DNA of 64,000 nt from Jonquetella anthropi DSM 22815. GTDB taxonomy: Bacteria; Synergistota; Synergistia; Synergistales; Dethiosulfovibrionaceae. Below the pieces are notes generated by a model. That model saw nothing but the letters and a program-made list of their open reading frames with translations. It made no database searches and was not told where the DNA came from. This document shows, piece after piece, positions 1 to 64,000 of this stretch. The stretch is taken from contig NZ_CM001376.1 in assembly GCF_000237805.1 (NCBI RefSeq), forward strand, positions 853,010 to 917,009, in the 5' to 3' direction. The translations under genes were made by a program, and so were the position numbers. Positions within the stretch are counted from its first letter, which is position 1. Every line of letters starts with the position of its first letter.

Positions 1-537
1 CCTCAGCAGGTTGAGTTGACGGACACAAAAGGGGCCAAGGGGTACCTGTGGCAAGGGCAAAAGACGACTTGTCTTTTGTTTCCTCAGGACAACTTGTGGA
101 TTCTGCGGCTCTATCCCACGCCGGCGAATGTGGCGCCTCGCGCCCCGACTTTGAAGAACGAGCCGACGAGCTTCGGCGGTATCAAGGCCGGTCAAAAAGC
201 TGCGTCGTTCAAGAAGGCTCTTCAAAAAGTCACTTCCACTGGAAAAGGCGTAGATCTCTACGTCAAGACAAAGCCGGAGACGTCGTGGAACGGCGTGCCG
301 GCGGTGGGAGTTTATTACGAGTTCGGCCCGCAGGGGTTCCGAGCCGGCGGCGTTCAGGTTTTGGAAAAAGACAAGGCCGCTCTGCTGGCAGCCTGCAAAA
401 AACTTTGGGGCGCGCCCCAAAAGACGACGCCGGCGAAAAGCTCTGTTCCGGACGCTCAATGGACCGGCGCGGCGGTTCGTATCGTCCTTCAATCGCTTCC
501 CAACGGTCAACAGGCCGCTCTGCTGATTAGGTTCTAG
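1..537 (+). CDS. Unrecognised protein, 3' part only
   Basis: The frame is open from the first base of the window, so the 5' end is missing. The TTG at 16 is probably internal. About 178 residues are visible, ending at TAG just before a strong terminator hairpin. The visible part is soluble-looking, with no membrane segment, many Lys, Ala and Pro residues, and a Lys/Pro/Thr-rich stretch near the C-terminus. I recognise no family. It converges on the EF-G-like gene. Reality of the gene is supported by the open frame to the edge and the terminator placed right after its stop. Confidence 0.55.
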   Translation, partial: PQQVELTDTKGAKGYLWQGQKTTCLLFPQDNLWILRLYPTPANVAPRAPTLKNEPTSFGGIKAGQKAASFKKALQKVTSTGKGVDLYVKTKPETSWNGVPAVGVYYEFGPQGFRAGGVQVLEKDKAALLAACKKLWGAPQKTTPAKSSVPDAQWTGAAVRIVLQSLPNGQQAALLIRF

Positions 538-558
538 AAAAGAGAAACTCGTCCAAAG

Positions 559-604
559 AAAAGTCCCGCCCCGTGCCGCTCGCGCGGTATGAGGCGGGAC
601 TTTT
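559..604. terminator. Bidirectional intrinsic terminator
   Basis: Inverted repeat AAGTCCCGCC (561-570) and GGCGGGACTT (593-602) with a GC-rich loop. It has a T run on the plus strand and an A-rich left flank that gives T residues on the minus strand. It lies between the convergent partial gene (stop 537) and the EF-G-like gene (stop 609), so it can serve both. Confidence 0.85.
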
Positions 605-608
605 GAAG

Positions 609-2690
609 CTACTCCTCTTCTTCGGCCAGCAAGCCCTGACGGGCGGCGATAATCTTCTTGCTGACTTCTTCCGGCACCGTGTCGTAGTGTGAAAATTCCA
701 TGGTGAAGGTGCCGCGCCCAGAGGTCATGGAGCGAAGCTGAATGGCGTACTGGAACATTTCAGACTGAGGAACCTGAGCCTTGACGACCTGCAGCCGTCC
801 CAGCGAGTCGACGCCCATGATGCGGCCGCGCCGGGTGTTGAAGTCGCCCATCACGTCGCCTAGGTAGGTGTCGGCGACCATGACTTCAACGTTCATGATC
901 GGCTCAAGGAGCACAGGCGAGGCTTCTGTCATGCCCTTTTTGAACGCCAAGTGTGCGGCAGTCTTGAAGGCCATTTCGGAGCTGTCGACGTCGTGATAGG
1001 AGCCGAAGTAAAGCGAGGCCTTAAAGTCTACCGTCGGGTAGGCAGCCAAGACGCCTTTGACCATGCACTCCCGCAGGCCCTTTTCAACGGCCGGGATGTA
1101 CTGCTTGGGAATCGCGCCGCCAACGATCTTGTCCTCAAACTCGAATCCGGCGCCCCGCTCTAGCGGAGAGAACTCGATGTACACGTCGCCGTACTGGCCG
1201 TGTCCGCCGGTCTGCTTCTTGTGCTTGCCCTGAGCCTTGGCGGACTTGCGGATGGTTTCCCGATAGGGCACGTTCGGCGTGCGGGTGTTCAGGTTAACGC
1301 CGTAGCGCTCCTTGATCTTGGCTAAGGCGATGTCCAGATGAAGGTTGCCCATGCCGGACAGCACGTTGTCGTTGGTTTCCGGGTTCTTTTCAAACCGAAG
1401 GGTCAGGTCCTCTTCGAGCATCCGATGAACCGCGTTGCCCAGCTTGTCCTCGTCGCCTCTGGACTGGGCGTCAACGGCCACAGAGTACACCGGCGTGGGG
1501 AACTTGATGGTGGGATACAGGACCTTGCTGCCAGCTTTGCCCAAGGTGTCGCCGACACGCGTGCTGGTGAGCTTGGGAATGGCGACGATCATGCCGGTGG
1601 TGATTTCCTTGACGTCAACGCCGTCTTTGCCCTGCATGATCTTGAAGCTGCTGATCCGTTCCTCTTCCTGCCGGTTGACGTTGTAAATGGTCTGGTCGCT
1701 GGTCAGCGTGCCCGAGTTGACGCGAATGAACGAGAGCTTGCCAACGTAGGGGTCGACCATGACTTTGAAGCACAGCGCGCTGAACGGGGCCTGAGGATCG
1801 GCTTTGATGAAGATCTCCCGATCTTCTTTCACAGCCGGCCGCTCTCTCATGGCCGTCGGGTCGGGCAGATAGTTGACGATCAGGTCCATCAGCTGCGGTA
1901 CGCCGATGTTAGCAGTGGCAGAACCGGGCATGACGGGGAAGATCTTGCACTTGGCGATGCACTGGCGAAGCACAGGAATGAGCTCGTCAACGGGGATGTC
2001 TTCGCCGTCCAAGTACCGCAGCATCAGCTCATCGCTGTCCTCGACGATTGCCTCGACGAGGTATCCGCGGGCGCGGTGTGCATCCGTAACCATGTCGGCA
2101 GGGATGTCGCCTTCCTTGAACTTGCCTGAGGCGTCGTCGTAGATGTACGCCCGGTCTTTAAGGATATCGACCACGCCTTTAAATCCCGCCTCTTTGCCGA
2201 CTGGCAGCAGAAGACGGTAGGCGTTTTTGGTCAGGTCAGCGCGGATCTGCTCGAAAACGCCGTTGTAGTCGGCGTTTTCCCGGTCCATTTTGTTGATGAA
2301 GAAAATCGTGGAAGTCTCAAACTCTTTGGCAAATTCCCACGCCTTGTCGGTCTGGACTTCAACGCCGTCAGTGGCGCTGACGACCATAACAGCGCTGCCG
2401 GCAACCCGCAGGGCGGAGCGCATTTCGCCGATGAAGTCCGCGTAGCCGGGCACGTCGAGAACGAAAACCTTTTTCCCGCGATGGTCGAAGTTCAGCAGCG
2501 AGGTGCTGATCGAAATGGTCCGTTTCTGCTCCTCGGAAGAGAAGTCGGAGGTGGTATTGCCCGCTTCAATCGTCCCGAGTCGGGTAACGGCGCCGGCGTC
2601 AAACAGCATGGCCTCCGTCAGGGAAGTCTTGCCGGCTCCACCGTGGGCCACCACGGCGATGCTTCGAATGTCTTCTGTTCTGAGTGCCAT
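609..2690 (-). CDS. EF-G-like translational GTPase paralogue (EF-G2/FusA2 type)
   Basis: A 693-residue protein with the whole EF-G domain layout: N-terminal G domain, domain II, and C-terminal ribosome-contacting domains. The P-loop reads AHGGAGKTS (residues 15-23) instead of the AHIDAGKTT of true EF-G. The G3 motif is DVPGYADF (79-86), so Tyr83 stands where EF-G has its catalytic His. NKMD is at 132-135. These features point to the EF-G2-like paralogue family rather than the main elongation factor. The start follows a strong AAGGAGGT ribosome binding site. It is the last gene of the minus-strand cluster after gatB, with a 100-bp gap holding a possible promoter of its own. Its exact job is not established here. 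Confidence 0.9.
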   Translation of the reverse strand: MALRTEDIRSIAVVAHGGAGKTSLTEAMLFDAGAVTRLGTIEAGNTTSDFSSEEQKRTISISTSLLNFDHRGKKVFVLDVPGYADFIGEMRSALRVAGSAVMVVSATDGVEVQTDKAWEFAKEFETSTIFFINKMDRENADYNGVFEQIRADLTKNAYRLLLPVGKEAGFKGVVDILKDRAYIYDDASGKFKEGDIPADMVTDAHRARGYLVEAIVEDSDELMLRYLDGEDIPVDELIPVLRQCIAKCKIFPVMPGSATANIGVPQLMDLIVNYLPDPTAMRERPAVKEDREIFIKADPQAPFSALCFKVMVDPYVGKLSFIRVNSGTLTSDQTIYNVNRQEEERISSFKIMQGKDGVDVKEITTGMIVAIPKLTSTRVGDTLGKAGSKVLYPTIKFPTPVYSVAVDAQSRGDEDKLGNAVHRMLEEDLTLRFEKNPETNDNVLSGMGNLHLDIALAKIKERYGVNLNTRTPNVPYRETIRKSAKAQGKHKKQTGGHGQYGDVYIEFSPLERGAGFEFEDKIVGGAIPKQYIPAVEKGLRECMVKGVLAAYPTVDFKASLYFGSYHDVDSSEMAFKTAAHLAFKKGMTEASPVLLEPIMNVEVMVADTYLGDVMGDFNTRRGRIMGVDSLGRLQVVKAQVPQSEMFQYAIQLRSMTSGRGTFTMEFSHYDTVPEEVSKKIIAARQGLLAEEEE

Positions 2691-2768
2691 TCACCTGTAC
2701 CTCCTTAAGGGGTTTCCTCAACGGGACAGCGTTCGTGCCGAGGCAGAGCTTCCCGCAATTACTGATCT

Positions 2769-2777
2769 ATTGTAACA
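2769..2777 (-). promoter_or_regulatory. Candidate extended -10 promoter for the EF-G-like gene
   Basis: On the minus strand the gap between gatB and the EF-G-like gene contains TGTTACAAT, an extended -10 (TGn plus TACAAT), 79 bases upstream of the start codon. No good -35 is visible. The 11-mer CTGTTACAATA recurs upstream of bamA. Confidence 0.4.
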
Positions 2778-2791
2778 GATTCAGACCGTTT

Positions 2792-4255
2792 TTAACCGAT
2801 CTTCTCGTCCAGCAGGGCAGAAACTTCCTGAGGCGAGGCCTGTCCCTTCACTTCCCTCATGATCAGTCCCTGCAGGAATTTGCGCTTCTTGTCCTTTTTG
2901 TCCTGACCGGAACGGATGACTTCCAGCACGTCCGCGTTGGCGGCCAGAACCTTTTCCACGATCTGCCCCAGCTCGCTCCCTTCGACGGCGCCGATGCGCT
3001 GATTCGTCGCCTTGGCGGCCTCTTCTGCGGTCATGTTCTTGGCAATCATCACTTCGAAGAGCTCTTTCGCCTGGGTGGTGGAAATCTTTCCGTCTTCGTT
3101 CAGCTTAATCAGGCCAGCCAGCCGTTCCGGGGACATGGGCCGCTTTTCAGCCGAGAAGTCGCCGGTCACAAGGCGCAGCACGTCGTTAAGGATCCAGTTT
3201 GACGCTTTGCGCGGGCTGGCGCCAGCGGCGACGATCTCTTCAAAATAGTCGCCCAGCTCTCGGCTCTCATACAGCACATCCACGTCCTCAGCCGGCAGTC
3301 CGTACTGGCTCAGGTACCTCTGATACCGGGCATCCGGCAGTTCCGGCAGGCTGCGCGCCTGTTGGTCGACAAAGTCTTGGGTTAAGACAAGCGGCGGTAG
3401 ATCCGGCTCGGGGAAGTACCGGTAGTCGTTTGCTTCCTCCTTGCTTCGGGACGCGGTGGTAACCCTGTTGGCGTCGTCCCAGTTGCGCGTTTCTGCCGTC
3501 ACGTGCCGGCCGCTTTCCACAAGGGCGATGTGGCGCTGAATCTCGTAGGCCAAGGCGCTTTCAATGGCCTTCAGCGAGTTCATGTTCTTTACTTCCGTGC
3601 GGGAGCTCCATCGGCCGTCGTCAAACTTGACGGAGATGTTGGCGTCACAGCGCATTGATCCCCGCTCCATGTCGCCGTCGGAAATGCCAAGATACCGAAC
3701 GAGTCGCCGAATGGCCATGACGTACCTCTTTGCCTCGCCGGGCGACCGAAGGTCCGGGTCGGAGACGATTTCGGCCAGCGGGACGCCGGAACGGTTGAAG
3801 TCGACGAACGACTGGGTGGACGACACGATTCGGCCGTCGCTGCCGCCGTGAACGAGCTTGCCGGCGTCCTCCTCCAGGTGAAGGCGAGTGATGCCTACTT
3901 TCTTCAAGTTGCCGTCGTCGTCGGTGATCGTTAAGGTGCCGTGCTCGGCCAGCGGGAGGTAGAACTCGGAGATCTGGTACGCCTTCGGAAGGTCGGCGTA
4001 GAAGTAGTTCTTGCGGTCAAACCGGGTGACCAGATTGATATGGCAGTTCAGCGCCAGCCCGCCGCGGACGCCCATGCGGACGACCGCCTCGTTCATCACC
4101 GGCAGAGAGCCGACCTGACCGGTGCAGCGCGGGCAGATATTGGTGTTCGGCACGGCGCCGATATAGTCGGTGCTACAGCGGCAGAAGAGTTTTGTCTTGC
4201 TGTTCAGCTGAACGTGAATTTCAAGGCCGATGACTGGATGATAAGAAGCCGTCAT
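2792..4255 (-). CDS. gatB: Asp-tRNA(Asn)/Glu-tRNA(Gln) amidotransferase subunit B
   Basis: A 487-residue, full-length GatB. It forms the tRNA-binding, kinase-like part of GatCAB, which converts Glu-tRNA(Gln) and/or Asp-tRNA(Asn) to the amidated forms. The N-terminus has the family signature VIGLEIHVQL and zinc-ligand cysteines in FCRCS and CPRC. The C-terminal YqeY-like tail domain is present (roughly residues 345-487). It overlaps gatA by 4 bases (ATGA), which implies translational coupling in the order gatC-gatA-gatB. Confidence 0.97.
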   Translation of the reverse strand: MTASYHPVIGLEIHVQLNSKTKLFCRCSTDYIGAVPNTNICPRCTGQVGSLPVMNEAVVRMGVRGGLALNCHINLVTRFDRKNYFYADLPKAYQISEFYLPLAEHGTLTITDDDGNLKKVGITRLHLEEDAGKLVHGGSDGRIVSSTQSFVDFNRSGVPLAEIVSDPDLRSPGEAKRYVMAIRRLVRYLGISDGDMERGSMRCDANISVKFDDGRWSSRTEVKNMNSLKAIESALAYEIQRHIALVESGRHVTAETRNWDDANRVTTASRSKEEANDYRYFPEPDLPPLVLTQDFVDQQARSLPELPDARYQRYLSQYGLPAEDVDVLYESRELGDYFEEIVAAGASPRKASNWILNDVLRLVTGDFSAEKRPMSPERLAGLIKLNEDGKISTTQAKELFEVMIAKNMTAEEAAKATNQRIGAVEGSELGQIVEKVLAANADVLEVIRSGQDKKDKKRKFLQGLIMREVKGQASPQEVSALLDEKIG

Positions 4256-5724
4256 GACCGCACCTTCCCTTCCGCGATGACGTTTTCATGTTCGCTGCCT
4301 AACAGAGCAGCCAAGTTCAGCAGTTTCCCGTCGGTCCACTGGGCGCCGACGAGCTGAAGTCCGACTGGAAGTCCGTTATCGGTGAACCGGGCCGTGTAGG
4401 TGACGCCCGGCAGCCCGGCCAAGTTCACCGGGATGGTGAACAGGTCAGCCATGTACATGGCGACCGGGTCCGTGACCTCGCCAATGCGGTATGCCGGCGT
4501 CGGCGACGTGGGCAGCAGAAGGGCTTCAACCGAAGAAAACGCCTGAGCGAACTCCTCTTTGAGTTTCTGCCGAACCTTTTGGGCGGTCAGGTAATAGGCG
4601 TCGTAGAACCCGGAACTGAGCACGTACGTGCCGGTCAGAATACGGCGCTTTACCTCCGGGCCGAAGAACCTGCCCCGGGTGCGGGTGTACAGGTCAATGA
4701 GCGACGACGCGCCCACCGCTGCCGAGCCGTAGCGCACGCCGTCGTACCGGGCAAGGTTGGCGCTGGCTTCTGCCGGGGCCAAGACGTAGTAGCACGCCAA
4801 ACCGTACTTCATCGTGACGGGAAGCGAAACGTCGACGACGTCGGCGCCGAGGTCGGCCAAGCGCTTTCTGGCGTCGCTCAGGGTTGAACGAACCTGAACG
4901 TCGATCGACGAGGCCATGTCCTCCGGCAGGCTCAGGACGCCGATTTTATGCCCCTTAAGGTTCTCTGGCCGACGAATTGACAGGTCAGGAGCCGGGCGTT
5001 TCGCCGAAGTAGAGTCGTACGGGTCGAACTGGCAGAGGACGGTCAGTAGCAGGGAAAGGTCTTCCGGGGTCCGGGCAAAGCCGCCAACTTGGTCGAGCGA
5101 CGAGGCGTACGCGCCCAGTCCGTACCTGCTCACCTGTCCATAGGTGGGCTTCATGCCGAACAGGCCGCAGAACGACGCGGGCTGACGAATGGACCCGCCG
5201 GTGTCGCTGCCAAGCGCCAGCGGCGCGTAGCCGACAGCCACAGCCGCGGCGCTGCCGCCTGAACTGCCGCCGGGGACACGGGATGGATCCCACGGGTTAT
5301 AAGTGGGGCCGAAAGCCGAGTTCTCGGTGGAGCCGCCCATGGCGAACTCGTCCATGTTTGCCTTGCCTAAGAAGACCGCGCCGGCCTGACGAAGGAGTTT
5401 GACTACCGTCGCGTCGTACGGCGGCACGTAGTGCTCCAGCATCTTCGAAGCGCAGGTTGTGGGCATGTCGTTGGTGCACAGGTTATCCTTCAGGATAACC
5501 GGCACGCCGTGCAGAAGGCCGAGGGGCTTTCCCGCCTGACGGGCGGCGTCTGCGGCGTCGGCGTCAGCCAGCGCCTGCGTTTTGTTAATAAACAGCAGGG
5601 CGTGCAACGTCGGCTCAAGGGCCTCAATCCTGTCAAAGCATGACTGGACAATCTGACGGCTGGTGAACTTGCCGGCAGCCATCCCGTCGAGCATTTCTCG
5701 GGCAGTCAGTCGAAAAAGGTCCAT
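4252..5724 (-). CDS. gatA: Asp-tRNA(Asn)/Glu-tRNA(Gln) amidotransferase subunit A
   Basis: A 490-residue amidase-signature enzyme that releases ammonia from glutamine and channels it to GatB. The Ser-cisSer-Lys triad is visible: Lys in VILKDNLCT, the glycine/serine-rich GGSSGGSAAAVA stretch, and the nucleophile context GSDTGGSIRQP. Length is normal. The ATG overlaps the gatC stop by one base (TAATG), and its own end overlaps gatB, so the three subunits are translationally coupled. Confidence 0.97.
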   Translation of the reverse strand: MDLFRLTAREMLDGMAAGKFTSRQIVQSCFDRIEALEPTLHALLFINKTQALADADAADAARQAGKPLGLLHGVPVILKDNLCTNDMPTTCASKMLEHYVPPYDATVVKLLRQAGAVFLGKANMDEFAMGGSTENSAFGPTYNPWDPSRVPGGSSGGSAAAVAVGYAPLALGSDTGGSIRQPASFCGLFGMKPTYGQVSRYGLGAYASSLDQVGGFARTPEDLSLLLTVLCQFDPYDSTSAKRPAPDLSIRRPENLKGHKIGVLSLPEDMASSIDVQVRSTLSDARKRLADLGADVVDVSLPVTMKYGLACYYVLAPAEASANLARYDGVRYGSAAVGASSLIDLYTRTRGRFFGPEVKRRILTGTYVLSSGFYDAYYLTAQKVRQKLKEEFAQAFSSVEALLLPTSPTPAYRIGEVTDPVAMYMADLFTIPVNLAGLPGVTYTARFTDNGLPVGLQLVGAQWTDGKLLNLAALLGSEHENVIAEGKVRS

Positions 5725-6026
5725 TACTCTTCGTCGCCTCCGATCTTAGGCACGCGGAAGAAGTCCCCGTCCCGCTGAGGGGCCTGGGAGAGAATCGCTT
5801 CTCGGTTCGATCCGCTGTCGCCGATCTCGTCGGGCTCCAGTCTCATGGACTCGGCGCCTTCCTTGTCAGCCAGATCGACCGACGAAACGTCCAGTTCTTT
5901 CAGCACTTCAAAGTAGGACAGGACGCTGCCGAAATGCTTTTCCAACGCGTCAAGCTCGCTCGGATCAATTTCCAGTCTGGCGAGTTTGCCGATTTTCAGG
6001 ATTTCTTCCTTCGTGAGGCCAGTCAT
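5724..6026 (-). CDS. gatC: Asp-tRNA(Asn)/Glu-tRNA(Gln) amidotransferase subunit C
   Basis: A 100-residue GatC, the small belt subunit that stabilises GatA on GatB. The family pattern LTKEEILKIGKLARLEI is at the N-terminus, and the C-terminus holds the typical LRxD and NREAIL segments. I chose the ATG at 6026 because GGAGGA lies a few bases upstream. The in-frame upstream codons to 6059 have no ribosome binding site and would add 11 non-family residues. Confidence 0.95.
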   Translation of the reverse strand: MTGLTKEEILKIGKLARLEIDPSELDALEKHFGSVLSYFEVLKELDVSSVDLADKEGAESMRLEPDEIGDSGSNREAILSQAPQRDGDFFRVPKIGGDEE

Positions 6027-6070
6027 GGTATCCTCCTTCGCTGATGCTTTTCTCGGCAAGGCCGAGTTTC

Positions 6071-8107
<2,037 letters not shown>

Positions 8108-9631
8108 TTACTTCTGTCCTTCTCCAGCCTGCAGAGGCTTCATCGTCGGGAAGAAAATGACGTCCCGAATGGACTTGGAGTTGGTGAGGAACATGATGAC
8201 CCGGTCCATGCCGATTCCAAGGCCGCCGGTGGGCGGAAGCCCCTGCTCAAGAGCCTCGACGAAGTCCGCGTCGTACGGGTGCGTCTCGTCCTCCCCTTCG
8301 CTCTTCTTTTTCATCTGGTCGATGAACCGGGCTTTCTGGTCGACTGGGTCGTTCAGCTCGCTGTACCCGTTGGCCAGCTCCTTGCCGCAGCAGAACAGCT
8401 CGAACCGATGGGTGTAATCCGGGTTCAGCGGGTCCTTCTTCGCCAGCGGGGAAATCTCAACCGGGTGGCCGGTGACAAACGTGGGTTGAATCAGCTGGTC
8501 TTCGACAAACTCTTCCATGAACTCGGTTAGAATCTTGAACCGGCTGTCCGTCGGCTTCACTTCTAGGCCGCGGGACGCAGCCTCTTTTCGGGCTTCTTCG
8601 TCGGTCAGCGACGAGAAATCAACGCCGGTATGCTCCTTGACCAGCTCGACCATGCTGGCCCGGCGGAACGGCGACTCGAAGTCAAGGCTCGTGCCCTGCC
8701 ATTCGATTTTCGCCTTACCGTTGGAGGCCACGGCGGCGTTTCGGATCAGCTCTTCGGTCAGGTTCATCATGACCTCATAGTCGCAGTACGGCCAGTACAC
8801 TTCCATCATGGTGAACTCGGGGTTGTGCATCAGGTCCATGCCTTCGTTGCGGAAGTTCTTTCCAATTTCGTAGACCCGGCCCATCATGCCGACCACGAGA
8901 CGCTTGTGGAACAGCTCGACGGCGATGCGCAGGTACATGTCCATGTCGAGGGCGTTGTGGTGGGTGATGAACGGCCGGGCGTTGGCACCGCCAGCCAAGT
9001 AGGAAAGCACGGGCGTTTCAACCTCGAGCGTGCCGTGACTTTCAAGCGTGGAGCGGAACGACGTGATGATGGCGGCCCGGCGGCGGAACACGTCGCGCAC
9101 CTCCGGGTTGGCGATCAGGTCGACGTAGCGCTTCCGGTAGCGCACTTCCATATCCGACAATCCGTGCCACTTCTCTGGCAGCGGGCGAAGCGCCTTGCTG
9201 AGCAGCTGGAACGACTTGACGGCGACGGTCAGTTCGCCGCGCTTGGTTCGGAAGGGGTGGCCGCAGAGGCCGATGATGTCGCCGGTATCGATCCACTTCT
9301 TGAAGAACTCATATTCTTTTTCTCCAAGAGCGTTGAGCTGGAAGTAAATCTGAATGGTTCCCGTCTCGTCCTGCAGGTGGGCAAATGCCAGCTTCCCCTG
9401 CCGGCGGATGGTCATCACCCGTCCGGCCATGGAAAGCGCGGCGCTTTCGTCGGCCTGTTCGGGCTCAAGAGCCCCATAGGTCTCGGCGACAGCTTGAGCC
9501 GTGTGGGTCACGTTCCACTTTTCGGGCTTGTACGGGTTGTACCCTTCCTCTTCGTTCAGGCGGCGGAGCTTGTCAAGCCTCTGACGGACAATTTCAGTAT
9601 CAGCCGTCAAGTTCTGCGGCGTTTCTGGCAT
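8108..9631 (-). CDS. lysS: Lysyl-tRNA synthetase, class II
   Basis: A 507-residue class II LysRS. It has the N-terminal OB-fold anticodon-binding domain, then class II motifs: motif 2 around FRNEGMDLMHNPEFTM and motif 3 GLGIGMDRVIM near the C-terminus. The ATG at 9631 is preferred over in-frame codons up to 9823: it is preceded by AAAGGGG, and the extra 64 residues upstream are shadow sequence inside dusB. The start overlaps the 3' end of dusB by 32 bases, so the two are probably coupled. Confidence 0.96.
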   Translation of the reverse strand: MPETPQNLTADTEIVRQRLDKLRRLNEEEGYNPYKPEKWNVTHTAQAVAETYGALEPEQADESAALSMAGRVMTIRRQGKLAFAHLQDETGTIQIYFQLNALGEKEYEFFKKWIDTGDIIGLCGHPFRTKRGELTVAVKSFQLLSKALRPLPEKWHGLSDMEVRYRKRYVDLIANPEVRDVFRRRAAIITSFRSTLESHGTLEVETPVLSYLAGGANARPFITHHNALDMDMYLRIAVELFHKRLVVGMMGRVYEIGKNFRNEGMDLMHNPEFTMMEVYWPYCDYEVMMNLTEELIRNAAVASNGKAKIEWQGTSLDFESPFRRASMVELVKEHTGVDFSSLTDEEARKEAASRGLEVKPTDSRFKILTEFMEEFVEDQLIQPTFVTGHPVEISPLAKKDPLNPDYTHRFELFCCGKELANGYSELNDPVDQKARFIDQMKKKSEGEDETHPYDADFVEALEQGLPPTGGLGIGMDRVIMFLTNSKSIRDVIFFPTMKPLQAGEGQK

Positions 9632-10628
9632 GTTCTTTTCCCCTTTCACTTTGGCCGAACCACTCGTCCAGCCGAATTTGCATTTCGTTCCAATCGTTGA
9701 TAGGACCAAGAGTTCGGCGCAGCGCGCCGGCTCCAGCCTGAAACTTGAAAAAGCCGGGGGCAAACCGCTTGACCATTCCCAGCGCCATTTTTGGGCCGTG
9801 AAGCCGTTCCAGTTCTCCGGCAAATTCGCAAAAGATTTCGTACCGAGACGCCAACGAGGGCCGCGCTTCCGGACGCCCGCTCAGCAGGTCAAGCGACCGA
9901 GGGACGATAAACGGGTCGGCGATAAACCCTCTGGCGAGTAGGACGGCTCCGGCGCCGGCCGAAAGGTAGTCGAGAACGTCCTCTGCGGTAAAAACGTCGC
10001 CGGAAGCGAGGATTCTCCCCGGGAAGGCCCGGCACAGCTCTTTGACCGATTTCCGATCCGCCTGCCCTTCGTACCGCTGGCCAGGCGTCCGCCCGTGAAC
10101 GGCAACGCAGCTCGCGCCGGCTTCAAACAGGATTTGGACAAATTCTTCGGTCGTGATGCCCGATCCGGCAGGTTCTTTTCTCACCTTAGGCCACACAGGG
10201 AATCCAAAGCGGCACAGCTCCCGCACCATGCTGGCGGCTTCGTCCGGCCGGTCAAGCAGCGCCGAACCGGCGCCTCGCTTCAGCACCTTGGGCATCGGGC
10301 AGGCCATGTTGATTCCCAGCGCGTCGAAAGGCCCGCAGGTCAGGGCGACTTCCGCACCCCGGACAAGCGACTCTGCGTCGCCGGCAAAAAGCTGAGCGAC
10401 CAGCGGCCGGGTATCGTTCGTCTGATCAAGCACCCGAAGGGTCTGACGGCCGCCGCGAACCAACCCTGTGGCGCTGGCCATTTCAGTGTGGGTCAGCCCC
10501 GCGCCGAGCTGTACCGCTAAGCGCCGCACCGCCGCGGTCGTCACGCTGGCCATCGGAGCCAAAAACAGCGGGTTCGCCGCTCTGACGCCGCCGACGGAAA
10601 TATTTAGGCTATCCGACTCGCGATACAC
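9600..10628 (-). CDS. dusB: tRNA-dihydrouridine synthase (DusB type)
   Basis: A 342-residue FMN-dependent TIM-barrel enzyme that reduces uridines in tRNA. Visible family elements are PLFLAPMASVT at the N-terminus, the catalytic cysteine in NMACPMPKV, VHGRTPGQRYEG, and the FMN-phosphate region ASGDVF with GAGAVLLARG. The C-terminal helical domain is present. It overlaps the end of coaX by 25 bases and the start of lysS by 32 bases. A dusB-lysS order is common in Gram-positive-like genomes. Confidence 0.93.
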   Translation of the reverse strand: MYRESDSLNISVGGVRAANPLFLAPMASVTTAAVRRLAVQLGAGLTHTEMASATGLVRGGRQTLRVLDQTNDTRPLVAQLFAGDAESLVRGAEVALTCGPFDALGINMACPMPKVLKRGAGSALLDRPDEAASMVRELCRFGFPVWPKVRKEPAGSGITTEEFVQILFEAGASCVAVHGRTPGQRYEGQADRKSVKELCRAFPGRILASGDVFTAEDVLDYLSAGAGAVLLARGFIADPFIVPRSLDLLSGRPEARPSLASRYEIFCEFAGELERLHGPKMALGMVKRFAPGFFKFQAGAGALRRTLGPINDWNEMQIRLDEWFGQSERGKEHARNAAELDG

Positions 10629-11365
10629 GACAGGCCAATCAGCGTCAGTGCAGGATCGACGCGCTCTATTCGCTCAGAAACCGACGCCACAGTCCCGGCG
10701 TGCCCGCCGGTAGCGATGACTTTAAACGAAAGGCCGAGCTCTTTCTCGATTCGCCCCACCATGCCGTCGATCAGAGCGGCCGTCCCCTGGATAACGCCGC
10801 TTCGGATGCACTCGGCCGTGCAGCGGCCGACGACTTTTTTCGGCGCGGTCAGGTTGATTTTTGGCAGTTTGCTGGTGTTCCCAAACAGGGCCTCAACGCT
10901 CGTCACGAGGCCGGGGCCGATCGTCCCGCCGACGTATCGGGGTCCCGGGAGCACCACGTCGAGCGTAATAGCTGTGCCGAAATCGGCGACGATCACCGGC
11001 GCGCCGACCAGCTCGACGGCACCAACCGCGTTGACCAGCCGGTCGGCTCCGACCTCCGACGGAATGTCCAAGTCGACTTGGACGCCTAAGTCCATGTCGT
11101 ACCGAACCGACGGGCAGTCGAGACCGAAATAGTTTTTCATGGCCTCCTGAAAGCGCGCGTCGAGCCCGGGAACGACGCTGGCAAGGATAGCCGACGTCAA
11201 AACAGACTTCTCAAAGCCGGCAAGCCGAAGAAGGCCGTCTATAGCCAATCCTATCTCGTCAGAGGTTCGTCGGGTCGTTACCAGCCGCCACTGGGCCTTT
11301 ACGTCGCGCCCGTCAAGAACTCCTAATGTGGTCGTCGTGTTGCCCACATCAATGGCAAGAAGCAT
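10604..11365 (-). CDS. coaX: Type III pantothenate kinase
   Basis: A 253-residue ASKHA-fold kinase that phosphorylates pantothenate in the first step of CoA synthesis. The N-terminal phosphate-binding motif LLAIDVGNTTT, the middle VADFGTAITLDVV and the GGTIGPG segment are all typical of CoaX. Length is normal. It lies between comEC (30-base gap) and dusB (25-base overlap). Confidence 0.95.
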   Translation of the reverse strand: MLLAIDVGNTTTTLGVLDGRDVKAQWRLVTTRRTSDEIGLAIDGLLRLAGFEKSVLTSAILASVVPGLDARFQEAMKNYFGLDCPSVRYDMDLGVQVDLDIPSEVGADRLVNAVGAVELVGAPVIVADFGTAITLDVVLPGPRYVGGTIGPGLVTSVEALFGNTSKLPKINLTAPKKVVGRCTAECIRSGVIQGTAALIDGMVGRIEKELGLSFKVIATGGHAGTVASVSERIERVDPALTLIGLSCIASRIA

Positions 11366-11395
11366 TTCATCACCTCGAAAAATTTTTTGCCTGTC

Positions 11396-12799
11396 TCAGA
11401 CCGCGGAAAGCAAACTTCCTAAGGCAAACGAACCGACAGCGAACGTCAAGCTCCGAAAGCGCGTCAGCCCCATGGGACGGCACAAGACCGCCGCCGCAAG
11501 AGCCCAGCAGAGCGCCAGAGGAATACCAGTGGACGGAAGGGCCTGCGGAATCAGGTGAACCCACCCGTCAGAAGCAGCTCCCCACAGGCTCAGCACCTGC
11601 TCGCTGGCTTGAGCCAAAAACTCCCAGCCGGTTAAAAGCGACGCGAGACTTAAAAGGACGGTCAGCCCGAAAACCGGCAGAAAAAGCGGCAGCATCAAGT
11701 TGATCGGCAAACTGGACCAGAATAAGCCGCCGCTCAACGGCGAGGCTATTGGCGACGTCACGAACCAGACGATGGTCGGCAGGACGATCCAAGACGCAAA
11801 GGGCGGAAATTTCCACCCGGCAACGCCAGTGACCATCAGCACGGCCAACCCTGACAGCTGCCAAGAAATGGAAGCAAAGCTTCCGGGCTGCCACAGCAGC
11901 AGCGCCAGAAGGGACAGAGCCGCCGAGTTCAGCGAAGCTCCCGGTCGACCGGACAGAAACCCAATGAGGGCACCCTGCGCCATGACCGCGGCCCGGACGG
12001 CGCTGACAGACCAACCGCTCAGGGCGACATACAGCCACAGGACGGCCGACGTTCCAATCGCTCCCCGAAGGCCCCGCCCCAGAATCAGGGACGCCAGAGC
12101 GGCGACGATGCCCACATGCCAGCCGGAAACGGCAAGCATATGAAGCAATCCCCAGCTGCGGAACCTCTCGCTGGTCGAACCCTCCCGATCGCCCAAGAGG
12201 ACGGCACCGAGCACTCCGCCGGTCAGCGGCGGCAGCGCGCCGATCTGCTTTTGCAGAAAGCGTCTGGCCGCTGCGATCAGCCCGGGCTCTTCGCCGAGGT
12301 AGGCAGCTGAGCTGGCTTTAATTCGTCCGACAGCTCCCAACGAGAGCCAGAAAAGCCGCTCCTGTCGGTCGGACGGCTCGTCAGTCAAAGGCCCAAAGTC
12401 TCCAATGACGTGATAGGTTCCCCCGTCGGGGCGAAGTTCAATCGGCCCGCTGACGCCCCAGAGTCTGCCCGCGCCGTCCCTCACGAGGGACGAGCTTCTG
12501 AACTGGCGACAGACAGTCACGGTCCCGTCAAACCGGCCTGCGGCAACAGGCTGAAAGCTAACCCCGGACAGGCACCACGCGCAGGATATTGCAGCGAGAA
12601 ATGCCACAAGTGAGCCGATCAGCCGTTCTGGGGCTTCCCATACGGGCTGAAGGATGAGCAAAAATCCGGCGGCAATCAGCAGCGCGGCAATTCCAGCAAA
12701 AATTGGCGACATGCCAGCCTGCCACAGCTTGAGAGACAGCCAGACTGGAGCGAGAAGCCACAGCGCCGGGGCTCCTCCCAACGAAGACGAGCGGTCCAT
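11396..12799 (-). CDS. comEC: ComEC/Rec2 competence channel, short form
   Basis: A 467-residue polytopic membrane protein. The central competence domain is recognisable from the signature LHMLAVSGWHVGIVAA (canonical HLLAISGLHV) preceded by LGDREG. Many hydrophobic segments flank it. ComEC forms the inner-membrane channel for single-stranded DNA during transformation. Usual proteins are about 700-800 residues and end with a metallo-beta-lactamase domain. Here the reading frame stops soon after the last membrane helices and that domain is absent. It follows comEA after a one-base gap. No clear ribosome binding site precedes the ATG, so coupling to comEA is likely. Confidence 0.88.
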   Translation of the reverse strand: MDRSSSLGGAPALWLLAPVWLSLKLWQAGMSPIFAGIAALLIAAGFLLILQPVWEAPERLIGSLVAFLAAISCAWCLSGVSFQPVAAGRFDGTVTVCRQFRSSSLVRDGAGRLWGVSGPIELRPDGGTYHVIGDFGPLTDEPSDRQERLFWLSLGAVGRIKASSAAYLGEEPGLIAAARRFLQKQIGALPPLTGGVLGAVLLGDREGSTSERFRSWGLLHMLAVSGWHVGIVAALASLILGRGLRGAIGTSAVLWLYVALSGWSVSAVRAAVMAQGALIGFLSGRPGASLNSAALSLLALLLWQPGSFASISWQLSGLAVLMVTGVAGWKFPPFASWIVLPTIVWFVTSPIASPLSGGLFWSSLPINLMLPLFLPVFGLTVLLSLASLLTGWEFLAQASEQVLSLWGAASDGWVHLIPQALPSTGIPLALCWALAAAVLCRPMGLTRFRSLTFAVGSFALGSLLSAV

Positions 12800-12800
12800 A

Positions 12801-13454
12801 TTAAAACGACAAAAACGGCTGAAGTTTTGCCAGTTTTGCCGCTCCGATACCGTTCACCTGCAGAAGGTCCTTGGGCTGGCGGAACGGGCCGCGTTTTTGC
12901 CGCCACTCGACGATTCGCCGAGCCAGCACGGGGCCGATGCCGGGTAGTCGGACCAAATCCGATTCGCCCGCTTGGTTGACGTTCACCAGCTTTGACCCCG
13001 AATCAGACGTCAGAGCAGAACCGGGAAGCCCTGTGGAGCTCCCGCCGCCCGACTTTGGCACATGAAGGTGTCCGCCGTCGACGGCCTTAGCAGCCAAGTT
13101 GACGGCCGTTCGGTCCGCGTCTGGCGTCAAGCCGCCCGCGGCGTCAACTATGTCGCCCCACCGAGCGCCGGCTAAAAAGGGGTAAACGCCCTCTTTTCGC
13201 ACTTCGCCGGTCAGGTAGGCAAAACCGCCCGCCTCAGGCGCGGGGGTCTCGCTCCCGACCAGAGGCAGCGGATCAAGCAGGACAGGGCCAGCAGTTGCCG
13301 TAGGCTGCCCCTTTGGCCAACGGCCGGTGTACCGGGTCACGAGGACTCCAGCCGCTGCCAAACAAAGGGCTGCGACGAAAACGAGCAGGGCGCCTCGACC
13401 TCGCTTGTTCGTCTTCCTCACCTCCGTCAGCGCAGCACAGTTCCCTTGAGACAC
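12801..13454 (-). CDS. comEA: ComEA-type DNA receptor (SLBB plus helix-hairpin-helix)
   Basis: A 217-residue membrane-anchored DNA-binding protein for natural transformation. One N-terminal transmembrane segment (about residues 22-42) is followed by a proline/threonine-rich linker. An SLBB-like domain (about 75-135) comes next, then a C-terminal helix-hairpin-helix pair beginning VNVNQAGESDLVRLPGIG. The start is uncertain: the GTG at 13454 overlaps the miaB 3' end by 28 bases, and a second in-frame GTG at 13421 is possible. The comEA-comEC order is the standard competence arrangement. Confidence 0.9.
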   Translation of the reverse strand: MSQGNCAALTEVRKTNKRGRGALLVFVAALCLAAAGVLVTRYTGRWPKGQPTATAGPVLLDPLPLVGSETPAPEAGGFAYLTGEVRKEGVYPFLAGARWGDIVDAAGGLTPDADRTAVNLAAKAVDGGHLHVPKSGGGSSTGLPGSALTSDSGSKLVNVNQAGESDLVRLPGIGPVLARRIVEWRQKRGPFRQPKDLLQVNGIGAAKLAKLQPFLSF

Positions 13455-14749
13455 CAGCTCTCGGCCGAATCGATTTTGGCAGTGACAAACTGACCGAAAC
13501 TCGCGCCTGCGCCTTTTAGCAGTACGACCTTATCGGTCGCCGTGCGGGCTTCCATGTAGTCGCCTTTCGGAGCCGGGCCGTCGACGAGCACCTTATACGT
13601 CCGCCCGACCAGTGACTGGTTGATCTGCCGGGCGATGGACGTCTGCAGGTCGTTCACCTCGTTCAGACGCCGTTCCTTCACGGCCGCGGGAATTTGGTTT
13701 TTCATCTTGGCCGCCGGCGTACCCTGCCGGGGCGAGTACGCCGCCGTGTGCACCATGTCGAACCGGAAGCGCTCCAACGCAGCCAAGGAACACTGAAATT
13801 CCTCTTCGGTCTCGCCGGGGAATCCCACGATCAGGTCAGACGTGAGACCGACTTCGGGCAGGCCGTCCCGTATCAGCTTCATCGTGTCCGCGTACTCCTC
13901 CAACGAGTACCGCCGGTTCATGGCGCGCAGAACCCGCTCGCTGCCCGCCTGTATCGGCAGGTTGATGGACGGACAGATGTTAGAATGCCTGACCATCGTC
14001 TCAACGACGTCGACGGTAAAGTCGGTCGGGTACGACGTCATAAACCGGAGCCACTCCACGCCGGGCTCGCGGGCGACGAGCTCCAGCAAGTCGGCAAACC
14101 TCATGCCGCCCGGACAGTCTAGCCCCCACGTGTCGACGTTCTGCCCCAGCAGGGTAATTTCCTTGGCCCCGCCAGCCACCAGAGAGCGGACTTCTGCAAG
14201 GATTTCTTCCGCCGGGCGGGACGCGAATCGGCCGCGGACGTACGGAACGATGCAGTAGGTGCAGAAGTTGTCACAGCCGTGGGAAATCGTCACCGACGCC
14301 TTCCACTGGAACGACCGAACTGACGGCGGAACGTCCAGTTCGCGGACCGCTCTCGGGTCGTCGTCAAGCAGCGTGTGCCGATTGCCGTTGTCGAGCGCGT
14401 CGCTCAGCGCGGCAGGCAAGTCGCCGATGTGCCGAGGACCCGAGACGACCCGCACCCAAGGGAAACGGCCGGCCATTTCAGTTCCCACGTTCTGAGCGAT
14501 ACAGCTCGTCACCGCCACAGCCGGTTTTCCTTCGGCCTGCCAGCGCTCTGCATATCGGCCCAGCTCACTCCATACCTTGTGTTCCGCTTTGTCCCTGATA
14601 CTGCAGGCGACAAAGATCACCGCGTCGGCAGTTTCCTCGTCGGTCTCGTGCCACCCGAGAGCCGTCAGGGCAGTCTGTATCTTGCTGGCGTCATATTGAT
14701 TCATCTGACAGCCGTACACCTTCATTGCAAACCCATACACGCGCACCAC
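13427..14749 (-). CDS. miaB: tRNA-2-methylthio-N6-dimethylallyladenosine synthase
   Basis: A 440-residue methylthiotransferase that modifies A37 of tRNAs. The N-terminal MTTase domain has its three cluster cysteines (YGCQMN, ACSIRDKA, SCIAQ). The radical SAM motif CDNFCTYC follows at about residues 160-167, and a TRAM domain lies at the C-terminus (about 375-437). The GTG at 14749 and the ATG at 14725 are both possible starts. The second begins with the family-typical MKVYGCQMNQYD. It appears to head the cluster that runs down to the EF-G-like gene. Confidence 0.95.
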   Translation of the reverse strand: MVRVYGFAMKVYGCQMNQYDASKIQTALTALGWHETDEETADAVIFVACSIRDKAEHKVWSELGRYAERWQAEGKPAVAVTSCIAQNVGTEMAGRFPWVRVVSGPRHIGDLPAALSDALDNGNRHTLLDDDPRAVRELDVPPSVRSFQWKASVTISHGCDNFCTYCIVPYVRGRFASRPAEEILAEVRSLVAGGAKEITLLGQNVDTWGLDCPGGMRFADLLELVAREPGVEWLRFMTSYPTDFTVDVVETMVRHSNICPSINLPIQAGSERVLRAMNRRYSLEEYADTMKLIRDGLPEVGLTSDLIVGFPGETEEEFQCSLAALERFRFDMVHTAAYSPRQGTPAAKMKNQIPAAVKERRLNEVNDLQTSIARQINQSLVGRTYKVLVDGPAPKGDYMEARTATDKVVLLKGAGASFGQFVTAKIDSAESWCLKGTVLR

Positions 14750-14843
14750 TCCATCACAGGGGTTCGACGCAGCCGGAGAACGGACTGCGACAGATTATCT
14801 TATCACGTTTACGCTGCTCATGCCCGCCCTGCCGCGATGAAAG

Positions 14844-14879
14844 CATAAAAAAAGAACTCCCGACCGAGCGGGAGCTCCT
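14844..14879 (-). terminator. Intrinsic terminator after the OsmC gene
   Basis: On the minus strand the stem AGCTCCCG / CGGGAGTT is followed by TTCTTTTTTTATG. It begins a few bases past the OsmC stop codon (14886), so it separates that gene from miaB. Confidence 0.9.
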
Positions 14880-14885
14880 TCGATT

Positions 14886-15302
14886 TTACTTCAAACAGAC
14901 GCGCGTCTCGAAAGCCGGCGTGCAGCGAACGGTGCTGCAGACCGTGCAGGTCTTCTCGGCTTCGGCGACCAGCTCGTCGATGACCTGTTTGGGCGCGCTC
15001 GACGACAGGCTGACAGTCATAATAACTTTCTCAAGAGCTCGGGTCTTCGCGCCGTCGCTCCGCTCGCCGCGGGCCGTCACGGCCAAGTCGGTCATCTCGA
15101 TTTTCTGAACTCGCGCCAACGTGCGAATCGTCATGGCGACACAACCAGCCATCGCCGCCATGAGCAGATCAACCGGACACATGTCAAACGCCGGGTCATC
15201 AGTCACCTTCGAGCCCAAGACAAACTTGCTTCCCTCTGAGCAGTAGGCGACGTTGGTGCCGTCGATGCATGACGCAGTTGCTTCAAACGTTCTCATTCCC
15301 AT
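14886..15302 (-). CDS. OsmC/Ohr-family protein
   Basis: A 138-residue protein of the OsmC fold. Members reduce organic or hydrogen peroxides with a pair of cysteines. The core CPVDLLMAAMAGCVAMT (about residues 42-58) matches the family motif with one cysteine at its start and one near its end. The C-terminus is unusually cysteine-rich (CTVCSTVRC and a final Cys-Leu-Lys). It is monocistronic or ends the nth-lon operon: a terminator follows it and nth lies 31 bases upstream. Subfamily and substrate cannot be fixed from sequence alone. Confidence 0.88.
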   Translation of the reverse strand: MGMRTFEATASCIDGTNVAYCSEGSKFVLGSKVTDDPAFDMCPVDLLMAAMAGCVAMTIRTLARVQKIEMTDLAVTARGERSDGAKTRALEKVIMTVSLSSSAPKQVIDELVAEAEKTCTVCSTVRCTPAFETRVCLK

Positions 15303-15333
15303 ACGAGTCAGTTCCCCTTTCTTTATTTAAGCG

Positions 15334-16038
15334 TTACGCGCTGCTTGCAGGGCACAGCCCGCGGAGCAGACAATCGCCGCACAGCGGCCCACGGGCTTTG
15401 CAGACCCTTCGGCCGTGGGTGATGATGTTCAGGTGAGCGCCCGCCTTGCGGCTATCAGGCACAAGGCCTTCCATCATCTCCTGAATGGCCGCCGGAGACG
15501 CCTTCTCCGGCGCCCAGCCCATCCGACGGCAGAACCGCGCCACGTGGGTGTCCACAGGAAAGGCCGGGAAGCCTAAGTCAAAGACCATCACGCAGGCCGC
15601 CGTTTTAACGCCAACCCCCTTGATGGACGTCATAAAGTTCCACGCCTCAGCGGGCTTCTTTTTTCGCAGGAGCCCAAGGGAGTATTGGCCGGTCAGGTCC
15701 TTGGCTGCCCCCAAGACCCGGATGATCGTAGCCGATTTGGAGTCGCAGAGCCCGGCCGGACGAATCAGTGAGATCAGCTCGGCCTGACTGAGAGCGGCGG
15801 CGTCAGCCCATGTCGGACAGGCCGCCTTGAGCCGATCGAACGCCATGTCCCGGTTCCTATCGTTGGTGTTTTGCGACAGCACGATGAGGATCAGACCGTC
15901 CAGCGGCTCGTCGAAGCTCGTGACGTCCGGATTGCTTTCCTGTCCCCATTGGGCTTCCAATAGGTCCAGCACAGCCGTCACCGGCGGCACTGGCCGCTTC
16001 AGCTCCTTTGGAGACTGAGAGACGGTCATTCGGCTCAT
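15334..16038 (-). CDS. nth: Endonuclease III-like DNA glycosylase
   Basis: A 234-residue HhH-GPD base-excision enzyme. The helix-hairpin-helix IKGVGVKTAACVM carries the catalytic lysine, and VDTHV carries the catalytic aspartate. The C-terminal 4Fe-4S loop is intact: Cys-x6-Cys-x2-Cys-x5-Cys in CKARGPLCGDCLLRGLC. Sequence around the hairpin departs from classical Nth (LPGVGRKTA), so it may be a divergent subfamily with different base preference. The ATG overlaps the stop of the Lon-related gene by 4 bases. Confidence 0.9.
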   Translation of the reverse strand: MSRMTVSQSPKELKRPVPPVTAVLDLLEAQWGQESNPDVTSFDEPLDGLILIVLSQNTNDRNRDMAFDRLKAACPTWADAAALSQAELISLIRPAGLCDSKSATIIRVLGAAKDLTGQYSLGLLRKKKPAEAWNFMTSIKGVGVKTAACVMVFDLGFPAFPVDTHVARFCRRMGWAPEKASPAAIQEMMEGLVPDSRKAGAHLNIITHGRRVCKARGPLCGDCLLRGLCPASSA

Positions 16039-18485
16039 TCAGCGCGCCCCCGACGCGCGTTCTTCGTCCCTTTTTTCTTCGCTGCAGGATGCGAGCTTCC
16101 GCCGGCCAGCTTCAACGCCTGTTTATGCCACTCTTTGAGCCGAGCAAAGACTCGGCCGTGAACCGACGAGGCTGGATAATTCCCCCGGCTGTCAGGCGAG
16201 CCGGCCGGCACTCCTGTCAGGAGCTCAATTCCCTCGTCAATGGTTTGGACAGTCCACACGTGGAAAATCCCCTTTGAAATGGCGTCGGCGACGCGATGGC
16301 TTAACATCAAGTGCTGTTCGTTCTGCCACGGAATCATCACGCCTTGACTGCCTGTCAGTCCTTTGGCCTGACAGTAGTCGAAAAACCCTTCGATTTTCTC
16401 GTTCACGCCGCCGATGGGCTGAACGTTGCCCAGCTGGTCAACCGAGCCGGTGACAGCCACTTCCTGACGAATCGGCAGGTCAGCCAACGAAGAAAGCAGG
16501 CAATACAGCTCGGTGGACGAGGCGCTATCGCCGTCAATGCCGCCGTACTGCTGTTCAAACGCAATTCGGGCTGTGAAGTTGATGGGCATTTTTTGGGCGT
16601 AGATGCGGCCGAAGTAGCTGGAAAGGGTGAGCACCCCTTTATTGTGAATTGGCCCTGCCATGTTAGTTTCCCGCTCGATGTTGACCACGCCCCCAGGACC
16701 CATGAAGGTGTTGGCGGTGATCCGACTGGGGTGTCCGAACGCGACGTCGGCAAAGCTGACGACCGCAAGGCCGTTGATCTGCCCAACCGCCTCGCCGGTT
16801 GTGTCGATTCGGACCAAATTTTCCATGAACCCGCCGCGGATTTTCTCCTCCAACAGGGCGGAACGGCGGCGTTTTTCGTCAAAGGCATGGATAACCTGGC
16901 GACGATAAACTTTTTTGCTGCCGGCCTTTTTCGCCCAGGCCGACGACTCGACTACCAGCTCGAACAGTTTGTTGAACTGCAGTGAAAGTTTATTCTGATC
17001 GCCAGAAAGACGGGCCGCGTAGTCCACCAGCTCTTCAAGACCGCTGCGGTCGAACGGCAGGAGACCGGACTCGCGTGCTTTAATCACGATCAGCCGCGCC
17101 ACGTCCGCTTCGCTTTGCTCCGTCCGGTCAATTTCGTAATCAAACTCGGCGACGAGCTTGAACAGCTTTTGGAACTCCGGGTCGTACTCCTGCAAAAGGT
17201 AATACAGTTCATGATTGCCGATCAGGACGACGCGAAGCTTTATCGGGATAGCCTCAGGACGGGGCGAAGCTACCGGCGCGGCGCTGTACTGTTCGCCGAG
17301 ACTTTCGATCGGCAACTTGCCGGAACGAAGCACTCGCTTCAAAAGGTCGTAGGACATGAAGTTGCGCAGTAGCTGTTCGGCTTCGAGAACGAGGAATCCT
17401 CCATTGGCCCGGTGAATGGCGCCGGCGACGATATGCGTGAAGTCGGTGTTGTAGTACCCTTGGCGCAGCTCGTATTCCAGCTTGCCCGCCAGGTTGTAGT
17501 ACGTGGGATTGGTCTCCCACACCACCGGCGCGCCGTCGTTCTTTTCGTGGCTCACCAACACGTTGATTTTGTAAATGGAAAAGTCCACGTCTGCGCTGTC
17601 GTCCCGCGCGGCCGCCACAAACGCGCCAAAATTCGAGACCACGTTGGCCTTCATCGTCTCCAACCACGCGGCCAGACGCGGGCAATGAGGAAATTTTTCG
17701 AGAAGCTCATCAAAATACGGCGTGATGGCCCCTCGGCAGATGTCCTCCTCCATGCTGGTGATGGATGACTTGAGCTGACGCTCTTTTTCACGGATACGCC
17801 GCAGGGCCTGAAGCGTACGGGACGTGATGGCGTCGGAAATATCCTTCAGCCGTTTTTTCTCGCTTTCAGGAAGTTTTTCGTATTCGTCGCTGGAGATCTC
17901 CTCTTTTTTCTCGGCGCCCGTCTCGTCGGTCGTCTTTTTGAGCGGCACGTTGACGAACCCTTGGGGCGTTCGCTTCACGGCGAAGCCTCGCTTTTCCGCC
18001 TCGTCGCTGATAGCGCTCATCGTCTTGGCGATATTCTCCTGAAACGCGTTGATCTTCTGGGCCTTCGCTTCCTCGTACGTTGCCCGCTCAAAAGCGTTGG
18101 CGATAGCCGTCTTGACCTCTTCGAGCATGGCGGCGCACTCGCTTTCCAGCAGACGCCCCTGCCCGCTGGGCAGGCTGATAGCCACAGGGACGGAAGGATC
18201 CTCGAAGTTATAAACGTATACCCAGTCCTGAGGCGTTTCCATCGCGGCAGCACGCTCTTTAAGACTCGACAGGACATAGCTGGTTCGGCCTGTCCCCGGA
18301 AGGCCGACGACAAACGCGTTATAGCCTGTAGCCGCCACTCCCATTCCGAATTCCATAGCGTCCACCGCCCGGGATTGACCGATGAAAGGAGCCGACTCTC
18401 CTCGGGCAGGCAGAGCCATGTTTGACAGGCTGCAACGCCGCCTCACCTGACTTGATGACAGCTCCTGAACAGCCGCTTTCTTCAT
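16035..18485 (-). CDS. Lon-related AAA+ protease (LonB/YcbZ-like)
   Basis: An 816-residue protein of the Lon-related family with an N-terminal AAA-like region and a C-terminal Lon protease domain. The Ser-Lys dyad is visible: Ser in DGDSASSTELYCLL and Lys in GGVNEKIEGF. The nucleotide-binding loop reads VVGLPGTGRTS, with Arg in place of the usual Walker A Lys. A charged helical region (about 150-260) is likely coiled coil. The ATG at 18485 is chosen because GAGGGG lies 7 bases upstream and is itself inside the alternative start at 18503. It is translationally coupled to nth. Confidence 0.92.
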   Translation of the reverse strand: MKKAAVQELSSSQVRRRCSLSNMALPARGESAPFIGQSRAVDAMEFGMGVAATGYNAFVVGLPGTGRTSYVLSSLKERAAAMETPQDWVYVYNFEDPSVPVAISLPSGQGRLLESECAAMLEEVKTAIANAFERATYEEAKAQKINAFQENIAKTMSAISDEAEKRGFAVKRTPQGFVNVPLKKTTDETGAEKKEEISSDEYEKLPESEKKRLKDISDAITSRTLQALRRIREKERQLKSSITSMEEDICRGAITPYFDELLEKFPHCPRLAAWLETMKANVVSNFGAFVAAARDDSADVDFSIYKINVLVSHEKNDGAPVVWETNPTYYNLAGKLEYELRQGYYNTDFTHIVAGAIHRANGGFLVLEAEQLLRNFMSYDLLKRVLRSGKLPIESLGEQYSAAPVASPRPEAIPIKLRVVLIGNHELYYLLQEYDPEFQKLFKLVAEFDYEIDRTEQSEADVARLIVIKARESGLLPFDRSGLEELVDYAARLSGDQNKLSLQFNKLFELVVESSAWAKKAGSKKVYRRQVIHAFDEKRRRSALLEEKIRGGFMENLVRIDTTGEAVGQINGLAVVSFADVAFGHPSRITANTFMGPGGVVNIERETNMAGPIHNKGVLTLSSYFGRIYAQKMPINFTARIAFEQQYGGIDGDSASSTELYCLLSSLADLPIRQEVAVTGSVDQLGNVQPIGGVNEKIEGFFDYCQAKGLTGSQGVMIPWQNEQHLMLSHRVADAISKGIFHVWTVQTIDEGIELLTGVPAGSPDSRGNYPASSVHGRVFARLKEWHKQALKLAGGSSHPAAKKKGTKNARRGRAE

Positions 18486-18514
18486 TTTCTTCCCCTCTTT
18501 CATCGCGTATTGTT

Positions 18515-19549
18515 TTACTCGGTGGTCCTATCGATAATGCCGCCGCCGACGACCAGCTCGCCATCGTAGACAACGGCCGACTGGCCGGGAGCGGACGCGC
18601 CCGATGGAGCGTCCAACAGGACGGTCCAAAGGCCTTCACCCGTTTGACGCAGCCTGCAAGGCTTAGGTTGAGAACGGTAACGAGTCTGCACGAGGTAGCC
18701 TTGAGTCTCATCGGGAAGAACGTGCCAGACCGGCTCTTTCAGGATGATGCTCCGCTCGCGCCGCTCAACGTGTGACAAAATCAACAGGCGCTCGTCGAGG
18801 CGTTTCTCCGTCACGTACCAAGGCCCGCCGCCCAGCCCAAGCCCCTTTCTCTGACCAACCGTGTAGTGAGCCAGCCCCCGGTGACGCCCGAGCACCTGAC
18901 CTGAGTCGCTCACCATTTGACCGGACTGAATTGCCTCCCCTGTCACGTGAGACGCGAGAAAGGCGTCCAAGCCAAGCGAGCCCAGAAAGCAGATGTCCTG
19001 ACTGTCGCCGTCGCCGAATGAACCGCCGAGGGCTTCTCTGGCTAGGTGACGAACCTGCTCTTTCTCGCTGTTTTCCAGCGGGAAAATCAGCCGCTCCAAG
19101 TACGCCTGCGGCAGCCGGTACAGCATGTAGCTTTGGTCTTTCGCCGAGGCTCCGCGGGCCAGACGGCACAGGCCGTCCTTTTGAAGGATTTTAGCGTAGT
19201 GGCCGGTCGCTACGGCTCCGATTTGCCGCCGGTCCGCTTCCTCGAACAACAGCCGAACCTTCAGGAACTGGTTGCAAATCACGCAGGGATTCGGCGTCCG
19301 TCCGGCCGTCAGCTCCTGCAGGAACGGCTCGATGACCCGCTGACGAAATAACTCCCGACAGTCAACCGTTTCTACCGTCAGGCCTGTCACTTCCTCAAAT
19401 CGGGCAATGCGCTGTACGTCCCGTTCGTCGGCCTGATCTTTCATCTTCAAAAAAACGGGCGCGACTTGGTATCCCAAGTCCCGCAGCTTGAGGCAGGAAC
19501 AGATGCTGTCGACGCCGCCCGAGACGCCGACCAAAACGGACTCAGACAT
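18515..19549 (-). CDS. mnmA: tRNA-specific 2-thiouridylase
   Basis: A 344-residue enzyme that adds sulfur to U34 of Lys, Glu and Gln tRNAs. The PP-loop SGGVDS is near the N-terminus. Catalytic cysteines are visible in TPNPCVICN and SQDICFLG. The GLGLGGG beta-hairpin region is present. The ATG at 19549 is preferred over 19576 because the protein then starts directly at the PP-loop strand. It overlaps the DUF4392 gene end by 8 bases. Two of its likely substrates, tRNA-Lys(UUU) and tRNA-Glu(UUC), are encoded in this window. Confidence 0.95.
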   Translation of the reverse strand: MSESVLVGVSGGVDSICSCLKLRDLGYQVAPVFLKMKDQADERDVQRIARFEEVTGLTVETVDCRELFRQRVIEPFLQELTAGRTPNPCVICNQFLKVRLLFEEADRRQIGAVATGHYAKILQKDGLCRLARGASAKDQSYMLYRLPQAYLERLIFPLENSEKEQVRHLAREALGGSFGDGDSQDICFLGSLGLDAFLASHVTGEAIQSGQMVSDSGQVLGRHRGLAHYTVGQRKGLGLGGGPWYVTEKRLDERLLILSHVERRERSIILKEPVWHVLPDETQGYLVQTRYRSQPKPCRLRQTGEGLWTVLLDAPSGASAPGQSAVVYDGELVVGGGIIDRTTE

Positions 19550-20420
19550 CCTGAAGGCCCTCTTGGCCTGTGTCACTCTGTGCCGTCAGAGGATGAGCGG
19601 AGCACCAGTCGTTCACAGCTTTCAGCTTTTCGGCGCAGTGGGCCAAAGAATACCCGTCAATTGAGAGTGCCCTTTCCCCGGTCGAGCCGTCGACTGCTCC
19701 AGCTTTAAGGAGTTTCTCAAGCCCCAGTTGGAGCTCGTCAGGCGACAAGGCTCCGCGGGACTCGACCAGCCCGGCTAAGGCCCAAGCCCCCCACTCTGAC
19801 ACGTCGGCGGCCAAAGGAATATCGGCGACGCCCTCAGCCAAATAGGGCGAAAAATCGGGTTTCAGGGCGGACATCTCCGCCCGCCAGTTCCCCATGCCTG
19901 CCTCGTTGCCGCCGTCGCCAACCGCAACTGATTTCACAGGAGAGACGGCATAGGGGCTCAGCAGACCGTCAAACCAGACCGTCCCAGGCGGAAGCGGATA
20001 GCCTCTCATCGATCTGGCCGTCCCGTCCGGCGTCCGGCCGGGACGCTCACAGAAGACGATCGCGTCAATATTTTTTTCTAAAACGTCGTCCAAGGAAGAA
20101 CAGACCTGACAGCGCAGGCCTAAAAAATCGGCCGCGGCCTTCACAACCGGCGCGCAGAGGCCGTCTGTTGTCAAAAACGCGTCAACTCCACGACGTTTCA
20201 GAGACCTGACAAGGGCTGCGCTGCCAAGCGGCCCGTCCGTTTCCGCGGCGGCCGCGTCTGGGATAAAGTACCCGGTGACGACGGCAACGCGCCGACAGGA
20301 GCGAAGGAACGCCGCTGCCTGAAGATATGCCGCGTCTGTGGCAAACGCCGAAAGCCCTCTTGACCGATTGGAAGCGATCAGGTCTACTAAACGGAGGTCA
20401 GATGCTGAGACGCTCCACAA
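19542..20420 (-). CDS. DUF4392 / D-glutamate cyclase-like protein
   Basis: A 292-residue protein resembling the DUF4392 (D-glutamate cyclase C-terminal) family. Conserved-looking segments are VVTGYFIPDA followed by ETDGPLGSAAL, CERPGR, and GDGGNEAGMGN. Known relatives act on D-glutamate/5-oxo-D-proline, but function here is inferred only from motifs. The start is a TTG at 20420 with GGAG close upstream, inside the end of pfkA (23-base overlap). No ATG is available nearby. It is coupled to pfkA upstream and mnmA downstream. Confidence 0.75.
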   Translation of the reverse strand: MWSVSASDLRLVDLIASNRSRGLSAFATDAAYLQAAAFLRSCRRVAVVTGYFIPDAAAAETDGPLGSAALVRSLKRRGVDAFLTTDGLCAPVVKAAADFLGLRCQVCSSLDDVLEKNIDAIVFCERPGRTPDGTARSMRGYPLPPGTVWFDGLLSPYAVSPVKSVAVGDGGNEAGMGNWRAEMSALKPDFSPYLAEGVADIPLAADVSEWGAWALAGLVESRGALSPDELQLGLEKLLKAGAVDGSTGERALSIDGYSLAHCAEKLKAVNDWCSAHPLTAQSDTGQEGLQDV

Positions 20421-21357
20421 GCTCCATCAGCTCCTCTTTCAGTCCCCGCCGGTCTTCCCACGTCTGAGGAAGGGGAACTTCCCGCGGGACGCCGCACTCT
20501 AAAGACGCCATGACGCCGGAGGAACCAGCCAAAAGCCGGTCAACGGCAAACGCGCCTAGGCGGGTCGCCAAGGCCGCGTCGTACGCGCTGGGAGAACCGC
20601 CGCGCTGAATGTACCCCAAAACGGTCACTCGGGCGTCGTACCCGCCGCACTCGGCCAAACGAAGTTTGAGGTCATGGCCGCTGATCGCTCCTTCGGCGAC
20701 CACAACGAGCGAATAGCTTTTCCCACTGGCTCGGCTCCGCCGCAGGCCGTCGCACAGCTTTTGAATATCGAACGGGCGCTCAGGGACAAGAACGCACTCT
20801 GCGCCGCCCGACAGGGCGGTGTGCAGCGCAATGTACCCGCAGTTGCGTCCCATGACTTCGATGATGAAAAGCCGGTCATGGCTCGACGCGGTGTCGCGGA
20901 GCCGCCGCATAGCTTCAAGCGCGGTGTTGAGGGCCGTGTCGCATCCGATCGTCATGTCGCAGTGAGCCACGTCATTGTCAATTGTTGCCGGAATGCCAAC
21001 CACCGGCACGCCAAGTTTATGCAGTTCCCACGCGCCTCGGAATGACCCGTCGCCGCCGATGACCACCAACCCATCGACGCCGCAGGCCGTGAGCTGATGA
21101 AGTGCTCGTGTACGCCCCTCCTCAGTTTTGAACCGCTCGCTCCGAGCCGTCCGAAGGATCGTGCCGCCTCGGTGAATGATGGCGCCGACGCTTCGCGCGT
21201 CCAGCGGAACGCACTTTCCGTCCATCAGGCCTTCGTATCCCTGTTCAAAGCCCATAACATCCAGACCATGCCACACCGCGTTCCTGACGACAGAGCGAAT
21301 AGCAGCGTTCATTCCCGGGGCATCGCCGCCGGACGTCAACAGGCCGATTCGTTTCAT
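20398..21357 (-). CDS. pfkA: ATP-dependent 6-phosphofructokinase
   Basis: A 319-residue bacterial-type PFK converting fructose 6-phosphate to the 1,6-bisphosphate. The ATP loop LLTSGGDAPGMN, the GGDGSFRG segment (Gly pattern of ATP rather than PPi users), the catalytic PATIDND, and the MGRNCGYIAL substrate segment are all intact. Length is normal. It heads the pfkA-DUF4392-mnmA-lon-nth run. An AAAGGA sequence precedes the ATG. Confidence 0.96.
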   Translation of the reverse strand: MKRIGLLTSGGDAPGMNAAIRSVVRNAVWHGLDVMGFEQGYEGLMDGKCVPLDARSVGAIIHRGGTILRTARSERFKTEEGRTRALHQLTACGVDGLVVIGGDGSFRGAWELHKLGVPVVGIPATIDNDVAHCDMTIGCDTALNTALEAMRRLRDTASSHDRLFIIEVMGRNCGYIALHTALSGGAECVLVPERPFDIQKLCDGLRRSRASGKSYSLVVVAEGAISGHDLKLRLAECGGYDARVTVLGYIQRGGSPSAYDAALATRLGAFAVDRLLAGSSGVMASLECGVPREVPLPQTWEDRRGLKEELMELVERLSI

Positions 21358-21445
21358 TCTTCGACGATCCTTTCGCGTGAAAGTTTTAGCTCAATTAAGG
21401 ATAACCTGACCGACGCGGGCTGTCTATCGTTGGATCGCTGACCGA

Positions 21446-21484
21446 CAATAAAAAATCCGCGTCACTAAAGGACGCGGACTTTGC
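21446..21484 (-). terminator. Intrinsic terminator after the exported coiled-coil gene
   Basis: On the minus strand the stem GTCCGCGTC / GACGCGGAT is followed by TTTTTATTG. It sits immediately downstream of the stop codon at 21489 and upstream of pfkA. Confidence 0.88.
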
Positions 21485-21488
21485 GGCA

Positions 21489-22223
21489 CTACTTGTTGCC
21501 CTGCAAGACGTTAATTCGGTCGTTAACCGTTTTCTTTTCTGCCTGAACGTCATTCAGCTCTTTCTGCAGGGTTGATTCTCTCTCGTTCAGGTTCGTCAGT
21601 CGCTTGAGCAGCCGGTCGATTTCCAGTTTGGCGCCGGCAGCCCCCTGAAGCATCTTGTCAGGCTGGTCGTCGCTCACGTCCCAAGCAAAGTGAATATTCT
21701 TGGAGAACACGACCGGCGAAATTCCGCTGCCGTTCAGAGTCAGGGTGATCTGTTTCGTCTTGTCGGTCAAGAACGGCTTGCCCTTCGCGTTTTCTCTCGG
21801 GAAGTAGACGAACCCGTCAATTTGATCTGTGATTTTAAAGTTGAATTTTTTCTCGTAGTCTGCCGGAGAAATGTGATTTTTGCCGACAATCAAGTCCACC
21901 AAGGAGCCGAAAGGCGACATCCGAAGCGCCGGCCCCGACGTGATGAACTTGAGATGAATTGGAATGTACTCGTCAAGCTTCAGCTGCCGCAGAAGCGTGT
22001 AGCGGAACTGGTCCGCCTCATCTTCTGTCCAGAGGTTTTTCTCCGCGTTCTCCCGAACCTGACGGTCCACCTCGGCGGCTCCGTAATAGGTGGCAATGAT
22101 TGTTAGCTCGCCGCCAAACTTGTCCCTAAACTTCTGGGTCTGCTGCCACTCAGCAGCCTGAGCGATCGGAGCAGAAACAAGAGAACAGACAACTGCGAAG
22201 ATCGCGGCGCTTTTTAAATTCAC
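21489..22223 (-). CDS. Exported protein with C-terminal coiled coil, unknown function
   Basis: A 244-residue predicted secreted or periplasmic protein. I place the start at the GTG at 22223: GAGAGGAG lies 8 bases upstream and the protein then opens with a clean signal peptide (NLKSAAIFAVVCSLVSAPIAQA, cleavage near Ala-Glu-Trp). The in-frame extension to 22340 runs through the promoter region and is not likely to be translated. The last 45 residues form a heptad-like coiled coil (LLKRLTNLNERESTLQKEL). I do not recognise the central domain. It is a single gene with its own terminator. Confidence 0.7.
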   Translation of the reverse strand: MNLKSAAIFAVVCSLVSAPIAQAAEWQQTQKFRDKFGGELTIIATYYGAAEVDRQVRENAEKNLWTEDEADQFRYTLLRQLKLDEYIPIHLKFITSGPALRMSPFGSLVDLIVGKNHISPADYEKKFNFKITDQIDGFVYFPRENAKGKPFLTDKTKQITLTLNGSGISPVVFSKNIHFAWDVSDDQPDKMLQGAAGAKLEIDRLLKRLTNLNERESTLQKELNDVQAEKKTVNDRINVLQGNK

Positions 22224-22253
22224 GTGAATCACTCCTCTCAAAAATCCTTGCCT

Positions 22254-22259
22254 ATTGTA
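22254..22259 (-). promoter_or_regulatory. Candidate -10 box for the exported protein gene
   Basis: The minus strand reads TACAAT 31 bases upstream of the GTG at 22223, in the 67-base gap after the envelope operon. No convincing -35 can be seen, so this rests on the -10 only. Confidence 0.3.
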
Positions 22260-22290
22260 CCAAAATGACCTCGGAGGGAAAAAGGGATTT

Positions 22291-23064
22291 TCAGCTGTCA
22301 AACCAACCAGCCGAGTGGCCTCTTTCGTACCATTTGGCAAACTTCAAGAAACGCATGTGGCCGATCCGAACGCTGTGGATAAAGCCCCACCAGCCGAGGA
22401 GAAAAAACCGATCCAAAAAGTAAACCCGAAGGAAATTGCCGGACAGCGCGCCGACCATACGCCACGGGCTGTAATGAACTCCCTTTCGTTCGCATTCGTT
22501 CACCCGGCGGTCGGTCGCCAAATTGTACTTTCCCACCGTGTGGGAAATGGACAGCTGGGAATAGTGAGCCACCAAACCGTGCAGGACTCGGCTCGTCGCG
22601 TCGGGAACAAGAGGATCTACGTCGTCGTGCCCAATTCGCCCGGCCATGGTGAATTTCCGCCGGTTGTAGAGACGAATCAGCTTGTAATGCTTAACCCAGC
22701 GGTTGGGCCGAGTGCCGGGAAACACGTCGCAGATCCGCAGTTTGTACCCGTCGCAGTCCGGGTGTTCTTTGATCTTCCGGATCTCCTGCTGAAGTTCCGG
22801 CGTCAGCACCTCATCGGCATCCAAGCGAAGCAACCAATCGTTAGAACACTGATCTTGGCCGAATTTCACCTGATCTCCAACGTCTTTCCACGGATGATAA
22901 ATGACCCGAGCGCCGAACTGCTCTGCAATTTCGACGGTCCGATCAGTGCTGCCCGAATCAATCAGAACGATCTCATCGGCAAGAGGCGCTACAGCCTGAA
23001 GGGTTCTCGGCAAGCGCCGCTCTTCGTTCTGCGCGAGAATAAAAAGAGAAAGTTTAACGGTCAT
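22291..23064 (-). CDS. Family 2 glycosyltransferase (WaaE/KdtX-like)
   Basis: A 257-residue GT-A fold glycosyltransferase. It has the N-terminal LFILAQNEERRL, nucleotide-binding VLIDSGSTDRT and the metal-binding LRLDADEVLTPEL. The C-terminal hydrophobic region and charged tail resemble lipooligosaccharide core glucosyltransferases of the WaaE/KdtX type. It is the last gene of the envelope operon, so it probably adds a core sugar on the cytoplasmic side. The ATG at 23064 is chosen over 23118 because the fold begins there. It overlaps the SIS gene by 11 bases. Confidence 0.85.
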   Translation of the reverse strand: MTVKLSLFILAQNEERRLPRTLQAVAPLADEIVLIDSGSTDRTVEIAEQFGARVIYHPWKDVGDQVKFGQDQCSNDWLLRLDADEVLTPELQQEIRKIKEHPDCDGYKLRICDVFPGTRPNRWVKHYKLIRLYNRRKFTMAGRIGHDDVDPLVPDATSRVLHGLVAHYSQLSISHTVGKYNLATDRRVNECERKGVHYSPWRMVGALSGNFLRVYFLDRFFLLGWWGFIHSVRIGHMRFLKFAKWYERGHSAGWFDS

Positions 23065-23611
23065 GTTTCCCAACTCTTTCCTCGTCCTTTGCCTCGTCTG
23101 CCAAACAATGGCATACAAATAAGATCATTTCGGATGCCCTATGCGAGTCTCCAGTGGGCACCTGAACGATGGCGTCACACATGCCTCCGAGAAGCCACTG
23201 ATCCGCACCTGTGACACAAAAAGCTACCATACCCAGTTCCCGTGAAGCGACTGTCAGTTCAGTCAAGCGGGGTGACGGCCGGCTGGCAGCCAAAAGAACG
23301 AGCACGTCGCCTTGGGACGCCTCAGCTGCCAGCTCATCTCTTGCAAGAATCTCGTCAGAGGTCGATATCAGGCAAAACGGCGAAACGTTGGGCACGGAAG
23401 TACCAAGCAACGATTCCTCCCAGTGGGATTTGACCAATCGGGCCAACGGCTGATCCTTTCGTTCCCCGGCCAGAAATATTCTCCGTCCGGAGGCAAGAGC
23501 GTCCGACAGGATACGCGCCGCCTTGGCTATCTGCCCGTCGGCCCCCTGAAGGCTGACTAACAAGTTCACGCTTTCTGTGAGCACTTCGAGGAACTTTGAC
23601 ACCGCCTCCAC
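23054..23611 (-). CDS. SIS-domain protein, divergent GmhA-like
   Basis: A 185-residue single SIS domain. Overall layout resembles sedoheptulose 7-phosphate isomerase (GmhA): an N-terminal helix, then GRRIFLAGE, and LVLLAASRPSPRLTEL in the middle. The GmhA active-site segment GNGGSAADA is replaced by AGERKDQPLAR. The C-terminal helix keeps a Glu and one His (SEMILFVCHCLADE) but has Met where GmhA has another His. It may be a sugar-phosphate isomerase with changed chemistry or a regulatory SIS protein. It lies between two glycosyltransferase genes in the envelope operon. Confidence 0.65.
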   Translation of the reverse strand: MEAVSKFLEVLTESVNLLVSLQGADGQIAKAARILSDALASGRRIFLAGERKDQPLARLVKSHWEESLLGTSVPNVSPFCLISTSDEILARDELAAEASQGDVLVLLAASRPSPRLTELTVASRELGMVAFCVTGADQWLLGGMCDAIVQVPTGDSHRASEMILFVCHCLADEAKDEERVGKHDR

Positions 23612-23651
23612 ATCCCTTCCCGCTGGTCTTTTTGCGTCTTAGAATCTAACT

Positions 23652-24671
23652 TCAAGATACTATTGAGCGGTAAAACGAGCTGACGTCGTCGGTCATCTGC
23701 TCCACCGTGCGAAATGACTTTTCGCTGAAAAGCGATATTTTGCCGGCTCCTTTAAAATAGTCCTCAAGAGCTTGGCGCCAAGCCTCGCAGTTTCCGGCCG
23801 GCACGAGATACCCTTCCGGCCGGCTCAGCTCGCGAAACGCCGGGATATCCGATGCAAGAATCGGCGTCCCCAGTCGAGCTGCCAAGGCAACTGACAGGCC
23901 CATGCCCTCTGAAAGGGATGGCGCGACGAGCAGATCACAGAGGGACAGCAGCCGTTCAGTATCGTTCCGAAACCCTAAAAAAGACACCCGGCCGTCGAGG
24001 TTTAGCCGCCGAACGAGGTCTTTCAGGGCGCTTGACTGAGGGCCTTCGCCAGCCACATCAAGCTTCCAGTCGTATTGGCTGAGTCCGGCCAGGCCCTCCA
24101 GAAGCGTTTCAAGGCCCTTGAGCTTGGTCAGCCGGCCGAGAAAAAGCAAATTCCTTCGACGATCCCGGTTTTTCCACTCCCAAGAACCGGAGACGTCAAT
24201 GCCATTGTAAATGACAGCGACTCGTTTCGGGAGACGTCCTTCCATCCAGCTGGCCATAGCCTGAGAAACGCAAATGGCACCGCCAGCTCGCCGGTAAGGC
24301 CACAGACCGGCGTTTTTGCTGTACGCCGCGTGAACCGTAGCAACCCACGGGAGGCCGCTCATCTTTGAGGCGAAATAGGCGACCCACGCGGGAACGCGGG
24401 AATGGGCGTGAAAGAGCTGCCAGCCAGCCGTCTTGGCCTGCTTGGCAAGAGACGCGGCGCACCGTAGCCCGACGGCGATGTTTTTCCGGTGAATCGGCAG
24501 ATGAATCGCGCTGATTTCGGGCCGAAGGCGCCGTTCCAACCGGCCGCCGTTGGAGCAAACGGCCACGCTCATTCCGTCCTGAACCTGCCGGTTGGCCAAA
24601 GCCACGACGTGGTCTTCAACGCCGCCGGATTCAAGTTCAGGCAGCAGGTGAACTACGCTGAGGGGAGCCAT
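23652..24671 (-). CDS. Family 4-type glycosyltransferase
   Basis: A roughly 339-residue GT-B fold glycosyltransferase. The acceptor domain opens VVHLLPELESGGVEDHV. The donor domain has LLFLGRLTKLKGLETLLEGL, VAGEGPQ and the retaining-enzyme EX7E-like region PSLSEGMGLSVALAARLGTP. It probably adds a sugar to the lipooligosaccharide core. The ATG at 24671 or a TTG at 24686 could be the start; both overlap the ELM1-like gene end. Confidence 0.85.
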   Translation of the reverse strand: MAPLSVVHLLPELESGGVEDHVVALANRQVQDGMSVAVCSNGGRLERRLRPEISAIHLPIHRKNIAVGLRCAASLAKQAKTAGWQLFHAHSRVPAWVAYFASKMSGLPWVATVHAAYSKNAGLWPYRRAGGAICVSQAMASWMEGRLPKRVAVIYNGIDVSGSWEWKNRDRRRNLLFLGRLTKLKGLETLLEGLAGLSQYDWKLDVAGEGPQSSALKDLVRRLNLDGRVSFLGFRNDTERLLSLCDLLVAPSLSEGMGLSVALAARLGTPILASDIPAFRELSRPEGYLVPAGNCEAWRQALEDYFKGAGKISLFSEKSFRTVEQMTDDVSSFYRSIVS

Positions 24672-25810
24672 CGGGAAAGCACCCAAGCGGCGGCCTTTTT
24701 TGCCTCGTTAAAATCGACGCCCCCAGCCGGCCGAAGCGACTCATCTGCCAGTGTTTGGCCGCAGATTTCCTCCGGGTAAAGGACCCGAAGGAACCCCTGC
24801 GCCGCAAAATCGTCGATCATCCGACGAAAGCGGGGCGCACCCCAGAGCTTCTCTGTCGGGTAAAGACCGATACAGCTGAGCATCTCGGCAAACCGTTGGA
24901 GAACGCTTCCAGGGCCGTGACGGTGCTCGACCGGCACGACTGCCAACGGGACGCCGGCGGTCACGCATTCCGAAATCATCGACACCGAGTCCTCGGTGCA
25001 GAACATCTTGTCGCAGAAGCCGAGCATCCCCGGCACAGGGTTACGCTCGTCGGCTGACGCCAAAAGAAGCATTCTCACCCGCGGTTCTGCTTCGCACTGG
25101 TCCTTAATCGCCGACTCTGCCAGCTCGGAAGTGCGGCGCGACGTGGTCACGTAAAGGTCAACGTCGGCGCGGCGGGCTGCATCAAACAGCTGAGGGAAAA
25201 ACTTTTCAGCCCACCGGGGTGTGACCTGATAATTTCTGTCGTCGCCGCCGACAAGAACTCCCCACGCGCGCTGACGGCTCAATGGAGAGGACAGCAGCAG
25301 CGTTTGGGCCTGCTTGACCAAATCTTCCTTATTGATGAGATTTGGCGCGCCAAGGGTGACAAACACGTTATCACCCCGGGCCGAGTCGTGACGCGGGACG
25401 ATTGCCATGTCAAAAGGTTCGGTTCCCAATGCAGACGGGGTCATGACGACGCAGCTTTTGCCGGCAAGGGCCTTGGAAAGCGCCAAGCAATAGGGCGCGG
25501 CGCCGCTGCCGGCGGATAGAAAAAGCGGCGGCGTCTCGCTTTCAGCGGTAACGGTTCGGACTTGCTCCAGCAGCCCGCTTCCTTGGGCCTCCCGAAGCCA
25601 GTTCTCTGCTTCTTTCTGTGTTGCCTTCGGGAGAACTCTGCTGGCGACCTTGAGGCAGGAAAAACGCTGTTTCCCGGACAAGGTCGGAACGGGGAGCTCG
25701 CGGGCGTCAATCTGCCCATGAAGCGCACCGATCGCCAAGGCAATGCCTCGGGTCTGGGACAAATGCCCGCGGACGCCGTCACTCAGGACAAATAAATTCG
25801 GCCCGGTCAT
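24653..25810 (-). CDS. ELM1/DUF1022-like protein, probable glycosyltransferase
   Basis: A 385-residue protein resembling the ELM1/DUF1022 family (PF06258). The N-terminus LFVLSDGVRGHLSQTRGIAL matches the family opening. The middle VLVGGDDRNYQ and the later TEDSVSMISECVTAGVPLAVVP look like the GT-B donor-binding half. Bacterial members often lie in LPS gene clusters, and function is not firmly known. The ATG overlaps the larC stop by 4 bases, so it is coupled to larC. An envelope sugar-transfer role is inferred from neighbours. Confidence 0.72.
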   Translation of the reverse strand: MTGPNLFVLSDGVRGHLSQTRGIALAIGALHGQIDARELPVPTLSGKQRFSCLKVASRVLPKATQKEAENWLREAQGSGLLEQVRTVTAESETPPLFLSAGSGAAPYCLALSKALAGKSCVVMTPSALGTEPFDMAIVPRHDSARGDNVFVTLGAPNLINKEDLVKQAQTLLLSSPLSRQRAWGVLVGGDDRNYQVTPRWAEKFFPQLFDAARRADVDLYVTTSRRTSELAESAIKDQCEAEPRVRMLLLASADERNPVPGMLGFCDKMFCTEDSVSMISECVTAGVPLAVVPVEHRHGPGSVLQRFAEMLSCIGLYPTEKLWGAPRFRRMIDDFAAQGFLRVLYPEEICGQTLADESLRPAGGVDFNEAKKAAAWVLSRWLPSA

Positions 25811-27240
25811 TCGTTCTGCCCCGGAATAAACTCCAACGCCAAGCGACGGCGAACTTCCCCGGTTGAAAGGCCTTTTTCGGCAGCGAGGCGTTTCACGTCC
25901 TCAAACTCAAAGCTCCACCGCAGCAGCTCGTCGCCCCAGTACGCCCTTTTGACGCCCACCGGCCCGAGAGAACTTTGAAAAGTTTCACACCCCCGACGGA
26001 GCGTCATTCGGTTTTCAAGCCGCCAACGAACGCCAAGCGTGTTGATCTCCTGCAGGATGATCTCTCCAAGCCTCTGCCGGTCAGATGGACGGGCCACGCA
26101 GGTGAGCCTGATTCCAGGGCGGCCTTTTTTCATCAGGAGCTGAGTCAAGAAGACGTCCAGCGCGCCGGCGGCGAAAAGCTTTTCGACAACCGGCGGCCAG
26201 TCCTGAGGGTTCAGGTCGTCCAAGTTCGTCTCTAAGACAGCAACCTGCCCGGTTGTATAGAGTTCGTGAGCCGAATTGCCGGCATCTTCCTCAATAAGCA
26301 CCGCCCGCAGGTAATTCGGATCGCCGGGTTCGGCGTCGCCGTGACCGATCCCTTCGGCGACGATTTTGCCAGCTGGCAAGGGGCCGTAAGAGTCAACCAG
26401 AACGCGCAGAATCAACGCGCCGGTGGGCGTTGTCCGCTCGCAGGGAATTCCGGCGCTGTACACTGGCAGCCCCTGAACGAGCTTCGCCGTGGCCGGAGCG
26501 GGGACCGGCATCCGGCCGTGGGCGCAGCAGACCGTCCCGCTTCCAAGATTGACAGGAGCGGAAACAATTTTATCGACGTTCAGCAGCTCAACCGCCAGAA
26601 AGGAGCCAACCACGTCGGCGATCGAGTCCCAAGCCCCGACCTCGTGAAAGTGAACTTCCTCCGGCAGCTTGCCGTGAACGGCCCCTTCGGCCTGCGCCAA
26701 TAGTTCAAACGCCCGAATTGACCGATCTTTGACGCGGGAAGGCAGAGACGCGTCGGAAATCATCCGGCGTATTTCATTTAGCCCCCGATGGACGTGTCCG
26801 TGTTCATGCCCATGTCCGTGTTCATGTCCGTGTTCGGGCGAAGTGCAACGAGAAGGAGCCTCCCCGGCACGGGCGGGTTCGACGCCGCCATGGTCATGGT
26901 GGTGATCCCCCTCATGGTCATGACTGTGGTCATGGTGGTCATGAGCATGATCATGTTCGTAACCGTGCTCGCTGTCACCTTCGTGGCGATGCTCACACTC
27001 GCGGCCTCCAGCTGACTTGCCGTCGTGATGATGGTCCTCATGCCCGCCGCAGGTCACGTGGACGTCGACGCCGCTGATTCCACCCTTGACCGTTTGAGGA
27101 GCTTCGACGCGCAAATCGGGGATCCCGAGGCTTGAAATTCCCTCCTGAATGGCCTGTCGGTCAGCGCCCAAATCGATCATGGCGCCGAGGAACATATCAC
27201 CGGCGATACCGGCAAACGGATCTAAGTAGAGCGTTCTCAC
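25807..27240 (-). CDS. larC: LarC, nickel-pincer cofactor nickel-insertion enzyme
   Basis: A 477-residue single-frame LarC (former DUF111). LarC uses CTP to insert Ni into the pyridinium pincer nucleotide made by LarB and LarE. The N-terminal LDPFAGIAGDMFLGAMIDLG, the HFHEVGAWDSIADVVG segment and the C-terminal LETNLDDLNPQ are typical. Between residues 67 and 151 is a low-complexity metal-binding-like insert with 27 histidines, much longer than usual. The start is a GTG at 27240 after AGGAGGG. It sits 24 bases after kdsB and overlaps the ELM1-like gene. No larA, larB or larE is in the window. Confidence 0.93.
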   Translation of the reverse strand: MRTLYLDPFAGIAGDMFLGAMIDLGADRQAIQEGISSLGIPDLRVEAPQTVKGGISGVDVHVTCGGHEDHHHDGKSAGGRECEHRHEGDSEHGYEHDHAHDHHDHSHDHEGDHHHDHGGVEPARAGEAPSRCTSPEHGHEHGHGHEHGHVHRGLNEIRRMISDASLPSRVKDRSIRAFELLAQAEGAVHGKLPEEVHFHEVGAWDSIADVVGSFLAVELLNVDKIVSAPVNLGSGTVCCAHGRMPVPAPATAKLVQGLPVYSAGIPCERTTPTGALILRVLVDSYGPLPAGKIVAEGIGHGDAEPGDPNYLRAVLIEEDAGNSAHELYTTGQVAVLETNLDDLNPQDWPPVVEKLFAAGALDVFLTQLLMKKGRPGIRLTCVARPSDRQRLGEIILQEINTLGVRWRLENRMTLRRGCETFQSSLGPVGVKRAYWGDELLRWSFEFEDVKRLAAEKGLSTGEVRRRLALEFIPGQNE

Positions 27241-27264
27241 CTTTCAGCCCTCCTATGGCAAGGA

Positions 27265-27990
27265 TTACCGGCTGTTCAACAGCTGGCGGGCCCGTTCCAG
27301 ATCTTCCAAGACGTCGATTCCGATCGTCGGCCCGGCCAGAGTATCCACTGCAACGGCAATTTGGTAGCCGTGCTCCAGAGCGCGAAGCTGCTCAAGGCTT
27401 TCGGCCTCAGAAAGAGGCGTCGGCTCAAGCGCGGCGTAGACGGGCAGGAAATCGGTTTTGTAAGCGTAAAGCCCCAAGTGGTGCAGCAGGACGCCTGCTT
27501 TTACCCGCTGGTAAGGAATAGGACTGCGGCTAAAGTACAGCGCACAGCTTCTCCGGTCAAGGACGACCTTGACGACGTTCGGGTCCTCCAGCTCGCCGTC
27601 TCTGATGGGCACGGCCAACGTTGCCATCGGAGCGTCAGACGTGATGATCGTCTCGGCCAGCAGGTCGATAAGCCTCGGTTCGATGGTCGGCTCGTCCCCT
27701 TGAACGTTGAGCACCGCGGCGCAGTCGGTTCCGCGGGCTGCCTCGGCGACCCGGCAGGTCCCGTTCGGGTGGTCCGGTGACGTGATGACCGCCTCACCGC
27801 CGAAACTTTTGACCGCCTTCACGATTCGCTCGTCGTCGGTTGCCACAACTACCCGACTGAGTGAGGACGCCTGAAGACACCGCTCATACACGTGCTGAAT
27901 CACCGGCTTGCCGTTCAGGTCAAGCAGGGGTTTCCCGGGCAGGCGGGTGGACCCCCACCTAGCTGGAATCACGCAGAGGAGCTTTTTCAT
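27265..27990 (-). CDS. kdsB: 3-deoxy-manno-octulosonate cytidylyltransferase
   Basis: A 241-residue CMP-Kdo synthetase that activates Kdo for transfer by WaaA. The N-terminal IPARWGSTRLPGKPL, the NVQGDEPTIEP motif and the C-terminal GIDVLEDLERAR are diagnostic. The ATG at 27990 overlaps the preceding stop by 4 bases (ATGA). In-frame codons up to 28059 would add 23 residues that are only shadow of the neighbouring gene. Confidence 0.96.
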   Translation of the reverse strand: MKKLLCVIPARWGSTRLPGKPLLDLNGKPVIQHVYERCLQASSLSRVVVATDDERIVKAVKSFGGEAVITSPDHPNGTCRVAEAARGTDCAAVLNVQGDEPTIEPRLIDLLAETIITSDAPMATLAVPIRDGELEDPNVVKVVLDRRSCALYFSRSPIPYQRVKAGVLLHHLGLYAYKTDFLPVYAALEPTPLSEAESLEQLRALEHGYQIAVAVDTLAGPTIGIDVLEDLERARQLLNSR

Positions 27991-29186
27991 AGCCGGTATT
28001 CGCGAGCTTTTTTGCGCAGCAGAGTGACGTCGATCGGTCGAATTTCGTCCACAATCCACCGTCTCATCGCTTTGCCTTCCGGCGTCTCCTGCTTGTAGCT
28101 CATAAAGTCAAGCGTGACGCCGAGCCGGTCTGCCAGCTTAAGCGCCATCACAGGCCACAGCTCGCCGACGTCGCCGATGAGAGGAAGGCTCCCCTCGTGC
28201 CGGGCGAACGCCGACATTTCCATGCGGAACGGAATCCCGGAGATCTTCGTCTTCGGGAGCCCCAGAGCAATGGCCTCCTGCATTTGAGCCTGAAAGTCGT
28301 GAGCCCGCCGCAGGTTCTCGTCCAAGTCGAGGCGAATCAGCGTTTTGCCGCGCATGTGGTAGGTGTGTAGGCCTTTCCACCACGCCCAAATACCATGGCC
28401 GGTGTATTTTTCAAACGGGCCGTCGTGAAGCTCCTGCGAGAGGGCGATGGCCGACTCGATGATGACGTCAGCGTCTTCGAGCATACGGGCCAGCCGCTGA
28501 GACCGCTGGGAGATGGAAATGCTGTCGCCGATTTCCATGCCGATGTTGCCGCCGCCGACCATCTGAGGGATAGAAACGATAACAGGCAAACCGTGAAGCG
28601 CTCCGGCGCCAATCATCGTGCGGGGGTCAGCGGCCCAGCCGGCCACTTCTTCAAACGGGAGACCGTAGGTCCGAGCAATCGCGCCGATTTCAGCGGCGAG
28701 AGTCTCGTTCCAATATCCCATCGGGTAAGCCATGTTGCCGGCAGCTTTGATGACCAGATGTCCTTCTGCTGCCTCTTCTCTGGCAAGAAGGGCCTCGTCC
28801 AGGACAACCTCGCGCCGAAGCGCGGCCCGCTGTTCCGCCGTCTGACAGGTAAACTCGAAAACCTCTCCTCGAGGCATGTCCTCAGGGGTAAAGCCCAGCG
28901 CGTCCGATGAGCACATCTTCACCTCGTCCAGCGCCCCGGCCATTTCGTGACCGATGACGGCCGAGCTGGTCGTCACGCCGTCGATCAGCCCCTTGTTCAT
29001 CAGTTCAGCAATGAGGGTCGTAACGCCTTCGTGAATGTTCGGCCCGCTGCCGCATGCCACGACGATTTTACCGCCCTTTTCCTTGACGGCAGCCATCCGG
29101 TCGACGGCTTCGTCGAGGCTGGCACGGGTGCGGGGATCCTGATGGTCATAAAAGCTTTTCAGTAACTCACGGTTGATTTTCGCCAT
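27987..29186 (-). CDS. Unrecognised conserved-looking protein in the Kdo gene block
   Basis: A 399-residue soluble protein that I cannot assign. It opens with a helix, then a Rossmann-like segment GGKIVVACGSGPNIHEG, followed by GVTTSSAVIGHEMAG. The middle has a glycine-rich GGGNIGMEIGDSISIS, and GIWAWWKGLHTYHM lies around residue 270. There is no signal peptide or membrane helix. Motif density and tight coupling (4-base overlap with kdsB, 4-base gap after waaA) argue for a real gene. A Kdo- or lipid A-related task is possible only by position. Confidence 0.75.
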   Translation of the reverse strand: MAKINRELLKSFYDHQDPRTRASLDEAVDRMAAVKEKGGKIVVACGSGPNIHEGVTTLIAELMNKGLIDGVTTSSAVIGHEMAGALDEVKMCSSDALGFTPEDMPRGEVFEFTCQTAEQRAALRREVVLDEALLAREEAAEGHLVIKAAGNMAYPMGYWNETLAAEIGAIARTYGLPFEEVAGWAADPRTMIGAGALHGLPVIVSIPQMVGGGNIGMEIGDSISISQRSQRLARMLEDADVIIESAIALSQELHDGPFEKYTGHGIWAWWKGLHTYHMRGKTLIRLDLDENLRRAHDFQAQMQEAIALGLPKTKISGIPFRMEMSAFARHEGSLPLIGDVGELWPVMALKLADRLGVTLDFMSYKQETPEGKAMRRWIVDEIRPIDVTLLRKKAREYRL

Positions 29187-29190
29187 TTTT

Positions 29191-30426
29191 TCATCTCCAT
29201 TGCCCCTTGAGTTCGGTCATCTGTCGGTCTATTTCCTGCCAGCTTCTTCTGGCAGAGCCTAGTTTCCCATCAAAAAAAACACGAGCGCTTTCTGCAATTT
29301 TATCCCGTAAGTTCTCGTTCAGGGCGCCGATAAAAAACTCCGCTATGCTGGACGCGTCGGAGACGAGACGGCAAACGCCGAGCCGAAGCAGCTCTTCCGT
29401 TGGCTCCCGGAAATCCGAATAGGAGGGACCAAGGCAAAACGGGCATCCCCAAACAGCAGGCTCGTAAACATTCTGACCGCCGCGGGGAACGAGTGTTCCG
29501 CCAACAAACGCCGCCTGCGCCGTCCCGTACAGGCAAAAGAGCTTCCCAATTCTGTCGACGATCATGACGTCCCAGCCTAAAGTGGGAGCTGAGAAGCGAC
29601 AGACAGCGCCGCAGCCAGAAAACAACTCTGCCACGCTTTCGGCCCGCTCCGGGTGCCGTGGCGCGATTATTAAGCGGGCCCCCGGACAGCGCTTTTTCAC
29701 TTCCAGCCACGCTTCATGAATGATTTCGTCCTCGCCGGGATGAGTGCTTCCAGCCAAAATGATCGGCCGGTCCGGCTCGTCAAAGACTGGCAGCTTTTCC
29801 TGTTGCCGGCGGATCAGCAGGGCGTCAGTCTTGTTCTCCCCTGTCACGATGACCCGTTCCGGATGAGAACAAATGGCTTTGAATCGCTCTGCGTCCTCCG
29901 AATCTCGGGCCATAATCACCCGATACCGGTCCAGCACAGATCCCCAAAAAAATTTCAACCGGCGGTAAGAATGAAAACTTCGGTCGGAGATCCGGCCGTT
30001 CACGAGAAAGGCAGGAATCCCCGCCCGGTACAGCCGATCCGTCATGACAGGCCAAAGTTCCGTTTCCATGGTGACATAACACCGGGGCCGCAATTCACCC
30101 AGAGCGCGGGACACGATAGACGGAGCGTCCCAAGGATAATAGGCGTGAACGACGTTCGGCATGAGCTGGCGAACCATCGCCGCTCCGGTTTGGGTAACCG
30201 TCGTTACCAAGACCGGCAACTCAGGAGCCTCTTCAGTGATGCAGGTCACCAGAGGCAAGGCGGACTGAACTTCGCCTACTGAAACCGCGTGAACCCACAC
30301 AGCGCCGCGGGGCACCCGGGACGAATACCAGCCGTGGCGCTCATCCAGACCTTCGGTGTACTTTCGGTCAATCAGCCGGGCACAGCCAGAGAAAACCAGC
30401 TCGGAAAGCGCGCCGTAGAGCCACAT
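29191..30426 (-). CDS. waaA: Kdo transferase
   Basis: A 411-residue GT-B fold inner-membrane enzyme that transfers Kdo from CMP-Kdo to the lipid IVA precursor. The N-terminal hydrophobic anchor is followed by the catalytic glutamate in LDERHGWY. WVHAVSVGEVQSALPL, METELWP and GGTLVPRGGQNVYEPAVWG are characteristic. Length is normal. It lies one base after kdsD in the operon. How many Kdo residues it adds cannot be told from sequence. Confidence 0.95.
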   Translation of the reverse strand: MWLYGALSELVFSGCARLIDRKYTEGLDERHGWYSSRVPRGAVWVHAVSVGEVQSALPLVTCITEEAPELPVLVTTVTQTGAAMVRQLMPNVVHAYYPWDAPSIVSRALGELRPRCYVTMETELWPVMTDRLYRAGIPAFLVNGRISDRSFHSYRRLKFFWGSVLDRYRVIMARDSEDAERFKAICSHPERVIVTGENKTDALLIRRQQEKLPVFDEPDRPIILAGSTHPGEDEIIHEAWLEVKKRCPGARLIIAPRHPERAESVAELFSGCGAVCRFSAPTLGWDVMIVDRIGKLFCLYGTAQAAFVGGTLVPRGGQNVYEPAVWGCPFCLGPSYSDFREPTEELLRLGVCRLVSDASSIAEFFIGALNENLRDKIAESARVFFDGKLGSARRSWQEIDRQMTELKGQWR

Positions 30427-30427
30427 G

Positions 30428-31450
30428 TCACGCGACTCCGCTCTGGAGCAGTTCGTGCAGGTGAATGATCCCCACAGGGAACTCGCCGCGGGTCACGATG
30501 AGCACAGAAACTTCCTTCTGCTCCATCAGCCGCACGGCCTGAACCGCCAGCTGGTCGCCGCTGATCGTCAGGGGGGAATGGGTCATGACCTGCGACACGG
30601 GCAAGTTTAGCGCTTCAATGCCTGACTTTGTCAGCAGGCGTCGCAGGTCGCCGTCGGTAAAAATTCCAAGCAGGCGGCCTTGGTCATCGACGACGATCGT
30701 CGCGCCGTAGCCCTTGCTGGTCATTTCAAAAATCGACGACTGAACGGTAGTTTCTGCCCGCACTAGAGGAAGGCGGTCGCCTGTTCCCATCACGTCACAG
30801 ACCCGAAGCAGCAGCTGCTTGCCTAGGCTGCCCGCCGGGTGAAAGAGAGCGAAGTCCTCCCGCTTCAGATCTCTCAGCACTGTGACCATGCTGCTCAGCG
30901 CGTCGCCGATCGCCAGCTGAAGCGTCGTGCTGCTGGTGGGGGCCAAGTTGAGCGGGTCGGCTTCCCGAAGCACCGACGCGTCTAAAACAAGATCGCTGGC
31001 GGCAGCCAAAGGAGACGAAAGATCTCCAGTGATCGCGATCACCGGTGCGCCAAGGCGCTTGAAAAACGGCGCCAGCGAGACGACCTCAGCAGTTTTCCCG
31101 CTGTGGCTGATGAGCAGGGCCGCGTCCTCCTGACGCACCATGCCCAAGTCGCCGTGGGCGGCCTCAGCAGCGTGGACGAAAAACGACGGCGTGCCAAGCG
31201 ACGCCAGAGTAGCTGATATCTTGCGCCCGACGTGACCAGACTTGCCCATGCCGGAAACGACCAGCCTTCCCCGACAGCCGGCAACCAGACGGGCCGCCTT
31301 GCACAAGGACTCTCCCATTCGGTCAGCCGCCCGAATCAATTCGCTGGCCTCTTCGCGCAGGACCGACGTCCCAACCTGAAGCAACTTGGCGTCGTCAATC
31401 TGAACCGGCGTCCTGTCCGCCGGCAGGGTCACGTGGGTCATTTCTGGCAC
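30428..31450 (-). CDS. kdsD: Arabinose-5-phosphate isomerase
   Basis: A 340-residue enzyme converting ribulose 5-phosphate to arabinose 5-phosphate, the precursor of Kdo. An N-terminal SIS domain ([33 protein letters not shown]) is followed by a CBS pair (about 215-340). Two starts are possible: GTG at 31450 with GGAG 8 bases upstream, and ATG at 31441 overlapping the kdsA stop as ATGA. It is coupled to kdsA either way. Confidence 0.95.
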
Positions 31451-32289
31451 CAGTCCAACTCCACCGGCCCAAGGTCGGACCGAACGAGCCGATCGATTGT
31501 AGCAATATCAGTCAAGAACCTTTCCGCCATGGAAAGTGGGACCATGTTCGGCCCGTCGCTGAACGCCTCTTCCGGCTTCGGGTGAACTTCCATGAACAGG
31601 CCGTCGACTCCGATCGCCACGGCGGCCCGAGCGAGCGGCAGAGTAAAACGCCGGTCGCCGCCCGAACTGTCCCCCTGTCCGCTGGGCATCTGGACGCAGT
31701 GAGTCGCGTCGAAAACTACTGGACGGCCAAGCGAGCGCATGATTGGAAGCGACCGCATGTCCACGACGAGCTGGTGATACCCCATCGAGGTTCCCCGCTC
31801 GCAGACCATCACGTTGTCGTTCCCGGCTTCGTGAAGTTTCGTAATGACTGACTTCATATCGCCTGGCGCGAGAAACTGGGCTTTCTTCACGTTCACAGGC
31901 CGACCAGTCTTAGCCGCAGCAACCAAAAGGTCGGTCTGCCGACAGAGAAACGCCGGAATTTGAAGGACGTCGACCACCTGAGCCACAGGCTCTGCCTGCC
32001 AGCTCTCGTGAATATCGGTCAAAACGGGGACGTCCAACTCTCCCTTGATGGTCCCGAGCCATTCCAGCCCTTGGTCAATTCCCGGGCCGCGCTTGCTGTG
32101 AATAGAAGTTCGGTTCGCCTTGTCGAACGACGCCTTGAATATGTAGTTGAGCCCCAGCCGGGAGCAGATCTCCTTCAGAGCCCCGCCGACTTGTAGCCCC
32201 AGTTCCAAGGATTCCAGCGCACAAGGGCCGGCAATAACCGCCAACGGAGAACCGTCACCTATCGAAAAATTACTGATTTTCACCGACAT
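31438..32289 (-). CDS. kdsA: Kdo-8-phosphate synthase
   Basis: A 283-residue TIM-barrel synthase joining PEP and arabinose 5-phosphate. The N-terminal motif is AGPCALES: the Cys at this position marks the metal-dependent class, while E. coli has Asn. [21 protein letters not shown] and [10 protein letters not shown] are intact. It overlaps the end of the lpxK fusion gene by 20 bases. A GAGAGGAG ribosome binding site precedes the ATG. Confidence 0.96.
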
Positions 32290-34540
32290 CCTTAGACGTC
32301 TCCTCTCGTTTCTCTTGCAGGCTCCGCCAGACCTGGCACCGGCGCTCCCAGCCTAGGTGCTCAGCCGCCCAGTTCACCAGGTCATCGGCCATTCCGGACG
32401 AACCGAGGCGACTCCGTCCGATCTGAGCCATTTTCTCCATAGACTGCGGGTCGTCCAACAGCCCAAGAACCACATCTGACAGAGCGACCGGGCTTTTAGG
32501 GACAAGGATTTCAGATCCGGCGAGAAGTTTTTTCTGAACTCGTTTACCCTTTTCGTCCACCGAGACGACGGGAATGCCGAGTCCCGCGCAGATTTGATTG
32601 GCCGTTCCAGCCAGTCCCAAAAGGACTTCTGCCCCGCGGGCTGCCTGAGAGACCTCGCCGGAAAAGACCTTCACCGTCAGGCCGTTCTTTCTCAGCGACG
32701 GCACCGATCCCGTTTCGTCAAAATGCCACCCTGAGGCAGCGCGCACAAGACGTTGGGTTGAGATAGTCGAGGCGACCACGAGCACAGCTGACACGGGGGC
32801 CTTCCGCGCTACGAGTTCCAGCGCGTCAAGCAGCAAGGGAAGATCCCTGTATGCCCTGTCCCGACTGCCTGGAAGCACCAAAATCCTTCGACCATTTTCC
32901 CACAAACTGGGCATGCTTGGTACCTGTTCCGCCAAATCCATGATCGGGTTTCCGGCAAACCGCACGGAGCCGCCGTTTTCCGCCAGCTCCTGACGAGTCG
33001 CGTCGTCCCTCGTCCAGATCATGCGGGTGTTCCGCCTGTACAGCCACCGCTCAATTTTCATATGTCCGCTGATGTGAACCGTCTTCGCCGTCGCGACGAA
33101 CAGGGGCGATCGCCCCTGTCCCCACAGGGCGTGCAACAGCATATACGAGTCGCCGACGCAGACAGGCGTCCGCAGAGCATACCGAAGCTTTCGCCAACAG
33201 GATATCTGCGCCCTGATGTGCCCGAAAAGTCCGGCTCGAATATCCCCGATCAGATCCCGGAAGCGGTACTTCACCACGCCGCCTGACGGGGTGACTGCCG
33301 GCGGCGGAACCACTGAGATCCCAGCCGCCCGGTACGAACTGCCCATCCCAACAACCGGGAAGGCGACGACCTGGGCGTCAGGGAGCCGGGCTTTCAGCTT
33401 TTTTGCCACCACCGCCCCGATGGCGTCCTCGCCGTGCCCATTTGAGGCCACGACAAGTTGAGGCTTCAGGCAGTCGGTCAGGTAAGACCAGAACCGATCC
33501 TCGTCTTCCAAGGCTGTTTCAACCTGGGGCACCCAAAGGGGAAGGGGCGGTTTCCACCCGGATGGAAGGTTGTACGTGTCTTTTTCCGTGCAGGTCAGAC
33601 CGCATGCCCCAGCCCGAAGGGCATTGGCGGCAATCCGGTTCAGGTCACTGGGCGTAAAGCGGTGGTGGTCCTTAAACTGAGCGGACGAAATAACCCGAAC
33701 GCCAGCCTGCTGAAGAGTCATCAAAAAGCTGTGCGGGTTGCCGATCGCAGAAAAAGCTGCCAGCTTCTTGTCTTTCGGATAAAAGTCGCTTGGCGCGAGA
33801 CGGCCCGATTCAAAATTTCCCCACTGGGCAATGCGAAGTCGGGAGCGAAAAACGCGGCTCAACGGAACGTATTGGGCGAGCTTTCGCTCTATCTCCATGA
33901 GCTGGCCGTCCGTCACCTGATCAACCTTAGACAGCACAATCAGATGGGCCCGGCTTATCGCCGAGATCTTTTCCCGCAAAATGCCACCAGGAAGAAGCTG
34001 TCCGTTGCCAAACGGACAGGTGGCATCGACGAGGACGATGTCGCAGTCTCGGTCGAGCCGACGGTGCTGAAAACAGTCGTCGGCGACGGCAACGTCACAG
34101 CCGCACCGGGCCAGATATTCTGTCCCGACAAAGCGGTCAGGCGAGACGGCCACGACCACTTCTTTCAGCTTATTGGAGAGCAGCAGCGGTTCATCGCCGA
34201 CTGCCGAACGTTTTGCCCTTCCGTTTCGGAAGACGAGCGGCGTTCTGCTCACCCCACCGTAACCGCGGCTTACCACACCGCAGACGAGCCCCTGACGGAC
34301 CATGTGCTTGGCCAGATACTCAACGAATGGCGTCTTGTTCGTCCCGCCGGTGGTCAAGTTTCCCACGCTGATAACCGGAAGCGGCGCCTCCATGGACCGT
34401 TTGACGCCGTGACGGTACATCCAGTCACGCGCGGATGACAATTTGCCGGTAAGCCAGCTGAGCGGACGGAGGAGGGCCCACGCCGAGCCGGGAACCTCCC
34501 CTCGGGCGTACTGAAGGTAAGACTGCAGCAGCCGGCTCAT
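32270..34540 (-). CDS. lpxK: Fusion: lipid A 4'-kinase (LpxK) plus LpxB-related glycosyltransferase
   Basis: A 756-residue two-domain protein. Residues 1 to about 350 form LpxK, which phosphorylates the 4' position of the lipid A disaccharide: [13 protein letters not shown] (Walker A with Asn where Gly is usual), [18 protein letters not shown] and CTEKD. From about 357 a second domain starts with [13 protein letters not shown]. It has [13 protein letters not shown] and [20 protein letters not shown], matching the lipid-A-disaccharide-synthase-related group. LpxK alone is usually about 320-350 residues. The gene overlaps msbA by 4 bases and kdsA by 20 bases. I see no frameshift: the fusion is in one continuous frame. 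Confidence 0.92.
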
Positions 34541-36273
34541 CGGTTGTGGCCGTACTGGAGCGCGAAAAGTTTTTGATAGCCGCCGTTCAGGGCGATCAGC
34601 TGGTCGTGGGTTCCTGACTCGATGATGCGCCCATCAGAGAGGAACACGATCCGATCGGCCGAACGAATGGTCGACAGCCGATGGGCGATAATGAAGCTGG
34701 TACGCCCTCTCATGGCCGCTTCCATTGCCTCTTGAATGCGAAGCTCCACCGCTGCGTCCAAGGACGATGTGGCTTCGTCGAGTATAAGAATCCGCGGATC
34801 CCGAATGACCGCCCGAGCGATGGCGACCCGCTGGCGCTGGCCGCCGCTGAGCGTCACGCCCCGCGGGCCAACCGGCGAGTCATACCCGTCCGGCAGCGAC
34901 TCGATGAACGCGTCAATACCTGCCATGCGGGCCGCCGTCTTGACTTCCTCGTCGGTTCCATCATAGCCGTAGGTGATGTTGCTTCTGATCGTGCCTTTCA
35001 TCAAAATCGGGTCCTGCGGGACGACGCCGATCTGACGGCGCAGGCAGTCGAGTTTAAGCGTCCTCACGTCCCGGCCGTCAATCAGCACCTGGCCGCTCTG
35101 GGGATCGTAAAAGCGTTGGACAAGGTCAACCAGCGTCGACTTGCCTGCGCCGGTAGAGCCGACAATCGCCAGCTTTTCGCCGGGACGAACGTGAAGGTCC
35201 AACCCGCGGAGAACAGGCTGTTCTTCCACGTAGGAGAACCAGACGTTTTCAAAGTCCACTTTGCCGGTCACCCGCCCCGGATCCACAGCGTCAGGCGGCG
35301 AGACGATCCGATCGTCGTTGTCCAAAAGCTCGAAAATCCTTTCGGCCGCGGCGACGCCGAACTGGAGCTGACTTACCGCGCGGGTAAACGCGTTAATTGG
35401 ACTGGCCAAGAATCCCATAGTTCCTAAAAACGCGACCAGCTCGCCGGGCGACATTCGACCCGCAATGACCGCTTTCCCGCCGATCCAAAGGATTACGGAC
35501 AGCGCCAAGATAAGGAAAACCTCAACGCAGCCAGTCAAGAGGGCGTTCAGCCGAACCCCCTTCATGACGACTTTGAAGTTCTCTTCGTTTGCCTCTTCAA
35601 ACCTGTCGAGTTCCTGCGGCTCAGTGGCAAAAGCCCGGACAATGCGAATCGCACCGAGAACTTCTTCTGCGACGGCTGTCAGCCCGGCAACGTGCTCTTG
35701 GGTCTTGCGGCCAACCCGGCGAAGCCGCTTGGACGTCTTGTCGAGCACAACCACGACAAAAGGCAGAATGACCACCGTGTAGGCCATCAGTCGCCAGTTC
35801 AGGTAGAACAGGTACCCGATCATACCGACGCAGCTCAGCCCATGGACGACTAAATCGACCAACACGCCGCTGACGGTCGTTTGCAGGACGTTGGCGTCGT
35901 TGGTGACTCGCGAGAGGAGTTCTCCAACGTTGCGGGCGTTGATATACCGAAATGAGAGCGTCTGAAGGTGAGCATATGAGTCCTGCCGCAGGTTGAGAAC
36001 GACCCGCTGGCCCACCCAGTTCATCAGGTACTTCTGCCAGTAAGCGCAGATGTTTTTTAAAATAAAAAAAGCCACAATCGCGGCGGCAATGTAATTGAGA
36101 AGATCTCCCCGATGGCTGATCAGCACGTCGTCGACCGTGTTCTTCATCAGCCAAGGCGGAACGACCGCGCAGAACGCGACGCCAGCCATGCAGAGCACAG
36201 CCAGCGCGAGCCGCCGCCAGTACGGTGCGACGAGACGAAGCATTCTTCGAGACGTGGAATTTTTAGCGATCAT
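34537..36273 (-). CDS. msbA: Lipid A flippase, ABC transporter MsbA type
   Basis: A 578-residue half-transporter: six-helix membrane domain (about 1-320) fused to an ATPase. Walker A is GSTGAGKSTLVD, the signature LSGGQRQRVAIARA and Walker B ILILDEATSSLD. A role in flipping core-lipid A is inferred from its place between lpx genes; other exporters of this family look similar. It overlaps both neighbours (11 and 4 bases). Confidence 0.92.
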   Translation of the reverse strand: MIAKNSTSRRMLRLVAPYWRRLALAVLCMAGVAFCAVVPPWLMKNTVDDVLISHRGDLLNYIAAAIVAFFILKNICAYWQKYLMNWVGQRVVLNLRQDSYAHLQTLSFRYINARNVGELLSRVTNDANVLQTTVSGVLVDLVVHGLSCVGMIGYLFYLNWRLMAYTVVILPFVVVVLDKTSKRLRRVGRKTQEHVAGLTAVAEEVLGAIRIVRAFATEPQELDRFEEANEENFKVVMKGVRLNALLTGCVEVFLILALSVILWIGGKAVIAGRMSPGELVAFLGTMGFLASPINAFTRAVSQLQFGVAAAERIFELLDNDDRIVSPPDAVDPGRVTGKVDFENVWFSYVEEQPVLRGLDLHVRPGEKLAIVGSTGAGKSTLVDLVQRFYDPQSGQVLIDGRDVRTLKLDCLRRQIGVVPQDPILMKGTIRSNITYGYDGTDEEVKTAARMAGIDAFIESLPDGYDSPVGPRGVTLSGGQRQRVAIARAVIRDPRILILDEATSSLDAAVELRIQEAMEAAMRGRTSFIIAHRLSTIRSADRIVFLSDGRIIESGTHDQLIALNGGYQKLFALQYGHNR

Positions 36274-37348
36274 GGCGAGCGGTCACCTTCTCTTCGAGCA
36301 AATCACAGATACGATCCGGAGCGCCGGGCTTCACAGCCTGAGCGAGCCCCTCCAGCTTCTGACGAAGGGACGTCAGTCGGTCCCGGTCAGATAATAGCGA
36401 CGACAAGGCGTCAGACAAATCGTCGGATGAAAGGTCACCGACCAGCTCGGGGACAATCTCCCGGCCGGTCATTCGATTGGGCCACGCCATTTTTCCCTTC
36501 CGAGCCACGGCCGCGCGCTTAACGTAGAATGACCGCAGGAACTGAGGCGCCAAAATACCCAGCAGCCCCGCTACTGGAATTTTAGCGAGGAACGAAAACG
36601 GAAGCACCGTTAAAAACGGCACTCTCAGGTACATCAGTTCAAGCGTATTCGTTCCCGGCTGAGTGATCGCAAAGTCAGCGCCGCCGGCAACTGACGCAAT
36701 CGTTCCCTCGACCGGGTACAAGCCGGCGCGGTGCCAATTGTCCCACTCGTTATCGGAAGCAAACGGCGAAAGCGGCGTTCTTACTTCAAGATCCGGCCTG
36801 ACCTGACGAAGCTTTTCGCAGGTTTCCTTCAGCAAGCCAAGAGCTTGAGAGCGAATCGACGGCCGACTCCCTGGGACGAGAATCAGCCGAGCTCCCGACG
36901 GTCTTTTCCAAAGGCCGTCCCCGGCTTTCAGGCTGTCCAGCACCAAGTCGCCGACAATCTGCGCTGAGGAAACACTTAAAAGCCCTTCGCGGGGAGCTAA
37001 GACCAAATCGCAATGGCCGAGGCCTTTTTTCATCCCGTAGGTGTAGCACGCCAAGACGGCTCGGTTGGCCTGGGCCAACCGACGGCCGAACATCAGGTCG
37101 CCGCCCAGCTGAAGGACCGCGTCAAAACCGGCGTTTTCCCCAAACGCGAACCAGGCGTGCAGCGCAGAACCGTAGCGGGTCACAGGGACTCCGAGAGACT
37201 GCAGGGCCGCTTCCTCCCGGCCGGAAGCGAACGGACAGGGAAGCAGAAAAATGGACGCATTCCACCCCCGAGCCCGCGCGGCACTGAGAACAGGCCGCGC
37301 CCACCCCCACACCTCGCCGGGCCCGTTGGAGAGGATCGCCAGCCTCAC
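36263..37348 (-). CDS. LpxB-like glycosyltransferase paralogue
   Basis: A 361-residue protein related to lipid-A-disaccharide synthase but distinct from the neighbouring LpxB. It opens LAILSNGPGEVWGWARPV, has LILVPGSRPSIRS in the middle and QPGTNTLELMYLRVPF where LpxB has its GT-B donor-binding segment. A hydrophobic patch (about 270-290) may touch the membrane. The GTG at 37348 is chosen: it overlaps the lpxB stop as GTGA and has GGAG 8 bases upstream. The longer frame to 37387 lacks these signs. Acceptor and donor are unknown. Confidence 0.8.
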   Translation of the reverse strand: MRLAILSNGPGEVWGWARPVLSAARARGWNASIFLLPCPFASGREEAALQSLGVPVTRYGSALHAWFAFGENAGFDAVLQLGGDLMFGRRLAQANRAVLACYTYGMKKGLGHCDLVLAPREGLLSVSSAQIVGDLVLDSLKAGDGLWKRPSGARLILVPGSRPSIRSQALGLLKETCEKLRQVRPDLEVRTPLSPFASDNEWDNWHRAGLYPVEGTIASVAGGADFAITQPGTNTLELMYLRVPFLTVLPFSFLAKIPVAGLLGILAPQFLRSFYVKRAAVARKGKMAWPNRMTGREIVPELVGDLSSDDLSDALSSLLSDRDRLTSLRQKLEGLAQAVKPGAPDRICDLLEEKVTARHDR

Positions 37349-38466
37349 TGCCGATGCTCCATCAGTTCCAAAACGCGGCGGGCCCACCGGGCGAAGACTC
37401 CTGGGGTGCCCATCCTCCGCCGGTTGGCCGCGAGGGTTCGATGAACCTTCGACCGGAAGTCAGAACTGGAAACGTACCGCCGAATCGCCTTCCAAATCAG
37501 ATCTTCCCGACATTTATCTTGGATCAGTTCGGGGTATACCTGCCAGCCGGCTAGCACGTTAGGAACTGACACAAAGGGCGTGAGCCGAAGCAGGTTAAAC
37601 ACCGACCACTCAAACAGACTTCCCCGGTACAGGACGACCATGAACCGGTCTAAAAGCATCGCTTCGACGGCCACAGTTCCACTGGCCGCGACGACAAACC
37701 GAGACCGGGCCATCAGCTCTCGTCCTGGACCTTCAAAAACCGGCAGCCCTGCCTTGTTGGACCGAATCAGCTGGGCCCCTTCGGCGCGCAGCCCTGACGC
37801 CAGAGAGAGCACTGGCCGAAACCCGCTCTTTCTCAGCCGAATTCCGACCCGTTCCAAAATCGGCAGCAGGGAGCGAACTTCACGAAGTCGGCTTCCAGGC
37901 ATTAAGGCGACGGTTTTCTCGTCCTCATTCGGCGCTCCGACGTTCCAACGGCTGACATCGTCAATCAGCGGGTACCCTTCCCACACCGCCGGCACGCCGA
38001 GAGTTTTCAGCACCCGAGCTTCAAAGTCGAACAGCGGAAGGCACAGGGTACAGTACTTCTTCAACGCTTTTGCTCGGCCCCGGCGCCAGGCCCACACTGT
38101 AGGCGGGCATAGGTCGACGATCGGTCCGTCAAAGCCGGCGCGGCGGAGGCGGCGAGCAAGCGGAACGTGGAAGTCCGGGCTGTCCACCAACACGACAGCG
38201 TCCGGCCGACGCCGAATCACCTGTTCGACAATCTGACTGCTCAGCCGAAAAATCCGCGGGATCCCGCGTAAAACACTTGAAAGGCCCATGATCTGCAGGC
38301 TCTCGTTGCTCCAATACCGCTCAAGGCCGGCAGCTAACGAACCGCCCATTCCCCAGATCGGCTGGTCGTACCCGGCGCGGCGCAGCTCAGAAATCAATCC
38401 GGCGGCGTACAGGTCCCCGGAGACTTCTCCAGTGCTCACGAAAATTGACACGCCGACACCCCCCAC
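37345..38466 (-). CDS. lpxB: Lipid-A-disaccharide synthase
   Basis: A 373-residue GT-B enzyme that condenses lipid X with UDP-diacylglucosamine. Diagnostic parts are FVSTGEVSGDLYAAGLI, VLVDSPDFHVPLARRL, PPTVWAWRRGRAK, MPGSRLREV, and ASGTVAVEAMLLDRFMVVLY near the donor site. This is the canonical copy among the three LpxB-type domains here. The start may be GTG at 38466 or GTG at 38451; both lie within the end of lpxI. Confidence 0.94.
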   Translation of the reverse strand: MGGVGVSIFVSTGEVSGDLYAAGLISELRRAGYDQPIWGMGGSLAAGLERYWSNESLQIMGLSSVLRGIPRIFRLSSQIVEQVIRRRPDAVVLVDSPDFHVPLARRLRRAGFDGPIVDLCPPTVWAWRRGRAKALKKYCTLCLPLFDFEARVLKTLGVPAVWEGYPLIDDVSRWNVGAPNEDEKTVALMPGSRLREVRSLLPILERVGIRLRKSGFRPVLSLASGLRAEGAQLIRSNKAGLPVFEGPGRELMARSRFVVAASGTVAVEAMLLDRFMVVLYRGSLFEWSVFNLLRLTPFVSVPNVLAGWQVYPELIQDKCREDLIWKAIRRYVSSSDFRSKVHRTLAANRRRMGTPGVFARWARRVLELMEHRQ

Positions 38467-39254
38467 ACAGCAATCCCCAGCTTATCAGCTTCAGAGACAA
38501 ACGACTCGTCAAGCAGCAAGACGCTGCCGGCCTGAAGGAATAGGGCGGTCAGCCCGGCGTCGGCCATTTTATGCAGCGTGCGAAGCCCAACAACAGGCAA
38601 GTCATACCGTCGGTCCTGATCTCTTCTCATGCCCTTGACGAGGACGCCCCGGCCGGCCAGCGCGCCTGCTCGCTCGATCATGCCGTCGGTGCCCTCCATC
38701 GCTTCAACGGCGATGACGCTTTTGTCCGCCACCACGAGGGACTGACCGAACGACAGCGGCAAAATCTTCTCCAAGACGGACCAGCCGTACTGAGCGTCTG
38801 CCATCTCGTTTTCGCTGGGGCGCCCGGAAGAGACTTGTCCTTCTGAAACCACCATTTCCGGCACGACGTCCTCATACGGGACGACGCGGATTCCAAACCG
38901 TTCAATAGTTCTGACCACAGCCCCAAGCAGGCTGTGGTCATTTCTTTCGCTCGCTTCTGCCAACGTCGACCGCGACGTCTCGTCCATGTTCTTTCGGTCG
39001 TACATCAGCTTCTTGGGCACCCGCCCGGCAAGGATCAGCCGCCGAACGCCGGCAAGACGCATGGACGTCAGGATCACCCCAAAGGCCAGCGGATTTTTCA
39101 CCGACTTAAACGCGCAGCCCAGATCGGTCCAAGGAGCGGAATCGTCGGACAGCAAAAAGACGGCCGGGTCAGTTTCACCCCGCCGACGAAGTCCCTGAAG
39201 AATTGCCAAAGGCAGCCGTCCTTCACCGGCCACAAGAGCCAGTTTGCCGCTCAT
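38436..39254 (-). CDS. lpxI: UDP-2,3-diacylglucosamine pyrophosphatase, LpxI type
   Basis: A 272-residue LpxI (former DUF1009), which makes lipid X by hydrolysing UDP-diacylglucosamine. It is the alternative to LpxH. Family marks are LVAGEGRLPLAILQG at the N-terminus, SVIAVEAMEGTDGMIERAG, and KGMRRDQDRRYDLPVVG. The ATG overlaps the upstream permease gene stop by 4 bases, and the downstream end overlaps lpxB. The LpxI-LpxB order matches the sequence of the reactions. Confidence 0.94.
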   Translation of the reverse strand: MSGKLALVAGEGRLPLAILQGLRRRGETDPAVFLLSDDSAPWTDLGCAFKSVKNPLAFGVILTSMRLAGVRRLILAGRVPKKLMYDRKNMDETSRSTLAEASERNDHSLLGAVVRTIERFGIRVVPYEDVVPEMVVSEGQVSSGRPSENEMADAQYGWSVLEKILPLSFGQSLVVADKSVIAVEAMEGTDGMIERAGALAGRGVLVKGMRRDQDRRYDLPVVGLRTLHKMADAGLTALFLQAGSVLLLDESFVSEADKLGIAVWGVSACQFS

Positions 39255-40339
39255 CGATCAGCCCTTCGGATCAGAAAGACGGCAGCGACTAAGAAAATGA
39301 TATTCGGCAGCCAACCGGCGACCACCGGAGGGAGAGCGTTGGCCTGGCCAAGCGATTTTCCGACCGACATCAGGACGTAGTACAGAAACACGATTAAAAT
39401 GCTCTGCCCGAAACCAACGCTTCGGTTGCCGTGCCGTTGGTGGCTGACGCCGAGCGACGTCCCGATCAGCGAGAGAATGACACACGCCCATGGGACGGCC
39501 AGTTTGAAATGGAACTTGACCCACAGGGCGGAAATATCTTTGCCCTGCATTTTCATCGCCGCAATATACCGATACAGGTCAGAGACGCTCAGGTCGTCGG
39601 GCTTGACCGACGTGTTAGCAATCTGACGCGGGGTTAAAGAAATCGGCAGCTCCTGCTTGGCAAAGTGAAACAAGTGTGCGACGCCGTCGGGTTCCTTCAT
39701 CTCGTAGACGTCCCCGTCAGTCAGATACCAGATTCCGCTCACCCACTGACCGTTCGGCGCCACCGTGATTCGGGTCAATTTGCCGCTCGCCAGCTCCTGC
39801 ACGATGACGTTGGACATACTGCCGCTGGACGGATCCAGCTTGCCCACATACACGACCCGGCCGCCGGGAGCCTGAAGGAAGACCTCCTGTTTAATTAAAA
39901 CAGGCTTCTGCTTGGCCACCTCAAAGGTCATCACGTTTTCAGCTGCCCGCTGACCTAAAGGCACAAGGGTCTCGTTCAGTATCAGAGAGAGGATAGAGAT
40001 GATAACCGCCCAGAAAATCACCGGCCAGTTCATTCGCCAAAACGATATCCCTGACGCCTTCAAAGCGACGACTTCGCTGTTCGTCGACATCGCGCCGAAG
40101 CCCAAAAGGGCCCCCAGCAGGCACGACATCGGCAGAGTGAGCACGACCACGCCGGGCAGCTCGTACACAAAGAGCCGACCTGCCACGGCGAGAGAAACTC
40201 CTCGTTCGATGATCAGGTCGGCGAGTTTGAACAACAGACCGCCTGCCACCATGATGAGAGAAAAAGCCATCACGCCGAACAGGAACGGCCCAGCAAGTTC
40301 TTTTGAAATATATCGGTCAAGCGTGCGGCAACATTTCAT
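39251..40339 (-). CDS. LPS export permease, LptF/LptG family (YjgP/YjgQ)
   Basis: A 362-residue inner-membrane permease of the Lpt machine that lifts LPS from the inner membrane. It starts LDRYISKELAGPFLFG, has three N-terminal membrane helices, a periplasmic beta-jellyroll (about 135-260) and three C-terminal helices. The ATG at 40339 is chosen because GGAG lies 7 bases upstream; 53 in-frame residues further up are kdsC shadow. Only one such gene is seen, so the partner subunit and LptA, B, C must be elsewhere. LptF versus LptG cannot be decided by eye. Confidence 0.9.
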   Translation of the reverse strand: MKCCRTLDRYISKELAGPFLFGVMAFSLIMVAGGLLFKLADLIIERGVSLAVAGRLFVYELPGVVVLTLPMSCLLGALLGFGAMSTNSEVVALKASGISFWRMNWPVIFWAVIISILSLILNETLVPLGQRAAENVMTFEVAKQKPVLIKQEVFLQAPGGRVVYVGKLDPSSGSMSNVIVQELASGKLTRITVAPNGQWVSGIWYLTDGDVYEMKEPDGVAHLFHFAKQELPISLTPRQIANTSVKPDDLSVSDLYRYIAAMKMQGKDISALWVKFHFKLAVPWACVILSLIGTSLGVSHQRHGNRSVGFGQSILIVFLYYVLMSVGKSLGQANALPPVVAGWLPNIIFLVAAVFLIRRADR

Positions 40340-40814
40340 TCTGCAACTCCGCGGCATTACGCCGAAGCAATTCGTCCGTAACTTCTCGGACAGCCCCGAA
40401 ACCTCCTCCGCTTTGGGTAATCCAGTCGGCAGCCTCTTTCGCAGCTGAGACAGCGTCAGCCACTGCAGCGCCGAACCCAGCCCAGCGAATGCAGGCACAG
40501 TCGTTCAGATCGTCGCCGACGTAGGCCGTCTCGCTCTGAGAAACTCCAAGTTCCCGACAGAGCTCCTGAAGAGCGGGCAGTTTTTCGCCCTTACCGTTCA
40601 TCACGACTTTCATACCCAGCTCTTTCGCGCGAGCCAAAGTAGCGTCGGACTGGCGGGCGCTGATCAGCGCCACCGTGCCGCCGCTTCCTTTAAACATCGC
40701 AATGCCTAAGCCGTCGCGAACGTGAAAACGCTTAAACTCGTGACCGGCCCCGTCGATGAACACGCCTCCGTCGGTCAGAGTGCCGTCGACGTCAAGCGCC
40801 AGTAACCTGAACAC
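40317..40814 (-). CDS. kdsC: Kdo-8-phosphate phosphatase
   Basis: A 165-residue HAD phosphatase without cap domain that dephosphorylates Kdo 8-phosphate. Motif I is LALDVDGTLTDGG, the second motif is in LISAR, and VGDDLNDCACI carries the acidic motif. The GTG at 40814 is chosen because it follows the lpxA stop by 4 bases and gives the usual N-terminus. A longer frame to 40928 lies inside lpxA. The end overlaps the lptF/G gene by 23 bases. Confidence 0.93.
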   Translation of the reverse strand: MFRLLALDVDGTLTDGGVFIDGAGHEFKRFHVRDGLGIAMFKGSGGTVALISARQSDATLARAKELGMKVVMNGKGEKLPALQELCRELGVSQSETAYVGDDLNDCACIRWAGFGAAVADAVSAAKEAADWITQSGGGFGAVREVTDELLRRNAAELQNEMLPHA

Positions 40815-40818
40815 CAGC

Positions 40819-41631
40819 CTACCGATCCTGTTCGTGACCGCGGCTTTTTGGCCAAGTGCAGACGCCGCGGCCCCGGTTCGAGCTTCGGAAGAACTCGATG
40901 ATCCGCAGGACGTCCTTGTCAGTAGCATTCTTAGCCAGCTCTTCCACAGCCTGACGAATCGGAAGTCCGCTGTGGTAAATGCGCTGATATGCGTGCCGAA
41001 GCAGCAGCCGTTTTTCCTGCGAGAACCCGTTGCGCTTTAATCCGACCACGTTCAGGCCATAGACCCGGGACGGGTGGCCGTCCACCAGCGTAAAGGGAGG
41101 GATGTCTTGGACGTTTTTCGACGCACCGCCGACCATGCAGTATTCGCCGATGCGCAGGAACTGATGAAAGCCGGCTAAACCGCCGATGACCGTATGCTCG
41201 CCCACCTCAACATATCCGGCCAAGCCAGACTTGCTTGAAATGATCACGTTGTTGCCGATGGAAACGTTGTGTCCTACGTGAACGCTGTCCATCAGCAGAC
41301 AGTCGCTGCCGACAGTCGTCCGCTGTCCCGCCCCGGTACCGCGGTGAATCGTTACGTGTTCCCGAATAATCGTTCGGTCGCCGATGCAGACGTAGCTTTC
41401 CTCGCCCTTAAAACCCATATCCTGCGGTTCGGCGCCGATGATCGCGCTTTCATAGATGACGCATTTTTTCCCAACAGTAACATACTGGCAAAGACGAACC
41501 ATCGGCCTGATGACCGTGCCGTCGCCGATGGTCACGTGATCTCCAATCATGCAGAAAGGACCAATTTCGACTCCCTCACCCAATATCGCGTTGGGAGAAA
41601 CGATTGCCGTCGGGTGAATATGAACTGTCAT
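40819..41631 (-). CDS. lpxA: UDP-N-acetylglucosamine acyltransferase
   Basis: A 270-residue left-handed beta-helix acyltransferase, first enzyme of lipid A synthesis. Hexapeptide repeats run through the first two thirds. The catalytic histidine lies in MDSVHVGHNVSIG. The C-terminal helical domain with NVVGLKRNGFS is present. It overlaps fabZ by 4 bases. The last 15 residues are basic and look like a short added tail. Confidence 0.96.
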   Translation of the reverse strand: MTVHIHPTAIVSPNAILGEGVEIGPFCMIGDHVTIGDGTVIRPMVRLCQYVTVGKKCVIYESAIIGAEPQDMGFKGEESYVCIGDRTIIREHVTIHRGTGAGQRTTVGSDCLLMDSVHVGHNVSIGNNVIISSKSGLAGYVEVGEHTVIGGLAGFHQFLRIGEYCMVGGASKNVQDIPPFTLVDGHPSRVYGLNVVGLKRNGFSQEKRLLLRHAYQRIYHSGLPIRQAVEELAKNATDKDVLRIIEFFRSSNRGRGVCTWPKSRGHEQDR

Positions 41632-42092
41632 TTTTCTCCCTCCTTCCGGAGGTCATCCTCCGAACTTTTAGGTAAAAGAGCGAAACTGAGGATTGCCTCG
41701 GCGACCATTTGATCGTCAACCTTCGCTGTCGCGCTGACCTTGCCCATTCGGCCGAGCGTTCTGATCATCTGAACCTCCATGACCAGTTGATCGCCCGGAA
41801 CGACCATCTTCCGAAACTTGGCCTTATCAACGCCGGTCAAAAAGGAAACCGCCCCTTCGAGACCGAATCCTTTAGCGAGCATCACGCCCGCAGTCTGAGC
41901 CAAAGCCTCCAAAATCAAGACGCCAGGCATCACGGACTTTTGGGGGAAATGCCCTTGAAAAAACGGCTCGTTGAACGTGACGTTTTTGATTGCCTTCGCT
42001 GATTTTGCCGGCTCAAGCTCTAAAACTCGATCGACTAGAAGGAACGGGTACCGGTGAGGCAAAATGCTTTTCAGATCTTCCGCGTCGTACAT
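41628..42092 (-). CDS. fabZ: 3-hydroxyacyl-ACP dehydratase
   Basis: A 154-residue hot-dog-fold dehydratase of fatty acid synthesis. The motifs ILPHRYPFLLVDRV, FFQGHFPQKSVMPGVL (catalytic His) and EALAQTAGV are intact. It competes with LpxA and LpxD for hydroxyacyl-ACP, and its place between lpxC and lpxA is a classic arrangement. It overlaps lpxA by 4 bases. Confidence 0.96.
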   Translation of the reverse strand: MYDAEDLKSILPHRYPFLLVDRVLELEPAKSAKAIKNVTFNEPFFQGHFPQKSVMPGVLILEALAQTAGVMLAKGFGLEGAVSFLTGVDKAKFRKMVVPGDQLVMEVQMIRTLGRMGKVSATAKVDDQMVAEAILSFALLPKSSEDDLRKEGEK

Positions 42093-42116
42093 GTCTTCGT
42101 CTCCTCATACCGCACA

Positions 42117-42944
42117 TTAGCATTTTTCAGCGCATCGACCGAGCCTGTCAACCAGCTTCAGGTGCATCGCGTGTCCGGCCCGTATACCAATAAAGTGTCC
42201 CTTCAAGGGACGCCCAATTAACGTTAAATCCCCCACAAAATCGAACATCTTATGGCGAACGTACTCATCCGAACAGCGGAGCTCGTTGCCGCCCAGAGGC
42301 CCTTCACTTCCGACAACCAAGGCCGTGTCAACCGTCCCGCCGAGCCCAAGGCCGGCCGCTCGCATTGCCTCAACTTCCGCCTCCAGACAGAACGTCCGGC
42401 ACTGGGCGAGCTCCCTGATGAACGTCTCCGGGGCAACGGTGACCGTTGCCGTCTGTGTCCCGATCGGAGTGCCGGAGTAGTCAATCGTATAAGTAATACG
42501 GAAGGCGTCATCCGGCAGCGCCGCAGTAACCTTTCGACCGTCTGGCGACTGCACGGCAACAGGCGCGGCAACACAGAAAAAGTCTCGATCGCCCGACTGC
42601 TCAGCAAAGCCGTTTTGGGCCAGCCCTTGGCAGTACTCCAGTCCGCCGCCGTCCAACAGAGGCGCCTCAATCCCATCTGGGCAGATTATGACGTCGTCAA
42701 CACCCAACCCGCGCAGCGACGCCAACATGTGCTCCACTGTCATCAGCCTGTGCGAGCCAAACGACAGGACGGTCCCGCGGCCGTCCCCGCTCCGCTGGGC
42801 ATGGGAAATTTGGAACGCCTCGCTGCCAAACCTGACCTGATACCCGGTCCCTGAAGGAGCCGGAAGGAGCTGAACAGAAGTGCGCTCGCCCGAGTGAAGT
42901 CCTACGCCGTCGAAGCGAATCGGATTTTTCAGCGTCAGCCGCAT
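42117..42944 (-). CDS. lpxC: UDP-3-O-acyl-N-acetylglucosamine deacetylase
   Basis: A 275-residue zinc deacetylase catalysing the committed step of lipid A synthesis. It starts TLKNPIRFDGVGLHSG. Zinc ligands are visible as His in LMTVEHMLASL and His/Asp in VRHKMFDFVGDL. The general acid-base histidine is in AGHAMHLKLV. Length is slightly below the E. coli protein. Its ATG overlaps the lpxD stop by one base (TGATG). Confidence 0.96.
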   Translation of the reverse strand: MRLTLKNPIRFDGVGLHSGERTSVQLLPAPSGTGYQVRFGSEAFQISHAQRSGDGRGTVLSFGSHRLMTVEHMLASLRGLGVDDVIICPDGIEAPLLDGGGLEYCQGLAQNGFAEQSGDRDFFCVAAPVAVQSPDGRKVTAALPDDAFRITYTIDYSGTPIGTQTATVTVAPETFIRELAQCRTFCLEAEVEAMRAAGLGLGGTVDTALVVGSEGPLGGNELRCSDEYVRHKMFDFVGDLTLIGRPLKGHFIGIRAGHAMHLKLVDRLGRCAEKC

Positions 42945-43966
42945 CAGTCGGCCTGCTTCGAGGACTCTAGCCGCTTCAGCCGGTCGAACAGCTCAGGCAG
43001 CCGCCGAATCAGAGCTAGGGTCTTGAAGTCCTCCCTGTGGTCTCTGGCGGGAAAGCCTGACACAACGGCGCCAGCGGGAACGTCCTTCGTCACGCCGGAA
43101 AGCGCGGCGACAACTGCCCCGCGGCCGACCCGCCGGTGGTCCTGAATCCCGCTCCTGACGGCGAGAATCGCGCCGTCTTCGATTACCACGCTGCCAGACA
43201 GGCCGGACTGGCTGGTGATAATGCAGTTGCGGCCGATTTGGGCGTTGTGGCCGATCTGAACTTGGTTGTCGATCTTTGTGTCGTCACCGACCGTCGTGTC
43301 GCCAATTGTGCCCCGATCGATCGTCACGCAGGCGCCAATCGACACCCGGTCGCCAACCTTCACCGCGCCGATTTGAGGTATCTTCACAGGGCTCGAATCC
43401 GGCCCGCCGGGAATAAACCCAAAACCGTCGCTTCCGATCACAGTACCGGCATCGACATAACAGTCTCTACCAACGGAACATCTCCGGTGAATGGTCACCC
43501 CTGGTTCAAGGACTGTTCCCTCGCCGACCTGAACATCCTCACCGACGTAGACCCGAGCCGTCAGCCTGACGTTGGGGCCGATTTTTGCTCCCCGGGAGAC
43601 GACGCAGAACGGGCCGACGAACGCAGAAGCGTCTACTAACGCGCCGGGGGAAACGCTGGCCGCAGGCGAAACACCGGGGCATACAGGCGTGCGGGGCTCG
43701 AAAAGGGCTAGGACTCGGGCCATCGACTGGCGAAACGACTTAACGATAACGCCGTCATAGCCGGCAGGGAACTTACCTTCCTCAGCTAAGACAGGGACTT
43801 CTGAGGGGACAGACTTGGCCAATTCTGGCGAGTCCACGAAGCTCAGCCGGTCGGCGTCAAAGACTCCTGCCGGAGAAACGCCGGAGACACTCCGCCGGCC
43901 GTTTCCAGAAACCTTTCCGCCTACAGCCTCAGCAAGTTCTGCCAGACTCAGGGTCTGTTTTCCCAT
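42944..43966 (-). CDS. lpxD: UDP-3-O-acylglucosamine N-acyltransferase
   Basis: A 340-residue trimeric acyltransferase, third step of lipid A synthesis. It has an N-terminal uridine-binding domain (about 1-95), hexapeptide beta-helix repeats, the catalytic histidine in VQIGHNAQIG and a C-terminal helix with LPELFDRLKRLE. It follows bamA after 31 bases. The usual skp/ompH gene between bamA and lpxD is absent here. Confidence 0.96.
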   Translation of the reverse strand: MGKQTLSLAELAEAVGGKVSGNGRRSVSGVSPAGVFDADRLSFVDSPELAKSVPSEVPVLAEEGKFPAGYDGVIVKSFRQSMARVLALFEPRTPVCPGVSPAASVSPGALVDASAFVGPFCVVSRGAKIGPNVRLTARVYVGEDVQVGEGTVLEPGVTIHRRCSVGRDCYVDAGTVIGSDGFGFIPGGPDSSPVKIPQIGAVKVGDRVSIGACVTIDRGTIGDTTVGDDTKIDNQVQIGHNAQIGRNCIITSQSGLSGSVVIEDGAILAVRSGIQDHRRVGRGAVVAALSGVTKDVPAGAVVSGFPARDHREDFKTLALIRRLPELFDRLKRLESSKQAD

Positions 43967-43997
43967 CCCGTCCCCTCCAATTTCAGAAAAGGTCCGA

Positions 43998-45809
43998 TTA
44001 GAACATCTCGCCGAAACCGAAGTGGTACTCGGTCTCTTTCTTGCCGTTGGGCCGATCGCCCCGAGCCACGTCGACGCGAATCAGGCCAAAGGGCGACTTA
44101 AAGCGAATCCCGACACCCGGCGATTTCAGCCACTCGTCAGAATCAACCGTCGAAGGAAGGAAGGGCGCCCTCGTGCCGCCGCGCCAGACCCGACCGATGT
44201 CATAGAACCCAACAATCGAAAAGTTCTCGTCAATAGGAACTCGGAACTCCACGTTGGCCAGAGCCATGCGCACACCGCGCATGTACGACGACTCGTAGCC
44301 GCGGACAGTCCGCGCGCCGCCGATAGAATACCGCTCAGAGAACGGCAGGCTGTCGCTGCTCGAGTCAGCACCTCTGATTCGGAGCGCCAACACCGCCGGA
44401 CGGTCTTCCGTCATCCCCAACTTGACGAAGTCCTGAAGCCAAGGCATTGGATAGTAGAAACAAGCTTCGGCCCAATACTTCGTGTAGGACTTGTCGCCGC
44501 CAAGGACATCCCACGCCTGCTGAACGCCGATAGTCTCGCGGTCGCCCTTCGCGTAGGGCAGATACGGGTCCGTGTTGTCCCGAGTCAGCTCAAGAGTGGT
44601 CGAAAAAATCTTCGTGTTCAACGAGTCGTTGTCGGTGTAGAACTTCTCAATCTCGGCGGCGGAGACGCCATATTTAGCCGCAAGGGCTCTGTTGTCAGCC
44701 GCATACGGGCCGGTCGTCACTTCGTTTTTATGCCAGTCCGCGGTGAAGAACCAGCTAAGTTCACCTTTTCGGCCGAACTTTCTGCCAATACCGACCGACG
44801 CTCCGTACCGCTTTTCATCGAACTTGAACATATCCAACTGCTCGTCCCGGTAGGTCAGCTCGTCGTCCTCCGAGTAGTACCCGCTGACCTTCCAAGAAAA
44901 GTTCTTCTTGTCCATGTACGGATCGGAGAAGTTGATCCAGTAATTGCTGTAGTCGCCCTTGTCAAATCCCACGTCAAGGACGCGGCCCCAGCCGCCGAAG
45001 TTGGACTCTCTGAAGCTGGCTCCGCCGCTCAGACCGCTGCTCGAACCGTAACCAATCGAAAGGGTCAGCGCGGCGCTCTTTTTCTCCGTTACGGTCAGGA
45101 TCAGATCGACAACATTCGGATCGTCAGTCGGTTCAAAACCGACTGAAACGTCGCTCAAATAGCCAAGGGAGCGAAGCTTGCCAACCGACCGGCGCAGCGT
45201 GGTCGCGTTGAGCATGTCGCCTGTTTTCATCGGGAAATAGCGGCGAATAACCGCCGACTTGGTCCGCTTGTTGCCCTGAATGACGACCTCGCCGACCCGC
45301 ACTTCCCCCAGCTGTACGACGACGACGCCATCGTGCATTTCAACATTTTTGATCCGGGTCATCGAGTATCCGTCCTTCTGGAAACGATCCCGCAGCCGCT
45401 GAAGGTCGTTGCGGAAGAACGCTGAGTTGAACGTCATACCCGGCTTCGTAAACAGAAGGCTTTTCAACGTCTTTTCTTTGTACAGCGTATTGCCTTCAAA
45501 CTGAATATCCTTAACCACAGGATTTTCAGTCACTTGAAACTCCAGCGTCAGGCCGTCGTCGCCGGTTACAAAGTGCGCGTCGACGTTCGAGAAATACCCC
45601 AAGTTGAAGATGGCTTTAATATCGTCTGAAACGACTTGCTGATTCGCCTCTTCACCGGGTTTTGTCTTCACGATCGAAAGCACGTAGTCACTGGACACGG
45701 TAGTGTTGCCAACTACCTTGATGTGATCCACCGTAGCCGCAAAACAGCTCGAGACCATGGCAGCTGTCAGCAGCAAACCCAACAGGCAAATTTTCAGTTT
45801 AATCAACAT
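43998..45809 (-). CDS. bamA: Outer membrane protein assembly factor BamA, three POTRA domains
   Basis: A 603-residue outer-membrane insertase. A signal peptide (LIKLKICLLGLLLTAAMVSSCFA) precedes three POTRA repeats (about 24-97, 98-172, 173-250), then a 16-strand type beta-barrel with the VRGY lock motif in GGARTVRGYESS and a C-terminal aromatic residue. E. coli BamA has five POTRAs and about 790 residues of mature protein. The ATG at 45809 follows AAGGGGAA; the frame to 45845 has no ribosome binding site. It is the first gene of the 22-gene envelope operon. Confidence 0.95.
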   Translation of the reverse strand: MLIKLKICLLGLLLTAAMVSSCFAATVDHIKVVGNTTVSSDYVLSIVKTKPGEEANQQVVSDDIKAIFNLGYFSNVDAHFVTGDDGLTLEFQVTENPVVKDIQFEGNTLYKEKTLKSLLFTKPGMTFNSAFFRNDLQRLRDRFQKDGYSMTRIKNVEMHDGVVVVQLGEVRVGEVVIQGNKRTKSAVIRRYFPMKTGDMLNATTLRRSVGKLRSLGYLSDVSVGFEPTDDPNVVDLILTVTEKKSAALTLSIGYGSSSGLSGGASFRESNFGGWGRVLDVGFDKGDYSNYWINFSDPYMDKKNFSWKVSGYYSEDDELTYRDEQLDMFKFDEKRYGASVGIGRKFGRKGELSWFFTADWHKNEVTTGPYAADNRALAAKYGVSAAEIEKFYTDNDSLNTKIFSTTLELTRDNTDPYLPYAKGDRETIGVQQAWDVLGGDKSYTKYWAEACFYYPMPWLQDFVKLGMTEDRPAVLALRIRGADSSSDSLPFSERYSIGGARTVRGYESSYMRGVRMALANVEFRVPIDENFSIVGFYDIGRVWRGGTRAPFLPSTVDSDEWLKSPGVGIRFKSPFGLIRVDVARGDRPNGKKETEYHFGFGEMF

Positions 45810-45871
45810 TAAAAAATTCCCCTTCCGTTTGCGATCTCCAAACAAGAGTTTTGAGAACTGTCCAACAAATT

Positions 45872-45880
45872 ATTGTAACA
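45872..45880 (-). promoter_or_regulatory. Candidate extended -10 promoter of the envelope operon
   Basis: The minus strand reads TGTTACAAT, an extended -10, 63 bases upstream of the bamA ATG. No good -35 is seen. The same 11-mer CTGTTACAATA is found upstream of the EF-G-like gene. If real, it could drive all genes down to 22291. Confidence 0.42.
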
Positions 45881-45891
45881 GAGAGTCTCAC

Positions 45892-46587
45892 TTACGATCG
45901 AGAAAACAGGTCAAATCTTTCATTTTCCGAGTCAAGCCCGCCCTCAGCGTCCATAGCGGTCGGCCGCGAGCAGGAACTGAGGTGCCGGCAGTCGTTGGAA
46001 AAGCTGAGCCAAAACTGGCCGTTCCAATATTCGAGCCCGGTCAGGCTGCAGTTATTCAGGCAGAACCTCCAAGTGGCGCGGCTCGGCGCCCCAAGCGCCT
46101 CAGCAAGCAAAGCCCGAAGCGTCCCGCCGTGGCTCACGATCAATATCCGAGCCTCCTCCGACTGGGCGGCGCGCCGCAGAACGCCCGCCGCACGCTCCCG
46201 AACCGACAGGAACGACTCGCCGTCCGGGGGAGTGACTGAATCGGGATCTTCTCCCCAGCTCGCGTAGGCATCCGCCCAAGACGACGCGATTTCATCTCTC
46301 GTGCAGGTCTCCCACTTGCCGAACGATATTTCACAGAGCTCCGGGCAGACGGTCATATCGCCCACGGACCTGCCGGAAGCCAAGACGGCAGTTTCGGTCG
46401 CTCTGGAGAGCGGACTCGTGAATATCAGCTGGGGATTCCAGCCTTGAACCACGTCGCGGCAAGCAGCCGCCTGCCGCCTGCCGTCTTCGTTCAGCGACAC
46501 GTCACTGCGCCCCTGATACCGGGACTGACAGTTCCAGTCTGTCACCCCGTGCCGAAGAAGCACAATTTGCTTGACTGGTGAAAACAT
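45892..46587 (-). CDS. Histidine phosphatase family protein (CobC/GpmB-like)
   Basis: A 231-residue phosphoglycerate-mutase-fold phosphatase. The catalytic segment VLLRHGVTDWN is near the N-terminus and the second histidine lies in LIVSHGGTLRALL. Size and motifs fit alpha-ribazole phosphatase or a broad phosphatase; no cobalamin genes are nearby. The ATG at 46587 has AAAGGAT upstream; the frame to 46767 runs through a promoter and terminator region and is rejected. It lies between the tRNA terminator and bamA. Confidence 0.87.
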   Translation of the reverse strand: MFSPVKQIVLLRHGVTDWNCQSRYQGRSDVSLNEDGRRQAAACRDVVQGWNPQLIFTSPLSRATETAVLASGRSVGDMTVCPELCEISFGKWETCTRDEIASSWADAYASWGEDPDSVTPPDGESFLSVRERAAGVLRRAAQSEEARILIVSHGGTLRALLAEALGAPSRATWRFCLNNCSLTGLEYWNGQFWLSFSNDCRHLSSCSRPTAMDAEGGLDSENERFDLFSRS

Positions 46588-46655
46588 CCCGTATCCTTTC
46601 GCTTTTCCCACGTCCAGTTCCAGCCTCGCTGAACCCTGCGGACGGTAAACTTGGC

Positions 46656-46676
46656 ACAATATCAGAACATATTGTA
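46656..46676 (-). promoter_or_regulatory. Inverted repeat overlapping a candidate -10 of the phosphatase gene
   Basis: ACAATAT and ATATTGT (46656-46662 and 46669-46675) are separated by six bases. On the minus strand TACAAT (46676-46671) overlaps the repeat. A weak -35 TTGCGC lies 17 bases upstream of it. This fits a promoter with an overlapping operator, 84 bases before the phosphatase ATG. The regulator is unknown. Confidence 0.4.
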
Positions 46677-46737
46677 TCAAGTCGGACGAGTTGGCGCAAC
46701 GACTGCCGCATGGTTCAACGGCAAAGGCCGGAAAGAT

Positions 46738-46768
46738 ACAAAAAAGCCCCGCGTTTCCGCGGGGCAAA
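46738..46768 (-). terminator. Intrinsic terminator of the tRNA operon
   Basis: On the minus strand a perfect 8-bp GC stem (GCCCCGCG / CGCGGGGC) with a 4-base loop is followed by TTTTTTGT. It comes right after tRNA-Thr. Confidence 0.93.
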
Positions 46769-46774
46769 ACTTCG

Positions 46775-46850
46775 TGGAGCCGACTTCCAGACTTGAACTG
46801 GAGACCTGCGCATTACGAGTGCGCTGCTCTACCAACTGAGCTAAGTCGGC
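46775..46850 (-). tRNA. tRNA-Thr (anticodon CGU)
   Basis: A 76-base cloverleaf with acceptor GCCGACT / AGTCGGC, D arm GCTC / GAGC, anticodon stem GCGCA / TGCGC enclosing loop CTCGTAA, and T arm with GTTCAAG. CCA is encoded. It is the last of three tRNA genes transcribed together. Confidence 0.96.
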
Positions 46851-46854
46851 ATGG

Positions 46855-46930
46855 TGGCGGTCCCAGCGGGATTCGAACCCGCGCTACCGCCGTGAAAGGG
46901 CGGTGTCCTAGGCCACTAGACAATGGGACC
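46855..46930 (-). tRNA. tRNA-Glu (anticodon UUC)
   Basis: A 76-base cloverleaf with acceptor GGTCCC / GGGACC, anticodon stem CCGCC / GGCGG enclosing CTTTCAC, and T loop GTTCGAATC. CCA is encoded. It is a likely substrate of MnmA, and its mischarged relatives are substrates of GatCAB. Confidence 0.96.
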
Positions 46931-46932
46931 AA

Positions 46933-47008
46933 TGGTGAGTCGTGCGAGACTTGAACTCGCGACACCCGGATTAAAAGTCCGGTGCTCTACCGACTGAGCT
47001 AACGACTC
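46933..47008 (-). tRNA. tRNA-Lys (anticodon UUU)
   Basis: A 76-base cloverleaf with acceptor GAGTCGT / ACGACTC, anticodon stem CCGGA / TCCGG enclosing CTTTTAA, and T loop GTTCAAG. CCA is encoded. It is the first tRNA of the operon, about 14 bases after the predicted transcription start, and a likely substrate of LysS and MnmA encoded in this window. Confidence 0.96.
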
Positions 47009-47029
47009 TCGACGACGCGTCACTGGGGA

Positions 47030-47058
47030 ATGATACACAATTCGAGCTGATTTTTCAA
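47030..47058 (-). promoter_or_regulatory. Promoter of the tRNA operon
   Basis: On the minus strand TTGAAA (-35, 47058-47053) and TATCAT (-10, 47035-47030) are separated by exactly 17 bases. Both hexamers match consensus in five of six positions. Predicted transcription starts just before tRNA-Lys. Confidence 0.75.
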
Positions 47059-47079
47059 GCCCTCAAAGTGATTTTGCCG

Positions 47080-47655
47080 TCAGAATACATTTTCTTCAAA
47101 CCGGGAGCACGCTCGATCAGGACAATCAATCGGGCCAATGGAATCAGAAAGCCAAGACTGGGCCGGATGCTCTCCCATTCCCAGCCAAGCCCCCACCTGC
47201 AGGTGAAGGCATTTAACCGACGGGAGCTCGGTAGTTCTGAGACCTCCGACGCCTCGCTTCGCAATGCTGATCCAGAGCGGACGGCAGAACCGCCGCAGAA
47301 AAGCCTCCTGATGAGGCAAAAGCAGCGACAGCCGAAAAGCCGCGTACCGCCTCTGATAGTCGCGCCACTGCGCCCCCCGGTCCGCGAGAAAGGCTTCCAA
47401 CTGACCGACGCCGCCAGCTGACTCAAGGCATCCGCACTGTTTGACGAGCCAAGGGCAGGTTAGCCAAAACGAGGTCGGAAACGGACGGGCGCCAACCAGC
47501 GGTCGGCAAACGATGACCTGGGGATATCCCCAGGAACAGTACGATCCGACACCAATCAAAGCCCTCTCATTGAACCGCCGAGACGCCATCTGGCCTTCCA
47601 CAATCCGGCGGCAGGCTGAGCCTACCGAGCGCCCCCCTAAAAAGGGGCCTCTCAT
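47080..47655 (-). CDS. DUF501 family protein
   Basis: A 191-residue protein resembling DUF501. The recognisable core is CSWGYPQVIVCRPL, PFPTSFWLTCPWLVKQC and CGCLESAGGV, followed by a helical region and a second conserved segment SIAKRGVGGLRTTELPSVKCLH. Several cysteines and histidines could bind metal. No function is known to me. It follows the S1-domain gene after two bases, with GTAAGG upstream of the ATG, so it belongs to that operon. Confidence 0.75.
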   Translation of the reverse strand: MRGPFLGGRSVGSACRRIVEGQMASRRFNERALIGVGSYCSWGYPQVIVCRPLVGARPFPTSFWLTCPWLVKQCGCLESAGGVGQLEAFLADRGAQWRDYQRRYAAFRLSLLLPHQEAFLRRFCRPLWISIAKRGVGGLRTTELPSVKCLHLQVGAWLGMGEHPAQSWLSDSIGPIDCPDRACSRFEENVF

Positions 47656-47657
47656 CC

Positions 47658-48092
47658 TTACGGGCGCGCGCCCTTGCGGCGCGGAGGCCGCCCGTTCTTG
47701 GCGTTCTTGGACATCATAGTCGAAATTTTTTCCTCGCTCACCTTGAGGAACGAGGACAGTTTTTTCTCAAAGTCGTCCCCATCGCCGAACTGCGCCGAGG
47801 AACTGCGAGACGGACGCGGAGCGGGCATCGGTTCTTCGAGAACCTTCATCGAAAGGTCAATTCGCCCCCGCTCGTCGATCTTGGTGACTTTCGCCTTGAC
47901 CTCCTGGTTGAGCTGAAGGACGTCCTCGACCTTTTTAATGAACCTGTGAGAAAGCTGGGAAATGTGAATCATCGCCCGCTGACCGTCGGAGAGCCGCACA
48001 AACGCTCCGTATGGCATGATTTGTTCGACCGTCCCGGTGACAACATCTCCGGGAAGCAGAGATGACGCGGTTTTCGCTTCCGTCTGTTCCAT
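47658..48092 (-). CDS. S1 RNA-binding domain protein (YabR-like)
   Basis: A 144-residue protein with one S1 domain (about 13-85): LPGDVVTGTVEQIMPYGAFVRL and IHISQLSHRFIKKVEDVL. A low-complexity charged linker and a basic tail (RPPRRKG) follow. It resembles the general stress protein 13/YabR group that binds RNA or ribosomes. AAAGGAG lies about 14 bases before the ATG, a longer spacing than usual. Confidence 0.88.
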   Translation of the reverse strand: MEQTEAKTASSLLPGDVVTGTVEQIMPYGAFVRLSDGQRAMIHISQLSHRFIKKVEDVLQLNQEVKAKVTKIDERGRIDLSMKVLEEPMPAPRPSRSSSAQFGDGDDFEKKLSSFLKVSEEKISTMMSKNAKNGRPPRRKGARP

Positions 48093-48151
48093 TGCTCTGG
48101 GTGAGACTCCTTTCGGTTTTTTTGTTTCTGGTTCGCTGTGAAGCGAGAGTG

Positions 48152-48457
48152 CTAAATCTGATTCAGTTTCTGAATACGGGTCACCAACACGTAGTTACGT
48201 CCGCTGCCAAGCGATGACCGGAGTTCACCGGCGATCCAAACCGGGACCCCCTCTTCCTGCTGAAGAATCCAGTCCTGCAGCGACTGATCGAAAGCGCGCA
48301 TTCTCAGAAAGTCAATTCGGTCGCACCCGTCGGTGTCCTTAAATTCACGCTTCAGTGAGAACTCAACGTACTTGCCAAGTCTGCTTTCGCCCCGATCATT
48401 GCCCTTCAGAAAGTGGAGAACCCCGGAGAGATATACGTCGTTGACCAGTCTTTCCAT
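48152..48457 (-). CDS. Small SSB-like OB-fold protein
   Basis: A 101-residue protein. The pattern VNDVYLSGVLHFL, a middle strand EFSLKREF, then DFLRMRAFD and VPVWIAGELRSS resembles the single-stranded DNA-binding OB fold without the acidic C-terminal tail. The ATG at 48457 is chosen because AGGAGG lies 7 bases upstream. It may be an auxiliary SSB or a primosomal PriB-like protein. Assignment is by pattern only. Confidence 0.55.
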   Translation of the reverse strand: MERLVNDVYLSGVLHFLKGNDRGESRLGKYVEFSLKREFKDTDGCDRIDFLRMRAFDQSLQDWILQQEEGVPVWIAGELRSSLGSGRNYVLVTRIQKLNQI

Positions 48458-48573
48458 GACTTTTCCTCCTCGTTTCATCTCATGTATGCTCTTTCATCCC
48501 GGAAAAACTGAGCTTCGAGCTTCGTCAAAAGAATATCATAATTCACTGTGAAAAAGAAAGGGGGGAAACGAAC

Positions 48574-49281
48574 CTAACGGCCCGCGGCAATCTCTTTCCG
48601 ATATGCCAGAACCTGTTGGACGTACAGGGTATTATTCCGCCCCAGGTACCTCAGGAGAGCAGCTTTTTCGTTCCCCCCGGCGCCTTTCAGGTAGCCGGAG
48701 AAAATCCACGTCCCAGCCCAGATGTTGTTCTCCGGCTCAAACAAGTCCTTCCGAGTTTTGATCTGGGAAAAAGCCTTCGGAAGCGTCGACTTGTGCACTT
48801 TCCACAGGACCTGCGTCAGCCCGACGGCCCCAGACCGGGACAAGGCCTTCTCTTTTGCGCCAGACTCACGGACGATCAGCGCCCCCATCAGTGCAGGATC
48901 CACGCCAAAATGAGCGCTGGCCTCACAGACGTACTGGCTGTACTGGTCCGCGGTCTTCTGGGAGAGTTGGGGGTTAAACCGCCTGAAGAAACTGCTGATG
49001 GACTGGGCGACGTCAGCTGTGCGGGGCTGAGAAACCTGAACCGGGCTCGGGCTGAGATTCACCTTTCTGTGGGAAGCCTTTTTAGACTCCTCGTAATTGC
49101 CCAGCACCTTGCGCGTCAGCGCGTCCCATTCGGCCTGGCTGACTGAGGAAGCGAAAACGACGCCCTGCGCCGCAAAGAAGGTAGCTGTAGCAAGAAACGC
49201 ACGAGAGGCCTTTTTTAGCCAGCGAGTCCGAGCCGGCGGGCTGAAGTAGGTCAGTACTCTCACCGATCGATCACCGTCCAT
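48574..49281 (-). CDS. Lytic transglycosylase, SLT domain
   Basis: A 235-residue exported murein-cleaving enzyme. An N-terminal hydrophobic segment (about residues 27-44) acts as signal or anchor. A linker and the SLT domain follow (about 110-230). The catalytic glutamate is in IVRESGAKEKA, with SGAVGLTQVLWKVH after it. The ATG at 49281 overlaps the codY stop by 11 bases and has GGAG 9 bases upstream, so it is probably cotranscribed with codY. Confidence 0.88.
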   Translation of the reverse strand: MDGDRSVRVLTYFSPPARTRWLKKASRAFLATATFFAAQGVVFASSVSQAEWDALTRKVLGNYEESKKASHRKVNLSPSPVQVSQPRTADVAQSISSFFRRFNPQLSQKTADQYSQYVCEASAHFGVDPALMGALIVRESGAKEKALSRSGAVGLTQVLWKVHKSTLPKAFSQIKTRKDLFEPENNIWAGTWIFSGYLKGAGGNEKAALLRYLGRNNTLYVQQVLAYRKEIAAGR

Positions 49282-50098
49282 CAAACGAGACTCCTATCTC
49301 GCTCACAAAAAGCGGGCTCAAAATGCGCAGATGTGTGCCTTTCATGCCGAGCGAGCGGCTCTCGATGATGCCAGCGCTTTCCAGCTTGCGGAACGCGTTG
49401 ACGATCACGCTCCGGGTCACCCCAACCCGGTCAGCGACGCGGCTCGCCACGACGACGCCCTCAAAGCCGTCCAGCTCTTCGATGATATGGCGAATCGACT
49501 GGATCTCCGAATACGAGAGGGCTCTCATCGCCATTTGGACGATCAGCCGCTCCCGGCCTTCTTCTTCGATCTGCCGCCCCCGATCGTGCAGGATCTCAAG
49601 CCCCACGATCGTCGCCAAATACTCGGCCAAAACGAGGTCTTTCGTGCTGAACTCGGCGCCCAGCCGGGAAAGGATCAGCGTTCCGAGCCGCTCTGCGCCG
49701 CCGTAAATCGGCACGAACAGGGCGGTCTTCTCCGACGGGTTCTGCGCCGCGTCGTCGAAGAGGTACGCGTCGGCATGGCTGACGACGGTCTCGCGCTGAT
49801 GGTTGACCCGCTCGACGAGCGATTCGGGCATTATCCCCTGCCTAAAACTCGTCTCGAGGACCTTGCTGCTGTACCCCTCCTGCCACGAGTAGCCAAGCAC
49901 GCGGCCGTCGCAGCCGATCAGGTAGGCGTTCGCCGTTGAAAACGTCCCTAAAGCCTTGGCGAGTTTGCTGTAGTCCAGGGTCTCGCCCTCCCGGCGGCCC
50001 TGCATGGTCCGATTGACCAGACGGGTGGTCGCCAGAAGTTCGTCCATCTCGTCCTTGGCTTTCCCCTGGCACACCCGAATATCTTCGTTCTGACTCAT
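49271..50098 (-). CDS. codY: GTP-sensing global regulator CodY
   Basis: A 275-residue CodY. In Firmicutes it represses nutrient-adaptation genes when GTP and branched-chain amino acids are high. The N-terminal GAF ligand domain covers about 1-150. A long linker helix and a winged helix-turn-helix follow (about 200-262), with the family-diagnostic ASRVADRVGVTRSVIVNAFR and LGMKGT. Length is slightly above B. subtilis CodY (259). AAAGGAG precedes the ATG by 9 bases. It is last in the xerC-hslV-hslU-codY set, as in Bacillus. Confidence 0.95.
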   Translation of the reverse strand: MSQNEDIRVCQGKAKDEMDELLATTRLVNRTMQGRREGETLDYSKLAKALGTFSTANAYLIGCDGRVLGYSWQEGYSSKVLETSFRQGIMPESLVERVNHQRETVVSHADAYLFDDAAQNPSEKTALFVPIYGGAERLGTLILSRLGAEFSTKDLVLAEYLATIVGLEILHDRGRQIEEEGRERLIVQMAMRALSYSEIQSIRHIIEELDGFEGVVVASRVADRVGVTRSVIVNAFRKLESAGIIESRSLGMKGTHLRILSPLFVSEIGVSFDGR

Positions 50099-50116
50099 TC
50101 GCGCCGTCTCCTTTCG

Positions 50117-51505
50117 TTAGAGCAGATACCGCCGCAGATCGACGTTTGCGGCAATATCAGCCAGTTTTTTATCCACCGCCGCCCGGTCGATCGTCACGGT
50201 CTGACCGGCGTAGTCGCTGGCAGAAAAACTCACGTCCTCCAGCACCCGCTCCAGCATGGTGTGGAGCCTTCGGGCGCCGATGTTCTCGCTTTCCCGGTTC
50301 GTCCGCTCGGCCAGTTCAGCCAGCCGGTCGATGCCGTCAGCGGTAAAGCACAGCTCCACGCCTTCAGTGGACAGCAGGGCCTTGTACTGATCGAGAAGGT
50401 TGTGCCGCGGCTCGGTGAGAATTTTCGACAGATCCTCTTTCCGCAGAGCCGACAGCTCCACTCGAAGCGGCAGCCGTCCCTGCAGTTCCGGAACAAGGTC
50501 GCTCGGCTTGACCGACTGGAACGCCCCGGCGGCGATAAACAACATGTGGTCGGTCTTCACCGGGCCGTACTTGGTGGGAACCGTGCAGCCCTCGACGATG
50601 GGCAGCAAGTCCCGCTGAACGCCCTCTCGGCTCACGTCGGCCCCGCCCCGGTTTTCGCTGGCGACAACCTTGTCGATTTCGTCGATAAAGATGATTCCCT
50701 CGTCCTGAGCCGACTTGATGGCCTCCTGATGGGCCCGGTCGGTGTCGATGAGCTTTTCAGCCTCTTCTGCCTGCAGAATCCGCAGGCCGTCCTTGACCTT
50801 GACCCGGCGGCGCTTCGTCCGCTTGGGCATGAACGAGCCGAGCATTTCGCCGATGTTCACGCCCATAGCCGACTGGTCCATTCCTGTCGCCGGCGGCGTC
50901 TCCTGCACCTCAATTTCGACTTCCCGGTCGTCCAGCTTGCCTTCTTCGAGCAGGCGGCGCATCTTGTCCCGCGTGCTGTCTTTCATTTCCGGCCCCTGAG
51001 ACGGCTCGTCAGCCTCGACGCCTTTCAGGTAGCTCATGAAGGTCGGAATACCGCCGCCCTCGCCGGAGCGCTTCACCGGCACGAGGTAGTCGATCATCCG
51101 CTCGCGGGCGGCACTGGCCGCGGAGTCCGTTTTTTCGGCGGCCATACGTTCCTTGACCATCCGGACGGCCGCTTCGACCAAGTCGCGGACCATCGACTCA
51201 ACGTCCCGGCCCACGTACCCAACTTCGGTGAACTTGGTGGCCTCAACCTTGACGAACGGAGCCTGAACGAGCGACGCCAGCCGTCGGGCGATCTCGGTTT
51301 TTCCGACGCCCGTCGGGCCGACCATCAGAATGTTTTTGGGCGTGATTTCAGCTGCCAGCTCCTCCGGAAGCCGCCGTCGCCGCACCCGATTGCGCAGGGC
51401 GACCGCGACGGCCCGCTTGGCTTCCGTCTGACCGACGATGTACCGGTCAAGGTAAGCCACAATTGCCGCCGGCTGAAGAGAGTCGGCGTTGTAAATTTCA
51501 GCCAT
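50117..51505 (-). CDS. hslU: HslU (ClpY) ATPase subunit of the HslUV protease
   Basis: A 462-residue AAA+ unfoldase that feeds HslV. It begins LQPAAIVAYLDRYIVGQ, has Walker A VGPTGVGKTEIARR, the GYVGRD pore loop, a substrate-receiving I domain (about 110-225) and Walker B GIIFIDEIDK. The C-terminal tail RRYLL is the part known to dock on and activate HslV. The ATG at 51505 has GGAGG upstream and overlaps the hslV stop by one base. Confidence 0.96.
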   Translation of the reverse strand: MAEIYNADSLQPAAIVAYLDRYIVGQTEAKRAVAVALRNRVRRRRLPEELAAEITPKNILMVGPTGVGKTEIARRLASLVQAPFVKVEATKFTEVGYVGRDVESMVRDLVEAAVRMVKERMAAEKTDSAASAARERMIDYLVPVKRSGEGGGIPTFMSYLKGVEADEPSQGPEMKDSTRDKMRRLLEEGKLDDREVEIEVQETPPATGMDQSAMGVNIGEMLGSFMPKRTKRRRVKVKDGLRILQAEEAEKLIDTDRAHQEAIKSAQDEGIIFIDEIDKVVASENRGGADVSREGVQRDLLPIVEGCTVPTKYGPVKTDHMLFIAAGAFQSVKPSDLVPELQGRLPLRVELSALRKEDLSKILTEPRHNLLDQYKALLSTEGVELCFTADGIDRLAELAERTNRESENIGARRLHTMLERVLEDVSFSASDYAGQTVTIDRAAVDKKLADIAANVDLRRYLL

Positions 51506-52071
51506 CAGAGAACCTCCACGGTAATTTTGTCGTCGGTGTAGATGCAAATTTCAGAGGCGATGCGTATCGCCGTTTCGGCGATCTTCTTGGCGTCGTACGA
51601 GCTTCCCATCATCAGGGCCCGGGAAGCCGCCAGCGCAAAACCGCCGCCTGAGCCGATAGCCGCCACGTCGTTTTCCGGCTCTACCACGTCGCCGGCGCCG
51701 GATATCAGAACAGTGTGCTCCCGATCGGCGGCCAGCATCATGGCCTCCAAGTGGCGCAGCATTCTGTCGGTCCGCCAGGTCTTTGTCAGCTCAACGGCAG
51801 CCCTCAGCAGGTTGCCGCTGTACTCTTCCAGCTTCTTGTCCAGCAGATCCATCAGCGTCATCGCGTCGGCCGTCGTGCCGGCAAAGCCGACTAACACGCT
51901 GTCCTTGTACAGCCGGCGGACCTTCACGGTCCCAGCCTTCAAAATTTGACTGCCCATCGTCATCTGGCCGTCGCCGGCCATGGCAACAGATCCGTCTTTT
52001 CTAACGCAGACGATGGTCGTGCCGTGAATCGGTTCAAAGGCCGTCCCGTTCGCTAAGGTCGTCATTGACAT
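51505..52071 (-). CDS. hslV: HslV (ClpQ) peptidase with N-terminal extension
   Basis: A 188-residue proteasome-like peptidase. The core GTTIVCVRKDGSVAMAGDGQMT is typical, but the catalytic threonine (Thr18) is preceded by 17 residues. Most HslV start Met-Thr-Thr, so that Met removal exposes Thr. No Met, GTG or TTG codon lies directly before it here. AAGGAG 8 bases before the first ATG supports the long form, which begins Met-Ser. B. subtilis ClpQ also starts Met-Ser with a short extension. The start overlaps xerC by 38 bases. Confidence 0.93.
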   Translation of the reverse strand: MSMTTLANGTAFEPIHGTTIVCVRKDGSVAMAGDGQMTMGSQILKAGTVKVRRLYKDSVLVGFAGTTADAMTLMDLLDKKLEEYSGNLLRAAVELTKTWRTDRMLRHLEAMMLAADREHTVLISGAGDVVEPENDVAAIGSGGGFALAASRALMMGSSYDAKKIAETAIRIASEICIYTDDKITVEVL

Positions 52072-52933
52072 CGTCGTAACTCCTTCTCAGCCGCTCCGGG
52101 CTGATTCTCAAATATCTCTGCGTCGTCAGCAGGCTCTCGTGCCCGAGAAGCTCCTGTACCGCCTTGACCGACGCGCCGCCTTCCAACATATGAGTAGCAA
52201 AGCAGTGTCTCAGCGTGTGGGGAGACGCCCCCGGCGTCCCAGCCAATTGGGAAGCCGCCTCGACGAGCCGATGAACGGTCCGCTCGGTCAGGGACTTGCC
52301 GCCCTTGCCGGGAAACACCCAGCCCTTTTCGCTGGGCGGACATTGGGCCTTCCACTCCGCCAGAGCGCTGGCCGCCCACTGGCCGTATGGGACCATCCGT
52401 TCCTTGCTCCCTTTACCCATCACGGTAATCCACCGCTCCGTCTCGTCTAAATCGGACCACTTGAGGCTTACCAGCTCGGCGACCCGAAGCCCGGCGCTGT
52501 AGGCCAGCTCGAGCAAACAGCGGTTTCGCGCCGCCGGCTCGATCGTCCCTGCGGCACTGATGAGCCGGTTCACCGCATCCTGTGTCAGAGCCTGCGGCAG
52601 GTGATCCGGCCACTTCGGGCCGCGAATCGGCAGCGTCGGATCAGACGGAATGGCCGACTGATCCGTTAAGTACCCGCAAAAGCCACGCAGGGCCGACAGC
52701 TTGCGTGAAACCGACGTGGCGCTCAGCCCCCAGCCCGACAGCCCCCGAATGAAAAGCCGAACCCGCTCAGGCGTCAGAGCCGACAGGTCGGCTTCTCCCT
52801 TCTGTCCGGCAAAAGCGGCGAACTGCTCCAAGTCGCTTCGGTAATTCAGCGCCGTCGCCGGAGAACAGTTCTGGGCAAGGCTGATCCAGTCGATATATCG
52901 GCCGATCCACGTCTCCAAATCGAACGCCGCCAC
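52034..52933 (-). CDS. xerC: Tyrosine recombinase XerC (CodV-like)
   Basis: A 299-residue recombinase for chromosome dimer resolution. The SAM-like N-terminal domain covers about 5-90. The catalytic domain shows Arg in AGLRVAELVSL, Lys in MGKGSKER, HTLRH, the GHESLLTTQRY segment with the nucleophile Tyr. The GTG at 52933 is preferred because AGGAGG lies 7 bases before it. The frame to 53026 crosses the promoter region. It leads the hslV-hslU-codY set, the same place as codV in B. subtilis. Confidence 0.94.
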   Translation of the reverse strand: MAAFDLETWIGRYIDWISLAQNCSPATALNYRSDLEQFAAFAGQKGEADLSALTPERVRLFIRGLSGWGLSATSVSRKLSALRGFCGYLTDQSAIPSDPTLPIRGPKWPDHLPQALTQDAVNRLISAAGTIEPAARNRCLLELAYSAGLRVAELVSLKWSDLDETERWITVMGKGSKERMVPYGQWAASALAEWKAQCPPSEKGWVFPGKGGKSLTERTVHRLVEAASQLAGTPGASPHTLRHCFATHMLEGGASVKAVQELLGHESLLTTQRYLRISPERLRRSYDDVNDDLSERDGL

Positions 52934-52951
52934 GCCTCTGCCTCCTGACAA

Positions 52952-52966
52952 AATGTTCTGAAAGAT
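52952..52966. promoter_or_regulatory. Candidate CodY box
   Basis: AATGTTCTGAAAGAT matches the Firmicutes CodY consensus AATTTTCWGAAAATT in 12 of 15 positions. It lies just upstream of the xerC ribosome binding site and 7-21 bases after the predicted transcription start. This would allow CodY to regulate its own operon. Confidence 0.5.
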
Positions 52967-52979
52967 ATGTATAGCTCGA

Positions 52980-53008
52980 TTTATATTGTCCATATGAACA
53001 ATTGAAAA
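52980..53008 (-). promoter_or_regulatory. Candidate promoter of the xerC-hslV-hslU-codY operon
   Basis: On the minus strand TTTTCA (53008-53003) and TATAAA (52985-52980) are separated by 17 bases within the only AT-rich stretch of this region. The -35 is weak (4 of 6). Predicted start of transcription is near 52973. Confidence 0.45.
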
Positions 53009-53020
53009 TAGCTTAACATG

Positions 53021-53039
53021 CTTCAATTCAAAATTGAAG
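53021..53039. repeat. Perfect short palindrome
   Basis: CTTCAATTCAAAATTGAAG has 8-base arms around CAA. It shares its right arm (53036-53039) with the neighbouring larger hairpin, so as RNA the two structures could not form together. It may be an operator or part of an attenuator. Confidence 0.45.
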
Positions 53040-53080
53040 CCCGAAAAGGCGGCATTCTGGCTGGCCTCCTTTCGGGCTTC
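53036..53080 (-). terminator. Hairpin after trmFO, probable terminator or attenuator
   Basis: On the minus strand GAAGCCCGAAA pairs with TTTCGGGCTTC around a 22-23-base loop, and AATTTTG follows. It begins about 33 bases after the trmFO stop. The T tract is short, so read-through into xerC is possible. Confidence 0.55.
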
Positions 53081-53113
53081 TTACGTGTTTACGCGTCGTC
53101 CCCTGCGCCGAAC

Positions 53114-54448
53114 CTATTCTCGCCCCTCTGGGCTTTTTAGGTCCGGCCTGCTTTGAAGCATTTCGGCCAGCGCGGTGATCCCGCGCCGGTAGACCGCTTG
53201 CGCCTTGTCCTCCCTGCTGGCCCGCTTGGGGGCATCGTCAAGAGGCGGGAAAATTCCACGGTTCACGTTGACCGGCTGAAAACGCTTGCCCGTCTGATCG
53301 GCCAGCCGGGCGAGAAGCGCCCCTGTGGCCGTCTCCTCCGGCCACGGGACCGACTCTCGCCCGCCCGTCAGCGCGTCAAGCTCCAGCGCGGCGGCAAGCC
53401 CCATCGCACAGCTTTCGACGTACCCTTCGACGCCGGACAGCTGCCCGGCGATCCAGACGTCTGGCCTGCCATTCAGCCGCAGCTTATTCAGGCACCGTGG
53501 CGCGTCCACGTAGGAATTTCTGTGCATCACGCCGTAGCGAAGGAACTCGGCATGTCCTAACCCGGGAATCATCGAAAAGACCCGGGCCTGCTCTTTCCAC
53601 TTGAGGTTCGTCTGAAAGCCCACTAGGTTGTATGACCGCTGATCCGCCGTCTCCGCTCTCAGCTGAACCACCGCGTACGGCCGACTCCCGTCAGGCCGTT
53701 CAAGTCCCACGGGCCGCATTGGGCCGAACCGAAGCGTCTGCGGCCCCCGGGACGCCAGCACTTCCACCGGCATGCACCCCTCAAAGTACCGGGGCTTTTC
53801 AAAGTCGTGCAGCAGCGCCCGCTCGGCCGACGTCAGCGCGGCGACGAACTGGTCGTACTCTTCCCGTTCCATCGGGCAGTTCAGGTAGTCGCCAGTCCCG
53901 CTTTCGCCCCACCGGTCGCGCCGGTAAATGACCGCCATATCGAGCGATTCGGCGGCCACGACCGGAGCCACCGCGTCGTAAAAGTAAAGGTCCAAGCCGC
54001 CCAAGGCCTCGGACAGCGCGTCGCTCAGCGACGGGGACGTCAGCGGGCCGGTAGCCAAAATGACCGGTCCTTCCGGCAGCGTCACGGCTTCTCGCCGCTC
54101 AATCACCACCGACGGCAGGGAGCTCAGCCGCTCGGTGATGAAGGCTGAAAAGGCGGTTCGGTCGACCGCCAGCGCCTTACCGGCCGGAACAGCTGTTTGA
54201 TCGGCCGCTTCCATAATTAGGCTGCCGAACGTTCGAAGCTCGTCTTTTAAAAGGCCGGCGGGATTCCGCCCGTCGGCCCCAAGAGAGTTACTGCACACCA
54301 GCTCGCCCAGCCGGTCGGAGACGTGAATTTCCGTCGACCGAACCGGCCGCATTTCCACCAGCGTCACGTTCCAGCCGCGTCGGGCCAGCTGCCACGCCGC
54401 CTCACTACCGGCCAGCCCGCCGCCGAGAACGGTAACGTGCCGCTTCAA
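53114..54448 (-). CDS. trmFO: tRNA (uracil-5-)-methyltransferase, folate-dependent
   Basis: A 444-residue flavoprotein that makes m5U54 in tRNA with methylenetetrahydrofolate. The FAD-binding VTVLGGGLAGSEAAW opens the protein; CSNSLGADGRNPAGLL and the GYVESCAMG segment are typical. The TTG at 54448 is preferred: it overlaps the topA stop (TTGA) and has GAGG upstream. The 12 residues added by the TTG at 54484 are topA shadow. The topA-trmFO pair is conserved in Firmicutes. Confidence 0.95.
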   Translation of the reverse strand: MKRHVTVLGGGLAGSEAAWQLARRGWNVTLVEMRPVRSTEIHVSDRLGELVCSNSLGADGRNPAGLLKDELRTFGSLIMEAADQTAVPAGKALAVDRTAFSAFITERLSSLPSVVIERREAVTLPEGPVILATGPLTSPSLSDALSEALGGLDLYFYDAVAPVVAAESLDMAVIYRRDRWGESGTGDYLNCPMEREEYDQFVAALTSAERALLHDFEKPRYFEGCMPVEVLASRGPQTLRFGPMRPVGLERPDGSRPYAVVQLRAETADQRSYNLVGFQTNLKWKEQARVFSMIPGLGHAEFLRYGVMHRNSYVDAPRCLNKLRLNGRPDVWIAGQLSGVEGYVESCAMGLAAALELDALTGGRESVPWPEETATGALLARLADQTGKRFQPVNVNRGIFPPLDDAPKRASREDKAQAVYRRGITALAEMLQSRPDLKSPEGRE

Positions 54449-56886
54449 CTGTCTTCCTCGTCCTTGGCGCCGCAGGCCGGACAAACGGCCTTGCGCGCCC
54501 GGGGCATGTAGACCATATCAGTCCCGCAGGACGGGCACTTTTTGCCCGCCGGCCGGTTCCACGAGACGAAATCGCAGTCCGGGTACCGGCTGCAGGAATA
54601 AAACGTCCGTCCCTTTTTACTTCGCCGTTTCACCACTTCTCCGCCGCAGGACGCGCCGCACTTTGGGCAGGGCACGCCGATCGTCGGCGGCTTAATGTAC
54701 TTGCACTCCGGGTACCCGCTGCAGCCGATGAACTCGCCGAACCGGCTCCGCTTTTTGACCAGCGGGCGGCCGCACTCCGGGCAGTTTTCCCCGGTCAGTT
54801 CAGGCTCCGGCTTGGGCAGCGGAGCAGCCTCGTCAGCCTTGGCTACCGCCTCTAAAAAGGGTTTCCAGAACTGCCCCAGCACGTCCCGCCAAGGCTTCTG
54901 CCCCGACTCCACGCTGTCCAAAGATTCTTCCATATGGGCGGTGAAGTCCGTCTCCATGATTGGCGACTGGCTCGACGAGTCAAAATGATCTTTCAGGAAT
55001 TTCTCTACCGTGCGGCCCAGCGGGCTGGGCTCGAGCCGCCGGTCGTCGTCCCGGCGGGCGTAGTCCCGGTCGTAAAGCGTCTCCACAATGGAGGCGTAGG
55101 TGGAAGGCCGGCCGATCCCCTTATCCTCAAGCACTTTAATCAGTTGGGCTTCTGTGTACCGGGACGGCGGGCGGGTCTGCTTCGCCTCACTGAAGCACTC
55201 GTCCAGCCGAAGCGTCTCGCCCTTGACCGCCTCAGCCAACAGAGTGTCCTTTAAGTCCAGCGGCCACACTTCCCCCCAGCCGGGGAAAATCACCCGCGAG
55301 CCGGTCCCTTTCAGACCGGCCGCCCCCGCCTCGGCCGTCAAGGTCGATGAGGCGACCTGCGCAGGCGTCATCTGGCTGGCCACCGCGCGGCGCCAGATCA
55401 GCCGGTACAGGCCGTACTGCTCGTCAGTCAAGGCAGCGCGAATCGAATCGGGGTCAAGGGCAAAATCGGTAGGCCGAATCGCCTCGTGGGCGTCCTGCGC
55501 GTCGGCCCGCGCCTGAAAGGCGTTGGCCTCTTTCGGCAGGAAACGGGCGCCGAACCGCTCGTGAATCAGCGCTCGGACGGCCGCCAAAGCCTCCGGCGCA
55601 AAGCGGAGGCTATCAGTTCTCATATAGGTAATCAGCCCGACAGGCCCCCGGCCGGGCAGGGAAACGCCTTCAAAAAGGCTCTGGGCGATCGCCATCGTCC
55701 GCCGAGGCGAGTAGCGCAGCCGGCGCGCCGCCTCCTGCTGAAGCGTGCTCGTCTTAAACGGCGCGGGCGCGCGTCGGGCCGACTCCTTCGTCTCAAAGCT
55801 GGTCACGACCGGCGAAACGCGTCGCAGCTCGGCGCAGATCTCGTCAGCCTTCTGCTGGGAGTCGATTTTCATCGGCCGCCCGTCTTCCATAACTGACTCG
55901 CCGTTCCAGCGCTCAACCGCCAGTTCATACGACCGTTTTCCGTCAAGGCTCGACGCGCGAGCCGTCACGGGCCAGTACGACTGGGGGACGAACGCCTCAA
56001 TTTCCTTCTCCCGATCGCACAGGATCGAAAGCGCCACCGACTGAACCCGGCCGGCTGAAAGCCCCCTGCGAATCTTCTTCCACAGAAGCGGGCTCAAGGT
56101 ATACCCCACGAGCCGATCCAGAACGCGCCGCGCCTGCTGGGCGTCCACCAGATCTTGGTCGATCGGGCCGGGAGAAGCCACAGCGTCGGTCACAGCCTGA
56201 CGGGTAATCTGGTGCATACGAATCCGGCAGTCGCTTTTCGGGTCAACGCCCAACAGCCGGGCCAGGTGCCAAGCGATCGCCTCACCTTCTCGGTCAGGGT
56301 CCGACGCCAGCAGAACGTGCTTGGCCGACTGGGCGGCTTTCACCAGCTCGTTTTTCACCGACGTTTTCCCGCGGACGAGGATGTACTCAGGCTCAAACCC
56401 GTGGTCCACGTCCACGGCCAGCCGGCTCTTCGGCAAGTCCATAATGTGCCCGACGCTTGCCTTCACCGTGTAGCCTGCGCCGAGCATTTTATCCAGCGAC
56501 TTGGCCTTCGTCGGCGACTCGACGACAACCAGCGTCCCTTTTCTGACGCCCGGCTCCGCCGCCGCGGCGCTTTTCCTGCCGGCGCCGGCCGCGCTCGAGC
56601 CGGTGGCTTTCCGAAGGGACCGCGGCCGAGCAGCCGTTTTCGGCTCGGCTTTCTTCCGAGCCGTCGTCTTTTTCGCCGCTGCCGGCCTAGCGGCCGTCTT
56701 CGTTCCAGACGCGGCTTTCTTGGCCGCTGCCTTCGGCCGGGCCGTCTTCGCTAGGGACGGGGTTTCCTCCGCCGAAGGCTTCGCGGCCTTCGCCGTCGTT
56801 TTTCTGATCCCGGCGGTCCGGCGCGACGCCGGCGCTTTCCCAGCCACCGAAACGTCGCTCGGCCGATCGCTTTTTCTCTGTGCCAT
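54445..56886 (-). CDS. topA: DNA topoisomerase I with basic N-terminal extension
   Basis: An 813-residue type IA topoisomerase that relaxes negative supercoils. Residues 1 to about 115 form a Lys/Ala/Pro/Thr-rich, histone H1-like extension. The Toprim domain then starts LVVVESPTKAKSLD and contains DPDREGEAIAWHL. The active tyrosine lies in GLITYMRTDS. The C-terminus has three Cys4 zinc motifs (beginning CPECGRP, CPKCGAS, CPSCGTD). AGGAGG precedes the ATG. It leads into trmFO with a 4-base overlap. Confidence 0.96.
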   Translation of the reverse strand: MAQRKSDRPSDVSVAGKAPASRRTAGIRKTTAKAAKPSAEETPSLAKTARPKAAAKKAASGTKTAARPAAAKKTTARKKAEPKTAARPRSLRKATGSSAAGAGRKSAAAAEPGVRKGTLVVVESPTKAKSLDKMLGAGYTVKASVGHIMDLPKSRLAVDVDHGFEPEYILVRGKTSVKNELVKAAQSAKHVLLASDPDREGEAIAWHLARLLGVDPKSDCRIRMHQITRQAVTDAVASPGPIDQDLVDAQQARRVLDRLVGYTLSPLLWKKIRRGLSAGRVQSVALSILCDREKEIEAFVPQSYWPVTARASSLDGKRSYELAVERWNGESVMEDGRPMKIDSQQKADEICAELRRVSPVVTSFETKESARRAPAPFKTSTLQQEAARRLRYSPRRTMAIAQSLFEGVSLPGRGPVGLITYMRTDSLRFAPEALAAVRALIHERFGARFLPKEANAFQARADAQDAHEAIRPTDFALDPDSIRAALTDEQYGLYRLIWRRAVASQMTPAQVASSTLTAEAGAAGLKGTGSRVIFPGWGEVWPLDLKDTLLAEAVKGETLRLDECFSEAKQTRPPSRYTEAQLIKVLEDKGIGRPSTYASIVETLYDRDYARRDDDRRLEPSPLGRTVEKFLKDHFDSSSQSPIMETDFTAHMEESLDSVESGQKPWRDVLGQFWKPFLEAVAKADEAAPLPKPEPELTGENCPECGRPLVKKRSRFGEFIGCSGYPECKYIKPPTIGVPCPKCGASCGGEVVKRRSKKGRTFYSCSRYPDCDFVSWNRPAGKKCPSCGTDMVYMPRARKAVCPACGAKDEEDS

Positions 56887-56895
56887 TCGTGCCTC

Positions 56896-57174
56896 CTAGT
56901 TCAAATCGGCAGAAGCCGGATCGTCCAAAATAGGAGCGATCTCCCAGTTCTTTCCGGCGCTTCGGAGCACTACCCGGTCGAGCAGCGCCATAAACTCCCT
57001 CACGTCCGTCTGACGGCCCGCGAGCTCCCCGCCCCCGGCGGCCATCGTGACGGCCAGCTCGAGTTCGTTCGGCGTCACACCGCCGTCCTGCTGCAGTCTA
57101 TAGATAAGACGCTGAACCCGCGGAGAGAGAAACTGCCGCTCGCGATCTTCCAATTGCCTGAACAGTTTCCTCAC
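56896..57174 (-). CDS. Small unrecognised protein upstream of topA
   Basis: A 92-residue reading frame ending 9 bases before topA. It is rich in Arg, Leu and Gln with predicted helices (QLEDRERQFLSPRVQRLIYR). The GTG at 57174 abuts an AGGAGG sequence at too short a spacing, so translation may begin a few codons later, for example at the TTG at 57153. It lies where Bacillus has dprA, but it is not DprA. Gene status is moderately supported by the ribosome binding site and its fit between a terminator and topA. Confidence 0.5.
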   Translation of the reverse strand: MRKLFRQLEDRERQFLSPRVQRLIYRLQQDGGVTPNELELAVTMAAGGGELAGRQTDVREFMALLDRVVLRSAGKNWEIAPILDDPASADLN

Positions 57175-57199
57175 CTCCTGATCGACAGCCAGAATAAGG

Positions 57200-57225
57200 G
57201 AAGAGGACCGAAATCGGTCCTCTTC
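57200..57225 (-). terminator. Hairpin after ppsA, probable terminator
   Basis: GAAGAGGACCGA and TCGGTCCTCTTC form a perfect 12-bp stem with a 2-base spacer. On the minus strand CCCTTATTCTGG follows, so the T tract is weak. It separates ppsA from the topA operon. Confidence 0.65.
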
Positions 57226-57275
57226 GGTTCGGCCCTATTGTATCGGCCTCTGTTCAGTTGTCAATTCCCCGACCG

Positions 57276-59633
57276 CTACCGATTCCGCAGGCTGTTCAAA
57301 ATGAGACGCTGCTCCACAGCAGCCACCAGCCGGCGGGTATAGCTCACCGTGTCGGGGTTCACGCTCATGCTGTCAATACCGTTGCGCACCAAAAATTCAG
57401 CAAAATCCGGGTACAGCGACGGCCCCTGCCCGCAGATCGAGCAGGTAATGCCCGCGCGGTGGCACGCCTCGATCAACGTCAGGATAGCCTTCTGCACGGC
57501 CGGGTCGCGCTCGTCGAAGTATCCCATCGTGTTCAGCACGCCCGAATCGCGGTCCACGCCCATCACCAACTGGGTCAGGTCGTTGCTGCCGATGCTAAAC
57601 CCGTCGACCATCTTGGCGAACTCGTCAGCTTGGAAGACCACCGCCGGAACCTCGGCCATAATCCAGATCTTGAACGACTTATTCTGAATCAGCCCTTCGG
57701 ACGCCATCACGCTCTTGACCCGCGCCAGCTCCCAAGTCGTGCGCACAAACGGCAGCATCACCCACACGTTGATCAGCCCGAACTCGTCCCGAACCTTCTT
57801 GATCGCCTTGCACTCCAGCCGGAACCCTTCCTCATACGCCGGCGAAATGTAGCGCGACACGCCGCGCCAGCCGATCATCGGGTTGTTTTCCTCCGGCTCC
57901 ACCTGGTCGCCGCCCTCAAGGCCGCGGAACTCGTTCGTACGGAAATCGCTCATCCGGACAACCAGCGGACGGGGATAAATCGCCTGAGCGACCGTGCTCA
58001 CAGCGTCTGACATATCGTCGATCAGCATCTGACCCCGCCCGGTGCGCAGCAGGTGCATCGGGTGAACACCCAGATGAGAGAAAATGAACTCGGTCCGCAT
58101 CAGCCCAATCCCGTCGAACGGCAGGTCCTTGTACTTGCCGACGATCGAAGCGTCGCCCAAGTTCATGTAAATCTTCGTCCCCGTCACCGGCGCGGTCTCC
58201 TGAACGACCGTCCGACCCGCCGCCGCAGGCGCCAGCGGAGAGTGCTTGTCCTCGTCGCTCGACAGGTCCACCCGCCCGCGATAGACCACGCCGCGGGTCG
58301 CGTCAACCGTCACTTCCATGCCCTCCTGAAGAACAGTCGTCGCCGACTTGGAGCCGACAATGCAGGGAATCCCCAGCTCTCGGCTCACGATCGCCGCGTG
58401 GCATGTCCGGCCGCCCTCATCGGTCACTACGGCAACGGCCTTCTTCATCGCCGGGACCATATCCGGGTTCGTCATCGCCGTCACCATCACGTCGCCGGTC
58501 TTCACCCGGTCAATCTGGCTCAAGTCGTCGATGAACACCACCCGCCCGTGAGCGATACCCGGAGAAGCCGCCAGTCCGCGCACCAGCACCGTCAACTTCG
58601 CCTTATCGTGAGGACCTTCCTTCTTCGCCGCCCCCTCGGCCGACTGCCCTTTCAGCGTCGTAATCGGCCGAGCCTGCAGCACGTAGAGCTTCTTCGTCCG
58701 GCGGTCCACGCCCCACTCAACGTCCATCGGCGCGCCGTAGTGCTCCTCAATCGACTTGCCCACGCCCGCCAGCTCCTTCACGGCCTGAGCGGACATGCAG
58801 CGCTTGTCCACCCACTCTGGGCCCAAATAGTCGGCCACAGCCACGTCAGCCGTCCCGCCGCCGCTCTTCTCGACGACCATCGTCTTCTTGGACGCCACCA
58901 CCACATCCAGCTCGGTCAGACTGTCCTTGCTCAGAATGTACTCGTCCGGGCTCACCGAACCGCTCACAACGGCCTCGCCAAGCCCCCAGCTGGCGTTAAT
59001 CATAATCTGCCCGCGCTCGCCCGTCACCGGATTAGCGGTGAACATCACGCCGGCAAGCTCGCTTTGCACCATCGCCTGCACAACAGCGCAGAGCGCCGCG
59101 CTGAAATGATCGTAGTTCTGCTTCGCTCTGTAATAAATCGCCCGGGCGTTCCACAGCGACGCCCAGCAGTCCTTCACCTTGCGGATCACCATATCGATAC
59201 CCTGCACGTGCAGGAACGTATCCTGCTGGCCGGCGAACGAAGCGTCCGGCAGATCCTCGGCCGTCGCCGAACTGCGAACCGCCACCGCCGCGTTCTCCTC
59301 GTTCAGCGTCTTGCACAGAGCCCCATACGCCGCCGTGATCTCGCGCGCCATATTCTTCGGGAACTCGGCTCCGACGATCAGCCGACGAATCTCCGCCGAC
59401 CGGCTCTGCAGCTCCGCCGTATCCTCCGGGTCCAGCCCCGAAAGCAGCTTGACGATCGGCTCCTTCAGCCCCGCGCCGTCGATAAACGCGCTGTAAGCCG
59501 GCGCGACGACGCAAAAGCCCGGAGGCACAGCGGCCCCCGCCGACGTCAGCTCGCCAAGGTTAGCACCCTTGCCCCCGACCAGAGGCACATCAGTCACTCG
59601 AAGCTCGTCAAACCACCGAATAAATTCCGCCAC
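57276..59633 (-). CDS. ppsA: Pyruvate,water dikinase (PEP synthase)
   Basis: A 785-residue enzyme making PEP from pyruvate and ATP for gluconeogenesis. The ATP-grasp domain opens LVGGKGANLGEL and has AVRSSATAEDLPDASFAGQQ. The phosphohistidine domain has the swivelling His in GGRTCHAAIVSREL (about residue 409). The C-terminal PEP-binding TIM barrel has FSIGSNDLTQLVMGVDRD and ICGQGPS. The GTG at 59633 is preferred because AAAGGTGGGG lies upstream and the family N-terminus begins there. It is divergent from a PucR-type regulator. Confidence 0.94.
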   Translation of the reverse strand: MAEFIRWFDELRVTDVPLVGGKGANLGELTSAGAAVPPGFCVVAPAYSAFIDGAGLKEPIVKLLSGLDPEDTAELQSRSAEIRRLIVGAEFPKNMAREITAAYGALCKTLNEENAAVAVRSSATAEDLPDASFAGQQDTFLHVQGIDMVIRKVKDCWASLWNARAIYYRAKQNYDHFSAALCAVVQAMVQSELAGVMFTANPVTGERGQIMINASWGLGEAVVSGSVSPDEYILSKDSLTELDVVVASKKTMVVEKSGGGTADVAVADYLGPEWVDKRCMSAQAVKELAGVGKSIEEHYGAPMDVEWGVDRRTKKLYVLQARPITTLKGQSAEGAAKKEGPHDKAKLTVLVRGLAASPGIAHGRVVFIDDLSQIDRVKTGDVMVTAMTNPDMVPAMKKAVAVVTDEGGRTCHAAIVSRELGIPCIVGSKSATTVLQEGMEVTVDATRGVVYRGRVDLSSDEDKHSPLAPAAAGRTVVQETAPVTGTKIYMNLGDASIVGKYKDLPFDGIGLMRTEFIFSHLGVHPMHLLRTGRGQMLIDDMSDAVSTVAQAIYPRPLVVRMSDFRTNEFRGLEGGDQVEPEENNPMIGWRGVSRYISPAYEEGFRLECKAIKKVRDEFGLINVWVMLPFVRTTWELARVKSVMASEGLIQNKSFKIWIMAEVPAVVFQADEFAKMVDGFSIGSNDLTQLVMGVDRDSGVLNTMGYFDERDPAVQKAILTLIEACHRAGITCSICGQGPSLYPDFAEFLVRNGIDSMSVNPDTVSYTRRLVAAVEQRLILNSLRNR

Positions 59634-59737
59634 GGCAACCCCACCTTTCTGAAATGAGAGTTCCCAACTCCCTGTCATCTATCCTAACAGACCATCGGCC
59701 GGCGCCATAGACAAAAACAGCCATAAATATCAAAAAT

Positions 59738-59756
59738 AATGTAGAATATATACATT
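59738..59756. promoter_or_regulatory. Inverted repeat in the ppsA/pucR-type divergent control region
   Basis: AATGTAGAATATATACATT has 6-base arms (AATGTA / TACATT) around seven bases. The 190-base gap between the two divergent genes is strikingly AT-rich compared with its surroundings and must hold both promoters. The repeat is a candidate operator for the regulator encoded on the plus side. Confidence 0.4.
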
Positions 59757-59825
59757 CAACCGTTTTTAACTCGTTTAAATAACTTTTTAACACATCTAAT
59801 CGAATATTTAATGGAGGTTTTTGCC

Positions 59826-61163
59826 ATGCCGACACTTGGCGAGCTGACCGCTCATTTTCAATCGCTCGGCGTAACGCTCCGCGGCGCGCCGCAGGGGAAT
59901 GCCGTCCGCTGGACGCTGGCCGAACCGCCGTACGCGCCCCAGAGCGCCGGAGCAGTCGCCTTGATCGTCCAGTCCTTCCCGCCCGAACGGTGGGAAGCCT
60001 GCGTCAGGGCCGTTCAAGCCGTCGCCGCCGGCGGTGCCGTCCCGATCGTCCGCGGCCCGGCGCCCGACACCGCCCTCTCGGCCGACCAGAACGTCCCGCT
60101 CGAGACGCTCGTCACCGGACTGTCGTCGTTTTTTGACCGCAGGGCCGAACGGATCTTAGAGGACCTCACGTCCGGCGCCCCGCTCGAAGCGCTCGTCCAG
60201 AGCCTCGCCCGCGGCCTCGGCCACGCCGCGTGGATACCTCGGGGCGGACTTGCCCCAGTTTTGGCCGCCCGTTCCAGCCAGTTCATCTCCCAGATTCGCT
60301 CGTTGCCCCTTCACGAGCTCTTAGGAATTTACCCTCACCGGGCCGTCACATCCGGCGGCGAAACCGCCGGCTGGCTCCTCGTCTACCCGACCGGCGGTGA
60401 GCCGATAGACCGGCCCCTCGACGAAGCCGCCGCCGCCCTGACGCTGTACTTTGACAGGACCGGACAGAAACTTGCCAGCGCCGAACGGCTCAACGAAGAA
60501 ATCTGGCGTTCCCTTCTGACCGCCCACCCGGCCGAACTGGAAGCCCTTGTCAGGCGGGCCGAACGGTTTCTCCCCCGGGAAGAGCTGGCCGTCGCCCTCG
60601 TCATACCCCAAACGTCGCCGGCCCAAACCCGCGACCGGCTCCGCGCCGCCTGCAAAGCCCACATCTGCGCCCCCTTTGGCTCCGGCTTCGCCGCTCCAGC
60701 GTGTCGCGACGACCTTCCAGCCCTGCGCGGCTTGGCCGCCGCCGTCCCCGACGCCTCTCTCGCCCTCGGCGGGTTCAAGCAGTCCCCCAAGGACGCCGGC
60801 GAAAGCCTGAACGAGGCGCTCGCAGCGGCTGACGCGGGCCTCAGACGGCCGGGAACTCTCGCCTGCTGGGACGATCTGGACGACGCCGCGCTCCTAACTC
60901 CCGTCGCCCGCTCCGACGCGGGCCGCCGGTACGTGACCCGACGGCTCGCCCCCTTCGCGTTCCACCCCGAACTGATCGAAACGCTCGAAGCCCTCTCGCT
61001 GGAAAACTGGAACGGCGCCGCAGCGGCCGACCGCCTTCGGATTCACTACAACACGATTCGCCAAAGGCTGGGGAAAATCGAACGCCTCTCGCCCGGCGCC
61101 GCGTCGGGCCGCAACGGTTTCGCGCTCTCGCTCGCCCTTCGCCTCCGCCGCCTCGCCCTTTAA
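59826..61163 (+). CDS. PucR-type transcriptional regulator
   Basis: A 445-residue regulator. The last 60 residues form the PucR helix-turn-helix (ETLEALSLENWNGAAAADRL and IHYNTIRQRLGKIERL), preceded by a GGDEF-like/CdaR-type region (about 240-370). The first 200 residues are a sensor region I cannot name. The ATG at 59826 has GGAGG 8 bases upstream; the ATG at 59811 contains this site and is rejected. It probably controls the divergent ppsA and itself. Effector is unknown. Confidence 0.82.
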   Translation: MPTLGELTAHFQSLGVTLRGAPQGNAVRWTLAEPPYAPQSAGAVALIVQSFPPERWEACVRAVQAVAAGGAVPIVRGPAPDTALSADQNVPLETLVTGLSSFFDRRAERILEDLTSGAPLEALVQSLARGLGHAAWIPRGGLAPVLAARSSQFISQIRSLPLHELLGIYPHRAVTSGGETAGWLLVYPTGGEPIDRPLDEAAAALTLYFDRTGQKLASAERLNEEIWRSLLTAHPAELEALVRRAERFLPREELAVALVIPQTSPAQTRDRLRAACKAHICAPFGSGFAAPACRDDLPALRGLAAAVPDASLALGGFKQSPKDAGESLNEALAAADAGLRRPGTLACWDDLDDAALLTPVARSDAGRRYVTRRLAPFAFHPELIETLEALSLENWNGAAAADRLRIHYNTIRQRLGKIERLSPGAASGRNGFALSLALRLRRLAL

Positions 61164-61195
61164 TCTCTCTCTTTAATAAGGAAAGAACTCTAATG

Positions 61196-61236
61196 AAAAG
61201 ACGAGACGCACCGAAACCGGTGCGCCTCGTCTTTTT
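61196..61236. terminator. Bidirectional intrinsic terminator
   Basis: AAAAGACGAG-A-CGCACCG pairs with CGGTGCG-C-CTCGTCTTTTT, with one mismatch. T runs are present on both strands. It ends both the PucR-type gene (plus) and the autotransporter gene (minus). Confidence 0.92.
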
Positions 61237-61244
61237 GTTAATGC

Positions 61245-64000
61245 TTATTTCTTGTTCAACAGAAGCTTCTTGAGCTCTTCGATTTCCTTCTTCTGTTGGG
61301 CCATCCCGTCGCTCATCTTTGAAACTTCATCCTTCAGGTCGCTCACCTGCCGCAGAGCAGCCATCTCGGTGGTGCTGACTCTCACGGTCCGGCCATTCGT
61401 TCTTTCAACCTTCGGCGATGAGCCGAGACGGATCGCCGCTCCCAGATGGAAGCTCTTCTCGTCGCCGGAAATCGACATGCCGCCCTTGATTAAGAGATCC
61501 CGGTTGACGTAGTGGGACAGGCCCAGCGCAACCGCGCTCTTGCCGCTGTAAGCGCCGTAACCGAGGCCCAGCGACGTCGGGTGCGCCTCGTCGTAGTCCA
61601 GCGAGGGCACGGCCGCAAACGCCGCAGCCATTGCGCCCACGTTGTCCACTCGGCTGTCCAGTTCGTTCACGCGCTTGACGATCTGGCCGTTGTCGGCTCC
61701 GCCAACTCCAGCGATAGCCCTCTGCAGCTGGCCGACGTTGACCGCGTCGCTCTTATCAACCCCGTCGGCCACGTTGGTGATTCTCTTGCCACCCGCGTCG
61801 ATGCCCTTCTTCGTCACGCTCGGACCGTTTTTGACCGTCAGCCCGTCGCCGTTCATCACCACGTCGCCTGTCGTCACGCTCTTGAACGTCGGATTCTCAG
61901 AAACGGCGATCGTCAGTTTGGAGCCGGCCGTTCCGTCGGCGGCCAATTTCAGGTCAACGTTTTTGCCCGCTTCAAAGGTCAGCTGCTGGTCGGCACCGAT
62001 CTCCTGCGCGCTTCCCGAGGCCGTACCGTTCGTGCCGATCGCTTTCGCGACTAGCGCCTTCCACTTAGCGTCCGTGCCGTCCTTGCCTTTTACTTCCCCT
62101 GCGTCGAACTCCGTTCTGTCAGTTTTAGTGATAATCAGGTGGCCGTCGCCGTTAATGACTGCCTTGTCAATGCCGACGCCGTCCTTGCCGTCCTTGCCTT
62201 TTACTTCCCCTGCGTCGAACTCCGTGCTGTCAGTTTTAGTGATAATCAGGTGGCCGTCGCCGTTAATGACTGCCTCGTCAATGCCGACGCCGTCCTTGCC
62301 GTCCTTGCCGTCCTTGCCGTGAAGCGTCGGATCGGCGGCAATCGCGTCCTTGTCCAGTCCGACGGTATAGAGCTTCGCCGAACGATCGTACGCAATCTTC
62401 AGGCCGTCAATCGCTTGAATGTTCAGCGCCCCGTCAGTCAGTTTAGTCGTGCCGACATTCGTCACAGTCCCGGCCTTCTTGTTGGAGAAGTTGAACGTGA
62501 ACTCACTCAAGCCGGCCAAGTTGGCGCCTACCGCTCTCAGCTGACGCAGGTTGACCGCGTCGGTATCCTCGGTGGCATCGCCCACGTTGGTAATCTGGCG
62601 TAGCTTGCCCGCCTGCCCGACCGAGACGGCTCCCAAGGTATTCGTGCTGTTCAGTTTGACCTTGCTAAACGGCGCCTCTGTTTCGGTGGCAAAGGCTGCC
62701 CGGTCGGCTACGGAATCGCTGCCCAGTGCAACCCCACCGTCGGCGGTGGCGTTGGCCTTGTAGCCGAGGACGACCGAGTTCTCGTTGTTCAGCTCCAGCG
62801 GGCTGCTGCTGCCCTTTTCGGCCGAGCCGATGACGATGTTGTGGCTCTTGGCGGTAATCTTGCGATTGTCGCCGAGCAGGATATTGTCTTCACTGTCCTC
62901 CACGGTGTTGTTCGAGCCTACGATGGTGACATGGCTCACGTTCGTGCCTGTGTTCCGGTAGCCGTCGATCATGTTGTTCGTGCTGACCGCGGCTTCCTTG
63001 CCGGTCAGCGTATTGCTCACGCCGATGATCTGCGAGGCCTGCGTGTAGTCCGCGGTATTGGCGCCGCCGATCGCCAGCGTCGCGCCGCCTTCTTCGCTCG
63101 CGACCATGTCCCGGAAGGCCTCCGCCGCCGCGTCCACGGATTTCATCTTGTCCGCGCCCGGATTCTTGCGGAGCGATTTCAGCGAATTGGTGATCTTATT
63201 GCCCGCGCCGTAGACGAGCGCGCCATTCGAATTATCCACCGTATTGGCGAAACCGACGATGCTGTTCGCGATGCCGCTGAAAGCGCCATGCCCTATGGAG
63301 CGGCTGCTGTTCAGCGAGCCCACGATGACGGAACCGGTATTCTGCGCACCGTATTGCAGGGTATTCAAACCGCCTGCGCCGGTGAAGTCGCCCGTCATGA
63401 TGGAATAGGCGCCGAAGATGCTGGCAAAAGGGCCTTTGTTGTAGCTGTTCGTGCCGACCGTGGTCATATTCACGATATTCGCCGGTCTCAGGTTCGCCGC
63501 CTTTTCTCCCGCCATGTCGTTGGGGTAGACGCGGGAGCCGATGTCAATGCTGCCGGTGCGCGCGTACGCTTTCGCGCCGATGGCGATGCCGCCCGCAATG
63601 CGGCTCACGTCTTTCGGTGCATATGTCCGACGGAAGAGACCTCCGCTCACGGTCCAGTTGTCCTGGTCGAAACTAAGCATGTATTCCTGCCCGCCGGAGC
63701 CGTTGAGGACATAGGCCTGCCGGCCGATAGCGATGCTCGTCATGTCGTAGCCGTTCGAAGCGATCATCGCTCCGCTGCCGAGCGCGATGCTGCCCACGCC
63801 GCCCGCTCTCGTGCTGCGGCCGATAGCGACGGCTTCGTCGTAATTGATGGAGGCGCCATTACCCAGCGCGATGCCGTTCGCTTTGGATGCGCTCGCGCTC
63901 TTGCCGATCGCGATGGAATCCACCGATTTCGCGCCGTCGTTGTTGTAGTTACTTCCCCGAGCTCCTCCATCATTGACGGAGAAATAATGAACCGCGTTCG
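61245..64000 (-). CDS. Trimeric autotransporter adhesin (YadA-like), 5' end missing
   Basis: At least 918 residues. The frame stays open to the window edge, so the signal peptide and more head are missing. The visible N-terminus continues YFSVNDGG and NYNNDGA into YadA-head repeats such as SIAIGKSA, GIALGNGA and SIALGSGA. A neck (TNVGDATEDTDAVNLRQL) follows, then collagen-like GKDGKDG stretches with two near-identical 37-residue repeats. A second neck (ITNVADGVDKSDAVNVGQL) and a YadA anchor barrel come next. After the barrel (AAIRLGSSP) there are about 60 more residues ending in a Lys/Glu-rich coiled coil, which is not usual. It acts as a surface adhesin. Confidence 0.93.
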   Translation of the reverse strand, partial: NAVHYFSVNDGGARGSNYNNDGAKSVDSIAIGKSASASKANGIALGNGASINYDEAVAIGRSTRAGGVGSIALGSGAMIASNGYDMTSIAIGRQAYVLNGSGGQEYMLSFDQDNWTVSGGLFRRTYAPKDVSRIAGGIAIGAKAYARTGSIDIGSRVYPNDMAGEKAANLRPANIVNMTTVGTNSYNKGPFASIFGAYSIMTGDFTGAGGLNTLQYGAQNTGSVIVGSLNSSRSIGHGAFSGIANSIVGFANTVDNSNGALVYGAGNKITNSLKSLRKNPGADKMKSVDAAAEAFRDMVASEEGGATLAIGGANTADYTQASQIIGVSNTLTGKEAAVSTNNMIDGYRNTGTNVSHVTIVGSNNTVEDSEDNILLGDNRKITAKSHNIVIGSAEKGSSSPLELNNENSVVLGYKANATADGGVALGSDSVADRAAFATETEAPFSKVKLNSTNTLGAVSVGQAGKLRQITNVGDATEDTDAVNLRQLRAVGANLAGLSEFTFNFSNKKAGTVTNVGTTKLTDGALNIQAIDGLKIAYDRSAKLYTVGLDKDAIAADPTLHGKDGKDGKDGVGIDEAVINGDGHLIITKTDSTEFDAGEVKGKDGKDGVGIDKAVINGDGHLIITKTDRTEFDAGEVKGKDGTDAKWKALVAKAIGTNGTASGSAQEIGADQQLTFEAGKNVDLKLAADGTAGSKLTIAVSENPTFKSVTTGDVVMNGDGLTVKNGPSVTKKGIDAGGKRITNVADGVDKSDAVNVGQLQRAIAGVGGADNGQIVKRVNELDSRVDNVGAMAAAFAAVPSLDYDEAHPTSLGLGYGAYSGKSAVALGLSHYVNRDLLIKGGMSISGDEKSFHLGAAIRLGSSPKVERTNGRTVRVSTTEMAALRQVSDLKDEVSKMSDGMAQQKKEIEELKKLLLNKK
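62077..62298 (-). repeat. Two tandem 111-bp repeats in the autotransporter stalk
   Basis: The units at 62077-62187 and 62188-62298 are nearly identical; I see two base differences. Each encodes 37 residues containing VINGDGHLIITKTD and FDAGEVKGK. They differ in protein at Ser/Arg and Glu/Lys positions. A shorter GKDGKDG run continues to about 62320. The near identity suggests a recent duplication. Confidence 0.92.

Follow-up and report, generated by a model that had tools for sequence, protein, structure and literature searches.

The closest described relatives of the proteins treated here are the lipid A disaccharide synthase LpxB (PF02684, TIGR00215; family GT19), the tetraacyldisaccharide 4'-kinase LpxK and TIGR03492, the NCBIfam lipid-A-disaccharide synthase-related protein. 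According to published work, Cyanobacteria and Dictyoglomi possess only lpxA, lpxC, lpxD and lpxB among nine genes and cyanobacterial LPS is devoid of Kdo, heptose and phosphate (PMC3087551), the Dictyoglomus lpx cluster ends with an LpxB-related gene, Dtur_0824 (PMC5167688), and an LPS outer membrane was deduced for the Deinococcus/Thermus ancestor from a Pfam profile search for LpxA-D (PMC5007114). The question of lipid A in Deinococcota has so far been argued from lpx genes. In the literature searched, with most subscription journals outside its scope, no function was found for TIGR03492 or for the divergent LpxB paralogue described below, and the passages covered of PMC7203096 contained nothing relevant. 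The same literature, sought by family, yielded no paper on TIGR03492 or on an LpxK fusion.

The window, i.e. the whole stretch of 64,000 nucleotides analysed, contains a Kdo-lipid A operon, from a member of the Synergistota, in which LpxB is accompanied by its divergent paralogue (B2), by MsbA and by a 756-residue fusion of LpxK with a domain nearest to TIGR03492 (T). The genes, which are listed in Table 1, are transcribed from the minus strand in the order bamA, lpxD, lpxC, fabZ, lpxA, kdsC, lptG/F, lpxI, lpxB, B2, msbA, lpxK::T, kdsA, kdsD, waaA and kdsB. With the longest starts taken, the frames overlap by 4 to 31 nt at every junction from lpxI through kdsD (lpxI/lpxB 31 nt, lpxB/B2 4, B2/msbA 11, msbA/fusion 4 and fusion/kdsA 20). 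The same genes were also found on contigs named Synergistales, Synergistaceae or Acetomicrobium. The genome around the window has 1.68 Mb, and a peptidase-like frame (named by eye) separates waaA from kdsB.

Table 1 Features of the Kdo-lipid A operon in the window
Feature	Position	Strand	Evidence
lpxB, lipid A disaccharide synthase	37345..38466	-	Pfam LpxB 2.4e-58, 198 bits (over curated cut-off); LpxB clade
B2, divergent LpxB paralogue	36263..37348	-	profile-profile match to LpxB; 176/185 phylum genomes; separate clade
msbA-type ABC exporter	34537..36273	-	TIGR02203 537 bits, below its 602 cut-off
LpxK half of fusion, residues 21-357	33470..34480	-	Pfam LpxK 1.9e-85, 287 bits; TIGR00682 194.6 bits vs 91.95 cut-off; P-loop invariant
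T half of fusion, residues 364-725	32366..33451	-	TIGR03492 2.4e-63, 214.2 bits vs 219.2 cut-off (216.3 bits in genome search); fused in 21 other loci
whole LpxK::T fusion ORF, 756 aa	32270..34540	-	
lpxI, UDP-diacylglucosamine pyrophosphatase	38436..39254	-	Pfam LpxI_C + LpxI_N
LptG/LptF-type permease	39251..40498	-	TIGR04408 246 bits > cut-off
kdsC	40317..40928	-	TIGR01670 129.7 bits > cut-off
lpxA	40819..41631	-	TIGR01852 311 bits > cut-off
fabZ	41628..42092	-	TIGR01750 185 bits > cut-off
lpxC	42117..42944	-	TIGR00325 194.5 bits > cut-off
lpxD	42944..43966	-	TIGR01853 287 bits > cut-off
kdsA	31438..32289	-	TIGR01362 388 bits > cut-off
kdsD-type isomerase	30428..31450	-	TIGR00393 302 bits > cut-off
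waaA, Kdo transferase	29191..30426	-	Pfam PF04413 201 bits

The original prediction had proposed three LpxB-superfamily domains in one operon, one of them fused to LpxK. The ORF check and profile searches found the three open reading frames in place, all on the minus strand, and the profiles assigned all three domains to the superfamily, although only the canonical LpxB passes the curated Pfam LpxB cut-off. Against TIGR00215 even this protein, which groups inside the LpxB clade, scored 177 bits (cut-off 190.25). B2, whose frame is open as far as position 37387, stayed below the curated cut-offs with 18 bits for Pfam LpxB (cut-off 22.6) and 24.8 bits for TIGR00215, and its match to TIGR03492 (18.6 bits) was also sub-threshold. 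Profile-profile comparison by hhalign revealed homology along its length: the B2 set matched the LpxB set with a probability of 99.8 over 355 columns, and the T-LpxB and B2-T probabilities were both 99.6. The controls gave 0.15 (B2-KdsA), 0.62 (B2-GT4), 0.84 (B2-ELM1-like) and 0.32 (T-ELM1-like). With the KdtA-type transferase WaaA, the probabilities were 78.8 for B2, 29.3 for T and 0.63 for LpxB; the value for B2 means that WaaA is not a clean negative control. By their homology to LpxB, B2 and T are predicted to adopt the GT-B fold.

LpxB, B2 and T formed three separate clades in both the FastTree tree of 168 sequences (support 0.962, 0.584 and 1.0, respectively, that of B2 being weak) and the second tree (UFBoot 100, 99 and 100), built from 90 of those 168 sequences, which were sampled randomly per group while retaining the window. 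The separate clades rule out a recent duplication of LpxB as the origin of B2, the FastTree support of the B2 clade taken alone being weak. The T half, which aligns to 391 of the 396 TIGR03492 positions (2-392), clustered with the TIGR03492 members of other phyla.

Loss of donor-binding residues had been named in the original prediction as an argument against sugar transfer. B2 retains these residues: the LpxB motifs GSR, GT...E and PN...E are kept, with G, S, R, G, T, E, N and E at 85-100% in 60 B2 rows. T loses them in part. Its GSR and GT are kept as in LpxB, PN...E is absent, and residue 649 is Q (GTANQ) in 23/23 Synergistota rows, while 77 of the 79 rows from other phyla (50 of these 79 being unique) have E (GTANE). 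This exchange throughout Synergistota would suit a T half that has become a scaffold or regulator of LpxK and is no longer a transferase, a reading which we regard as very improbable in view of D464, R511, D512, D535 and R560, all kept in 23/23 Synergistota rows, and of the equal conservation of the two halves (over 21 loci, LpxK averages 44% and T 46% identity to the window). The N-terminal half is a complete LpxK whose P-loop, among other residues, is invariant in 22 rows, and the fusion differs from LpxK by the additional T half. T itself differs from TIGR03492 in being fused to LpxK, in lying just under the cut-off and in having Q for E in GTANx, while most other residues conserved in the family are retained. 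The Dictyoglomus gene, by its description, is likewise an LpxB-related gene within an lpx cluster, and the passage mentions no LpxK fusion for it (PMC5167688).

Within Synergistota, TIGR03492 matches were found in 171 of 185 genomes (16 above the cut-off). In family f8, which is included in the B2 count of Table 1, the top B2 hits are far weaker, at E 5e-25 to 7e-9. T was fused to LpxK in a single frame in all 21 other loci with a readable N-terminal side among the 33 mapped stretches, which rules out a chance or frameshift fusion. In one stretch (L082) the contig ends inside the T domain and in another (L067) the ORF choice fell on the opposite strand, T lying in a 796-aa open frame. Among the listed matches over the main length of the family, only four (G005, G010, G051 and G100) lie in frames shorter than 600 aa, G005 and G010 at contig ends. 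The msbA gene directly follows B2 in 14 mapped loci and lpxB in five f8 loci. The nine mapped f8 B2 genes (L084-L092) are located outside the operon, with a neighbour that reads as gyrB in L084 and L092, and four f8 copies branch away from the operon copies in the UFBoot tree.

A pattern scan of genome contigs returned at least 116 stretches; B2 exceeded 60 bits in 111 of the 116, and one further B2 was a 52-bit fragment at a contig end. Among the matches listed, B2 originated from Cyanobacteria, Eremiobacterota, Armatimonadetes, Deinococcota (Meiothermus, Trueperaceae and Deinococcales), Atribacteria, Marinamargulisbacteria, Sericytochromatia and Synergistota, and it was also present in two MAGs labelled Deltaproteobacteria and Rhizobiales. 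The scan of viral contigs for B2 confirmed nothing. A profile search of 20 B2-bearing genomes found a TIGR03492 match in 19 (over the cut-off in 18) and none in the Atribacteria genome; since these genomes were chosen for B2, they are uninformative on T without B2. In two Eremiobacterota (L304 and L305), T follows lpxD-lpxC-fabZ-lpxA-lpxB with one small frame between. T adjoins an msbA-like gene on a Margulisbacteria contig (L306), is separated by one GT2 gene from an msbA-like gene on an Armatimonadota contig (L303) and is separated from B2 by two genes in L300. No lpx genes were found beside T in the cyanobacterial and Deinococcota stretches read. T accompanies lipid A genes in Synergistota and in two Eremiobacterota, without such a tie in Deinococcota.

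Among 111 Deinococcota genomes, B2 was found in 62 (E below 1e-40) and T in 80: 60 have both, two B2 only (G279 and G292), 20 T only and 29 neither (Fisher p 1.8e-11, which ignores kinship). For 60 of the 62 B2 genes, lpx genes or msbA lie within 8 kb on the same strand, namely lpxA in 59 cases, fabZ in 58, lpxC in 48, lpxD in 46 and msbA in 51, usually in the order lpxD-lpxC-fabZ-lpxA-B2-msbA; lpxB and T were found within this distance in none. Two neighbourhoods (L402 and L403) have neither lpx genes nor msbA on that strand, in one (L405) msbA is the sole such gene, and a number of the contigs are short. When 30 genomes were searched whole, LpxC was found in 25, canonical LpxB (over 80 bits) in 19, LpxK, WaaA and LpxI in three each (LpxI once weakly) and LpxH in none over the cut-off and one below it. 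None of the 11 Deinococcota among these genomes yielded a canonical LpxB, their PF02684 matches falling inside B2, and the LpxB that PMC5007114 scored for Deinococcus/Thermus was presumably B2 as well. Eight of the 11 possess B2, of which seven possess LpxC (7/11 overall), the exception being G287. T is present in G205 and G250, which have neither B2 nor LpxC, and G214 lacks all three. The presence of LpxC in 7/11 rules out the explanation that B2 and T are unrelated to lipid A because Deinococcota lack LPS.

Since a relative of B2 occupies the place where LpxB would be in Deinococcota, B2 may make the lipid backbone there instead. It could then be a second lipid A disaccharide synthase that catalyses LpxB's own reaction, as a substitute in Deinococcota and an isoenzyme in Synergistota with no new product. 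The position of B2 between lpxA and msbA with no lpxB there and the LpxB motifs that it keeps agree with this, yet we consider it unlikely: canonical LpxB is kept beside B2 in Synergistota and in the searched cyanobacteria, the two proteins form separate clades, and no match to LpxI or LpxH, the pyrophosphatases covered, was found in the 11 Deinococcota (the LpxH cut-off was reached in only 1/14 control genomes), so that lipid X, the usual acceptor, may be absent. As the LpxB-like gene in the Deinococcota clusters read is B2, these may make something other than ordinary lipid A. In Meiothermus, lpxC and fabZ flank a gene similar to UDP-N-acetylglucosamine 3-dehydrogenase (8.3e-56, a sub-threshold match), which may point to a 2,3-diamino sugar.

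The occurrence of T in Deinococcota without LpxC makes a role in general glycolipid glycosylation possible, e.g. of glycosyl-diacylglycerol, for B2 or T and for T above all, the link to lipid A genes then reflecting co-regulation of envelope lipids. T occurs without B2 in 20 Deinococcota, of which the two searched were both devoid of LpxC, and in three Deinococcota stretches a GT4 gene comes after it. According to PMC3035268, Thermus and Meiothermus share a dihexosyl-N-acylhexosaminyl-hexosyl-diacylglycerol, and Meiothermus ruber glycolipids contain N-acyl-galactosamine with 2-hydroxy, 3-hydroxy or plain acyl chains. We assign this explanation a low probability. The LpxK fusion in Synergistota and the place in the lpx operon of two Eremiobacterota stand against it for T, as do the lpx genes or msbA next to 60/62 Deinococcota B2 genes for B2.

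Given superfamily membership, conservation across the phylum, retention of most donor-side motifs and relatives in lpx operons elsewhere, the best reading is that both domains transfer a sugar to lipid A or to a glycolipid related to it, and to this extent the original prediction stands. An extra sugar on lipid A, which it suggested, would be only one possible product: B2 stands in LpxB's place in Deinococcota and may make the backbone, and T occurs in two LpxC-less genomes. We see a roughly even chance that B2 and T are glycosyltransferases whose substrates are lipids of the Lpx pathway not yet exported by MsbA, with catalysis, donor, acceptor, step order and product that we infer as follows. 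They would be two further nucleotide-sugar-dependent transferases of the LpxB superfamily, working at the inner face of the cytoplasmic membrane on Lpx-made lipids. B2 would use acylated glucosamine lipids at the LpxB step or close to it, probably with UDP-diacylglucosamine or another UDP-hexosamine as the donor. T would transfer a sugar onto that lipid, or onto a precursor of it, when LpxK phosphorylates it, and the fusion would couple the two steps. The case for this branch is stronger for B2 than for T. The LpxC-less genomes with T (G205 and G250) or B2 (G287), the f8 B2 genes outside the operon, the absence of PN...E from T and the Q in GTANx speak against it.

With relatives of B2 and T beside lipid genes in other phyla and, in one phylum, a B2 relative in the usual place of LpxB, the two proteins probably carry out a so far undescribed sugar modification of lipid A or of a molecule resembling it, as judged by sequence. 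The family of T is already named in NCBIfam, but its name carries no function. A further-reaching proposal, to which we attach little confidence, is that B2 represents a second class of synthases for the lipid A backbone. Such an enzyme would produce a lipid-A-like glycolipid without LpxB, LpxK and LpxI in Deinococcota such as Meiothermus, and beside LpxB in Synergistota, together with the LpxK-T fusion, a lipid A with a further, possibly acylated, sugar.

B2 and T link the envelope pathways of Synergistota, Deinococcota and Eremiobacterota and co-occur in the sampled cyanobacteria, and the two families supply named, testable genes. One B2 from Deinococcales scores 33.7 bits against the Pfam LpxB profile (cut-off 22.6).

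The ELM1-like protein and the GT4 glycosyltransferase encoded at the kdsB-side end of the operon in the window are possibly core-sugar transferases. Among the mapped loci, several further operons from Synergistota have relatives at the corresponding end. A gene for a protein of 624 amino acids separates msbA from the LpxK fusion in all three mapped genomes of the Synergistota family f11 (L078, L079 and L080); as read by eye in L078 and L080, it resembles asparagine synthase, AsnB. The divergent LpxB paralogue of family f8, which lies outside the lpx operon, is adjoined by a gene that looks by eye like gyrB (L084 and L092).

Genes beside or within lpx loci in the listed stretches

Feature	Location	Strand	Position and match
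ELM1-like protein and GT4 glycosyltransferase	window, 23652-25810	-	downstream of kdsB; ELM1-like protein, Pfam PF06258, 176 bits
UDP-N-acetylglucosamine 3-dehydrogenase-like gene	L284 (Meiothermus), 7441-8427		between lpxC and fabZ, in the lpx cluster

Genes of similar appearance to the dehydrogenase-like gene occupy the same place in L290 and L294. Directly after the gene of the TIGR03492-like domain, a GT4 gene was found in three Deinococcota stretches (L282, L285 and L299). Five cyanobacterial genomes (G185, G197, G199, G203 and G204) each carry at least two TIGR03492 genes scoring over the curated cut-off of 219.2 bits.
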